Part shown: positions 1-64,000 of the stretch, piece by piece
Position numbering within the stretch: the first letter of the stretch is position 1
How the letters are laid out: each line of letters starts with the position of its first letter
Assembly (NCBI GenBank): GCA_903813345.2
Contig: CAIIXF020000001.1
Location: 37,043,366-37,107,365 of the forward strand
DNA: 64,000 nt
Direction: 5' to 3'
DNA from: Owenia fusiformis
Taxonomy: Eukaryota > Annelida > Polychaeta > Sabellida > Oweniidae
Position numbers and translations under genes: made by a program
The notes under the pieces: generated by a model
Database searches by the model: none
The model's input: only the letters and a program-made list of their open reading frames with translations
What the model was told of the DNA's origin: nothing

Positions 1-135
1 CCATTGAGCATGGGTTCTAGTCCAGCCCAGACTTACCAAATGCAACCCCCAATGTACCAAGTACAGGGACCGCACTACATGGCTGCTACACCTACTCCTA
101 CACAGATTTATGTGCCACCTGGCGTACCCATGCAG
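1..135 (+). CDS. EIF4G: eIF4G exon 1 in window (5' end may be cut by window)
   Basis: Encodes residues 1-45, rich in Gln, Pro, Met and Tyr ([20 protein letters not shown]), typical of the low-complexity N-terminus ahead of the conserved eIF4G blocks. It is open from base 1, so the true 5' boundary is unknown. The donor is CAG|GTATGT at 136, phase 0. Confidence 0.85.
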
Positions 136-3100
136 GTATGTATTTTGTGTACATCTCACTCTGCAATTTTTAGCTGGTCATTTGTCGACTCGGTCTTATC
201 ACAAATATTTACGAATGTGTGTCTTAGATGATGATTGAATTGTATAGCTCATCAGAAAGTACTGATGAAGATTTTATTTCGCCCCTATCTGATATGACAC
301 ATTTTTCTGAGAATTTAGTAATGTAGATGCCTTTAAGTCCCATTTTCTCTAGATTTCAGTATGCAATTTACAGATCATGCGCACTCTGGGTTATATCAGA
401 ATATCGGATCAGTGTAAAATCAAATGACATCATGTTATAACCCCTAGTTCATTCTTTATTGACATATTTGCTATTTCAGTACAACCCCAGGATGGTGAGT
501 CAACAGGGTCAAACTCACTATACAATAACAGCCCCTTCACAGCCACAACAGTTTGGCATGCAACCCTCTCCAGCATCATACTACCAACAGCCGACACAAC
601 CCAACAACCCACGTAAGATGTTTTATACATTGAGCCCCTCCATCAAAAAGTGAAATGAACAGTTATTGACTTCTTTCCAATTAAAGGAAACTTCCCATGT
701 CAAAATCAATGTGTGCAAAAAGATGATATTGGACTTCTTCAACCCTTTTAATGACTATTTGCTTTTAGTTAAGATACCTATCGTGATCTCAGCAGGAGAT
801 TAATTATGATTCAAAACTCACAAAATATTTCATATCTAAGGAAGGGACCATATCCTGACACATCCTTTATAATTCTTTTCAGCTATATATTACTCAAACA
901 ATGTGACTGGACAACAAAGACCCATGGCTACACCAACTCCACAAGCTCCCAAGAGGGAAAAGAAAATTTTAGTAATTAGTGACCCTGACACGGGGAAAGT
1001 AATAAATGAAGCAATGATCGGCAATAAAGCTAGCACTCCTCCCCTTGCTGGTGAAAACACATCAGACACACCTCCAGCACAGCCTCCTACTTCAAATGTG
1101 AGTTTTCCTGCTTATAAATTGTGCAACAAATCTTGATACTGCAAAATGATATGGCGCTAATAGAGCACCTTACGGCCTTTTTTATTATAAATTTTTCTTT
1201 GGATGTCATAAGTGATGATTGAATTGTATAGCTCATCAGAAAGCACTGATGAAGATTTTATTTCGCCCCTATCTGATATGACGCTGACAGAATTAAATCA
1301 AGGCAATTGCTAAAGTTCATGTGTTCTTGACCTGTGTATACTGAAAAAAGGGCATATTCAATGATCTGTCCAATGTCATTTCAGACTGCAATAGCAGCTC
1401 AGTTTGCTGCCCAGGTAGCTGCAACTCTCAACCATACCACTAAGACACCTCCAAAGTCTGAGGAAGTAATAGATCAAACCATGGCTGATGTGAAGCCTGT
1501 AGTGAAAGATGACCATATGGAAAATGAAAGTGGTGATAACTTACAATCTGCTCCAACTAACCAAACGGAAAAGGCCCCTGTAGAGGCAGTTCAGCCTTCA
1601 CCCATTATTAAAGAGACCAAACCCCCTCAGGCTAGAGAGCCTAGTCCAGCTGTTGTACCCCAACAGCCCGAGCGACCTACTATTGTAGTTACACCCGAAC
1701 CAGAGCCCTCTCCTCCAAGGACTATAAAAGAGAATGCTCCTGTAGCTAGCAGACCTATAGAAAAACAAACTCCTGTTAGTAAACAAAAAGTAGAGACTGT
1801 AGTTAAGGAAGAGGTGGCCATCGAACCAACTCCTGTTGTTGCTGAACCTGCTCGTGTTGCAACTGAACCTGCTCGTGTTGCAACTGAACCTGCTCGTGTT
1901 GCAACTGAACCTGCTCGTGTTGCAACTGAACCTGCTCGTGTTGTAGCAGAGCCTACTCGCACAGCAAGTCCTGCTGCACCTACTCCTAAACCTGCAGCCC
2001 CAGTTGTCAAGGCCAGTCCAGAACCGGAGTTCAAAACCCCAGAGCCTGTTAGCAAGGTAGTCAAGGTTAGTATTCTATGCAATTTTTTCAATACATGATA
2101 GTCAGTAAGTTATTGCTGTATGATGATGTTGTTTTTAGGGTAGGATAACTGCATGAGAAAGCACAGTTGAATACATGATGGTTATTTATCTATTTAATTG
2201 GAGGTTTTGGATACAGGGTATATTCTGAGGGAAATATAAATATATCATATTTCCCAAGGATTATACCCTGTATCCAAAACCGAGCATTAAATATGTGATT
2301 TATCCTAGACTAAGATTTGAAAATGCACTGAATGAAATTTCCTGGTGATTGCTGTGTGGGAGGTATACATAACTTCCGCTCACCTCAGATATAAAATATA
2401 TTCCTGCATGTTATTTTCCTACAACACTACTAAGTATGTGATAAAGTGCCATATCTTATTGTTTAAAAGATGTTTTCAAATTGTTTTCCTACTAGTTACA
2501 AAGATGCTGTTTCATTGAGAAGAAATTTGACATAATTTCAAATCTTGCCAAAATGATCATTAAAAGAAAGGGCATTTTTGGAAATATGAAAATGTTAACA
2601 ACATTATTACTTGAAGTTGTTCGATTTTATCCAAGGAGGATTGGATCTCATGGTTCCAACTCAAGATTTTTCATCTCCAAGCAATTTGTTCAAAAGCTAA
2701 TTTCTACAGCAAAAAATGCACAAATGAACTGCAAGGAGAATGGCTGATATTCTAGCAAAATCAACAACAACTTGTTGTTATTGTCTGACATCATAACTGG
2801 ATATAAATTCATAATCAGCGATCCAAAGGATTTTCCTAATATCTTGATCACTTCTTATATGTTATGTTTTGTTATCTTTTGTTGGGAAATAAGACCAAAA
2901 TTCATGATTCAAATTCTTTGGTGAAAAAATGGTGACTGCAAATTAATTTTTTGGGGAATTTTGTAATCATGACATGACTCTATGTATGGCAGAATATATA
3001 ATGGAACCTTTGGAGCTAATCCTCGTTGGATTTTATTTAGTCTTTGCATTGCTCCCTATAGGCGTTGCTATAGTAGCTTCACTTGTTGCCATGGTGTCAC

Positions 3101-6100
3101 GGGGAGCATATATTAAACATTGGTGTCTTCTACCTAGCTGAAGCTGTCTATAGCTTAGTTATTTTACTTACACCATACAATTGAAATAATTTCTAATTGT
3201 ATTTTCCCTTTTAATGTGTCTTTTCAAATCTTTGATACATCATATTTTCACCAAAATATCAATATAACAGAGAGAAAAGTTCTTATATTTCAGATTTCTT
3301 AGTGTAGATTATATTGTGCATGCTTATTAACAAATATGAAGCCTTTTTGTATGATAAAAATGGTAACTGGGTATATTATATAAAGAACCTTAGAACTGCC
3401 AATGGTCACCAAATTTCTGGGGGTTTATATTTATACACTTTACCTGTGAATGTAACTTCCAAAATAGATCAAATTGATGAAACAAATGGAAAAGAAAAAA
3501 TTGCTTTTAGAGCAATACAACAACCTGAGAGCTGCCATCTATATCTAAACATTATTCCTAAGTATAAATTTATTTGCCATTTGCGAAGATACTATAAACA
3601 CTATACCTAGGCTGTAATGCATATTTTACATTTCGGCGCTACATAGAACATTCTCTATTGTGTTTTTTAACACAGGATTTATGCAATGCATGTAAATAGC
3701 TAAATATATTGTAGCTTAAATTAATAGGTATATCCTTGAATCTTGATCCAATCTAATATTGCTTGAATTATATTTTCCACAAAAGTGACAAACTTGTAAA
3801 CCTAAGCAAAAGGTGAAAATTGAAATAATTTTTGTCTCATTAATATTGGAGTAGTTATAGGTGCACTTAAAACTGACAAAGCCATAAAATGTCCAAGGTA
3901 ATGGAGCATTTCAAACGATAGATATCGGAAAATAAACTGTATTTGTATGTAGTTAGGGAGGGAGGGGTTCCTTAAAAACTGCTGTTCTGTCATTGTTACC
4001 GGGAAATTTTCTAAGTGCATGCTCTTTTCTCCCAGTGCACTTCTGGTACAATAAATAAAAAAACGTGAACGCAACAAATAAAACTAAACTAAAAAATGAG
4101 CGTTCTGAAGCCTGCCTATGCCAATCCAAGTGGCAAATACAGTGAATAATCCTATATTGAACTTTTGAGGGTCTTAATGCTAATCATTAAAGAAGGTAAT
4201 TTTCAGCATGGAAGTTCAATTCATAATCTTTGTTAAGTCAGATGTTGGGTTTAAACTTTATATGATGGTGCCTTAGAGATGTTGGCCGCTGCTCAAGAAG
4301 GAATTTTCAGGATGGTTGCTTGGTTCACAATGGCAGGTCTACCACGCTGACCCTTTCTCAGCCAATCAGTGGAATGAACACATGTATAGTTAAATACATG
4401 TTCATTAACTATGCGGCGATGTCACTAGAAATGACCATATGTCGTCCGTATTTAGACGACAAACTCTGATTGGCTCGGTGAGATCAGAGATTTATTGTAA
4501 ACTGAAAGAGTGAAGACGAAGCTCTGTTTTAAGTGAAGTCGAATGATTGCAAAGGGTAGGAGAACACGGGGTTTTATTTATTTATGATCATCTTTTGTAA
4601 TATTATGAACATGGACTGATATGTTCCCGATTTGCATTATACTTCGGCATGCTAGTATTAAATCCAATGACATATTAATTTTATTATATACTTCATATTT
4701 TGATCATATAAATTATTGATTTAATGTGTCCTTGACAGTAGATAATTATTCCCTACAGTTTAGAGACAATTTAACCTCAACAGACTTGGGGGCCATCTCA
4801 ACATCCAAGTTATTTGATAAGTTAGTTTACTTGTGTTTAGTTTTCATTTGATAATAATCACAGCTATTAGAGAATATTTTCAAAAGGTGTTATTATGGTA
4901 GGTCATATCATTACGTTTTTCTCCATCAAGAAGTGTTAACTAATGCAGCTAATTTTTGTGACTGCCATTGGTGATAAGTGGCTCTTATTACAATTCATTA
5001 TTTTCCTTTTGGGACAATTAGAACTTGCCCAGCAGGTAGTGTTATTTTGTCATGTTAATACCTTGTAAAAATCATGATTGCGTTTAAAATGATATTATAA
5101 AACTTCTGAAATTCTCCCCAGCATGAATCAGTATTGCCTTAGGAGACATGTAGACTGTACATGCTTTAAACAAATGAGATGCAATCAATACTGTACATAT
5201 CAGCAAATATTGAAGGAAGTTGAGTCGGAACAGCTGTTTCAGTTCATCTCCTGACAAGCCGTTTATATATTTTGGAATAAGATATAATTGAGATATTAAA
5301 ACAACCTGGAATAATTACATAATAACAGTGTTGTCCAATGAGGTACTTGGTAGGGATACAGGTAATATATATATTTTTAACTAATCTTTTCTACCTAGCT
5401 TAGTTACCTAGAGAAGTTCTGGTCATACCATATGGTATCATTCATGTTTAGAGAAAAAGCACACTATGTTATATCGATGGAAAGCTAATGTAAATATTAA
5501 GATAATATGATTTTAGATGAATGAATTGAATAAGGTGGCTAATGTGCGTTATAAAACACTTGAATTAATGAAAATGAGAAATCTTAACTTATATGTTATA
5601 CTTTTTGGGGTAAATGGTAAAGCCTACTCTGGGATGTTCTCACTTTTTATGTTACCACCTGATCTCAGCATCTGTAACAATTGTTACAGTTTTGTCACTA
5701 CAGGCAGATGGAGACATGTTCATGTGCCTGTCATACCTGTCATGTTTACTCTGTCATGGTTCAAATGCAGCGTGAACGAATTTAAACTCAGGAAAATCAA
5801 AAAATAATTACCCTCATAGGGTAGACCAATCCCATCACTCTCTTATGTGTTATATGGTTATATGAGTGCCGATATAAATGCTTTGATATTTATTTAGTTT
5901 ATCCTGTCACTTTAGTTTAAGTGAAAGTATTATCCCTGTCAAAAATATTTATAGGGTCAATTGCTCATTATAAAATATTGACCTTAGAGTTCATACAAGT
6001 AAAAAGTTGCTGAATTTACTCCCAGTCAGTAAAAACAAAGTCATAAATCATGTTAACAAAAGCCTTGTGGTGGAAGGAAATTAAAACATTCATACTGGTG

Positions 6101-9100
6101 AATATTCCATATTGAAAAATATCAACCATTTATTTAGTAACTAACTACAACCAGCTCTTATTGTATGTAAGTGAAATGAAGATGCCCTTGCCTCTATAGT
6201 GTGTTGTCCGTGTTTCTTTTATAGTATGCAAAATGTTAAGTTGAGAAGTTTACTCTGATTAGCATAAACTGCTCTTAATAAGCTTTCTCCAAACAAGGTG
6301 AACAGATGAAGCCTTTTATTTGTAACAAATAGTTATCCTTCTATGTTTGTACATGTGAAGTAAACGGAACATTGCACAAAGATATAAAATTTAACCAGTG
6401 AACAACAGTCAGCTTGTTAGCCTTTAGACTACACAGATTCGGCACACTCCTGATCATGCAAAGCTGTTGATGATGAACTTACATGAAAACGGGTCAGATA
6501 AAAATAACCACAAGTATTAGGTATCAGTTAGAGGCAAATAAAGATGGAGGATTAGTTAGTTGGGAAACATGTCTAGCACAGGCAAGAAAAGACGTAGAAG
6601 ACGATCAAAAGCTCGTCATACGGTAAGTCAAAGATAAGTTTTTAAAGTTGGGCAGTCGGCACATGTGTTTATGTCTGCTATTTTAATAAATAGGTTCAAA
6701 AAGCACAATTACATGAATTAGCTATAAAACTGAGTAGCTGAAGGTCATTTAGATGTATATTCATGACTTAACTGAAAAAAATATTTTAGCAAATAGGAAT
6801 TTCCAATGAACCTATGAAAGATAAATTAGCCAGCAAATATGGTCAATATACTGTTTGACCTTTGACAGGCCAATGTTGATAAGAATGTTATATGGCACTT
6901 GTAAAAGTTTAACTTATCATATAGTACTGGCTGTACTGAAATATAAAAATGTAGGACATATTGGGAGTGGACACAAAATACCTATTAAGGCTATCTTACC
7001 ACTGTAGACAGATTGGACGCAACATACTGGTTATAATACTTAAATTTACATACATATATTAAAGGAATAGATGAACAAAGTAAGTTACACAAACTTCAAG
7101 ATGGCTGCCATGAGAATGTGGTATGCTGCTATTTTATAATATGGAGCTGTCTGTGAGGTCATTGTGGCCTTGTCTTAACAGTCATGATTCACAGATATAA
7201 CCGCCATATACCAACTAACTACTCTCAAAGTATATTCCAGAGGATGTATGCATGGAACCAATCCAAATTGCTCATATGATGTACACTGTTAGGTATTTTG
7301 TATATTTGTGAACAAATATGTTTCCTTGTCTTAGGGCCATATGTTAAGTGCAAGTCACTGTTGACCAAGCAATTATTAGTACAAAAGCTGGCTATAGTGT
7401 GAATTATTATCAAAATGTTTAAAAATAAGTTTCATTATCTGATGATATGAAAATTTCAATATTTGGGGTATTGTTGTTAGGAATCAGTCTTCAAACAAGA
7501 TCAGACTTAACAACAAATGTGATCATACCCCTGGTCTGAGTTACACATATGTCTTCATTCAGAGATAAAGTGCATGATATACATTATTAATTTAATATTT
7601 TTTTGTTATTACAATTATTCATTGATACGTTTGTTACAAATTGAAAAATTTTATGATAAATATTTATTAGTAAATTGGTGTTATCTTGCTCTGGTATATA
7701 TTGCATCTATCATAATGCAGTATAGGCAGGTTTAGCTTTTAATGTCTACTTTTAACAAATCAATTAATTTTCTGAAATATTCTTTCATTCAGGAAATACC
7801 ATTGCCTGCTAAGTATCTGAATATCATCTTAGATCATCTCCAGGCTGTTGATATTGATTCTATTTGTATTCATTGTACATGTAACCAGAATGCTTGTTCC
7901 AGCTGATGATTTAAAAGCTACTGCCCTTCACAAGAGTCTACTCTTTCAATTAGAGATTATTCACTCATCTGGCCTTTATCTAAGATCAGGAAAAAGAACG
8001 CTACATTTTCAACTTATCAATAGCCATGCTTTGGTTGATATTAGAGCATCACATAAACTTTCATGAAAGCAACATTTCAGCTTTTTAGGATCTAATCGGC
8101 ATCAAAGTTTTAAATCATGTGTAATATACAGAGTGTATTGCAGTGATGAATCAGGGTATTACAAACTTGCTGAAGTTTGGACACCAGATAGGTGTGATAT
8201 CCAGAGATTATATTTAAACCCTATATTAAAAGTGGATCCTTATCATAGATGTTATCTTGGATTCCTCCTGCTTGACACCTTTGGTTAAAGTCTGTTTCAT
8301 CAGCATCCAGGTTTATGGTTTGATATCTGGTTTCATGTCATCACACACAATCTTGCAATATTGATAAGCCATTTTATTTTCTCACATTGGAAATGTCTTA
8401 TGGTATCACCCCCCCCCCCCGCCCCCTTCTCAAATTATCTATTAGTTGTGGTAGCAGGGGTATGATACATGCAGCCAGGGGTGGTCTATATGCCAATCTT
8501 AACTGGAAATTTTCAACTTGGTTTGCCAAACATGAATTGAGAGGAGACAAAGATAATTATTTTGCTTTGTATGCCTAATTATATTTAGTTGAGCATTCAG
8601 GCATTTATGTTAAGGTTTCCTCCTGTTTTGGCAGTAATTTTGTCTATAAATCATGAAATAGTTGGACCAACATTTTCTAAGGGTGCATTTGTTTGGCTGG
8701 TTGATTCAATAAGAAACATCTCTCTTTGTGCTCTTGAGTATAACGAAGATACACTTAAAATGCCATTACTAGTTATAATTTACTAGATCCATCAAAATAT
8801 ATGTATCCATATAATAAAAGTAATATACTATTTTTCAAAAATGTGACATCCCAAAATTTGTTTGACTTAAAGCTGAACACTCATCAAATCATTGCTCCTA
8901 TGCTTTGGAGCCATCTATTGTCAGTGAACAACTGCCTTTACAGCCATTTAATAGCCATTTAATTGCTAAAACCTCCACATTTAAATGGTTATATAAGTCT
9001 TAAACAACCAGCATGTAATTCACATGTAATGGTGTCATATTTCATAGAACTATACCTAATCTTACATTAAATATTCACAGTGTCTTATCTCTATGTATTT

Positions 9101-12100
9101 CCAGCAGCCAGTAGAGCAGAGCCAGGCTCCTGCTGCTGCCCAAGCAGCCACTCGTGCTGCCACCAGTGCTGATGTGAACAATGTAGATGATAAACCTGTG
9201 GTCCAACCAGTGCAGCCTGCCAAGCCCCCAGCCCCTGTAGAGCCCCCAGCCCCAGTCCCTGACCAGGTAGAAATCAAGGTAGTTGAGAAGGTCCCTCAAG
9301 AACCAATTGTACAGAATGGCAAGAATGAAGATGACAGAACAGATGAAGCAAAGGAGAATGATAAAAATGCAGCAGAGGATTCTGATGCAAGAGAACCAAT
9401 TAAAAATAAAACAGAACTTAAATATAAATATAGGGAAGGTATGTATTGTATTGAATTGAATTGTAGAAAATATTGTCAAGATATTTTGCTCCATGGCCTG
9501 TTAATATTGAATGTTTGGCTCATATGGAATCGCCCAATTGTTAGTCTAATAATATCAGTTTCAACCTTTTAGGTTTTACATGTTTTTTAGGCATAATTAT
9601 AATGATTTCATTTTGAGCTTATCCTGTTGATCATATTCAATAATCCTATTGTATTGTAGCTATAGGTCACACTTATCCATTGCCTAATTTTGTTATTTGG
9701 CCTATTTTTACATCTTGACCTGTTTTTTAAGAAGAGTATAAGGAATCACCATGTAAGGCTACCAAATGGAATCATTTTGTCATAAGTGATGATTGAATTG
9801 TATAGCTCATCAGAAAGCACTGATGAAGATTTTATTTCGCCCCTATCTGATATGACACATACAACCATTGAATGACCATGTTAAAAATGATGAAGTAAAT
9901 TGTAATGTTTTTCAAGAAACTTGTGAAATGATAAAATCATTGCATGCTTGTTACTTTCAGACCAGTGGAGTCCTATCAACACAGAGGGAAAGAAATCTTA
10001 TGACCGTGACTTCCTGCTCAATCTGCAATTTGTCTCTGATTCCATGTCTAAACCCAACAAACTTCCTCGTCTCCCAGATGTCATCCTGGACAAAGTAGGT
10101 TTTTTACTATTATCTCAGATTTAACTCTGATCTAAACATTAGAAAAAAATTCAAGATATCATTTTTATTGATTTGTAGACACTTCAAAAGTGTTTTCAAT
10201 TGAAATTTAATTCACTGAATCCCATTTCAAAAGTGCCTTAATGTCATATCCTTTGTAATTTGGGAGAGGCAAATGATCTGAAAATTCTGTGTTAAATAAT
10301 CTGTATGATCCATGTGATTAAGGAATGTAAAGGCTTTGCTTGTTGTTTCTTATGTGATGATGATTGTATGGCTTATCTGACTTATTCATGGAAGAATATA
10401 TCACCATGTCTGATAAGGCACAACATTGGCAAAGTTTTTTCATTGTTAAGTGCGTGGCATCCACAATTCTTTGAGTCCTCAAGAAAAAATTTCCTCAATA
10501 ACATGTTATCTGTGCTTCCAGCCAGCGACAAAAGGTGCTGCAAAGAACATAGGTGGGGATGTCCACTTGAGACCAGGTGGTATGGTAGACTTCACTCCTA
10601 GCTTCTTCAAGGCATCTGGCTCAGACAATAGGGGCAGACCTGTAAGTATTCTCTGCCTATTGCAACATATTAACTTCCTGCCTTACAAGTTATAGATCAC
10701 CTGACATACTTAGAAATAATACAGCAAATTAAGTCACCAATGGACCACTTACAAAGGTGTTGAGTCTTCAATGTAGTTGTACTTGTAGTCTTTAATGTAC
10801 TTGTACAAGTATATATACATACAGTGCCAATGGTAATATGTAGGGGTGAGACGACAACCCGATGAGTCGAGGACTCGCGGGTTTGGGGCTTCGAGTCGAG
10901 TCGAATAGAGTCGAAGTTGATGAATCGAATCATTTTCGAGTTGAGAAAAAAATTCAAAAAAATAAAAAAATTCAGAAAAATACTGTCAATATGCATGTTT
11001 TTACTCGATATTGCGTTGAATATATAAGTTTCAATGACTTGGATATGCTTGTATTAAATTATTATATTGTATGTACACATAAATGAAAGAATATATGTAA
11101 TAAAATCAGAATAAACTTACGACGAATTGTGTTTGTTTATATTTCTGGCTTTCCACCATTGACGCATTAAAAATACGAACGGTAAAAAGCGATGTTGTTC
11201 GCACTTCGCGCGACTCGAAACGGATTCGAAACTCGAATCGTCATTTTCTGACTCGAATCGGATTTTTTCGACTCATCTCACCCCTAGTAATATGAATAAT
11301 CAAAATCACATTTCTCCATTGAAGTGATAGGCAATATACATGTACATCAGAAGGGATTGACAACAACAATATTTTACCTTGTTTGATGGAACTTCATATG
11401 ATCCTGATCTGTATGTTTCGAAAGCTAGCAATCTTTGATTAAAATGATATTATTTGAAAGAGTAAAACCATTTGCTATGTTTTATCCAGCTATTATTAGG
11501 TGAATAGGAGCTAATAATCAAATTGACTATGTATATAGGGAGGCGGTGGAGGTAGAGAAAGTATGGGTCGCCGTAGTGGACAGCGTGGTGGTGACAACAA
11601 GACTCCCCGTAAGATCATAAACATCTCTGTGCAGCAAGACATTAAGCTCCATCATGCTGAGAGTGCATGGAAGCCAACTCATAGTGCTCCAGCAGCTGAA
11701 GAAACTAATGTAAATGAGGTAAGACTAACTTTTCAGTAGAACCTCCATTGATATATCTAGGAACACATTATGGAGTTATGAAGTATGTAGCCTGTGATGA
11801 GCAACCACATCTCTGTCTGAGATCTGTGAAGATTTACAGTGAATTCCTCGTTGCTGAGGTTAACATGAATGAATTGTTCAATTATCCAAGAATATGCATA
11901 TCATACCAAAATAATTTGCTTTTGCTATAACATGAAATTGCCCTCTGTCCAGCTGACAATTTTGACATGTTATTGTAGCAGTCATTTGAAAATAGCATTA
12001 CACTTGGCTCTCTCCCTTGTTCCAATTTTTCTCTGTTTAAACATAAATGCAGAAAATTGATGAATACTAGTACATAGTCCTCCTATTTCACATTGTAGGA

Positions 12101-15100
12101 ACTGTACAAAAAAACCAGGGGTATTCTCAACAAGCTGACCCCCCAGAAATTCAAAACTCTTGTCGCTCAGATCATGGAGCTGGAGATAGACACAGAGACA
12201 AAACTACGAAATGTCATTGATCTCATATTTGATAAGGTAAGTTCATGAAAGATAAATTTCATATTTTGGTTTCATATATTAGTTTTTGCAACATCAATTA
12301 ATGAAATTGAGTAAGTTATGTAGCCTGTGATGAGCAACCACATCCCAGTCAGAGATCTGTGAAGATTTACAGTGAATTCCTCGTTGTTGAGGTTAACATA
12401 ACATAATCAATAAGAGAATTCTGTAACTGTGTTACTTTGGTTTAATGAGTGTTTCTGATTCAATTGATGAGTATCTGTTGTTTTTCAGGCCCTTGATGAG
12501 CCAGGGTTTAGTGTGGCCTATGCAAACATGTGCAAATGCCTTCAACCAGTAAGTAATCTAATGCACATATATAAAATGCAGTATGCGAAATACACAGTTT
12601 TGTCTCACTGGGAACACCTCGGCACAAAACATTTTCAAATCAGTCTTTCCCAAGCTGTAAGATGCCTTTGGGATAAGAGGAAATTCTTCAAATTTTCAAT
12701 GCTCAAGTCAGCTGTTTGGATTCACATATTAACTGTAGTTTATATTACTTTGTCAAATAAAAATTGATAATTACATTACTTCTGTTATATATCATCAGTT
12801 ATGATTTGGATAATCTATTTATCTGTTCAGTTACAATTTTATAGTATTTATATTGCTGCGTTGTATTTGTAGCTTAAAGTTCCTGCTGAAAACCCAACAA
12901 AAGAGGGAGAGAAAGCAACATTTAGAAAACTCTTGATCACAAGATGTCAAAGGGAATTTGAAAAAGAAAAGGAAAATGCCAATTCTGAAGAAAGGGAGAA
13001 GAAAATCCAAGAAATAAAAAGTATAGAAGATGTAAGTTTTAAAACTGTTATGATATTTGGCTCATCAGAAATTACCGATGAAGATTTTATTCATGTCATA
13101 AACACATTGTTTTGTTTCGCACTGATCATACATTCATATCTATTGTTTGCTTGATTATTTCTAGGAACCTAAAAGGAAACTAGCCCTAGAGGAATTTGAT
13201 TATGCAGAATTAAAAGCCAAAAGGAGGACACTAGGAAACATCAGGTATGCTGCCTTTTCTCTTTGTTTATTGATAGAAATTTAAACTAGAAATAAGGCCA
13301 TTTGTAGTAATTAAACAGAATCAGAAATCACTGATCTAAAATGCATTGAATAACAAACAGGGTAATGATCTAATCAACTTAGTCATATTTTGTTTTTTCC
13401 TTTTCAGGTTCATTGGTGAATTATTTAAATTAAAAATGTTAGTAGAACCAATTATGCATGATTGCATTGTGAAACTCCTCAAATCCAATGACCAGGAATC
13501 CTATGAGTGTCTATGTAGGCTACTGTCCACTATAGGGAAAGATATAGACCATGAAGAGGCCAAACCCATGATAGACCAGTATATTACACAGATGCAAAAA
13601 ATTGTGGATCAAAAGAAGACTTGTTCCAGGGTCAGGTTTATGCTTCAAGATGTAATGGAACTAAGAAGAGTAAGCATTAATGTTTTATCCAGTGAAAATC
13701 TTATGCCTTGAATCAGGTCAAAATCTTAGTATTTAAAAGTCGGAACCAATTGGTTTAAAATTTGATTCACTTATAATGTTACCTATTACAAAGTATTACT
13801 TGGGTAATTTTTCTCTGAGGGTGAGAAGAGTCATCTGATCATTATGAAGGTGTCTTAGGTGATGATGATTGTATGGCTTATCCGATTATTCTTGAAGGAT
13901 TTATTAACTCGTCTGATAAGACACTATATGAAAGCTTTAGCTACTTCTCACATGGCCTCTGTCATTACAAAGTGTTCACTATATAGAGTTTACAAAATGT
14001 GTTTTACATGCAAGAAATATAACTGAAAATGCCCATAAAACTTTTAGACTATTATCTCCACATATGGGAATATTTGATGAGTTGATATTTATTTTTCACC
14101 AGAATATGTGGGTACCTAGACGAGAAGACAATAATCCCAGAACTATAGACCAGATCCACAAGGAGGTTGAGAGGGAGGATGCAGAGAGGGCCATGTTACT
14201 GCAGCAATTCAACCACCAACAGAAGCAGGGAGGTGGACAAGGCAATAGAAAGTAAGTATTGATGGAAGCTAGTCACAGTTAATGTTTAAATACCTTAATG
14301 TAAACAGATTTGTTGGTTTTAGGTCATGGGCTATGTCATAAGTGATGATTGAATTGTATAGCTCATCAGAAAGCACTGATGAAGATTTTATTTCGCCCCT
14401 ATCTGATATGACACGAGACATTCGATTTAAACCAGGGACTTAAATTCATTAAATCACAATATTTTATTATGTCTACAATCTCCAACACTTCAATATGGGA
14501 ATACAGTGTTAGCTTAGGTGTGTCTTTCCATCCGTCTATCTCCTAAGCTCTTTTACTGAATTACTTGAATATTGCTCCACTGGATTTGCACCTCCTGTCC
14601 ACCATATTGATTTTCATGCTTTTTGTTGTTGCAGTATGAGAGGAGGCAGGGGTAGCAGCCAGGGTCAGACTCCACAGAAACAAGCTGATGATGGCTGGAA
14701 CACTGTAGGTGCCAAGACTAGTAGAGCACCCCTAGACCCATCAAAACTCAGGCTTACCAAGGTATGTTCATTTGTAAGAATTAGAACTTCATAATCAATT
14801 TAGAACATATGAAATAAGTATCTTAAGTACCAGACTTGCACAATACCTAGCCTGTGATGAGCAACCACATCCATGTCTGAGATCTGTGAAGATTTACAGT
14901 GAATTCCTCGTTGCTGAGGTTAACATAAACAAAATATGAAAATGTGAATTACTCTTAGATGCAATACCATAATTAATGCATTTAACAAGTACCAGGTCAA
15001 TTTTTCAATGTGTATTTCACATTTCACAAGAATTGCATTACATTTCAGATTGATCCTTTCAGAATGTAGGGTTGCTTCAACTTTTTGCATTGACTTTTGG

Positions 15101-18100
15101 AATTCATCAATATTGGATTCTATAATGTACGTTGATAACCAGAATCTCTTGTGTTTTCAGCAAAAGGTGGATGATAACATTCAGTTAGGTCCTGGTGGAG
15201 GCATGTCGCGGTTCTCAGGATGGGGCCGAGGAAGCAGTGGAGGTGGTAATGCCGCTAAGCAGCAAGAGCCTGAGAGGCCTACCACTCCAGCCAACAGGTA
15301 CACCATTTATGTTATGTATGCAAAATGAGATGGGGGTGAATGCAAATGAGTATTAGGGAGTTGGTAGGTGCCTAAATGATGATGATTGTATGGCTTATCT
15401 GAATGAACCATTTGAAGAAAAAATAACTATGTCTGATATGGCACCATATCATCTACGCTTTTTGGAAAGATTTCAAAAAATATTTGGTGTTTCATGCACT
15501 ATATTGGAGCATTGATCTTCGTAGGACAACATGTTTACTTTGAAGTGATTTATTTCTAGGTTCAGTGCTCTCAGTGGAGGTGCCGGTGGTCCCCCTGCTG
15601 GAGTTCAACCCAATGAGTCGGAACAGAGGGGACGACCTAGCATGGGTCGTGGAGGTCAGACTCCAGGCAGAGGCAGTGACCAGAGAAGTAAGACCCCCCA
15701 GAATACCCCCAGAGGTGGAAAGAGGCCCTCTGAGGACAGGGAGGCAGCTCTAGCTGCTGTCAGGTAAGTGATGAAGCATGCTGGGAACTTATGAATAGCA
15801 GAGTTGCCTCACTCTGATTCTTTAAAAAGTCCACTAAATTTTTAGATTTGGATGATAATGCGATTTTCCCAATGTACAGAATTGTGCTTAGTAATAAAGA
15901 TTCTTTATTTCCTCCAGAGGCAGATTTTGAATATTTTTTTGTAGTACTTATAATGAAGATTGAATTTTTGTATTGCTCATGAGAAATTGTTTGTGAAGAG
16001 ATCTGATTTGATGCTTCCTTACATCTATGATTCATTTGAATGTTCACCTTTAATTTGTTTGAATAAATCATATTTTTATGCATTTATAATTTAACTTTCA
16101 GGAATATGGGAGTCCCTCCCAACCAGGTTAATACAGGAGATAGAGTATCCTCCAGAGACAATAGCAGAAACAGGGATGTTATTCCCCCTGCTGCAGACAC
16201 TTCTAAACAAATGACTGTAGAAGAAATGGAGAAAAAGACTAAATCAATATTAGATGAATTCCTCCATATACAGGACAAAAAGGAGGCTATATTGTGTATA
16301 GAGGAACTACGGTCTCCTCAGACTATTAGCACTTTTGTATATACAGCACTAAACCATGTGCTAGAACGCTCACAGCAAGCCCGCAGGCAAACTGGAATGC
16401 TTATTCATGATGTTGTTAAAAGTGGTGCAGTCTCTGTAGATAGTTATGTAAAAGGGTAAGTGAACTTAATTCTTTTCTATTGTTATTATTTGTAACAAGA
16501 TATCTTATGCAACCTGCTAGCGCACCCGTCAGCATGAGACAACTAAAATTTATTTATTTCCAAAAGCGATAATTCTTATTATTCTGTTTAGTCTCATTAA
16601 TTCTTGGTAGTTAATCGATTCATCTTATCTGTTCCAGTCTACAAGAGATATTAGAGTTCGCTGATGATATGGAAATAGACATCCCTAAAATTTGGAATTA
16701 TCTTGCGGAACTGATAGGTCCCATGATTCAGGACAGCAGTGTCCCTCTCCTCTTCCTCAAAGATGCCTTCCAACCCCTGCTCAGGTGTAACAAAGCTGGC
16801 AAGCTGGCCGCTGCAGTACTTCATGATGCCAGCACCAGACTGGGCCACCACACGGTGGCAGAGTTGTGGAAGGCCTCGGGCCTACAATGGTCAGACTTTC
16901 TCGCACCTGGTCATAGTAGAACGGAGTTTATAAAACAAAATGTGAGTGATTCCACCATCTTCTTAGGTTATTATCCCATCGAACGAAGTTCGGAGGGATA
17001 TAGGGAACGCCTCCGTCCGTCCGTACGTCCATCCGTCCGTCCGTCCGGGCAATAACTCAAATACTGTTGGCCCGATTTTGTTCATATTTTGTACACATAT
17101 ACCCTATGGGGGTAGAAGTTCTGCTCGAGAGCTGATTTTCAAAATGGCCGCTCATTTAAAAATGGCGGCCATTTTAGTGCCCAATTTACAGTACTTTAGG
17201 TGCAATATGTAAAACTGTAATAGCAATATGTTTGAGATGTAAAAAAAATTATATAGGACATTAATAAAGCTAGAAATGTAGATATTAAAGAAGCACATGG
17301 CAGCCATCTTGAAAAATGGCGGCCTTTACTCGTTATTTTACGATTTTTGCTGTAACTTGAAAAGTAGTGGAGCGATTTTGTTCATATTTGGTATGTGAAT
17401 ACTATAAATATTGCACACTGCTTAAAGACACTTTTGGTAGAAGGCGGCCATTTTGAAAAATGGCCACCATTTTAACATATTTTACTATAACTCGAAAAGT
17501 AGTGGAGCGATTTTGTTCATATTTGGTATGTGAATACTATAAGCATGACACACTGTCCTATGACACTTTTGGTAGAAGGCGGCCATTTTGAAAAAAATTT
17601 TGAAAAATGGCCGCCATTTTAAGGTATTTTACTATAACTCGAAAAGTAGTGAAGCGATTTTGTTCATATTTGGTATGTGAATACTATAAGCACGGCACAC
17701 TGTCTAATGGCACTTTTGGTAGAAGGTGGCCATTTTGAAAAATGGCCACCATTTTAACGTATTTTACTATAACTTGAAAAGTAGTAGAGCGATTTTGTTC
17801 ATATTTGGTATGTGAATACTATAAGCATGGCACATGGTCTAATGACACTTTTGGTAGAAGGCGGCCATTTTGAAAAATGGCTGCCATTTTTGCTATATAC
17901 TTTGTTTGTAAAAATGCCATCCATGGCTGTTCGATGGGATTCGCTACGCTTTGGCGTTGCCGTTGTTCTGGTTTAACATACCATTCATTGCTTCAAGTAG
18001 CCTGTGATGAGCAACCACATCCCTGTCTGACATCTGTGAAGATTTACAGTGAATTCCTCGTTGCTGAGGTTACCTAACGAAGTAATGATGATCGTAGAAC

Positions 18101-19600
18101 ATGTAAAAGTAAATATTTTCTTATTTGTATCTTAGTATGTCTTCTTATTGTTCTTATTCATAGGGATAACTAACTTGTTGTGTTTGTTTTTGTAGAGTCT
18201 AGAATTTACTGTAGATAGTGACACGCCTCTCAGCCCCACAGTCAGACAACCACTAGCGATAGTAAAACAGGAGCTTAGACGCCTAATAGAAAAAAATATT
18301 TCCAATGAGCAGATATTTGATTGGATATCATCTAGTGTTGGGGAGCCACAATGTCGGGAACCTCAATTTATTCGTGCTCTCATGAGGGCAGTCTGTAATA
18401 GTGCAATCAAAGGTATGTCAACAAACAGAGCAGTTATAACCTAGTTATAACCTACATGAAGTCTTGCTTCAAGTCTTGTTAATCCCCCTTTTTCTCTTCT
18501 TTGTGAAGGTGTCATGTTAGTGGGGTAGACACACACCTGATGCAAGACTTCCTAGTTGATATATTTACATAGTGTAAATTATGTATTTGTGCATCATAGA
18601 TGATGATTGAATTATTGCATAGCTCATCAGAAATGGTTTGTGAAGATTATATTTTCTCTTAGCTGATATGATGCTTTCATATTGAGAAACTTAATGAATT
18701 ATTCTTTCAACTTCTCTGTAAATAGTGAGTGAGAAACATTATATTCTTCTCTTGTCACCAATCCATGTGCGTTTTACTGGTATGGCAAATAAAATAACTA
18801 AATGTGTTGATATATGTATTGCAGGATCCTTACCAAACATTAGTTATGAACTAAAAGAGATCAAAGATAGACAGTTACTTCTACAACGGTATCTAGATCA
18901 CCAGCCCACCCTAGAACTACAGGCGCTATATGAGCTACAAGCCTTAGTACATGAATTAGAGCACCCACCAGGTATGAATTTGAACACATATGTCTGAATA
19001 TTCAGAGCACTGATTAGAAATAGAGGAATGCAATTTATTGAGGCAGAGGGTTCAATAGATGGTATGATTGAACAGGAATCTGATATATTGTGTATTACTA
19101 AATTATGCATGCATTAGATATGTTATCCAGTACTGTAACAGTAAGAATCCAGTTGTGCTCTGTAATCTAAAATATCATCAAATTCATAATTGATTTTGCA
19201 TCATAAATGATGATTGAATTATTGCATAGCTCATCAGAAATGGTTTGTGAAGATAATATTTTCTCTTAGCTGATATGATGCATCATTTTACCTGTAAAAT
19301 GTAGTATTCTTTAATAATTTGCTGGAAAATAATTTCTCGTCTCATTTTGAACTAAAATATTCCCAGATTGTGAAGGAGATACCTATAGAACCACCCTATA
19401 TTCTACTTTTCATATTTCCAGGTTTACTACGGAATATATTTGATACATTATATGACGAGGACATTATATCTGAGGATGCCTTTAACCAATGGGAAGCTAG
19501 TGAAGATCCCGCTGAGCAGGAAGGCAAGGGAGTTGCGCGTAAATCAGTTGTACAGTTCTTTACCTGGTTACGCGAGGCTGATGAGGAGGCAGAAAGTTGA
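1..19600 (+). CDS. EIF4G: eIF4G, translation initiation factor 4 gamma (5' partial, 22 exons)
   Basis: Scaffold of the cytoplasmic eIF4F cap-binding complex; the family binds eIF4E, eIF4A, eIF3 and PABP. Exons: 1-135, 480-612, 883-1097, 1385-2065, 9105-9438, 9961-10094, 10522-10641, 11539-11718, 12099-12236, 12489-12548, 12873-13031, 13165-13244, 13408-13669, 14103-14251, 14635-14761, 15161-15297, 15560-15763, 16102-16455, 16638-16941, 18196-18412, 18825-18971, 19422-19600. Every intron is GT-AG, phases agree throughout, and the sum is 4,449 nt (1,482 codons plus stop). Residues are numbered from base 1. The [16 protein letters not shown] block (about 115-130) matches the vertebrate [16 protein letters not shown] segment. 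YDRDFLL (513-519) is the eIF4E motif YxxxxL-phi. MIF4G is about 645-877, MA3 about 1120-1300 and W2 about 1303-1482, ending in the acidic/aromatic box [12 protein letters not shown]. The start codon lies upstream of the window. Whether the gene corresponds to vertebrate EIF4G1 or EIF4G3 cannot be told. The introns host box C/D snoRNAs. Confidence 0.95.
219..300 (+). ncRNA. Box C/D snoRNA, family A copy 1 (snR60/SNORD80-like)
   Basis: Lies in eIF4G intron 1. Terminal stem 219-226 with 293-300, box C ATGATGA (228-234), D' CAGA (253-256), C' CTGATGA (262-268), box D CTGA (289-292). The 12 nt before box D (277-288, TTTCGCCCCTAT) are fully complementary to the universally conserved 28S segment AUAGGGGCGAAA. 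The fifth position pairs with the second G of the G-run, the site methylated by yeast snR60 (Gm908) and human U80 (Gm1612) as I recall. The D' guide pairs, with one mismatch, around UGAACUAUGC, the snR60 second site. Confidence 0.88.
480..612 (+). CDS. EIF4G: eIF4G exon 2
   Basis: Gln/Pro/Tyr-rich linker, residues 46-89 ([20 protein letters not shown]). Acceptor CTATTTCAG|T, donor C|GTAAGA, ending one base into a codon. Confidence 0.85.
883..1097 (+). CDS. EIF4G: eIF4G exon 3, conserved N-terminal KRE...DPD block
   Basis: Residues 90-161. It contains [20 protein letters not shown], the counterpart of the conserved vertebrate block after the PABP-binding region ([20 protein letters not shown], from memory). 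The first two bases complete a Pro codon from exon 2. Donor AAT|GTGAGT. Confidence 0.9.
1205..1282 (+). ncRNA. Box C/D snoRNA, family A copy 2
   Basis: Lies in eIF4G intron 3, ending 102 nt before the acceptor. Perfect terminal stem GTCATA/TATGAC, box C GTGATGA (1212-1218), C' CTGATGA, box D CTGA (1273-1276). Same 28S guide TTTCGCCCCTAT at 1261-1272 as copy 1. Confidence 0.88.
1385..2065 (+). CDS. EIF4G: eIF4G exon 4, Pro/Glu-rich linker with heptapeptide repeats
   Basis: The largest exon (227 codons, residues 162-388), low in complexity and rich in Pro, Glu, Val and Ala, so predicted disordered. It holds six tandem 21-nt units (1844-1969) coding EPARVAT and variants. Acceptor CATTTCAG|ACT, donor AAG|GTTAGT. 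Phase is 0 at both ends, so the exon could be skipped without a frameshift. Confidence 0.88.
1844..1969 (+). repeat. 21-bp coding tandem repeat (EPARVAT heptapeptides)
   Basis: Six tandem 21-nt units in eIF4G exon 4. The first four code EPARVAT with near-identical nucleotides; the last two drift to EPARVVA and EPTRTAS. Nucleotide identity points to recent slippage or unequal exchange. Confidence 0.9.
2203..2281. repeat. 79-bp near-perfect hairpin, probable tiny foldback element
   Basis: Arms GGTTTTGGATACAGGGTATA and TTATACCCTGTATCCAAAACC pair. Inside them GGGAAATAT pairs with ATATTTCCC. No clear target duplication. Confidence 0.6.
6569..6622 (+). CDS. EIF4G: Possible alternative first coding exon of eIF4G
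   Basis: ATG in a good context (GAAACATGT) opens [18 protein letters not shown] and ends exactly at a strong donor, ACG|GTAAGT, in phase 0. That is the phase of exon 5 at 9105. An in-frame TAG sits four codons upstream (6557-6559), and a three-codon upstream ORF (ATG GAG GAT TAG, 6544-6555) precedes it. Spliced to exon 5 it would give an isoform that lacks the N-terminal conserved block but keeps the eIF4E site. Inference from sequence; transcript evidence is needed. Confidence 0.45.
9105..9438 (+). CDS. EIF4G: eIF4G exon 5, linker up to the eIF4E-binding region
   Basis: Residues 389-500, Ala/Pro-rich then acidic, ending [11 protein letters not shown] just before DQWSP, the counterpart of vertebrate KYEYKSDQWKP. 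Acceptor TTTCCAG|CAG; a CAG CAG pair allows an alternative acceptor three bases on. Donor GAAG|GTATGT. Confidence 0.9.
9779..9856 (+). ncRNA. Box C/D snoRNA, family A copy 3
   Basis: Lies in eIF4G intron 5, 104 nt before the acceptor. Box C GTGATGA (9786-9792), box D CTGA (9847-9850), 28S guide 9835-9846, terminal stem GTCATA/TATGAC. Identical to copy 2 from stem to stem. Confidence 0.88.
9961..10094 (+). CDS. EIF4G: eIF4G exon 6, eIF4E-binding motif
   Basis: Residues 500-544. [11 protein letters not shown] (YDRDFLL at 9999-10019) is the canonical YxxxxL-phi helix that docks on the dorsal face of eIF4E. The following [12 protein letters not shown] matches vertebrate GLPHISDVVLDK. Acceptor TTACTTTCAG, donor AAA|GTAGGT. 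Confidence 0.95.
10342..10424 (+). ncRNA. Box C/D snoRNA, family C copy 1
   Basis: Lies in eIF4G intron 6, 97 nt before the acceptor. Long imperfect terminal stem 10342-10352 with 10414-10424, overlapping box C options GTGATGA/ATGATGA (10354-10363), perfect D' CTGA (10377-10380), box D CTGA (10410-10413). The D' guide TTGTATGGCTTAT is conserved in all three family C copies; the box D guide is not. Confidence 0.82.
10522..10641 (+). CDS. EIF4G: eIF4G exon 7
   Basis: Residues 545-584, including VDFTPSFF, a conserved eIF4G patch (vertebrate PDFTPSFA) just C-terminal of the eIF4E site. Acceptor TGCTTCCAG, donor CCT|GTAAGT. Exactly 40 codons, phase 0. Confidence 0.92.
10841..11286. mobile_element. 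Non-autonomous hAT-like element in eIF4G intron 7
   Basis: 446 bp with terminal inverted repeats TAGGGGTGAGACGA and TCATCTCACCCCTA, flanked by a perfect 8-bp duplication GTAATATG (10833-10840 and 11287-11294). The interior has repeated GAGTCGA/TCGACTC motifs and no transposase. Confidence 0.88.
11539..11718 (+). CDS. EIF4G: eIF4G exon 8
   Basis: Residues 585-644. A Gly/Arg-rich run ([16 protein letters not shown]) is followed by [20 protein letters not shown], matching vertebrate [20 protein letters not shown] just before MIF4G. Acceptor TATATAG, donor GAG|GTAAGA. Confidence 0.92.
11787..11865 (+). ncRNA. Box C/D snoRNA, family D copy 1 (18S guide)
   Basis: Lies in eIF4G intron 8. Box C GTGATGA (11794-11800), D' CTGA (11817-11820), C' TGTGAAGA, box D CTGA (11854-11857), bulged terminal stem GTAGCC/GGTTAAC. 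The guide GAATTCCTCGTT (11841-11852) is fully complementary to the conserved 18S segment AACGAGGAAUUC. By the D+5 rule the G of AACG would be methylated, probably the yeast Gm1572 site served by snR57 (from memory). Confidence 0.85.
12099..12236 (+). CDS. EIF4G: eIF4G exon 9, start of MIF4G domain
   Basis: Residues 645-690: [18 protein letters not shown] then NVIDLIFDK, the first HEAT hairpins of MIF4G (vertebrate [27 protein letters not shown]). This domain binds eIF4A. Confidence 0.95.
12319..12398 (+). ncRNA. Box C/D snoRNA, family D copy 2 (degenerate box D)
   Basis: Lies in eIF4G intron 9, 90 nt before the acceptor. Box C GTGATGA (12327-12333) and the 18S guide GAATTCCTCGTT (12374-12385) are intact. 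Box D is TTGA (12387-12390) and D' is CAGA. The changed box D suggests a weak or dying copy. Confidence 0.7.
12489..12548 (+). CDS. EIF4G: eIF4G exon 10, MIF4G
   Basis: A 60-nt exon for [20 protein letters not shown], the near-invariant MIF4G segment (vertebrate [20 protein letters not shown]). Acceptor TTTTTCAG, donor CCA|GTAAGT. Confidence 0.95.
12873..13031 (+). CDS. EIF4G: eIF4G exon 11, MIF4G
   Basis: Residues 711-763: [20 protein letters not shown], matching vertebrate [20 protein letters not shown], then a charged helical stretch. Confidence 0.94.
13048..13101 (+). pseudogene. Decayed family A snoRNA copy
   Basis: In eIF4G intron 11. Keeps GGCTCATCAGAAA, a C'-like CGATGAAGATTTTATT and outer complementarity (TTATGA with GTCATAA). 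It lacks the box D CTGA and the TTTCGCCCCTAT guide, and the first box is altered to ATGATAT. Probably a dead copy. Confidence 0.55.
13165..13244 (+). CDS. EIF4G: eIF4G exon 12, MIF4G
   Basis: Residues 764-790: [20 protein letters not shown] then RTLGNIR. The closing AG of this exon and the G of exon 13 form the Arg codon of [11 protein letters not shown]. Confidence 0.92.
13408..13669 (+). CDS. EIF4G: eIF4G exon 13, end of MIF4G domain
   Basis: Residues 790-877: [40 protein letters not shown] and [14 protein letters not shown]. These are the most conserved blocks of MIF4G and very close to the vertebrate sequence. Confidence 0.96.
13850..13924 (+). ncRNA. Box C/D snoRNA, family C copy 2
   Basis: Lies in eIF4G intron 13. 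Perfect 8-bp terminal stem GTGTCTTA/TAAGACAC, box C within 13859-13868, D' CCGA (13882-13885, one change from consensus), box D CTGA (13913-13916). Keeps the conserved guide GTATGGCTTAT before D'. Confidence 0.82.
14103..14251 (+). CDS. EIF4G: eIF4G exon 14
   Basis: Residues 878-927: [20 protein letters not shown], matching vertebrate [20 protein letters not shown], then a Gln-rich tail. Acceptor TTTCACCAG, donor AA|GTAAGT. Confidence 0.93.
14335..14412 (+). ncRNA. Box C/D snoRNA, family A copy 4
   Basis: Lies in eIF4G intron 14. Box C GTGATGA (14342-14348), box D CTGA (14403-14406), 28S guide 14391-14402, terminal stem GTCATA/TATGAC. Identical to copies 2 and 3, so either recently duplicated or homogenised. 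Confidence 0.88.
14635..14761 (+). CDS. EIF4G: eIF4G exon 15
   Basis: Residues 927-969: Gly/Arg-rich, then [20 protein letters not shown] and LRLTK, matching vertebrate [20 protein letters not shown] and RLTK in the MIF4G-MA3 linker. Confidence 0.92.
14847..14925 (+). ncRNA. Box C/D snoRNA, family D copy 3 (18S guide)
   Basis: Lies in eIF4G intron 15. Box C GTGATGA (14854-14860), D' CTGA (14877-14880), box D CTGA (14914-14917), 18S guide 14901-14912. All boxes intact. Confidence 0.85.
15161..15297 (+). CDS. EIF4G: eIF4G exon 16, linker
   Basis: Residues 970-1015: [20 protein letters not shown], comparable to vertebrate FAPGGRLSWGKGSSGG. Acceptor GTGTTTTCAG, donor AG|GTACAC. Confidence 0.9.
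15367..15445 (+). ncRNA. Box C/D snoRNA, family C copy 3
   Basis: Lies in eIF4G intron 16, 114 nt before the acceptor. Terminal stem GGTGCC/GGCACC, box C ATGATGA within 15376-15385, D' CTGA (15399-15402), box D CTGA (15433-15436), conserved guide GTATGGCTTAT before D'. Confidence 0.82.
15560..15763 (+). CDS. EIF4G: eIF4G exon 17, linker
   Basis: Residues 1015-1083: NRFSALSGG start (vertebrate LNRFSALQQ), then a disordered Arg/Gly/Pro-rich linker ([20 protein letters not shown]). Confidence 0.9.
15947..16014 (+). pseudogene. Decayed family B snoRNA copy
   Basis: In eIF4G intron 17. Resembles family B across ATTGAATTTTTGTATTGCTC, GAGAAATTGTTTGTGAAG and CTGATTTGATGC. Box C has become ATGAAGA, and about 14 nt including most of the box D guide are missing. 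No good terminal stem. Confidence 0.5.
16102..16455 (+). CDS. EIF4G: eIF4G exon 18, start of MA3 domain
   Basis: Residues 1083-1201. MA3 starts near [20 protein letters not shown], matching vertebrate [20 protein letters not shown], and continues with [12 protein letters not shown]3 is a second, modulatory eIF4A-binding domain. Confidence 0.94.
16638..16941 (+). CDS. EIF4G: eIF4G exon 19, end of MA3 domain
   Basis: Residues 1201-1302: [20 protein letters not shown], matching vertebrate [20 protein letters not shown]. Acceptor CTGTTCCAG, donor AAT|GTGAGT. Confidence 0.94.
16973..17940. mobile_element. Dispersed repeat with ATCCCATCGAAC ends and CCGT tract (copy 1)
   Basis: Inside eIF4G intron 19. 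Outer 12-bp inverted repeat ATCCCATCGAAC (16973-16984) and GTTCGATGGGAT (17929-17940). A CCGT microsatellite near 17011-17048 is followed by tandem units rich in AAAATGGCCGCCATTTT. A second copy with the same plan lies at 62661-63431. Class uncertain. Confidence 0.65.
17340..17880 (+). repeat. About four tandem units of roughly 140 bp
   Basis: Each unit runs from AGTAGTGGAGCGATTTTGTT through TTGGTATGTGAATACTATAA and TTTTGGTAGAAGGCGGCC to TGAAAAATGGCCGCCATTTT. They are internal to the transposon-like repeat in intron 19. Confidence 0.75.
17997..18073 (+). ncRNA. Box C/D snoRNA, family D copy 4 (18S guide)
   Basis: Lies in eIF4G intron 19, 122 nt before the acceptor and just after a transposon. 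Box C GTGATGA (18004-18010), D' CTGA (18027-18030), box D CTGA (18064-18067), guide 18051-18062. Terminal stem GTAGCC/GGTTAC pairs throughout with one G-U, the best stem of the family. Confidence 0.85.
18196..18412 (+). CDS. EIF4G: eIF4G exon 20, start of W2 domain
   Basis: Residues 1303-1375: [17 protein letters not shown] and [15 protein letters not shown], matching vertebrate SSNQRVFDWIEANLSEQQ and LVRALMTAVCYSAI. The W2 domain recruits Mnk kinases in animals. Confidence 0.93.
18458..18551 (+). ncRNA. Possible structured RNA in eIF4G intron 20
   Basis: A perfect 10-bp outer stem GAAGTCTTGC/GCAAGACTTC encloses 74 nt with an inner GGTGTC/GACACACC pairing. CTGA falls just inside the 3' arm as in a C/D snoRNA, but there is no box C after the 5' arm. 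It may be a foldback element or an unrelated RNA. Confidence 0.3.
18591..18674 (+). ncRNA. Box C/D snoRNA, family B copy 1
   Basis: Lies in eIF4G intron 20. Perfect 8-bp terminal stem GCATCATA/TATGATGC, box C ATGATGA (18600-18606), D' CAGA, box D CTGA (18663-18666). The D' guide GCATAGCTCAT is shared with family A in better form (one mismatch to 28S UGAACUAUGC). The guide before box D (TTTTCTCTTAG) differs from family A and I do not recognise its target. Confidence 0.85.
18825..18971 (+). CDS. EIF4G: eIF4G exon 21, W2 domain
   Basis: Residues 1375-1424: [20 protein letters not shown] and [14 protein letters not shown], matching vertebrate LQALYALQALVVTLEQPP. Confidence 0.93.
19198..19281 (+). 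ncRNA. Box C/D snoRNA, family B copy 2
   Basis: Lies in eIF4G intron 21. Terminal stem GCATCATA/TATGATGC, box C ATGATGA (19207-19213), box D CTGA (19270-19273). Nearly identical to the copy in the preceding intron, which points to local duplication. Confidence 0.85.
19422..19600 (+). CDS. EIF4G: eIF4G exon 22, C-terminus and stop
   Basis: Residues 1424-1482: [20 protein letters not shown] and [17 protein letters not shown], the paired acidic/aromatic boxes that end eIF4G W2 domains. Stop TGA at 19598-19600. Confidence 0.95.
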
Positions 19601-20720
19601 TAATCACCACCCTTAGGACTGGCTGGATTATAGATATACTGCAATTTTGTGATTTCTATACAATTATATAGTAAATGCTCCTATGGATGTCTATGGATTG
19701 GAGCCTCTGAATTTGAATTCTGCACTGTAACTCAATCTTGCATAACCATTGATACAAAAGCAAATGATGCTATCACTGTGGACATTTCGAATTGTAACCC
19801 ACAACTATGACTGTAGGGATGAAAATCTTATGTGATCATTATTATGTATATGCAGATGACTGGTAAATGTGAGGATTGTGGATCTATGGTGCTTTATGAG
19901 AATATACCTGCACTTAGCATGCTGATTCCGCGATTTTAAACCACTTTCAACCACTTCATTGAATTGAATGATTATACGTCTGTCTAATTGGTCAAAATTG
20001 TTCCAAGTTTGATATATGAAAATGCGTTTGTTGATTCTTTAGACAGTATTCTATGAAGTATTATATTTATCAGGTCTGCTAAACAAGACTACAGAACATA
20101 GATATTTAATTGAGGTGATGGGATTCCCAGGTTGTGGGTGAAACCTTAAATTGCCTGCCTAGCTTTTGTAAACCATTGGCACAAGAATGACAGGTTCTGT
20201 TAACTCTCTCTCTGAACTTGTTACAATGATGTTCACTTGGTTCTAGAAGAGCCTTTTGTATGAAGTGCCTGATTTGACAGGTTCCTAGCTTTAGTAACCA
20301 TAGCAACCAGAAAGGGGGATTCTGAGCTAGATTGAATGACTAACTCGGAATATCACTTTCTTGGAAAATTAATATATTCTGGTTGATTTTTTGAGAAATT
20401 TTTATTATTTTTGTTAATTTATCTGTCATGAAATAATTGCAAATGAGTAGTATAAGGTTGTGTAAATTGTAAGACCCGTCATAGATTGGATGTGGCAACT
20501 TGAATCGGGAGTTGACATCTTACACAGCAATACTTTAAACTGTGTAGTATGTCTTCAATGTACAGCGCAATGTAGCATGGGTCACATTCTGAATGTGTCT
20601 TATGAAACTTGAGAATCAAGAGTCCTAGTCAACATGTGTTTTTGTTGAATGGCAATGTCTTTGTAATACAGAAATGTTCAACCAATGGGCTTGTAAATAA
20701 ATAATGTAAAAACAAATCAT
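19601..20720 (+). other. EIF4G: eIF4G 3' UTR
   Basis: AT-rich non-coding stretch between the eIF4G stop and the first good poly(A) signal. It ends with a Pumilio-type UGUAAAUA at 20692-20699 overlapping the poly(A) hexamer. No other coding potential was seen. Confidence 0.7.
20696..20701 (+). terminator. EIF4G: AATAAA poly(A) signal of eIF4G
   Basis: AATAAA followed about 30 bases later by a T/G-rich stretch (TTTTGTTTGTTC), the usual arrangement for cleavage near 20,715-20,725. Confidence 0.7.
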
Positions 20721-22188
20721 TTTAAGAATTTTGTTTGTTCAAATAGATTTGAATGTGAATAGTTTCTTGCTCTGCTGTTCGTTATCAGAATTTAAGAAGG
20801 GACATGTTGCAGAGTTTTCAATATGATTTTTGGGGTTGAACCAATTAAATCAGAAAATTGTTTTATTATCATTTATTGAAATGAAGTCTCACTCATCATT
20901 GTGTAACTGTACTAAGCAGTACAGCACCCTCTCTCTGAGTAAATGTTGAGGTCATTTTTGGCTCCATTTGGAAAACTGCTTAATCTATTCAAGGGTGGGA
21001 TGGTGGGTGCTGTTCACCCCTAGTCTTTTTGTACCAAAATTGAAGGGTTCTGAGCACTGAAGTAACTGTATTTGGTATCTTTTAAATAATGTTTATCATT
21101 GTCGCTTTCCACTGGGTATAGAGGAAGGAACAACTGAAACGTGAATCAAGATGGCAGTCACATTTTTTATTATCTCTATTTACAATACAATGTACATGAA
21201 CTAGTGTAGTTACAAAATGGCATATTTAGAATTTCAAAAAAAAATTTGATCTTTAAGGGCCATGAATTCAGACAATCCTAGAGATTTTTCAGATTTCTTA
21301 TTTGAAGAGACTGCGAATTTGAATTCATGCTATCTAATATGAGGTATTCATCAGAATTTCACAAAAAATTATATAGAATCCAAAAAAGTATCCAGTTGAA
21401 TTTTGTTTCAGTCAAAATTAAAATTTATTCCAGGATGTCCAGATTAATCCATAATGAATCGTTACGATGGAGAAACCCCAGATTTGAAAATGGCTCGAAA
21501 ATGAAAAAACTGTCACAGAAAATGATAAAAATTACTATTTATCACAGTTGCTATTCAAATGTATTGTTGAAACTCAACATTCTTTCGACTTTTCCTCTCT
21601 TGAGTCTTACAATCAAAAGTAAAAAGTTCAGTCCTTTATTGGATCTAAAAATCCAGTATTGAAATTAATTTCGATGCTCCCACTTCATCCTGGATCATGG
21701 TACAAGAAGTTAAATTACAAGATTCTAACTAAACGCAAAAGACAGAGAAGATATGGTACCCCTTTAAAGATATAGCAAACTATAATATGCAATATTTTGA
21801 GATCATTGACCATCTTACTTCACCAGGTTCATGCCTTGTGATAACAATAAGAGATGGTGTTCAAATGTTGACAGTTGGCGAATAAACAGTTCATTTCACT
21901 TCTTTTGTAAATATGATTTTTCAACATAATGAAATCCATCTTCTACCCCTTCCCTGCAAATGTAATTAATGTCACTACTGTTGACATTTAGAACACCATG
22001 CTTTAACAGAATAAAAACTCTGTCTGGGCCAGAACACACAAAACAAGGCTAGTTGGGACAACGTTGAGTCATTGCTTAGGGTTCTACATGTAGGCGGTCC
22101 TTAAATTCACAATTGGAATCTGTATATATCCCCACTAAAATATAAGATAAAGCCTAGCATCATGTCTCTGGTCCTCAGCATTTTCTAC
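20721..22188. other. Intergenic region between convergent eIF4G and CUB-Ly6 genes
   Basis: About 1.5 kb of AT-rich sequence. No exon with sensible splice sites, RNA gene or clear repeat was found. Part of it may be the 3' UTR of the minus-strand gene. Confidence 0.6.
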
Positions 22189-22194
22189 TTTATT
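22189..22194 (-). terminator. Candidate AATAAA poly(A) signal of CUB-Ly6 gene
   Basis: First AATAAA on the minus strand after the stop codon, about 380 nt into the 3' UTR. Variants closer to the stop cannot be excluded. Confidence 0.4.
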
Positions 22195-22572
22195 TCCCTT
22201 CGGTCGTATTTCCTGATGGGGTTTACACAAGGGCTTGAGGCAACACTAAATGAACCGGTTTTTCTAGATTGAATGTGTAATTATTCTGTGTTCTGTCCTT
22301 GGTATATACACTTTCAAGTTCATTTGACAGCTTTTAGGTGTCCCATGGCAATGGGATAATGAGTATCCACTGCAATCATTTAAAAAAACATGTAAAATCT
22401 TTGTGGCAGTATATTTCAAAGAGGTCGATCAGACAAAGTTGTTAAGCATGTATAGAAATTCCAGAACTCCAATAGAATTCCCATATTTCTTTCAATTGAC
22501 AAAACTATTCTGATTGATAGAATATATTTTATCAAATCAATTCATTATCCATGCTCGTTTATAATCAATGTA

Positions 22573-22916
22573 TTATGCAAAGTACATCAGCACTGTAAAA
22601 AGCAATAACACAATAGAGCTCGTATTGGAGCCAACACTATTGGAATTTCTGTAGAATTTCTTCTCACTATGATTACACTTATATGAATTACACCTATAGC
22701 TACTGCAGTATGTATTATCAAGACATTCCGCCATTGTTCCACTTGTACATCCTCTCTCTACACTGATGAATTCATCTGTGTATGCATTATATTTGGCTAG
22801 GGAATAGCAGTATGGTTTGTCAGCTGGACATTGTTCTGTTCCTATGGCTTGAGTGTTGTTGAAGCAGTCACCAGTGTTGGTGGTATCTGTGCAACTGTAA
22901 CAGGTAGGCTTGTCCT
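22573..22916 (-). CDS. CUB-Ly6 gene exon 4 (Ly6/uPAR domain, GPI tail)
   Basis: Encodes residues 157-270: the CYSC...CPADKPYCYSLAKYN...GC...CN cysteine pattern of a three-finger domain, then the hydrophobic tail and TAA. One exon carries the whole domain, consistent with domain shuffling. Confidence 0.87.
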
Positions 22917-25900
22917 CTGAAATATAATCATTTTATAAGTTGTATGTTACATTTAGTAAACAGTACATATTGGGCCTCTCTTGTGGTTGATTTGTGAACA
23001 GCATCTTCCATCTTTTTTCAGCTTTTAGGCCTCGCATCCCTTATGTTGAGTTTTTGGTTCTCATACCTTTTGGATCCTTTTACTTTGTACGATAGATATC
23101 TTTTGACAACATAATAAATTGCATGCAATACATAAATGTATTTCATGATATATTTTTGAAATACCATTTCAGAACCTTTATAAATGGTAATGGTTCATAA
23201 AATTGTTTTAGATTTTTAAAATGTGTCATCTATGGTTTTAAACTGGATTTTTGATCATAGATGTCCCTAGTAACAATATAGTGGATTCCTTCTTGTTCTG
23301 GTTCTGAAATTTCACATTTTTTCAAAAGATTTTCAATAAAAAATAAAGCAATACTGGACAATTTGTGAAAAAAACATTGAAAATACTGAAAATACAAGAA
23401 CCTGAATTTTTGTGGTTTTTCATTACTTTACAATAGTCACAATGTTATCATGTAGTCTATTTGCCAAAATGTATTGTACCTTGATACATTCCATGTTGCC
23501 TGTACGTAAGTTCATATCCTTTGTACCCATTTTCTGCTGCTTCATCAGTATGGAACACTATAGTGGCCTTGTTTGTGTCTAGTGTAAGGTCACGGGGTAT
23601 CTCATTTCCACACAATTTTTCTGTCACTGCAGATCCTTCAGCAGTAGTACCTGGAGCAAAAATGATTGCGTACTGTATATAAATGATCATTCATCAGGAA
23701 GATCATTAATTAAATCACATTCCTTGAACTGCAATTTTAAAATCAGAAAACCATGACATTGCATTCAGTGGCTATTATCGGGCATGGGCACTGGCCCAAG
23801 TAGGCCTAGAAAAGTGTCTCTTTTTGAAAATGGGCCTTTGACAAAACAAAAATCCAATTTCTATGTATAAAGTATTCAAAACACTGTTATGTCATGCGTA
23901 ACTTCTTGTATTACGTATTGAATTTGAAAACATGACCATTCAAACAGCCACATATCTCCAAGACCAACCTGAAAGTGCTACATATAGAACACTCATCACA
24001 TCACCCCCCTCTAACCTTCTTCTATTTTCTCTCAATGCCCAGAGTGAGGGTGGATCATATTTGTTTTTAAAGGTTCTAAAGAAAACACAGATCAACCCAC
24101 GGTTCAAGGCTAATTTCATCTTCAGAGCTGTATATTTAACATAAAAAACTGGATGGTAAGTAGATGTCATGATGCGTATTTGCTATTTTTAAGATGATCA
24201 TGTCATCCTTCTACCACATGTTTTATATTTGTTTCCTATGTTTTTTAATTTACTCTGTTGTGGTAAAGTGTAATATATTGGTGTGTTTGGAGGTTTCCTG
24301 ATATGCTTATGAGGTTAAAAATGCCAAAACATGATTCAGGTTCATATGAGGAACAAGAATCACAAAGGGCAGCATTTCAATATTGCTTTATTGTATATAC
24401 TCTGAATCATGGTTTCAGGCCTTATTTGGAAAATCCGATCTTTTCAGAGAAATAGTCAAAATATTGTGGTTAGATACTTTGGACTTGGGTTGGGTACAGT
24501 AAACAACAGAAAAACATGCTAAATGTATAGGAGTCAAAATATTTGTTTTACCTTTTACACTATAAAAATAAATTATGGCTTTATTTGTTTCGGAAAATTA
24601 TATTTTATTTGGGGTAAAAAGATGAGCTCCTCCATAAGAATAATTTTCTTCAATATGGGCAATACAAAACACAAATTGTGAAATGAAGTATTATTCTTAC
24701 CTTCATAAATCTGCAAAAAGTCTACACATTCACCATCTACCTTAGGCTGGATATCAAAAAGGTTGAATGTGATTTCCATTCTATATCCTTCTGGCACAGA
24801 TACTGTTGCTTGACAGTCAATGCTTCCACTGTAATTCATGTCCTTCTGTGAGAAGACATTTGCCTCTTCGAATGCCGGATAATTTTCAACACCACTACAT
24901 CTCGTCAGGTATATGCTGGCTGAAATGTACGGCATAATACGACATGAATGTGAAATCAACTCATGTTAACAGATATATTTTTTGGGGAAGGAATGTATAA
25001 CTTTAATCCTCATTCCTCAAAGAATGTATTGGATGCACCTGGAAAAAGATGGTGCCTGTTCAAATTTTTGACAACTTATCTGCATGCTATGTATCCATAA
25101 AATATATGTAAGATATTGTGTTTTTATACGAGGGATGACCAATAACTAATGTAAATTTCACATAGTTACCATTTATCAGTTAAATACATTTCTGATTATT
25201 TTTATCAAAGATTGAAACACATTCCACATACTGTCAAATCCATTCTATGATGATAGTGGCACCAGGCCTGTCAACTGTCCGGCAATTTGCGTATTTGTCA
25301 CGCATTTGCTGAAGAATTTGAAGTCACGCCAGTTTTTTTTGCGTGACAGAAAATGTCACGCAAATACGCATTTTACCTGGTAATTGTCACGCAAATATGT
25401 TTCTGTAAAATTTTTTTCAAAATATGTTTATGATACGGTAAAAATACGAACGTCGGAAAAAAACGAACGCAATTTGTTCGGATTTGTCACGCGAATCCCG
25501 TATATGTCACGCATGTTCATTGGAAATTTTCGTACCTACCCCCCCCCCCCCCCCCCCCCCCCCCCCCGTTGACGATAACGCGAGCGTAGCGAGCGCGAAA
25601 AATTTGAGGTGATAAAAGTTTAGCAAAGGTGCTCAAACTTTGGCCAAAGGTGTTTAAAAGTTGGCCAAAGGTGTTCAAAATTTGGACAAAAGTGTTCAGA
25701 TTTGGACTTCGGTGTCCAACATTTGTAAGTCACTCATATTAGGTGGTCCCAAGTTGACAGCCCTGTAGTGGCAAGCTTCACTTGCAACATTTCATCAACA
25801 ATTTCAATTTCTTCATGTTTGCACCTTCAGTTGTAATTGTTCTTTAGATGCTTTAGCTTATCCTGATATAGACCCTTGTATTATATTTGTAATTGTAATA

Positions 25901-26116
25901 AAAAACAATCACCTTAAACAAAATCAAATCCAGACCCTTTTAAACTATATTTCAAATAAAACAAAATGTAAAATTAATTTAATTAAGATAATAGAGGAAA
26001 ACACAATTTTAAGAAATCAGTATATTTAATTACTAACCTATTGCATTGGTTTGAGTGATCCCTAGCACAAGCATCAGTAATCCTAGCACAAAGAGCTGTT
26101 GCAGTATCTGCTTCAT
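22573..26116 (-). CDS. Secreted or GPI-anchored CUB plus Ly6/uPAR domain protein, 270 aa
   Basis: Four exons, read on the minus strand: 26116-26038, 24919-24701, 23650-23480, 22916-22573. All introns are GT-AG, phases agree, and the total is 813 nt with stop at 22575-22573. The start is the ATG of a clear signal peptide (MKQILQQLFVLGLLMLVLGI, cleavage near residue 25). Residues 34-150 form a CUB domain with its four cysteines (34, 62, 91, 113) and the VDFLQIYEG and GYKGYELTY strands. Residues 162-238 form a three-finger Ly6/uPAR domain with ten cysteines (162, 165, 174, 186, 193, 213, 221, 227, 232, 237) ending in the signature Cys-Asn. The tail SSIVLLLFTVLMYFA looks like a GPI-attachment signal. 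N-glycosylation sequons are at 55, 176, 238 and 254. The protein would sit on the outer cell surface; ligand and function are unknown. Nothing resembles a transmembrane kinase or protease. Confidence 0.88.
23480..23650 (-). CDS. CUB-Ly6 gene exon 3 (second half of CUB)
   Basis: Residues 100-157: AVTEKLCGNEIPRDLTLDTN, ATIVFHTDEAAENGYKGYEL, TYRQHG. Acceptor TTTGCTCCAG, donor CAAG|GTACAA. Confidence 0.87.
24701..24919 (-). CDS. CUB-Ly6 gene exon 2 (first half of CUB)
   Basis: Residues 27-100: TRCSGVENYPAFEEANVFSQ, SIDCQATVSVPEGYRMEITF, ECVDFLQIYEG. Acceptor ACATTTCAG, donor GAAG|GTAAGA. Confidence 0.87.
25262..25765. mobile_element. Non-autonomous hAT-like element in CUB-Ly6 intron 1
   Basis: About 504 bp with ends CAGGCCTGTCAACT and AGTTGACAGCCCTG, flanked by the 8-bp duplication TAGTGGCA (25254-25261 and 25766-25773). 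It has repeated TGTCACGCAAAT motifs and a run of nearly 30 C (about 25540-25567). No transposase. Confidence 0.8.
26038..26116 (-). CDS. CUB-Ly6 gene exon 1 (signal peptide)
   Basis: Residues 1-26: MKQILQQLFVLGLLMLVLGI then TQTNAI. Donor ATAG|GTTAGT. A TATAAA on the minus strand at 26328-26323 lies about 210 bp upstream and could be the promoter, which is uncertain. Confidence 0.8.
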
Positions 26117-29100
26117 CCTGGTAATAACACTAAATTGACCCTATTGATGTGTAGTCCCCTATAGAATCTATGCACTGAATCCCCTTGTTCAGTTCCTGGT
26201 CTGATGCTGCTTGTATTGTCTCTACTTAGCTCTTTCTTTTATTGTCTTCTATGTGATCCAGATTTGCCAGTATTGTATTTCTGTTTATTGCGTTATAATG
26301 TATTCTGGATTTGATGAGTCAGTTTATAAGGTCCTCTGTCTTTATGAGTTCTAGTCTAGTTCACAATGACCCCAAATTGTAATCACTTTGCAGAGGTGTA
26401 TACTGAAAATATAATATATCAAACTCTATTACTATTAAATTACAGTGAAGGATTTGAGACTGATGATTTTAGTGTCACCACAAGAAGCTGTGACATATAG
26501 TCTCTATCTTTTGTGGAGGGTGTTCAGCATTCTGTGGTCGGAGTTCAGTGTTCAGCATCTGTAACAAATGGCAGGTAGTGATAGTTTGCATGTTAATGCC
26601 TTATTCAAGTATACATTCAAAATTCCACGGGTGCTAATTAGGGACAGGGTCAATATGTCTATGTCCAAAAGTTCATAAATTAAAGTGTGATTTAATAAAA
26701 TGACTCCCTCCCAAAAATGTAACTTTAATTGATACTTTTTTGAATTCATTCAGTTCTTTCCTTTTAATAAAGAATGCGAGGAACACAATGTACTTTTACC
26801 CCCACCCGAATGCATAATAACTATTTATGTTTGTGAGCATATATCTATATATTGTGTATTTGACTTTGTTCAAGAGAATACTACTACATGTGAATAAAAT
26901 TAACTTTTAACTTTCTTAATCCTTCCATGTATTTCTGGCCTATGGTGAATTCCTTCCAGTCATATGAAATACCTTGATGGTTCAAAATGTGTTAACCTAT
27001 CATCCTTTCAATTAAAAATGAATATAATATTAAAATGTCAACTCATCTTGTTTATTTATCTTTTATGTACCTGAAGTCCAAATGAAAAGTGAAGTAAGTG
27101 AATGAGCTACTAACTACCTGACTATATAGCCTCTTTAGTAACACATTTATGCAGGTTTTAATTTTTACATCGAACAACCCATATATAAACTTCCTTACTT
27201 TATTATTAAAAGTATATCTAATTATTTTACACTTTAACTTGTGCGCTATCTGATATCAGCGATTTAAGATTGATATTGGACAATTTTGGAATGTCAGATT
27301 GACATAGCTCACCGGATATCCAATATATGACTGCGATGATGCAGATACCCTTCACAAGACTCTACCTCCATCTATACTCTTCAAATGAAATTTTATACAT
27401 TGTGATGGTCTGTACCAAATCAGAGTATGTTTTATTTTCTACCTATAAGTAGCCAATATTTCTAGCTAACTCTCCTATTAAAAGAAAGATCCATTTGAGC
27501 TTATTGGGATCTTGTCAGCATCAAACTTGTAAAATGTGTAAATATTAAAGGAGGAGTGTGGTTGGCTAATAGAGATCCAGGATAATGAGTCATTAAAGCT
27601 GTGGTTCTGTTCTGTCAATTCTGCCTACTCAGAAGCAAAAACCAATTCCTCCTCTTCTTCAATTATAATCCCAATATTGTACATTTTTATGATAAAACTC
27701 ATCTTTATTGAATTTCCCACTCCTGATAATTATTTGGAATTAATCCCAGACATCCAAGCTTAATTGGTGATACTCTATTGAATTATGAGTGATTATGCCC
27801 TATTGCAGAAGCTAATTGAATCTTGATGTCTATAACAATAGGAGAAGTGTCTGTAACCCATCTGTATCAGTAATAAACCAACTGCCCATAATAGTAAGGG
27901 GAAACTAGATCAGAGTAGTTTATTCATCATGTATATATCCATCTGGAGATTTTGTATACTTTTGAACAGGAAATTATATTTGCAGTACCATTGCATCTTC
28001 TTTGTAACAACAGACAAGGTCTCTCATATGATTGAAAACGAAGAAATTAATTTGGAACACTTTAATGGTATGCTGTAGAAATAAAACTAGTTTTGCCTAA
28101 AGCACCAGTGGACATTTGTTCTTGGTCCCAGATCTGTTCTCTCTCATTGACATACATGTTTATAAAACTTTGAAATGTGAACACCTGCTAATCTAAACAC
28201 TTATAGCTGGTTCTAGAGGCATTCGGATTAGACATGTTTTCTGTACTTACCCATGGATAATCCTTTGGGTGACTCCGTTAACCCCAGACTCAAATAATCA
28301 AAATACAAATATGTCTCTCATTGAATAAAATATCTCAAATGAGTCTTTGTAGCTTTCACCTGTTTTTTGACACGAAGAACTTTGAATTTTTTTCTTAAGA
28401 TTTTAAACAAATACTACTATTTTATAAACTGTATCTTGCATGCTCATACCTGTACTAACCACAGAGCATTTGGCTTTTTATGAGTGTAGAAAATAAATTT
28501 TGCTACATTTTAAGAACCTAAATATTCCTTTGTGTGGGTCTTTATTCATTGGAACAAATTTTTAAGATCAATACATTTAATTGTGCTAATGGCAGTTCAA
28601 TTTTAGCCTTCGAATCTGTTATGATTTCAAGTGACCTTTGATACCTCACTTGATACAAAACTTCATATTTTGTGTCCTCACAGGTGTTCTCATACAGAAG
28701 TGGAGAGTAGGTGTTTATTGAAAAGGCTCCTCAAAATCACTTATAAGTTTTTAACATGATATATGCCAACATTGTATTAAAGTAAATTGTGCATCTATGG
28801 TTGAACTATGATCTGTTTATCTTTAAAACATTAAAATTAATTTGATCAACATAAATCATAAAATATAGTTTATAGATATTGGGATATGATTTATTTACGG
28901 GGTTTATATTGTGTAGGCACGGCTTGGTTTTTATTTGGGTATAAATGTACCTAAACAGGGCTGTATCCAAAGCTTAAAGTGGCAACAAAGAAAAAAGAGG
29001 TATTTTGAAAAAATCTTTTTTAAAGCATGCCAGTGTTTTCGTTCAAATCAAAAATTATCAGCTGAAAGAAATAATTGAAACATCTAGTCAGAGGCCAAAT

Positions 29101-31540
29101 TGAAGAGTTAAATGTCTCATTGAAGAGTTAAATGTCAAAATTTGAATTGATACACTATAGGAAAATTAAAGGATTATCATGAAATAAAGAAAATTAAGTG
29201 TTTAAAAAAGGTATGACATGGAAATTTAAGTTGCAAGAATTGTTTTTTTTTGAAAATTACTTTTTACTTGTCTGAAGTCTTTATTGCACCTTTAAATCGA
29301 AGTACATTTTACTTTGTTTTACATTTATAATCAGATATTTTAGCATATTTGCAGGACGAAGACGAAATGATTTCTCAATCAAGTGACATGACATCTTGGA
29401 AAGTACCATTCAGCAATAATTACTACTTCTAAACATAACCATTGTTCATCATGAACCCAAATACAGGTTTTCATTTAAAGATGTAAGTGCTATTTAGTGT
29501 ACCAATGTACAGTACATGAACTAACATGAATTTTGCATGAGTTTCACATAATTCTATTCCACAAACAAATCTGTACACATGTTTGTTTGGAGTAAGCATA
29601 GAAAATACATCTGTATAATTTAAAAAACATTTCTGTATTGAAGAATGATTCAAAGTTCAATTTGAGAAAATGAAAACAAGATAAGTGAATACTTACCAGT
29701 TGTTGTACTGTTTCAACATTTAAAGGGATCGAGTCAAACAATATTTTGTTCTCAAAAGTAACTTAACAAGGGGTTTGATCTTCTTTACTAAACCTATTGT
29801 GATTAAATTGACATGTCACATATCTTACTATCAAATATTTAACTAGCTTTGTCAATTTCCCTAGATGCAGAAAACACTGATATTTGGATACAACCCCTTG
29901 AGTTATTATTGTAACCTTAAACTTGCGTCTTTACTTCCTTCTTAATGTATCAAGTCTAATATATGCCTTTTAGACATTTTATAAGTTTTTATAAATTGTA
30001 TCATCTCTTGTTTCAACTGAGCAACATTTTTATATTGAAATTACTTCAGAACATTTATATTCAATAATATGCCATATTCCCAATTTTTTAATTGAAAATG
30101 AATTTAAGTTGTAAGTTTATTTATCACAATCGTGTGAATTTGTTCATGAAAAATCCTGTTTTCATCTACAAGCAAAGAGCATAGAAGTGTAGACAGGTCA
30201 CGTCACTCTGCTTCTTTAGAATCCCGGGTTTAGAATAAAGTTGATCAGACTAAGAATTCAAAATATTATTTTACCCTTTGGGTTGACTGCATCTTTCTTA
30301 GTAGCCATAAATATTGATGATGTTCTATTTATGTGTGTCAAATATACCACAATAATTGCCCCAATGTTAATGACCTACCTATTTATAATGGTTACCCTGG
30401 TTACCTGTATTTCCATCAGATATTTACTCTGACTGAATCTCGAAAATATTTAATATTAATCAAAAACAAATGTATTATAAATTTCAGAATGTTAATGCTA
30501 TGTTATAAATGCAAACAGAATACCTGAAGAGCACCTGCTAGTACCAGAAACACAAATTAGAATGGTGACTGTTAGTCCAATCAACTTACAACAAAGGATG
30601 TCTTCTATTTTCAATACACAACACTGCACCTGGTTCTTCTTAAAAACACTTACAAGAAAATGAATTGCCATTACACAAGATGGACATCGTGCAGAATTGC
30701 ATTAAAAAGACAGAATACATTTTTCATAAGCAATGAGCAATGTGTGAAAGATTTGAGATAGCTGATCCAATAAGGAAGTTAATGAAGATCTAAGTTGCAT
30801 ATGTCCAAATTCAATAAATATCATTGCCAAGGACGAAAGCAATGCCCAAATATCGTTTCTGCTGCTATAGCTGCACACTATTTGCATGCTAATATATAGC
30901 TTCCTCACAGAGTTTTATCACCCACAGTTCTGATTGGGACGGGAAACTATGGAGGAGTGTTAGCCTCACGATAGAGTTGGACAAGATACCACAAATTATC
31001 AGGTTCCTTGACCACTTTTTATACGTGCACACTTTCAGGGTGGACGTGGCACATCGACAAACCACAATCTGCTTCTACAGTTTCAAGTTAAAGGTTTCGG
31101 TTCCATTCACCGTGACCATCAAGTATGACAACTTCCCCCGGTAACTTCCCCACATGGCTAAATGACAATATGCTGATTTGCCATCCATCCTGAACTTCCA
31201 AGAAGATATACACACATTTTGGAATTGTACTTTCCTAATTTCCCCCGTTTAATAGTGATAGAGCTGGTTAATACAATCAAGAGATTTATCATGTCCCCGT
31301 GGATTAGCCCCCTGTCATGATGATCCTTTTTAAGTACTAAATGATAACGATGCAGTACACTTGTAAATTGAATACAGTCGTCATCATACAGATTATTATG
31401 TGATTATGTATGATTATATGAAACTTGTATTGAGAACTTAGTCATTTGAAACAATAGAAGCAATTACTCTTGTAATTATTTCCATATTAATTGTACACTG
31501 TGTGGATTTTTGAGAGGCGTTGCAGCAGCAACATCTAATT

Positions 31541-31970
31541 CACTGTTCCGCAACTATATACTTTGACGGAACGTCAATGTAACAAAATGGATGAACTTCT
31601 AGGATACGACAAGTTGCAGATTATAATTTGGCACAAAGCTAGAAAATATAGTTTAATTTTAATAAGTTTCTTCGAATTGGAATTTGTTTTGTAAATGAAG
31701 TTGCAATTCATATATTTAGCCCCTCGCTTTTCTTACATTGACGAAAGTCCGTTAAAACCAATGGTCTAAATGCATGAAGTTAGTACAGCTAAATACAAAT
31801 CAAATTCCGAACCGAGAGCATTTCTAAAAGCTAGACTATATTGTCTAACTTTGTGCCAAATGATAATCCGCAACATGACTTATATGTAAGTTTAAAACAA
31901 AAAACTCGCATTCAGTTCATCCATTTTGTTACAGTGACGTTCCGTCAAAGTAACTAGTTGTGGAACAGTG
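31541..31970. mobile_element. 430-bp foldback DNA transposon with 5-bp TAATT duplication
   Basis: Long inverted arms start CACTGTTCCGCAACTATATA and end in the complement of CACTGTTCCACAACTAGTTA, sharing ACTTTGACGGAACGTCA and TAACAAAATGGATGAACT. Flanked on both sides by TAATT (31536-31540 and 31971-31975). No coding capacity. Confidence 0.85.
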
Positions 31971-32754
31971 TAATTAGCCAGACTTTCCTCTCTCCTCTTA
32001 CACGTAGTATATCTGCTGATCTATTTAAAGAAACTGTTTGTATTCTCTAAAATCACCAAAACGGAATAAACATATGTTATTGTCGGAGTCTGACTTACTA
32101 CAAAAACTAGAATGAGATATGGATGTTTTCACAGAATAAGTATTTTCTTCTCGTTGACTTTATACACACCTACCCCCGATGAGAAAAACATTTAAGATAT
32201 GAATGTCACATGGATCCTTCAATTCCTCTTCAAAAAGTCGTATGTGATGATGATCTAAATGTGCTTCATAAAAGTGTGAAAAGTCATATCCTCCAAAAAT
32301 CTGAAAATATCACGGACCCCTCGGTCCCTTTACAAAACTAAAACTAAATTGTGGCTCACCAACCGTAAATCAATCTGGGGAACAGATGATGTAACATTAA
32401 GCCTACAATGCAATTCGCAAGTCATTTTACATGCATTTATTTCAAAATCTGATACTGATGAGATCGTAATTTGAAGACTCATGGCATGAGCTGGGACTAT
32501 GTCTGGCAAACTATTGAAACATTAGATATCCCGTTGAGACCAGGGAATGACATGAATGACGTTTACTGACGTTTGTGGATCTGGAATTGAGGGGTGGGAG
32601 GGGGATGCATATTTCAAGTCTGAAAAAAGGTTGGGCCCCAAACCAAAAATGGCCCAAATTAAGTTATACGTTAAGGCTCATTTCTTGGAAATTTGGCCTA
32701 AAATTCACAGTCAGTATGCAGTTGTAATTTGGGGCAAGCCCAAATCATGATCTA

Positions 32755-33390
32755 CAGGGTGTCCCGAAAGTATGCCCCCCCCCCTAGGCAGACATATTCC
32801 AGTCGCCTCATAGTATGTGCCATATATCATTTTAAAGATAATCCAAAGTTACATTGATTTGCCAAGTATCATGGTTTAACTCCCAAATGGGAAAAAGTTA
32901 CAGGCATTTCGAAAGTTGGTGTTTTGTCAAAATAAAGTTCAATTTTACACCACATTACTAGTCAATGTGACCCCCCTTGGCCATGTTAACAGCAGCAATT
33001 ATTTTCAGATATGACCTTAAAAGCCCTTCAAATAGGGGTGCGGAATCTTATAACCCTCTTGACACCTGTTGAGGGACTTTAGAAGAGTTTCCTTAGAGTT
33101 TCTACCCTCACCGTTCTCTTTTTCCAACTCAATATCCATCCGACCCAAAAAGAATTGCTGCTGTTAAGATGGCCCGGGAGGACATATTGACTAGTGATTT
33201 GGTGTAAAATTGAACTTAATTTTGACCAAACACTAAACTTTGAAATGCCTTTCACATTTGAGAGTTGAACCATGATACTTGGCGAATCAATGTAATTTTG
33301 GATAAGCTTTAAATTGATATATGACACATACTATGACGACACTGGTATATGTCTGCCTAGGGGGGGGGGGCATACTTTCGGGACACCCTG
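32755..33390. mobile_element. 636-bp Tc1/mariner-type foldback element
   Basis: Ends CAGGGTGTCCCGAAAGTATG, inserted at TA (32753-32754 and 33391-33392). The arms pair for about 270 bp each with few differences, so nearly the whole element is a palindrome. An outer inverted repeat TTTGGGGCAAGCCCAAATCA (32728 onward; mate at 33405-33427) frames it, so it may have jumped into or arisen inside a larger foldback. Confidence 0.82.
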
Positions 33391-36099
33391 TATACCAGAT
33401 GGTATCATGATTTGGGCTTGCCCCAAATCAAAATGCCCACTAATTCCCCTTCCCTCCGCTCCCCCCTTAATCCGCCAGGGGATAAGGTCAGAGAAAGTAC
33501 TATGATACTAGAAACATGCAATATGAATAACCAACAATCCAAAAACATGTGAAAAATCTTTTTAATTATGATAAATATACAATTACAGAAAGAAGTTTAT
33601 TCCCGAATACGATTTGTCTCTTCAAAAGGGTCAATAAGACCTTTTTGATGATTAACCCAGCAGCCAAAGTAATATCGTGATCACATGTCATAAGCATAAA
33701 ACACACCTCTGGATCTTTCCGTTGGAAATTGTCCAAAACTGCAGTCCTAACATTAGGACTAAGTTTCTGCCCCCCCTCCCCAAACCATATGTTGTAAACA
33801 CAGAACTTAACTGTCAATCAACCTGCTCCGATGTTATTACAATGTATTACCTCAATATTTTCATCATATTTGGGGATTGGGTGAGGGAATTGGACAGTGA
33901 TTTGATACAAGCCTTTAAATACATAATTTACTTATCTCATAACTCATTGACTAATTTCTCATTGTTTGTATTTCAAGAAATAAGTCTTGTTCACAGACTC
34001 CATTTTTATTTTCTTATTCCTCGTGCTGAAGTAATAAAAATGAAGAATGTGCCAGAACTCCAGGTTGTTAGAAAATATAAAAACAGACCTGAAACTATGC
34101 ATGCGAATGCCAATCTCATGTAAAGGTAAATTCAAATAACATTGCGCCGGTTGATATGCATTAATAAAATCCTATTTACTAAAATGAATAATAAACCAAA
34201 AAATTATGAACCAGAAATAAACAATAAACCATAATTTACTCCATAAACAACGTACTCGATTCTAAAACTATTTTTGAGAACAACTTACAACCAAATGATA
34301 TTAGACAAAGTGATCAGCTTTTTGTTACATGTACATTCATGTTTCAATCAATGAACATAAAAGAAGGTAAAAACGTTTCGCATCGGTACTAAAAACATTG
34401 AATATTTCTTTTATAATTACAATTTCTAACTCATATCAGTACAATGTCTTACTATCTCACTCGCTTGAACATTAACATTTAAAATTAGATTTAATTTTGA
34501 TTTCAACACCGTTAGTTGGCTGACTTACCCTTTCGTTTCTGCGACTCCAACCCTCTATTAGTTTATCACTGTTTATGCTCTGTGTATTCTTAGAGATCTC
34601 GGTCCATATGTTCTCTCGCTCCGCAGGATGTTCTTATTTAAATAGATCACAATAAATGCATTTCCCTCATGATGTGGTTACAGATTTTAATGTTCTGTAG
34701 CGAAGCCAGACCAGACTACTACTACTGTCATAGATGATGTAGGAATATTGACGCAAAGACTTTACCAGCTACCAGGGAAATGACAAACACATGCATGCAG
34801 ATGATGTTACAGCCATTACAATGCGACCCCATTTAGCAACAAAACATCACGTGACGTTTAGGACGACATGTGTTTGTATACATACATTGTGTTCTAAAAG
34901 CCCCTTTCTTTATAGTAGCCCCCATACACTTCCATGTCTAATTACATTTTCATCTGGCAAATTGATATAAAAATGGGCCTTATTATGTTTTTAGAACCAG
35001 GACCTGTTCATGACTGTATGTTCGCAGTATGAACTAATTGGTGGTTCAGTCATCGCATAGTCGTTACTGTCACGTTTCACCAATTAATGAGTTTCTAGAT
35101 AAAGTACTATAAGGTCACTAGATGGCAGTAGTGATTCAGTTTTTATGTACTTTTTATAGAAATATAAATACATTTCTGTTGGGCTAAATGATTTTTACTT
35201 AGGCCCAAAACAAATCACATATACTATAGCAAACATGTATAAGTATATAATTTATAAACTAGTATCCACGTATTCTAACTTTTCATTTTTTAAAAAGGAA
35301 GATCATAGATACAAATGAAAATGTAAATTAAGTTTGCAGTGTTATTGTAATGTTCGTGTCCTTAGATTTTTAATCATTTGCTTTTGGTGTTTAAGTAATA
35401 TAGTACTATGCATTGATGTTTTGACCCGATGCGACCAATGTTCCAAATACATAGTATGTAGCTTATCATATATTTACTGGTTCTCTACTATTTCATGTTG
35501 TTGTGACACAAACCGGCATCTGATATCCTAATTATTTTCATGTGCTCATAATGCATTGGCATGATTCACGTGATTCTTGCAGTAAATATGATTTAGTTGA
35601 TTTAAAAGCGTTGGTTTTATCTGAGACTATCATAAAATTGTTATTGAGGTCATATCCAAACCCTGTGAAAACTAACAGTTGGAAAATGCACATTGTTCAA
35701 ATACTTGAAAGAACGTTTCATTAATCTATCTTAATTATGTTCGAAATCTTTAAATTACCACCATGCTCCTAATTATGGCTGTGCTTCCTTTTTGCAGGTG
35801 CTCGTCACACTTAGTGCCTTTATATCACATAAGTATATATAATATTATTTTTAGCAATCACCAAAGCTGTTTTTCAGATGAATCAGGATCAATGATTTTT
35901 CAAGATTACTTTTAGCTATTCTTAATTTCTCAACTACCTTATATCATGTACCATTTCATATCATATCGTATCATTTCATATCGTATCGTATCGTCATTGT
36001 TTTTAAGTATTTAAAAGATAAAAATCTTCAAAATATCCGATATATTTATTTTTATGGGTGCAGTTCATATTTATAGGTTTCAGGCCACAGTAAGATATT

Positions 36100-36355
36100 A
36101 GGGAGGTTAAGCTACACATGTACACGTTTTTAAAACACAGTACATAAACGTGCATACTCATGGTCCTTGGATTAGTTCTCCCATTTATACTGTTTACTTG
36201 GCCGCGATTGAGTATAAATATAGGCCTACATACGGAAAATATAATAATTAGGTCCCTGGAAAAGTGAATTGAGAACGGGACAGTAATCCCAGCAGCTCGA
36301 AATATTACACCCTCTCACATATAGGTTCTCTTAAAACGTGTAGCTTAACCTCCCT
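36100..36355. mobile_element. Foldback element with AGGGAGGTTAAGC ends
   Basis: Inverted ends AGGGAGGTTAAGCTACAC and AACGTGTAGCTTAACCTCCC. A diverged copy of the interior follows at about 36,370-36,595, sharing GGGACAGTAATCC, CAGGTTCTCTT and ACGTGTA motifs. No convincing target duplication. Confidence 0.6.
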
Positions 36356-37809
36356 TTAAGATTCAAGTTTTTTAGAGAACGTTTACGTGAACGTGTAGAA
36401 TTAAGGTCCCCTGTGGATTGATTTTCCCATAGTATCTACTTGCCCGACTGAGTATAAAGGTATATAACAAGAGTTGTAATTAGGCCACAGGAAAAAACAT
36501 TTGGTTAGGGGACAGTAATCCACGGGATCATAATTTCACACATTGACGTCCAGGTTCTCTTTAAAACGTGTAACTGAAACATCCCTATTGTAGAAGCTCT
36601 GTGTCCGACTTCTCTCAGAAATAATTATCAGAACTAGCTTCACGTGCACATTTTATGCCTATAAATAGCTGACATTAATTTCATACTAAAACTATTATAA
36701 AAGACATTTGAGATCAATTATGGTATTAGATGTTATCGGCATCCAAATACTGTAACGGTACGAAAATACACTGAAATACGTGAAGCAATAGGATTGAGAA
36801 GATGAAGAAGTTTGTTTCAAAGTTGTTGAGTCGATAAAAAGATGGCAGTTTGTGATGGAAGATGGTGGAGGATCAGTCCTGGCGATGTCCCTGGTCAAAT
36901 GGTTCATTTCAAAGCTGGTGGCTTTATAGCAGTGAAGCCCGGTTTTGAAGCCGGATGATTCTGACATTACTGACCACATCTTTCTGTTTTTCAAACTACA
37001 GCAATATGCAGATTGATATGAATATAATTGTTAGAAATGCCATTGTGGATTCTCACGATGGTTATGTGATGCCACAAAAAGGTAATAATTTCGTGTGTTT
37101 TCTCCATAACCAATGCTCCACAATCCACTATTCGCTCACCCAGATATACAATCAAGAAAGGATAAAGAAGGCAAAAGGCGTACGACAAAAGAGGACCAAT
37201 GGTTCATAATTAATAAAGGTTAATGGTCAAAATAGTCTTCTAGATTGTCGGAAAATTCAAAGTACAATAAAAAGCAGAGTGGATTGCTCGACAAATAATT
37301 GCTTTCATTACGAGGTTACCCCAGTATGTGTGACTTTACCACATGCCCTAGTACGAATCATATCTGGAGGTCTGAGGTCGACATACCCAGACAAGCCCAC
37401 AATGCTCCAAGTGCACGCAATATATATATACTTGTGATCAAAAACAAATAATATTTATCAGATTATCAGTTGGTCAAGCATTGAGGAATAAGTCGTCAAC
37501 ATATCATGCTTTGATATGGGTTGTCTCTTCTAAATGTGTTACATAACCATATCAAGGAAGATGTTGCGATGGAATATTCCTTTGCGGACAATGTCATGGC
37601 TTCCACCAAAATAGCTACCTACCTGCCCAAAGGTTGACTTGTAATCATAAATCACAATGGTACAAAGGTTGTGTTGAAACAAAATTGTAAATCACCATCC
37701 CTGTTGTACTGCTCTCCAAAGATTTAGTAACCAAAAATCGCCTTTGGACCGAGTGTTAAAACCACTTTATTTTCCACACTTAAAGAGGCGGTGTAGAATG
37801 AGGATCTTG

Positions 37810-37816
37810 TATAAAA
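37810..37816 (+). promoter_or_regulatory. TATA box of the EF-hand gene
   Basis: TATAAAA sits 54 bp before the start codon, placing transcription start near 37,840 (CTCACTGG) and giving a short 5' UTR. Confidence 0.65.
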
Positions 37817-37863
37817 CCAATCCTCAGTCTCTACTTGCTCACTGGTTTACATAATTCAACAAG

Positions 37864-37919
37864 ATGAAGTTGCTCCTTACAGTTGTGGCATTAGCACTGT
37901 ACTTTACAGTTGCATCAGC
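37864..37919 (+). CDS. EF-hand gene exon 1 (signal peptide)
   Basis: ATG to CAGC|GTAAGT, encoding the hydrophobic leader and the first two bases of Ala19. Confidence 0.85.
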
Positions 37920-40900
37920 GTAAGTACAATTCTAAATTCATGGCATTAGGCCGATGCGAAGATTAGCCTTGCCCAATTCGGTCTCTTTTACTATCTTGAT
38001 TTCTATTATGACCGCCGGTAATAATTCAAGATCAGATAAGTTAAAAAAAATACCGACTTGGGCAAGGCTAGCCGAAGATGTGAACGAACAATTTGCTCAT
38101 GCAGAATTAGCATCTTATTTATACCAGTTTTAGATAAAGTGGAAAACAATAGTTCCCATGTTATTTTCCCATAGGGAAAACTCATGCGATCCATTGCTTT
38201 CAGCTTAATTTTGGTCACCCATGGTGGATATCTTTAAAACCAATGAAGTAATTACTTAAGTCATTTAAAGGTGTTAACTGGGTGTCAAAACGCAACATAT
38301 TGATGCAACAAAAATTGAATAAACAGGGGTGGAAGGGGTTGAAAATCAGGACGACATTTCAGAAAAAACGTGTGGGTGGGTTGTTTGCATCTTCCCTGTC
38401 TCAAGGTTGAAATTATTTTATCATCTCTATGAGTGCTTTTCCTGGAGGTTATGCACTGGCCTAAGATATGCAAATATGTTGCGTTTCTTTCCCTTCTCCT
38501 TTTGCGGTTTACTGTATCCATATCAAGTTAAAGAACGAGTATCGACGAATTGCAAATACAGTTTTGACATTTCGTTCCCCTTTTGTAGACAGGTGAACGA
38601 GAACCTTGTAAATTTGCTCTGGAACAATATCGAGAGGTTACGACAGTCAACGGATGTGAATCAGCCATGCGTCAATGGAAGAGTGTTCGAAGCCATGTTC
38701 TTTAGTTATGACACTGATGGTAAGTTAACCTAACGACCTGTCATCTTCTTTTAATTTTAACATGTGCAATAACTTATAGTAGTTCCAGATTTCAGTAGAA
38801 ATAAGAACCGAATGCCATTTCCCTCTCCATATGCCCACTTTCTCTGCTCTCTAATAGTAAAGGTTATCTTTTTCACCTCCATATGTCACTTCCCCCCATC
38901 TCTACATGTCATTTCCCCTCCCTAAATGCAAATGACTCTATCTCATTCTTCTTCTACCTAACGTAACCCCTCTTTCTATTCTTCTCTAAACGTCATCCTC
39001 ATGACCACTCCATACCTACTTTCTTGCTCAGTTTCTCAAATCTCTATGCCATTCCCCTGCTAGCCTTGCCCATGTCGGTTTTATTTGTTATTTACCTTGA
39101 TTTTCAATTGATATAAAATTTAAAAAAATAAAAAGACTCCGACTTAGGCAAGGCTATTCCCCTTCCTACATACCCCTCAACCGTTCGCTTCATCTGCCCT
39201 CATCTCCAGACTTTTGAACAACTTCGTGTTATTTTCCTCAATGTAAAAAAGATATGTATTATTTTGTTTTAAAAATGTGATGTAGATTGAAAAGAGGGAC
39301 GGAGACATCATACAGCCTTCCTTACAACCCCCTTTTACCTTGAACCAAGGTGTTAAAATCCATTAATCCTAACTGCTTAGTTAGGATTAATGGATTTTTA
39401 ACACTTTGGTTCAAGGTAAAGTCTTGTCTGCACATTTTCAGGTGAACCGTTTGGTAGATCAATTTCAAATTATCAGGGATGATTCTTAGTATGAAATCAA
39501 GATCTGATTAGTTTTTTGGCATTCTGGATAAATGTCAAGGCAGCCATTTTGGATTTTCCGTCTTAAAATCTTGCCCGTAAATACACGTCGCACGAAACTG
39601 GGGACAATTAGAGTAACATTATGGCGTCAAAATACCAAAACAATACAATGGCCGGTATAGGGCGCAATCAGCATTATAACGTCAAAAACGACAAGCGTTA
39701 CATTTTGTCAAGTTTAGTCAACCTAAAAATAAGATGCTTTATTCTTATTCAATCCTGGTGAAATTCACAGAACAAGAAGATCTCGAAGACAGTATTTCTA
39801 AAATGTTTTTGATTTTTGAAAAACGGTCAGGAAATTCACTCGGGGCGTTAGTAAAAATTGATATGTATGGGATTTGTGGTAAAAAATCGATGCGTTACAT
39901 TTTTTCAAGTCTCTAAAAGCAACTCTTATTCTCTTATTATTTGAAAAATAAAGAAATCGGTTATTGTTTTGTAAATTTCGCCATGACAATATTGTGCAGT
40001 TAAATTTTTTTTGAAATCAGACCTAAATTAGAAGGTTAAATAAATGTAAACTTATTGCTTGTCTCCCTCGCCTTCAAAACCTTACACAATTTTGAAAATC
40101 TTAAAAGCGTTCATATAAGACGATTTGAACTGTAGCCGCTAGGCAGTTGTGACGTCATAAAAGCACATGTTTCAATGAATAAAATGTGAAATTTTAGTAA
40201 AATTCTGATCAGTATTTCAAAAGTTATCCTGATTTCAACGAACCGTGAAAGCGTGAAATGTTACGCCTTACAGCGTATTTGACGATGTCGGAGTACATTT
40301 AACTTAAAAAATATGGTAGATCCCATCACACTTTTCAAGGAAAAATAATTTCAGTGAAATGCGAATAAAAAATACTTCAAAATGATATATAATGCATATA
40401 GTTAGCTTTTTAAATAAGGCAGATATTAACGCTTAAAGCTGAGATTAGCCCGTATTTCCCGAATTGTCCCCAGGTCCGTGCACGTCATAAAAGTCTTGTC
40501 TACGCGTTTTTAGGTGAACCGTTTGGTAGATCATTTTCAAATTATCAGGGATGATTCTTAGTATCAAAATCAAGATCTGATTAGTTTTTGGGCATTCTGG
40601 ATAAATGTCAAGGCAGCCATTTTGGATTTTCCGTCCTAAAATCTTGTCTGTAAAGTCTTGTTTACATGTTTTCTGGTTAACTGTGTGACGAATCAATATC
40701 AGCCTACACTCCACTATTATGACATGTAAATCGAGTCAAAGGAAAATTGCTTCCTCTATATAAAATGTTTCAAAAGAGGGCATTTAATCTGGAACGTTTG
40801 CAATAACATTGTAATATTGATGCTATTTATGTATTTATATAAGTGTCTCATAAGCCGGCATCGGCTAGAGGTTTTTTATTAATGTATTTTAGTATTGTAT

Positions 40901-42057
40901 TGTATTGTATATGTATGAACCTGTGACACTAGCCTACATGTATAATAAACTATATAAACTAAACTAAACTTTAATTTCTTTGTTCAAAACAAAAAACATA
41001 CAATCATAGAAAATAGAAAATTGAATAGCGAAACATCTTGTTTGCTTATCTCAAGTTGATGGCAGAGTCATTCGATCGGAGTTTGTACCACGATGGCGTG
41101 CCAATACCAACATGACAGAGGCTGACACTAATGCTGTTTTTGACTTGGTTGTACGTATCGGAAATTCTGGGAACCCTAACAGCATCGAGAGGAATGACGT
41201 CGAGGCGTTCTACAACACATTTACAAGAGATGGTATGCTTCACCAGTTAGAACCGTCCTCATCTAGTTGGCATTTGTTCCGTTCTTTATAAATTCTTGTC
41301 TTGGGCCATGGGGGATATTTTGAATTTTGTCAAATTAGATTAGTGTCACTTTGTCAATCTTTCAGTTTTGAATCAAGTTCGGTTGTCATTGTTGCTAGTT
41401 CTGTTTTGTTTATATACTATAATATATTTAGTATTCCTTGATGAAGGTAACATTACTGATTGTGTTTCCAATGACGTTGTTTTGAGGTTGAAGATGATCC
41501 AAATGTGCCTTTGCTTGTTCTTCACAATTATTGGTCTTCACAACCTGTATTAATTTTGGTATAGTGCAGCTTACCGATCCAAAATTTAGAATCCTATATT
41601 TCAACGATTGTCCGACTGAGAAATGGGACCATAGCCCATGCAACAATATTGATTCGAATGGAGATAGGTTGTTGGTGAGTCTATTTAATGGCCTGATAAC
41701 ATTTTCTGGACTGGACATTACTGAGCTCCCGAGGAATCTATTTTCTGAGGGAACTCGACTCAATTTTTTAGGGTAACCATGTTCCCGAGGCCTATGTTGA
41801 TTTCTTTTAATAATTTTAGGCGACGGATGCATCAGTGAAACTGATTTCAAGGCCCGATGGAGGGTGGTAAGTAGTAAATATTGAATCTTTTATTGCAAAA
41901 GTGTCTCTATCTTTCATTAGTTGTGAAGTAAATTCCGATAAACAAAGCTCGCAATTTGTGCATTTACATGGAATTATTTTAATTTAAGATTATCGCTGAT
42001 CTGCCAGACAAGGGTGCACAGGTTCCACCTCCATCCGTTAATGTACAGATATCATGA
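37864..42057 (+). CDS. Small secreted EF-hand protein, about 191 aa
   Basis: Six exons: 37864-37919, 38589-38719, 41056-41232, 41565-about 41660, 41820-41866, 41989-42057. The start ATG opens a signal peptide (MKLLLTVVALALYFTVASA). Residues 60-71, DTDVDGRVIRSE, form a canonical EF-hand loop split by intron 2. Residues 151-162, DSNGDGCISETD, form a second, provided exon 4 joins exon 5 after AATG at 41660, where the genome reads AATG|GAGATAGG and has no GT. The protein ends LPDKGAQVPPPSVNVQIS. Two EF hands near the ends of a secreted protein suggest an extracellular calcium binder, perhaps a matrix or mucus component. Partner unknown. Confidence 0.75.
37964..38070. mobile_element. Small palindromic element, copy 1 (EF-hand intron 1)
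   Basis: Ends TAGCCTTGCCCAATTCGGT and ACCGACTTGGGCAAGGCTA. About 107 bp, AT-rich interior, same family as 39061-39156. Confidence 0.75.
38589..38719 (+). CDS. EF-hand gene exon 2
   Basis: Residues 19-63: QVNENLVNLLWNNIERLRQS then VFEAMFFSYDTD, the entering helix and first half of the first EF-hand loop. Acceptor TTTTGTAG, donor GATG|GTAAGT. Confidence 0.82.
39061..39156. mobile_element. Small palindromic element, copy 2 (EF-hand intron 2)
   Basis: Ends TAGCCTTGCCCATGTCGGT and CCGACTTAGGCAAGGCTA. About 96 bp, same orientation and interior style as copy 1. Confidence 0.75.
39334..39420. repeat. 87-bp near-perfect hairpin in EF-hand intron 2
   Basis: TTTACCTTGAACCAA pairs with TTGGTTCAAGGTAAA, and ATCCATTAATCCTAA with TTAGGATTAATGGAT, around a CTGCTTAG loop. 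Probably a tiny foldback element. Confidence 0.7.
39421..40655 (+). repeat. Direct repeat of about 160 bp flanking an inverted-repeat insert
   Basis: Near-identical blocks at about 39,421-39,583 and 40,491-40,652 contain GGTGAACCGTTTGGTAGATC, ATTATCAGGGATGATTCTTA and GGCAGCCATTTTGGATTTTC. Between them lies a segment with imperfect inverted ends (ACTGGGGACAATT and AATTGTCCCCAGGT). A further partial copy starts near 40,656. Likely nested transposon remnants. Confidence 0.65.
41056..41232 (+). CDS. EF-hand gene exon 3
   Basis: Residues 63-122: DGRVIRSEFVPRWRANTNMT, completing EF loop 1, then EADTNAVFDLVVRIGNSG and NDVEAFYNTFTRD. Acceptor ATCTCAAG is weak but is fixed by the EF-hand frame. Donor GATG|GTATGC. 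Confidence 0.82.
41565..41674 (+). CDS. EF-hand gene exon 4 (3' boundary ambiguous)
   Basis: QLTDPKFRILYFNDCPTEKW then CNNIDSNG. The only good donor is TTG|GTGAGT at 41675, but using it puts exon 5 out of frame and ends the protein at TGGTAA. Ending at 41660 restores a perfect EF-hand but leaves a GA donor. Confidence 0.6.
41820..41866 (+). CDS. EF-hand gene exon 5
   Basis: DGCISETDFKARWRV, the second half of the C-terminal EF loop and its exit helix. Acceptor AATTTTAG, donor GTG|GTAAGT. Confidence 0.75.
41989..42057 (+). CDS. EF-hand gene exon 6 and stop
   Basis: IIADLPDKGAQVPPPSVNVQ then IS and TGA at 42055-42057. In phase with exon 5 only in the EF-hand frame. Confidence 0.75.
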   Translation: MIADLPDKGAQVPPPSVNVQIS

Positions 42058-42112
42058 TCTATCGACAGATTATCATGGACAGATAGACTAAATCATGTGT
42101 GATAAAAAGAGT

Positions 42113-42133
42113 AATAAATTACTTTTAAATAAA
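42113..42133 (+). terminator. Poly(A) signals of the EF-hand gene
   Basis: Two AATAAA hexamers, 42113-42118 and 42128-42133, 56-71 nt after the stop codon. Confidence 0.6.
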
Positions 42134-45100
42134 AGTTTCTTTGTCATAGTAAGTTATTTGTTCTTTTGTTCTCGTTTGGATTACGAGTGTTCAACTTTCT
42201 CTGTATCTATAGACTCTATATACAAGGCTTACTCTATAACTCTATGTCCGATCATAAGTTCGAATAAAAGTTGTGTTTCAAATATAAATTGCATGACATA
42301 TACGAGACCAATGTTAATGCTAACAGGGGGAATCGGACCTGCAGGCCTTACTTTTTATACATATTGTTTTCTGTTTCGGAAAATTCGATATGTGATGTAT
42401 CTAATGGCGTCCAACACAACCTAATGGCGTCCAACACAACCTATTGACAGCCAATGCTACCTAATATCGTCCATACGATATATTGATATATAATAATACG
42501 CATAGTTGTATTAGTATTAATGAATAAATTGACACATGTTGATACCTAGTTTCGTTTTAGAATCTATATCTACGTAAAAGGTTGATAGATTATAATTCAT
42601 TGTTGATCTTGGTGTTGCGCCATATTTGAATGTGAGTATTTTATGTCTCCGTCTTTATATGATATATTATGCAAATCTGGAATGGAAAACTACATGAAGT
42701 TCATTTTAATTTGATATTGAATATTAATTCTTTTAAAAGATCAACGTAATAAACTTAAAAATTAATTAAAACCCTGACAATTTGTCTGAAAAGATTGACC
42801 GGAATTACATGAATTTGGAATTAAATTCAATATGAAAATTTGGGGATACCCCTTTTTGGGGATGCCTCTTTTCATTGCACTGTGTACTTGAAGACGATTG
42901 TCGAAGTTGAATTATATTAAAAACTGAATTAATACACATGTGTAAAAGAAAGTATGCACTTTCAATCACTGATTACGTGTCAGCGTATGGTATCGTGTCA
43001 GATTGTTGGACTATTAAATATGTTTGTTAATGGAACCATTGGGAAATATCAGTGTCCCAGATCCAAATGGTAATACATTAAATGCATCTATTGCAACTAT
43101 AATTGTGTGCTTAAAATGATCAAATGTTTTTTTCATTTAAATCATTGAACGACGATTTTGGAAATCTGGACAGAACACAACCTGACTTTGTTTTCCAATA
43201 AAAAGGATTGCTTTATAGACGACCACTTTTCACAGCAGTAAAACTATATTCCAGAAACTACGATTTTTAATCATCATGAGTCCTAACGCAGATTGTTATG
43301 TTCTTTCTGAATAATTAAAATAAATATATACCTACAGGTATGGTAAACAACTACAGTCTTGTCAGATTCCATTATTTCGTAATACGACGATACGTAAATT
43401 TAAGAAAATAGTATGCTGTCACAGTGTGAACCCATTGTGAGTTTGACAATTTTTATGCATGTAAGTTATCTAGTATAATATACATGTATACACCACGCAT
43501 TAACATCTCAGTACACTAGCAGACAATTTAAACATTTTTAACGTATTCCTGAGCCTCAGGTTTTAACACCACGGGGACCTTATCATCTGATCCTTAAAAT
43601 AATATAAACTGACAACATGTTTGATAAATACCAAGGAGGATTGGCTCCCAGAGTGCAACATCGATATTCTGCCCCATATATGGGCATGTCGTGCTACAAA
43701 ATTTGAATTCCAACTACCGCCATTTTGTTCACTTCAACATTTGAATCGTGAATTTTGGTCTTATTTCCCAACGAAAAATTCCAAAACTCACAAAAAATGA
43801 TCGAGATATTGGTTCGAATATTTTGAACTGTTTATTTTGAATTAATAATCGGTTATAATTTCAGAAAATAACGACATTTCGGCGTTTTCATTGTTGGAAA
43901 ATATCGACTTCGATTCTGGGAGCCAATCCTCCTTGATAAATACGTTATCTAACAAATTGTAGGCCTAATTACGACAAGCCAAATGTCACCAGCAATTTGT
44001 TACAAGTGAGAAATCCCAACCGCTGAACAATGTTCCCTAAACTTAGATACCCTGATAACGAATATATCACCACTCTGGCTGTACTGTAACAAAAATAGGA
44101 ATAAGTCATTCAGTTATAACACCGTAGGGTAACATACCTTAGTATAAATGGTTAGGGAATGAACAAATATTGGGTAATAGATGTTAACTTATTGAGAATC
44201 ACGGCAATTAATCACATGGACGGCATTACGTTGTTGGCTGGCTTGTTTGGTGGACTGGACTGTTTGGTGGACGGGATAAGGACAGGTGGACGGGATTAGG
44301 AAACGCAATTGTCCACCTTTTCTATGATATTAACCAATCAATGTGCGATGATTTGAAACGAGACCCTGCAAATAATGTTCGTTTTATTGATGTTTCATAT
44401 AGGCCTAGTTTTCAAGTGGTTTTGATAATCTTCACCGTGTTTTTTAATAAAAAGAAAAATACAAAAAGTGAACGGAATTAGGTGATCCCCTATTTCTTAG
44501 TTTTTCAAAGAAATCTACAAATATTTCGTTGCAGTTTCATCTTTACATCGTAATTTCAATCACCGCCATCACTTTTCAAACGATCTACCTTGAAATGTCA
44601 AGACGTCATGCCATTCCAATACTTATAGAACTTAATGTGACTGTCATTCACCATTTATTAAGCAGTAAAAAATTAATTTGCTCCATGGGTGACAAATTAT
44701 TCCAAATTTCCCGGTGAATCTAATTTTAGGAGATCTGTCTGTATGGGAGTATATTAAATGAAAAGATGGCAGCACAAATACAAACATATATTTCTGTTAT
44801 GATATTATATTTAAAAATAAACTCAGAGGAAGTGTAAATTGTCACTCGTTATTTTTTGTTCCCTGCTCATCACCCTAATTTTTTGATTTTGAGAGAATAT
44901 GGTTTGAGAAACAATTAAGGTCAGTGTATTGACCAGTTCTTCATGCATTCATGGAAAATGAAAAAGTGAACCGTGGGCTGAGCGATTTTTACAGTTATGA
45001 CGTTAATCGTTACATTGTTATTTATAAACAAAGGTGTAGACATGACTTCAAAATCACCAAAAAGTCAAGTGACATTCGACATTCAACATTTCCTCCAAGA

Positions 45101-45300
45101 AGATTGTGAGATTCATATTAGGGCATCTGTCTGTCACAGGTATCATTTGTCCATATCCATGGACAACAGTGAGAATCAGTCAAGATGTCATGCATCCTTA
45201 TATCATTCCCAAAAGTATTTTTCTTAAATTGAGTTCGACCTTCACATCGGCCTTTATCATTTAAATTTCCCGGTCAATTTTTTCGTGCAGTGTCAGGTGC
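42134..45300. other. Intergenic region
   Basis: AT-rich, containing the hAT-like element at 43,632-43,935. I saw no credible exon or RNA gene. Confidence 0.6.
43632..43935. mobile_element. Non-autonomous hAT-like element, 304 bp
   Basis: Perfect 21-bp inverted ends beginning CAAGGAGGATTGGCTCCCAG, flanked by a perfect 8-bp duplication ATAAATAC (43624-43631 and 43936-43943). No transposase. Confidence 0.9.
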
Positions 45301-45410
45301 TCCGAAGTGCATCATGGGAGTGATGTCACGATTGCGGCCATCTTTGAAAATGAGCAAGAGTTCGAAAAGTTGAGAAGGGATTTACGTTTAAAACAAGGCG
45401 TATGCGACCG
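45301..45410 (+). promoter_or_regulatory. Promoter-like region and likely non-coding first exon
   Basis: GC-richer island with TGATGTCA (CRE-like), GCGGCCATCTTTG (YY1-type, often just at the transcription start) and CATCATGGGAG. It ends in a strong donor, GACCG|GTGAGT, at 45411. Short upstream ORFs starting at ATGGGAGTG and ATGAGCAAG end before the donor. It may be exon 1 of the gene whose first coding exon is at 60,156; that link is inference. Confidence 0.45.
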
Positions 45411-48400
45411 GTGAGTAAAGATTGCGTTGTCTGTATAACTGTTAAATGTAATTGGGATTTATGTTAGCTAGCATTTTTGTTGTGATGAGCCTCGTATAGT
45501 TCAGAATTCTTGTGTAGAACACATTGTCCCTTGTTGCCTGAAAAATGCACCGAACGACCCGATTGTGGTGAATAGGAATTTGATTTTAAAAGTTGCTCAA
45601 AAGTTTGAAATTACAATATATATTGGCAATAACTTGTTATCCATACGTTACATGGTTATGTACCATACTAGGAACAGTGAGTAGGTGAATTGGTATATTG
45701 CGGCTGTGTTCCAATGTCAACAAACTTTTTTTCATTCAATAATCTTACATTCGATTCAATTTGTAAAGGCCTAATTTCACAGTCTTTTTCTTGTATTTTT
45801 GCAAACAAACAAATCAATTATATCTTGTGAATACTGTGGTTGAAAATTCTGTTGAGTCCATTTTAATTCTGTTTGTAAGTTCAAAAATCATGATAACTTC
45901 AATACGACAAATCTGGCCTCAAATTTCTTGCAAAAATTCATTCTGTGCAAATAGATCTAGTCTACATTGAACATTATGCTTGGCAGATCATATTTCTGAA
46001 GCATAGTTCGAAACTACAGTTTAGGCAATTAAAAAAATGAGTTGTCGATTTTCTATCACCATTTACAAACCATGGTGGTTTGAAAGCCCATATTGTATAG
46101 ATAGTCCCTAAAATTCATATATTTTACATTTGTATACTCTCATCCACTGATGTATGGCCACTTGAAAATCCTCACTTCAGCAAATCCATGACTAATTATT
46201 CATGGCCCAAACTGTAAATGATAGATTGACAGTATAGATAAAACTTGACAGAATCTTGGAATTGCTAAACTAGGGCTGGGGAAAATGCAAGAAATATACT
46301 TTTATGTGTCTAAAATTAAAGAGTCTGTCAATAAAATGACTCGAATTAAAATTTTGAAGTTGTTTGGATTCACAGAACAACATTGATTCTTTAGCACTGT
46401 CACAATATCAGATTTGTATTTTCGAAGAAACATCCTTTACATATACCACTTTTGCATTATTTTACAATTTCCTATGTCCCATATTAGATGCGACTTGCTG
46501 TAACTACTTCCAATGTTTTAGGTCTCCCGGCTAGTGTCTACATGTATTTGAAATGTGTTCTTCATTGCTTATATAGCAGACAAGAAACCTGGAAACTCAA
46601 TTCTTGTTGAAAAGGTCAATGTTTGCCTTAAAATTCTTCTCCTTAAGAATACACGCTCGGTATATGCACAGCTTCTGATAATGGACTAGGAGGGTTTGAT
46701 AGCGTGACTGGGGTAGTTTGACTAGGGTATTTGATCAGTGTGTAGTCAGAAAAATGATTGGGAGGGTACCTATTTTCAAGATTTGGGTTATAAATTCAAG
46801 AATAACACCCAGTCAATTATCAGTCCCTGCATATACCAAGGATGAGGGTAGAGACATACTGTTAGGTTTCAGTTTTGCAACCCCCTGCAGCTCCTCTTGA
46901 ATTTCAATGGCTCAACTTCCGCGAATCCTAATATAAGCACAGCTTTTCAAAAATCTTCATCCAAGTCCAAAATTCTGTGGTGTCAGACCTTATTGTCTTA
47001 GGGAGAGGAAAAATTAATGGGGTCTTAAGACACAACAATAAATTACTCAAACTTCTTAGAAACAAAGATCAGGGATAAACAGATTAAGTAGAAAATGTGG
47101 ATGTTATAACTGAGAAATAGGTCATTTTATCATTTTACATTATAAACCATATTTTTTTAATGTATGGTAGATTAAGTGAATATGTTGTTTTTTAATGTAT
47201 GGTAGATTAAGTGAATATGTTGATTTGATAGTCAGAAAAACTGCATGTAAATCCTAATTACCTGTATTGTTTTCTAATTCTGACTTGGTATCTTGGATCA
47301 GGTACTTGTAATATAAAGGTGGAACCAAGTGTTTGCAATCACAACTGATTTTATAATTGCTTTTGTGATTTGAATTTTAACTGTAGGTAAGCATATGGTA
47401 TTGTATTACACCTGACCAGGCTAGCATTGCAATTTCTTAATGAATTTTAATGAACAAATCTAAGCTGATTGATGTTCATGGGTGCTCGGTATCTGTTACA
47501 ATGTCTGATTATTACTTTGATCAAAAGGAAGCTCGTGATCACAATTTGAAAATAACACATGCCTCCAAGATTATTTTTTTAGTGATAATATTTCATTTTT
47601 AAATGCATCAGCTGCAACAGCTGGTAAAGGAGTCAACTTTTTATAGCACCACATTGCTGGTTTGAATTTAATTTTGATGAAAACTAAAAAGATAAGAATA
47701 TATAGATAGTGGAAGTTGTAATAGCCGATTAGAAATTATTATCAAATGTCTCTAACTGATTTTAATAGATCTATCATAACTGCTAGATTGTATTAGCAGT
47801 TTTTTGAACATTTCGTATCATGGGGGTTAAGTTATAGATAGAAATTACTAGTTAACTTAACCTTATATAATCAATAATGTATTTATTCTGCATATGTAAT
47901 CAATGAACTTGGACAAGTAACAATATTACTTTTTTTTTGTTAATGATTCTAATTGTCTTCTGAAATAATATTAAGACAAAGCCAATGTTCAATATATCAT
48001 TCTTGCCAATCTTGTGATATTCAGTCACATTCTTTTAGTTTTAGGAAGAGGTCTGTTCTGCAGTACCCTGAATCTGCAATGGCTAACTACGCCACCCTAG
48101 TGACCTTCCAGGTTTCAGCTGGCCTCTTCACATTCTTATATCTAATTCTCAACATAAATCATTTTGAACCAACATGGCTTTGTTTTTATCTTTATTAATG
48201 TACCCATTTTAGATTACACTATGGGGTTATCAACATACTGTAAACACAGGATTTACCTGTTTTCAAAGTTAAGATAGTCTATTTTACATATAACATATAG
48301 ACAAAACATTTATTTTTGTAAAGATACCTTTTTGATTCTATGCACCTTATACCAGGTCCATGTTCTTTAGGTTTTTACGTTGAATGTATTTAAAAAGTTA

Positions 48401-49139
48401 TAAAAAGGTATTATAGTTTGAATAAGCACATGTCATGATAATTATTAATTAGAATTAAAAATGTTTGTATCTTATCAGAATTTACATATCTAAAAAAAAC
48501 GTAACACTGATTTATTTGATTTGAATGGTTTATATATATTAGGATTTCTTTTAGATTTTCTTTATGTTATTTTCTGTAAATAGGTGTTGAGTAGAAAACT
48601 GTTCTGGTCCCCAAAAATGTGACCAGACTAGAAAATTAAAAGACTCCAATATTTGATAGTTTATATCCCAGGCACTCAAAATAATTAAGGCCCATAACCT
48701 GACCGTCCTATGTTACATCTAATTCTACATGTCTATTTCTTTGAACGCATGGGTTTTCTGGGCTTAAGATGAACTTATGTTTGCGTAGGCCTTTTTTCAT
48801 CAAGATTGGTTCTCGCATGTTCAGTATGTTCCAATTACTGTTAGGATACAGATGATCATGTGGTGTTGTTAGCCTAATAATATAACTTTCTTTCTCATCA
48901 GACTGTCCCTATTAGTAAAAAATGCAAATTGTGCCACTATTTCGGTCTAGTGCTCAGCTTTAAAAACATGGATAATTAGATGATTAATCTATATAATTTA
49001 ATTTTAAATTTTGGTGCTGTGTATTCAAATATAAACAGTTATATAGAAATAATCTGAAAGTTACTGTGTTCATGGTAAGGTTTGCATGTGAAAACGAACA
49101 AATTGAGATGCTTAATATTATTTCGCAGAGCCTTCATAA

Positions 49140-49565
49140 TATGAAGTATGAAGTCACAAAATATGTGTTCCATTAGATAACATAATATAAAAGATATATA
49201 TATGAAGTATGAAATCACAAAATATGTGTTCCATTAGATAACATAATATGAAGTATGAACTCACAAAATATGTGTTCAATTAGATAACATAATATGAAGT
49301 ATGAACTCACAAAATATGTGTTCCATTAGATAACATAATATGAAGTATGAACTCACAAAATATGTGTTCCATTAGATAACATAATATGAAGTATGAACTC
49401 ACAAAATATGTGTTCCATTAGATAACGTAATATGAAGTATGAACTCACAAAATATGTGTTCCATTAGATAACATAATATGAAGTATGAACACACAAAATA
49501 TGTGTTCCATTAGATAACATAATAGTATGAAGTGTGAACTCACAAAATATGTGTGCCATCAGATA
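49140..49565. repeat. 46-bp minisatellite, about nine units
   Basis: Units of ATGAAGTATGAACTCACAAA followed by ATATGTGTTCCATTAGATAA and CATAAT, with few substitutions between units. A small insertion (TAAAAGATATATA) separates the first unit from the rest. Confidence 0.88.
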
Positions 49566-52500
49566 ATTAAGGACATATTTAATTTGAATTGATATATGAG
49601 CTCAATTTTAAACAAGTCAACTTTGTCAGATTCTCACATCTAAGGACATTGAGTTAAAGCCATTCAAATTAATATAAAATTCATTTATTTTAAATCCAAA
49701 TGTTTACATACTGTACACAAGTCTGGTACAATAAAAAGTAGATATTCTTGTAACTACACAGCTGTCGGGGTATTCATAATTCAGTACATACAAGTTCATT
49801 GCTTCATGGCATCGTGTTATGATAATTGATAGAAGTAATAAATCAATATGTAATGCAAAGATGATGTTTTTTATAACCAACAAGATTCAATATAATTGTG
49901 AGCATTATTAAACATGAACATACACTCTAGGCCTAATTGTGGTGATTCTACTCAACTGGGAGTCTTAGTCAGTGTGAACTGGGGCCATTAAAAACCAATG
50001 GCATCAAATCTACATTGATTGAATAATCCCGGTTAAGCCATGAGGATAAGCCTAATGCTAAAATCGCTAAAATGTTATGTCGAATTATGATTATACAGAG
50101 TTACAAAACATTCATGACGTTTAGTGGAGATGAGAAAGAATTATCCCAATTTTTCATCTATTTTTAGGGTTGGTTCTGAACAGTCATGTAGTATTGGGGA
50201 AATGTTTATCAAAGAACAGAGCGGCACAGTTCTTGCTAGCCATAACTCACTCGAGTCTGATAACATTTTTCAATGGTAATCTAATATGGCAGGATTAAAC
50301 CGTTATTTACACCTCTAAGCTAGAGGGGCAATTTGATACACAGCAATCAAGTTCACTTTGTAATAATTTAATTAAGTAGACCAGTTCATTGATTGTATTT
50401 AATCAATTTTGATATGGGAGTCTCACAGACTTGACTCCTGTTCCTTTGCATATACTTTTCATTGACCTAGTTCAATGTCCTAGGTCATCCCAAACTCACA
50501 GGTGATTTTCTTTATATTATACTATTACTTGAAACATATATAGCACTCATGGTCGCTTGCACAAATCTTTGAATGTTTTATAATGTATAAAGATTAAAAT
50601 TGCATTCATTTTTTATATTTTTATCTATTAATAAATGTTTACTTTGTGATCATAAAAAGTTCTGAACTGTGGCATTGTAGACTATATTGATTGACTGAAT
50701 ACATATTTTTTCAATCTCCGGCACTAGAGAATAAAATTACCGGGAATGTTAGCAATTGTTAAAGTGGCGAATCCGGATCTTCTCAGCTCCCTGGTCATTC
50801 GGTACATTAGATTGTGGAGTATCTATGAAACAAAACATAAATACATAAAAATCTGTGGAGTTTAATGATTCATATACATTTTGGCTCATATTTATAGATC
50901 TATTCCAAAACCATTGATGTGGTTTTTAGAGTAGGTATTTTAATTTGTTACTATATTGGGACCTTTACATTAATTTCCCTAAACAGTGGTGCAACTGCGA
51001 ATTGTCGGAATTGACATTTGAACAGTAAGCCTCTTGAAAATGAACAAATGAAAAACTTATTTCCCTAAACAACTATTCCAGTACATGTAAAGGTAGAGTC
51101 CCCCACTAAAATATGTCATTTGGTTGATAGAATCACTGTTGTTTCACTTTTCTTAAAAGTCTGATTGTTTGTTTAAAGATTCTTATTTTTTGTTGAAAGG
51201 GTGTTAACACACCTCTTCCTTATTTTTTGATTTTCAATTTTTACTGTATTTTATTAAAGAAAACTATGACTAGAGTTCTCGGTATGTTTGTAGGGGTAAG
51301 AGGGTACTCGAGGCTTACTAGAAATATTTGCTGTTGTCGAGGACTTGAGACTGTCAGTAATGCATGTGGAACTACATAGATCTGTCACTCCTCTTGTCAT
51401 ATTCCTAGGCACTGCCCATACAAAAATTTCAAACTAGTCTTATTCATCTCATCATTTATAGTAATTGTAATGAAATTATGAATGAATAAATAATTGATGT
51501 TCTTAGAATTATGCAGAAATTCAAGAAATATAGAAAATGTATTCTGGAGTAGAAATAACTGAAATGTGGAGAAAACTATGATATTTTGGCAGGCAAAGGG
51601 TGTCCTCCATACCCAGTTGCATGTCAGTTCTTACACGCAATGTTTCACTTTCTTTCACTTTCAAGTACATACTTTTAGTATACATGATTGACCTGTGGTC
51701 CTCTCTTGAAGATTTCATGGTGGGTGCTTGTCGCCAAAACGATGTTTCATTTATTATATGTTCAAAATTTGAAAGGAATTTCTGTCCTTATTATAAAATA
51801 TTTTATGACTTGAGTAAATAATTCACTTTTGTATTTTTAAACTACTATGATGAAGTATGACATTTTGTTGTCAGGCTAGCCTCTCGTCCCTGGAAATGTC
51901 CTAAATATGGGCTGTTTCCCCTCCATTTTCTATTATTTTTGTGTGTCTGTGCAAGAAGCTGAAGTATGGATATATGTCAATAGAGTTGATAAAGATTTCT
52001 GACTAGCCCCTTTTCTCGGGAGCATTTCATGATAATAGAAAGCTCCTTATATACTTGGATAGACTCTGGTTGCTCGCCACAAGTTTATCAACTCTAATTA
52101 TGAGATTTTGGCTGTTATCTGAGTTTGTTTACCTCAGGGGTGATAATAATGTATAAAAAAATGAGGCTAGATAAGTATAGGTTAGGATATCTGGTCTCAG
52201 TCTAGTTATTTTGCCCTTCAGGGTAACTCCTAATACCTCTCAACAGAATATGACTACACATATATCATGTTGATTATTTCCCCACCTTTATCCAATAACT
52301 TTCCTCAATGTCCAACCCCTAAATAACTTGCTATGAAGCATCTCATTATTCTCATTGACAGGTTGAATACTGGCTTCTATTATTCAATTATGGGTGCCCC
52401 ATTCAGCTTCAGTGTAGCTGTCATTTATGGTTTCAAGCATGAGATGTTTATGTATTGTGACCGCTCCATGTGTGGTAGCGGGTTGTCTCCATGCGCATAA

Positions 52501-55045
52501 GGGGACTTATAATGTAGCTGTTTCTATTTTGTACTCTTTAGGCTCTCTATGCCTCAGCATGGTTGAGACACTGGCTACTTCCGACACTGGCGACTTTCAC
52601 ATTTGGCTCCATACGTTCTATCATTGGCATGCATTCTCAACACTGTGTTTATATTTTTCCATTTAATTAACCCAAACTGCTGTGCTACAAATTAGGACAT
52701 GTAGTGATCAAATTTTACAGTTATAATTTTTAGCTTTTCAAGGTGAGTGCATCTTGTTGTCATTATTAACAATTAACAGGAAATAAGAAAATATCTGAAA
52801 TGATAAAAATCACTTTTACATCTTTTTTGATTATTTGAATAATTAATGTAAATAAAAGATATATGGTACAAAACAAATTAGTAGTATATGTTCGTATTGG
52901 TGTGTATATGACGTTTATTTATAAGCAAGTAGTTGTCGTATAAATGGTTCGTCCTCATGGTTGCTTGCGGTGAAGAGGGATTGGTCTATAATCCATGGGT
53001 ACACCACACCATGTGCAGAGTTACTGCTAAGTGCTTGCACTAACATTCCCACCTCTAACCAACACCAGCTTACAAATTATATTGACTAAGTTTTGAAATT
53101 ATCATACATTGGGAAAAGTATAACACTTTAGTATATGATTTAATTCCATTTTGGGTTGGAAAATCCTGGCTAATATTGGAGATGTCAGCATGAGACTAAG
53201 TAGGAATTTATTGGTTAGACAGATCTTGCAGTTTTCCATCTGTTAATGTAAGTTATGAATATAGGCATAAACAGTTGATTGTGTTTTGAGCATTTGGAAT
53301 GTTCAGATGTATGTACCTAACAGTCAGTCCAAACACAACAGTAGCCTGGAAGTTTGTTTAAATTCTACAGTGGATTTTCCTGGATTAGGCACTATTACAG
53401 AACTGTACAAGTATGTTTCATGGTAGAAAAAACAGGAGCACATTGGTAAGTGGATTAGTTTGGTTTTAGCGGAGTGCTGGTATCACAGAAATAGTGGAAA
53501 ATAAAAAAGGTGAATACATGTATTTGACAAGTGAAGAATACTTAGGAGTTTGTATCGCTCATAACAGGACAGGAATTCTATTTTAACACGTCTGCGCCAA
53601 GTTTCGGGCTATACCTAAAACATATTTGTAATAAACGGGACAACGAGGTGAATAGACTAAGACGAAAAGTTATACTTTGTCTTGATGTATATACATAGAT
53701 CTCAGGTAGGTGTAAGTTATTTCATAACATATATTTAGATAACTAAAGAAGAATATTTATGATCTGTAGAAAACTTTTCAGGAGAGTAAAAGAGTACTAT
53801 GGATGTGGAAAATCTTATAATAATATTTGAAATTCGAAATGCTTTTGGTTTTCTATTTCAAAATTAATGAAGCTGAAAAGCAAATCTTTGGAATGTTCCA
53901 GTTGTAAATGTTTCTTGTTACAATATTTTTGTTGGGGTTCGTAATAGCTCTATTGTATGACTTAATCTGGTCTGCTCGGTTATGGCAGTATTTGAAATGT
54001 TCATTGTATTGGAATGATGGATTAATAAGTTCTTGTATGCAGAGTTTTGAGGATACCCCACACATACTCACACAGGAAACATGTTTCCTCAAAGGAAATT
54101 CTCTAGTATTCCTTACAAGAAATAGGGAAAGTTCTAAAACCAGAAACTATGAAAATCTGTTTTTAATCTTTTCAAGAAGTATATTATCTTGGATTATTAA
54201 GAAATGTGCAGGATTTCCATATATAAAAGCCAGATTAAGTCAGTTGTGTTTTATGTAAATGACTATAATAGAATCAGTAATCTGTTTCATATATATAATT
54301 TTCTGTTTAATTCAATAGTTTGATTTTGCCTGTTTAAAATAGAACTTTATCTTCAATTATGACACTGGCATCTTGGCCGAAGGGTTGTTTGGAATAAGTA
54401 TATATATAAGTATATGACCTTTGGGTTTACCAATCAGTCCTAAGGAAAACAAATGATATGTGAGAAACTTGGATGGAGCAATAACAAGCACCTGTGAAAA
54501 CAAGAATCTGTGTAAAATAAGCAGAGAGAAGTAAATTCTAAACCAGATGCACATACATAGAATAAGCATGGATATTCAGGTCTGTTTAGAGAACCTTTCA
54601 TTTTTAAAGGCCTGTCTTCAACCCTGCCCATTTCAGATGATTGTAGAGAACTTCCCTCTTAAAGGCTTGTCTTCAGTTCCACCTTTTTGAAATTGTTTAA
54701 GATAATACAGTGTATGTAAATGTCCATCTAATATTGTTAATTCAAAAGAAATGTATATTGAATTATTAATGGTTTGTTTGAATCATTTAACAGTCTCATT
54801 TGACCAGTTCAGTGATTTTGATATGACCAGGAGCAAACAAAAGTTTAATCATTCCTTCTTAATTCAATAACTACATGTTACCTTGTTGAACATTTTGGTT
54901 TGTCTCAGAGGTACAGTCACTTTATAATCACAAAGGTATTTTTTGATTGACATTAAGTGTATAAGATCACTATACCAATAACCTCATTTTAAGCATGTAG
55001 AAGATTTCACTATGTTGCCTGTTAAAATGAAGTTATTAGTATTAT

Positions 55046-55395
55046 CAGGCCTCCTAGACTTCCAACAATGCAACCATCAGTTCTGACCTCGCAAACTACA
55101 TTTCTTGAGCTCGAATCACGATTCTTACATTGCCGAAATCCAAATAAAAACACTTTGTTGGATTTTAGTTGTGCGTAATAATACAAATAAAATTACATAC
55201 TTTTTTCGACCACGTGTGTGGTTCGCAAGCACGGATCTCAGTTTGTGAGTGGAGAAATATGTTCTGGAAAGAGGAAATGGTGGTGCGTGACATAAGATTT
55301 CACGTTCGCGAAGTGAGAATCGTGGTTCGAGCGCAAAGAACGTAGTACGTGAGGTCAGAACTGATGTTCGCATTGATGGAAGTCTTGGAGGCCTG
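55046..55395. mobile_element. Foldback element with CAGGCCTCCTAGACTTCCA ends
   Basis: About 350 bp with inverted arms of about 90 bp (GACTTCCAACAATGCAACCA on the left, complement of GACTTCCATCAATGCGAACA on the right). The target duplication is unclear. The minus-strand open frame here is a by-product of the arms. Confidence 0.7.
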
Positions 55396-58300
55396 CTATT
55401 GAAATCTAAATACAAACTTGTTATTTGCCCTGGACCAGGACAGATAATGACCACTATGGCCGGTTACTGTCGCCTATTCAAGTCAATTATAGTAAAACAC
55501 AAGTCTTCTAATCTAGTACTTAAACTTATTTTTCTAGTGCAACATTTTAGTATTTTGTAACTTTTTGGGCAACTTTTTATGATTTTGTAATTCTTTGTGC
55601 AACATTTTACATTTTTTTCAATGATTTCAATGTGGTGAGAGCACTGAATACCCTGAGAACAGACCTCGGAAGGTGGTGGTAATAATTATTAGTGATGTAC
55701 TTTAGATGATGCACATCATACTAATTAATTATTGGGGAGATGTACTAAATGCACTTAATTGCAGAGCAGTGTGAAGTTTATTAATCAATGCATTGGTTCT
55801 AATTGTTATGCTCTATAGGATTTCATTTCATTATTAATAATCAATTTATATTACATGGCAATTTTTTATCAAGTGTGTTAAAGTTTCAGTTCAATAGTAA
55901 TATGATGATTACGTTGGTAAACCTAGTAGGGTCCATTGAATAGAAATAGGTCATAATTACTCCAAAAAATCTCAGTAAATGTTTTATTTGAGGCCCAAAT
56001 ATAGGTGGATTTGAACATCTGGTGGCCCTACATTTTAAATCCCGAATCTACCACAACAGTATAACTTTTTATCTAGTCGTTAAAACATGTTATGATTGCT
56101 TAATAATAATATTTAGTCACATCTCTATAAACTGGATTAAAAATAGTTTCTTAAGTACCAAACTGTTTTTAAGTGGTTGGTTTGTAGTAACAGTATCTTA
56201 CACAATTCTTTTCATCAATTATCCAATTAATTTATCATTCTCTATTTAATTTGATTGTTTAATTTCTTATTTCACCTGTATTAAGCAAAGTAGAATCTGT
56301 CATCCAGAGAAAATGGAAGCATGACGTGCACTAATATGTTCGCATCAATCCTCAGTATGACATTAACACATTGAATAAGGAAATTATTTATACACTTAAA
56401 AAATTGGAGCAATTTTAGATTTTTCATAAATGTTCATCTCATGCTAGAAACTACTGTTTTATTTCAACATCCCTATTGAAGTTAGTTAAGAAAGCAGCAC
56501 AATGTCTTAAAACGGCATGATAGACTCGATCCAAAACATTACATCATACCAATCTTGATAATGAATTCATGGAATATTATAACATCATCTGTGATGTCAG
56601 TCACATATTGGCCCTCAAAAAAATAATGTAAACATCACAAGCACTGTTGATTCTAAATTCCTTTGAGTTTTCTCATGATTTCATTAACATTTTGCCAAAC
56701 CAACAACAAACAAGCATGTAGCTTTGTGTTCATTGTCTTTTTCTGTGGTTATTTAATGAAATTAACATACAGTGGATCAGTTATCATAATACAATAAGAA
56801 TCAATATATGTTTAAGACATCTTGGCAATGGGGAGTTTGCTGCATTTGCTATGCAGAATCTTTTTGCAAGCCAGTCTGACAAAATGTTTGATTTTGGCCT
56901 TTATTTTCGCTTTCGTTCATTACGTCACGACAGTTCTATCTTTGTTACCGTTCATTGTTCATATCTCTAAATATTATCAGAGTATTTTGAATTCATCGAC
57001 AGGAAGGAAATATGATTTTCTTTAGCCTGTCGGTAATTTATTTAATACAGCTTGATTTGCATGTTATCTATTTATATTTATGAAATATTATATGAGTCAT
57101 CTTCTTTAATCTCCATAATATGGAACCCAGGTTTAAACTGTTCTAGGATCTAATCTAACACATTGAGTAACCCCTTAAAAATAATTTTCAAAATAGTTTC
57201 TGAATGACTCTTGATATTTTGAAGGGTAAATTGTATCTAAGGACTTTGGAATAGCTTGACACCATCTGCAAATGTCATATAAATTATAAGTAAGAAGACA
57301 TTTCTGCAGTGAAACTATTTTGCTAATGATGATTATAATGATGATTCACTCTAAGTTCCAACCAAAATTCATTAACACTTTATTGTAAAATCTCTTCTAC
57401 TTGGTACCATATGTGATCATTAATTTAGGTTTAGAGGCAGAGGGTTAAAATAACCCCCCTGTGGTATGGTGTGATATAAAGATATCTGGTTGGTGGGTTT
57501 GGTGGTATAGGTTTCATTTATAGGAGGACGGATAGTGTGTTTCCTTATATTAAAATACTAACATTTTCATACTTTTCTAGATGCCATATCATGAAAAATA
57601 AAGACCACTAGAAAGGATGAATCCAATTTCCTTAATCCTTCTTTTAAGATTATATAGAAATACATGACAACTGCTCATTGAGTTTTGGTATTTTTAGAAA
57701 TGAAGAGATATTCCATGCGTTAGATGAAATCTTTTAGATAGGGCCTCTAAATTGTCTTGCAGCTGTTTCCTCTGTTTATTCTGGATTACACCAACTTCAT
57801 CTATCTTACTTTTTCATATTTGAGTACCTAAATGACACATTTTAGTGAAATATTGTGGGTTATTTAGGTTTGGGTATATCACCTTGTCTCCTAAACATAT
57901 GCTAAGTATCATCTGAAGCATGTACAACATTTAGAACCTTGGTTGGTATGTTTTAAAACTAAAATGTTTTGGTATACAGGCATCTAATCATGCTAGGACA
58001 ATGGTATGTCTGTAGGCAGAAATAGAGCAGATGTTATCATCAATGACTTTATTGGGTCAACATAACTTTACTTTTTAGTCCGCTTTGGGTCTTTGACAAT
58101 GATAATTTGAGATGTCATTTTGGGATAGTAAAGTTCTGGAAGTGTTTCGTGGCTAAATGTTTCAATTGTTAGTTATGCGACTTTGAGCTAGAATTTGCAA
58201 ATTTGATGTTTAACAAGAAACATACATATAACTCATTTCTATCAACAATTGACAAGATTACTGTATGATTCAAAATAGGTTGAATTCCACAGCTACAATT

Positions 58301-60155
58301 GTACATTGTACTTTTAATAAATCAGTTACAATGTTTTTGGAAGAGCCATTGTAATACACAGCACTCAATAGAAATTACACATAAGTCATGATTTAAGACA
58401 AAGGTGAGGGCTTTTATACAGCAATAACATAGGTAAGTAGAACTACAAATCATCAAACAGAAATTGGTTAATAAATCTGAGTACTTGAGATGATTGACAT
58501 AAGGTGTGAGAACTCAAGATGGTAGCACTTCAATGGAGGCAGGTAACCAGTCACATTTTATCTGAAATCAGGTAGTCTCCAGTTGTATAGTCTCTATATA
58601 CTCAATGAAATAGCTTTTTTCAGTAATTTGCAAGTACTTGAAGAACCTATGATAAGTAAATGAAGCTGTTAACCTAGATTCACATGCATGCCAAAAGGTC
58701 AAAATAATTTCTAGATATAATCATAATGATCAGTTGTGGTTTGGATGTTATTTATTAGGCACATAGACTGGTCAAATATTTTATGGCATAAATTCACGTG
58801 GCATTTAGCCATAGACTTATAAGTATACTGTATCCTGTACATGACACGGTTATACATGTACTGTACATGGAATTCAATGGATTTATCAACCCATCGGCAT
58901 AAACCAGAAGAGGTAGATGCTACAACTACTTTAGAGAGATTGTCATTAATTGTAAGAAAAAGCAATATAATATTTTATGATTGGTTCTAAAATTGATCTG
59001 TGTATTTTTTTGGATTTATAAAATGTTGTATCTTTCAGTGTCACTGCTTTTCTTGACCAGAGGCTGTTTACTTTGGAAAATATGTTTTTAATTTTTATTG
59101 GAAATCCATAGTTACCTCTTTGGCTGTATTATATAGAAACCAAAGAGTGACTCATTTTTGTATAGGTATAGGGCTATAGGTTTGTTACAGGGGGAAGAAG
59201 CCATTTAGCTCTCTATCGATCCATCCATGGGACTGGATTGAAAGTAACCTCTGCAAAGTACAACATTAATATTATATACAGAATTATCAGCAATTGTAAT
59301 TTGCTTTAAAATGTTCATACTCTAAATTATTACAAATGTTATTTAAACAGGCTTTCATTCATATTGTTAAAGTAAAAATTGAATATCCAATATTATCAAA
59401 AGAATTCTGAATGATGTTTACTTTCTTGAATAGTAAGATGTGTTTTTCCATAAATGTTTTTTAAGAACACAGTGTAGTGTCAAAACTGTTTTTCTAACCA
59501 TTGATCATATGAAATCTGAATCTCAGCATGGAGTCTGTTCAATTAAAAAAATATTAGTTTGACAAAAATGTTTTCATTCCTTTGTAAAACTCCATAGTCC
59601 ATAATATAATAGTACGTATTTGAGGCCATAATAGATGAAATTCTGTTATGTATGATTTAGATTTTGTGAAATGACACAAGAGAACTTTTCTATTTTAACC
59701 GCTTCTCTCTAAATAGATAAAATATTGTTGAAAATCTATTAAATTTCTACATGTTAATCCTGTGTAGACATATTTACAGAGTTCAAAATAGACGAGAGAA
59801 GAGTCTGAAATTTAATGTTATTACCTTAGCCTGAACAGCTGAGCGTGAAATAATGACTGACATATCATGCTTGATAATCAAAATTACACATGTACATAAA
59901 TTTCAGGATTTAAACCCTTATAAGGAATTTTAATATATGTTTTACTGATATTCTTGAAGTAATCACAGACTCTAATAACTCAGAAACATAGATCATTTAA
60001 CTTGCATCCAGAATTCTTAAGAAGCCCGGGACAGACACAGAATATCTGCACATTGATGGCATCAAAATTGGTCTTACCTTGTGAATTATTTTTGCAGGGG
60101 ATTTAATTACATTTAACCTGATTTCTGTTTCTATGATGATACTTTTTGATTTCAG

Positions 60156-60305
60156 GCTAATGTAGAGTGAGTGATGGCCATGAGCTCTAATAGTGCTGGG
60201 GAGATGGGTTTACCCCCCGCCCCTGCCACCCCTTCAACAAATGCCTTTCAGGCCCTTGCTATGAAAGCCGGTTCAAAACCCCAGGATGAACCACCATCTT
60301 TCAAG
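60156..60305 (+). CDS. First coding exon of an unidentified + strand gene
   Basis: Acceptor TTGATTTCAG|GCTAATG, donor AAG|GTACGT, phase 0. The ATG at 60174 has an in-frame TGA just upstream (60168-60170), so it is a genuine start. It codes 44 residues: MAMSSNSAGEMGLPPAPATP, STNAFQALAMKAGSKPQDEP, PSFK. The composition (Pro/Ala/Ser, then a short helical NAFQALAMKAG) suggests a disordered N-terminus. I do not recognise the family. The rest of the gene lies beyond the window. Confidence 0.7.
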
Positions 60306-63300
60306 GTACGTGATGATGACTTATGCAAATAAGTGAATTTATATTAACTGGTAGACACATTTTTGAATACTAATTTTGCTTAATCATTTTCTGTAAGAAT
60401 TTATTATTCATTTTATATAGATTATTGTGTTTTGTAATCTACCAGTTTTTGTTGTCCTGTATATTTGCTATGTGGCAACTTGTTAAAATCAGTTTGAAAA
60501 TTAACAGTGTTTTTTTATTTTCATTTGTTATAAAGAGCAGTATAAATCTAGACATACTGTACATGTATACATTTATCTATAGGTAATCTGAATGAAGAAT
60601 AGTCAATTTATTAAATTGTAGTATTTGCATGCTGTGTTCAACATTTTGTTAAGTTTTACAAGACATCTGTGCTAGTAAACTAGCACTAGTCCAGATTAAT
60701 CTAAAATAATCACCACTAATCTGATAATTCTTGATAAAGCTCAAGTTTGTCTTCAAGTGTTACTCTTTAACATAGGACCTGTTTGTGTAGATATCAGAAT
60801 TTTAGGTCAGGTTCAACACAGATCAGTAAGATTTGTAACTTTATAGTTATATAAATCTCTTAGATGATGGATAAAGAAATCGAGATATAAGATACAAGGT
60901 TGCCTTGATTCTGAATTGTCAAGCCTGGAAAGCTATTTGCCCTCTGTTTAGAATCCTGAAAAGTAAATACAAATACAAACATACATGTACATGTATATAT
61001 ATTCATGTATATATTATATCTTGAGACTGTTGTGTGTATAATGTAAACAGCAATAGCCTTTTATCTTAGTATTTTATATTTGTTTCATATACGAGAACTG
61101 TTGAGAGAATCACACCTGAGCAAGTTTCTCACATGTGCATACATATCAAATGAATTAGGTCTTCAGTTTTGGCCAAACAACTGTGAATGCTTATCCTTAA
61201 GTACATCCAATTAGCAAACAATAACATAATTATCACTCCAATTAACTGGGATTGAATAGCTATATACAAATCAATTATTTACACTTTTAAAGTACTAAGA
61301 GCTTCCACCAACTACCAAATATCTTAATTCAGTCATATCAGATCCCCAAAAGTGTACTAAGGAACCTTAGCATTGAGGGATCCACAGACTGTGTTATACC
61401 TTGGAATACACAGCTCTAGATACATAAGAGAGACTGATAAATCAGAATGGAACTTAAGATATACCCTTTATTTTCAGTGATGAAAATACTCTTCTCATTC
61501 GTTTGATTTAGATTCTTAAAAGTAATAGCTGCTGCTTTGTATTTCTTTTAACTAACCTCCAAGGGTACATCAGGGTATGATGAACATAAAGTTAAACAGC
61601 ATGTTGCCATGTTACTTTTAAAGTAATTTTTCCAGACCTTTTCACTCTCTGAGTAATAGAACACAGTAGAGTTCTCTTGTATCAAGTTGCATTTTTATTC
61701 ATTTTGATTTTGTTTTGGTGTATTAAGGCAAAAACTTGCAAAATAGCTGTACATAATTGCCAAAAGTTGTTCAAATTCCTATAACAGTGAAGTTATCTGC
61801 TGACAATTATTGGGAGGGAGCATTGATTCAAGACTACTCAATTTGTTCTATCAGTATTTCTCATTCAATCATAAAACACCTTTGCTGAATCAGGATGCTG
61901 GCCATATTGATGGAAGAAAATCTTTTTTTAACCCTGTTTACATTGCTAATTTATGTATCCGAACCCATTTTTGCCATTCTATATATAACTGTAAAGCAAT
62001 AATAATTAATGCAGCGTTATTGATAAAATTCAAGACAATAAAATATACATGTGTTTTACCTATGATCGTGTCTATATAAGATGCATTACAGCATCAATAT
62101 TAATGATCCAACTTGATGTAATATCTAGTTGGTATAGGATTTTTCTTGACAAGATTTGTATCTACTCATTACAATCAATATCGACTCATACATTTTCTTT
62201 GCTCACCTATGCTGAATTGACTTAAAAAATGAATTGGCAGGCAGGGTTCCCCACCTTTCTTTCAAAATGGGGAAAACATTGATCAAAGCTTGTGTGAGAT
62301 GCTTCTATTAAAATTGGAATCCCCATGTAAAATAACGTGAATAGTGGACTTGTTCAGAGTTATGGTATCACATCTCAGTATTGCTTTTGGAGAACTCTAT
62401 ATGGATAGATTTTATACCAGTCCCAGTTTAGTTCATCCTTTGCATATGTAGGGAAAAGATGAAATATGTCAACTAACCTTAACCTTACAAAGCGTATTCA
62501 AGTGGCCACTGCTCATGATTTTAAGGAAATTTGATTTGAAGAAATGTGTTCATATTGCGAGGAAATTGGTTCATAAGTTGTTTCTTTATGGAGCTATTCA
62601 TATATATGTATAAAATTACCACAGCACCATTTTTCAGTTATTACCATATAAAGCATCATTATCCCAACGAACGAAGTTCGTTAGGGATATAGTGAAGCCC
62701 TCCGTCCCTCCGTCCGTCCGTCCGTCTGTCCGTCAGTCCGTCAGTCCGTCAGTCAGTCAGTTCGTCCGTCTGTCCGGAAGAAAACTCAAATACTAGTTGA
62801 CAGATTTTCTTCATATTTAGTGGAAAGATGTATATTGGTGAATAGTTTTATGCAAAAAAAAAATTTTTCAAGATGGCCGCCGCTTTAAAAATGACGGGAC
62901 TTTTTCGCAAAAATCATAAATTTTTCATTCTGAACCAAAGTAATTAATATTATTGTTTGAAATTTTGGTAGTGTATTCACAACATTTATCTATTTCACAT
63001 ATATTCCGTGTTTTTCATCCTGACCCCCAGGGGCCATGTATGGGGGGACAGGAAAACAGAAATTTTCGCTAATTTTTAGATCTTTCTGAAGTATAGCTTT
63101 ATTATACTCAAATGAAAGGCAATTAAGAGTAGATTGCAAATATTGTATCTTTTTTCTGATTCGAGCCTCGTAAAATTCAAAATGGCCGTCTAATGTACGA
63201 TTTCGCAATAATTTTTCGATCCCTTCAAAGTATGGCTATAGTGTACTCAAATTGAAGGAATTTTGGAGTAGATCACAATTATGGTATTATTTTTCAGATT

Positions 63301-64000
63301 TGTACCTCAGAAAATTCAAAATGGCTGCTTTGCAGGAATTCGCAATTCTAAAATCTAATTTTTTCATTTTCAACCAAAGTAATGAGTATAATTGATTGGA
63401 ATTCGGTAATTGATATTTTGTTCGTTGGGATTTGCTACTCCGCGGAGTTGCCATTATCTAGTGTTATAATTGCTCATCATAAGATTTTTACCATGTAATC
63501 CATATTAAAATATCTACAATTATTTCAATGTGGTATTGATTTGCATAAATGAACCTTTTACCATTGTATCCGAAGAGCATGTGTTCAAGTTTTGATCAGA
63601 CAATAAAATGATAAAAATGAGATAGAATCTCTTTTGTTATATTTGAGATGCTGGATTAACCCTGTTTTACAAAGAACACACATTTGTTTAAATAAATATC
63701 CCCATCAATTGAACTCTAGTTAAAAAGAAAATGTTATTAATTCAAGCAATCTAATTTTCATGATTGAATAAACGTTTTAATATGCTCATAGATCTACATT
63801 GTAAAATTGTTTCGCAATTATAAGTAAAGCACTTCTTTGACATGTGAAAGCTAAAATCAATTAAAACAATAATTGTTATGTCCTGGGGTTAATTTCAGGT
63901 TCATGTTTATTGGCTTAAAATCTACCTCCGTAATAAGAGTCTTTAGAAATAGATCAGTGAATTCCTTATCCTTTGGATTATATCGGTTTCAGATATTTTC
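60306..64000 (+). other. Intron following the 60.2 kb exon
   Basis: No further exon was found before the window ends. AT-rich, with one large repeat at 62,661-63,431. Confidence 0.5.
62661..63431. mobile_element. Dispersed repeat with ATCCCAACGAAC ends and CCGT tract (copy 2)
   Basis: Outer inverted repeat ATCCCAACGAAC (62661-62672) and GTTCGTTGGGAT (63420-63431). A CCGT/CAGT microsatellite (about 62,699-62,776) follows the left end, and the interior has AAAATGGC/GCCGTC motifs. Same plan as 16,973-17,940. Confidence 0.65.

Follow-up and report, generated by a model that had tools for sequence, protein, structure and literature searches.

An array of intronic box C/D snoRNA copies in the eIF4G gene of Owenia fusiformis, with a putative counterpart in eIF3A

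Short elements of similar sequence recur in one intron after another of a single gene in the annelid Owenia fusiformis, raising the question of what they are, how they came to lie there, and whether they serve the ribosome, the host gene, or neither. We analyzed this gene in a window of 64,000 nucleotides (the whole stretch of DNA considered here; positions are those of the window unless another sequence is named) and extended the genome-wide searches to the 498-Mb assembly. Sequence comparisons make it very probable that the gene, eIF4G, is a host of intron-encoded guide snoRNAs that would have been expanded by copying within the gene and would direct rRNA methylation.

RESULTS

The host gene and its occupied introns

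Twenty-two in-frame exons between positions 1 and 19602 of the forward strand, with boundaries chosen by eye and then refined by script, splice into a single open frame of 1480 codons whose stop codon ends at 19602. The spliced product contains Pfam MIF4G, MA3, W2, and eIF4E-binding domains, all above their cut-offs, which together with the open frame identifies the host gene as eIF4G. The window contains 21 of its introns; the 5' part of the gene is on an upstream stretch (L001), which carries further eIF4G exons. Intron 16 has two candidate acceptors, both in frame, 15559 and 15565, and the first was taken for intron assignments. Exon 4 contains an in-frame 21-nt tandem repeat (1814 to 1981) encoding repeated VATEPAR heptads, intron 4 a MITE-like 47-nt inverted repeat (2191 to 2293; 83% complementary, with a 9-nt loop), and intron 19 minisatellite-like repeats (17052 to 17905; 135/147-nt spacing) with ATGGCCGCCATTTT-like motifs, adjoining one of the family-B copies described below.

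Thirteen intact box C/D copies, all in the sense strand and one per intron, occupy 13 of the 21 introns (1, 3, 5, 6, 8, 9, 13, 14, 15, 16, 19, 20, and 21) and fall into four families, a count and arrangement that the first-pass annotation had proposed and that intron mapping confirms; the distance from copy to acceptor, put there at 90 to 235 nt, was close to the 89 to 234 nt that we measured. Family A, which is snR60/U80-like, has four copies, at 219 to 300 (intron 1), 1203 to 1284 (intron 3), 9777 to 9858 (intron 5), and 14333 to 14414 (intron 14), and family A2, U80-like with a changed D guide, has two, at 18591 to 18674 (intron 20) and 19198 to 19281 (intron 21). The four family-B copies lie at 11784 to 11866 (intron 8), 12317 to 12399 (intron 9), 14844 to 14926 (intron 15), and 17994 to 18076 (intron 19), and the three family-C copies at 10346 to 10423 (intron 6), 13850 to 13926 (intron 13, with CCGA as box D'), and 15367 to 15445 (intron 16).

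Several further elements were absent from the first-pass annotation: two decayed C/D copies, an H/ACA snoRNA in intron 4 (3048 to 3181, sense strand) with an upstream twin, an upstream C/D candidate, and an array in eIF3A. The decayed copies, both in the sense strand, are a family-A remnant in intron 11 (13048 to 13099), recognized by a 32-nt match at 94% identity that retains the D'/C' region but has neither a complete box C region nor a D guide, and a family-A2 remnant in intron 17 (15946 to 16012), in which a 48-nt block is 85% and 88% like the two intact A2 copies. Together with the intact copies and the H/ACA element they bring the occupied introns of the window to 16 of 21; introns 2, 7, 10, 12, and 18 are without a snoRNA copy.

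Identity of the copies and chance expectation

All six intact A and A2 copies reach the curated cut-off of the Rfam family RF00309 (snR60/U80; 41 bits), with scores of 41.7 to 51.8 bits: 48.7, 50.5, 51.8, and 51.6 for the A copies in order of position and 41.8 and 41.7 for the A2 copies. A genome search with the same model, in which 61 of 124,802 first-look candidates were scored, listed the four A copies and neither of the A2 copies. For families B and C no Rfam family scored above its cut-off. The names ceN111, SNORD12, SNORD11B, SNORD111, and similar ones, which Rfam attached to C/D loci below the cut-off, were taken as cross-matches.

A strict generic C/D scan, allowing box C one mismatch and demanding CTGA, CNGA, and a stem, returned 11 candidates on the sense strand of the 27.1-kb eIF4G gene and none on the antisense strand, against a mean of 0.07 per strand and a maximum of 2 under a first-order Markov null (30 simulations). 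The same scan of a further 65.9 kb, drawn partly from the window and partly from elsewhere in the assembly, was empty on either strand; eIF4G and this comparison DNA together contained no antisense or intergenic candidate. The number of copies is beyond chance expectation. Ten of the 13 intact copies pass the scan, with box C and box D near their ends and a closing stem, and the eleventh candidate is the single-copy element upstream. The other three copies each have one weakened element, by which, on our reading, they escape the scan: a stem mismatch at 219, TTGA as box D at 12317, and a bulged stem at 15367. The scan is insensitive, returning 0 candidates in a 30-kb eIF3A region where guide matching gives five copies, because it demands a CNGA box D' that the eIF3A copies seem to lack.

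The identity of the eIF4G copies as box C/D snoRNAs, already put forward in the first-pass annotation, is supported by the Rfam matches of A and A2, by the boxes and stems, and by two further lines given below, namely two stem pairs in which both partners differ between A and A2 and a spacing of predicted guide targets like that in yeast.

Copying, divergence, and decay

Core sequences are 89 to 99% identical among the copies of A, A2, and B (family C, to which ungapped core comparison is unsuited, was aligned with gaps), and the 60-nt flanks have a mean identity of 28% (range, 13 to 42%; 32 comparisons across the four families). Such closely matching cores between unrelated flanks are as expected for inserted copies, and they would also fit a dispersed short repeat, SINE-like or a snoRNA-derived retroposon, that is locally dense here. 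Its distribution in the genome speaks otherwise: BLAST of the assembly at E values up to 10 returned four matches for B, two for C, five for A2 (its own two copies and three A copies), and six for A (four A and two A2), all of them within eIF4G on the plus strand. The matches included the four B copies and the C copy at 15367. Copies scattered in both orientations, the pattern that the first-pass annotation had set against its own reading, were sought in this search, and none of the returned matches lies outside eIF4G or off the sense strand. BLAST missed one of the three C copies and the two decayed ones, so diverged relatives may exist elsewhere in the genome.

Two other features may weigh against a dispersed repeat. 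The 25 nt that follow each of the 13 intact copies contain no A run longer than 4, with the flank of the copy at 14844 being A-rich (15 of 25 nt). In addition, A and A2 differ at two terminal-stem pairs, with both partners changed (six sequences), in agreement with the earlier statement that stems are preserved while their letters differ; among 500 shuffles, 6 reach the covariation score and 239 have as many pairs of this kind. With the returned matches confined to eIF4G, we set the dispersed-repeat reading aside as extremely improbable. We prefer copying from intron to intron inside eIF4G, which it is possible was RNA-mediated.

The copies could also be genuine snoRNA sequences that are mostly dead or redundant, with one expressed master in each family. 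Two copies have clearly decayed, the B copy at 12317 has TTGA as box D, the A copy at 219 has a stem mismatch, and the D guides of the three C copies have diverged, all of which this reading would predict; however, the D guide of family A is identical across its four copies, as is that of family B across its four and the D' guide of family C across its three, and we consider a largely dead array unlikely. Family A2 has kept the first family-A guide and lost the second.

Guides and rRNA targets

Targets were sought in 1,159 nt of one host 28S copy and in two host 18S copies that look shortened, and target nucleotides were placed by the +5 rule. The 18S copies, on contigs C10 and C501, look internally shortened and are possibly rDNA pseudogenes that may be non-functional. 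The D guide of family A forms 12 unbroken pairs with the 28S target AUAGGGGCGAAA (1 of 150 shuffled guides as good; one A-D shuffle scored 14, above the guide itself), and the D guide of family B forms 12 unbroken pairs with the 18S target AACGAGGAAUUC, found at nt 1124 in one of the two shortened 18S copies (0 of 150 shuffled guides as good). The score of these two guides was reached by 1 of 440 control boxes from eIF4G. The D' guides of A (score, 9.75; as good in 8 of 150 shuffles and 35 of 440 control boxes), A2 (10.5; 5 of 150 and 14 of 440), and C (10.25; 10 of 150 and 19 of 440) have candidate targets for which pairing alone is not decisive. No convincing target in the searched host rRNA emerged for the A2 D guide (73 of 150 shuffles as good) or for the four B D' and three C D guides (83 to 137 of 150). 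Predicted pairing with rRNA is strong for the A and B D guides and moderate for the D' guides of A, A2, and C.

The two predicted family-A sites in the host 28S are 91 nt apart, and the predicted site of the eIF3A family described below lies 10 nt before the second; in the yeast positions compared, Am817, Um898, and Gm908, the 817/908 and 898/908 spacings are identical to those of the host guide sites. Family A has the two guides expected of snR60/U80, with predicted large-subunit sites 91 nt apart; A2 keeps one guide. The first family-A target is a G in the host 28S where yeast has Am817, and the guide reads GCUCA against GUUCA in the Rfam consensus, with the C facing that G, a match that seems to fit co-evolution of guide and target, as judged from one 28S copy.

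For family B, the 12-bp D-guide duplex puts the G of AACGAGG in the host 18S at the +5 position; from an alignment of positions, we take this G to be the equivalent of yeast Gm1572. The chicken C/D table, in the part compared, has no site between 18S G1402 and A1633, the interval in which the Gm1572 equivalent (about 1592, counted from C1659 = yeast C1639) would fall. For family C we tentatively predict 18S G48, a position with no entry in the yeast rows compared, which pass from Am28 directly to Am100, or in the chicken rows compared.

The predicted targets also bear on a possible cis function, in which the elements would influence the splicing or expression of eIF4G and not rRNA. In human, intronic snoRNAs are reported to be able to pair with the introns that carry them (PMC10324135), but families A and B and the eIF3A family have predicted rRNA guides at known yeast methylation sites, for which a cis role has no need, and we regard such a role as highly unlikely in comparison with guidance of rRNA methylation.

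An H/ACA element and an upstream C/D candidate

The predicted fold of the intron-4 element is hairpin-hinge-hairpin-ACA, with a z score of −2.31 and a stability matched by 4 of 200 shuffled sequences. Taken with an alignment of three copies, the fold gives the two hairpins, the hinge with an H box, and the ACA three bases from the end that are expected of an H/ACA snoRNA; the 3' end and the H box, of the form ANANNA, were identified by eye. Of the other two copies, the twin (97% match; L001 7050 to 7196) lies in an intron farther upstream in eIF4G and the relative (79% match) in an eIF3A intron on contig C5. No Rfam family scored above its cut-off for these copies, the best name for the intron-4 element being SNORA17 at 23.1 bits against a cut-off of 29. 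An upstream eIF4G intron also carries the eleventh strict-scan candidate, at L001 5561 to 5648 in the sense strand, whose only BLAST match in the genome is itself. Its D guide is borderline, with an equal score in 9 of 150 shuffles, and its D' guide has no target in the searched rRNA beyond those of shuffles (129 of 150 as good); it is probably a single-copy C/D snoRNA.

A putative second array in eIF3A

The exon pieces around the H/ACA relative on C5 match eIF3A (best E values, 6.5e-30, 5.9e-19, and 4.3e-11), and guide matching there points to five copies, all on the minus strand between about 34362268 and 34367860, of a C/D family distinct from A, A2, B, and C. Two weak, sub-threshold Rfam matches to one of these copies were the lead to the array; no C/D Rfam family matched the copies at E values up to 0.5 in that region. 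The copies at 34367860, 34367115, 34366522, and 34364990, like the H/ACA copy, lie between eIF3A-matching exon pieces, and the copy at 34362268 sits between two charged open stretches resembling the eIF3A tail, one of which was searched and gave no PDB match. Four of the five share the guide CUAUACGCAAGUUU, and the copy at 34367115 differs in its guide. This guide pairs perfectly over 14 nt with the same host 28S copy, in a predicted fit to the equivalent of yeast Um898; guides of its type are absent from the window, L001, and L002.

DISCUSSION

Each snoRNA would be freed from the spliced and debranched host intron by exonuclease trimming and would then assemble with the proteins of its class, fibrillarin for C/D and dyskerin for H/ACA. 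Family A would direct 2'-O-methylation of two host 28S sites, the equivalents of yeast Am817 (here a G) and Gm908; A2 would retain the first of these guides alone; family B would direct 18S methylation at the equivalent of yeast Gm1572; and family C would perhaps act at 18S G48. The set appears to have grown by the copying of snoRNAs between introns of eIF4G, with selection presumably preserving the boxes, the guides, and the pairing of the stem; flanks and individual stem letters would have drifted, and failed copies would decay in place. Multiple copies would probably raise snoRNA dose and couple it to transcription of an initiation factor, and eIF3A may have followed the same course with another C/D family, aimed at the equivalent of yeast Um898.

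The eIF4G array provides a clean example of snoRNAs multiplying inside a protein-coding gene, in which near-identical copies, re-paired stems, a subfamily minus one guide, and decayed copies stand side by side. The separate arrays in two initiation-factor genes make the link between snoRNA copy number and host-gene dose testable, and the A guide, at least, seems to track a change in the host 28S. A more far-reaching proposal, to which we assign a low probability, is that in this lineage initiation-factor genes, eIF4G and eIF3A at least, serve as amplified snoRNA hubs in which guides are copied from intron to intron, perhaps via RNA, so that initiation-factor output and ribosome methylation rise together; the ancient 18S Gm1572 mark, which is not in the chicken rows compared, would be kept, and family C would add 18S G48, a mark missing from the yeast and chicken rows compared.

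The titles and abstract openings returned by literature searches mentioned neither this eIF4G array nor a catalogue of snoRNAs from molluscs or lophotrochozoans; within the reach of these searches, the size and make-up of the array and its eIF3A counterpart are new. The array represents a known type of arrangement, here expanded within one gene to a large size. In the published chicken material compared, EIF4G1 hosts HBII-142 in two copies, in introns 11 and 14, and intragenic duplication is proposed as the major route of snoRNA expansion, so this kind of arrangement was already known. We take HBII-142 to belong to the SNORD66 family, of which human SNORD66 is reported to be hosted in EIF4G1. 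The first-pass annotation named only SNORD66 and few others in vertebrate EIF4G1, which is roughly right, with two HBII-142 copies in the chicken gene. HBII-142 thus shares its host gene with the eIF4G array and is duplicated within that gene in chicken, but its target is given as 18S C1230 in chicken and C1272 in human, and no eIF4G guide was best matched there.

Family A has the same two guides and the same two predicted sites as snR60/U80 (SNORD80, RF00309); it differs in being hosted by eIF4G in four copies, in having a G and not an A as its first target, and in its A2 relatives without the second guide. Chicken U80 copies are described as located in a gas5-like gene. U77 was proposed as a U80 derivative that lost one function, that of the A site, in vertebrates (PMC2653536, in the part compared); U77 and A2 are thus both U80 relatives minus one guide, but A2 keeps the A-site guide and has lost that of the G site. 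Family B resembles yeast snR57 (18S Gm1572) in aiming its D guide at what we take to be the equivalent G; B has no Rfam match above its cut-off. The eIF3A family, outside the window, resembles yeast snR40 (25S Um898) in its predicted 14-bp D-guide pairing with the equivalent U but is present in five copies, of which four carry the exact guide. As described in the sources compared, gas5-type host genes are alike in carrying many C/D snoRNAs, one per intron, with paralogues in one gene, and the chicken table rows compared have up to 3 isoforms per snoRNA; in Owenia fusiformis, by comparison, the host is protein coding, and four families are present at 2 to 4 copies each.
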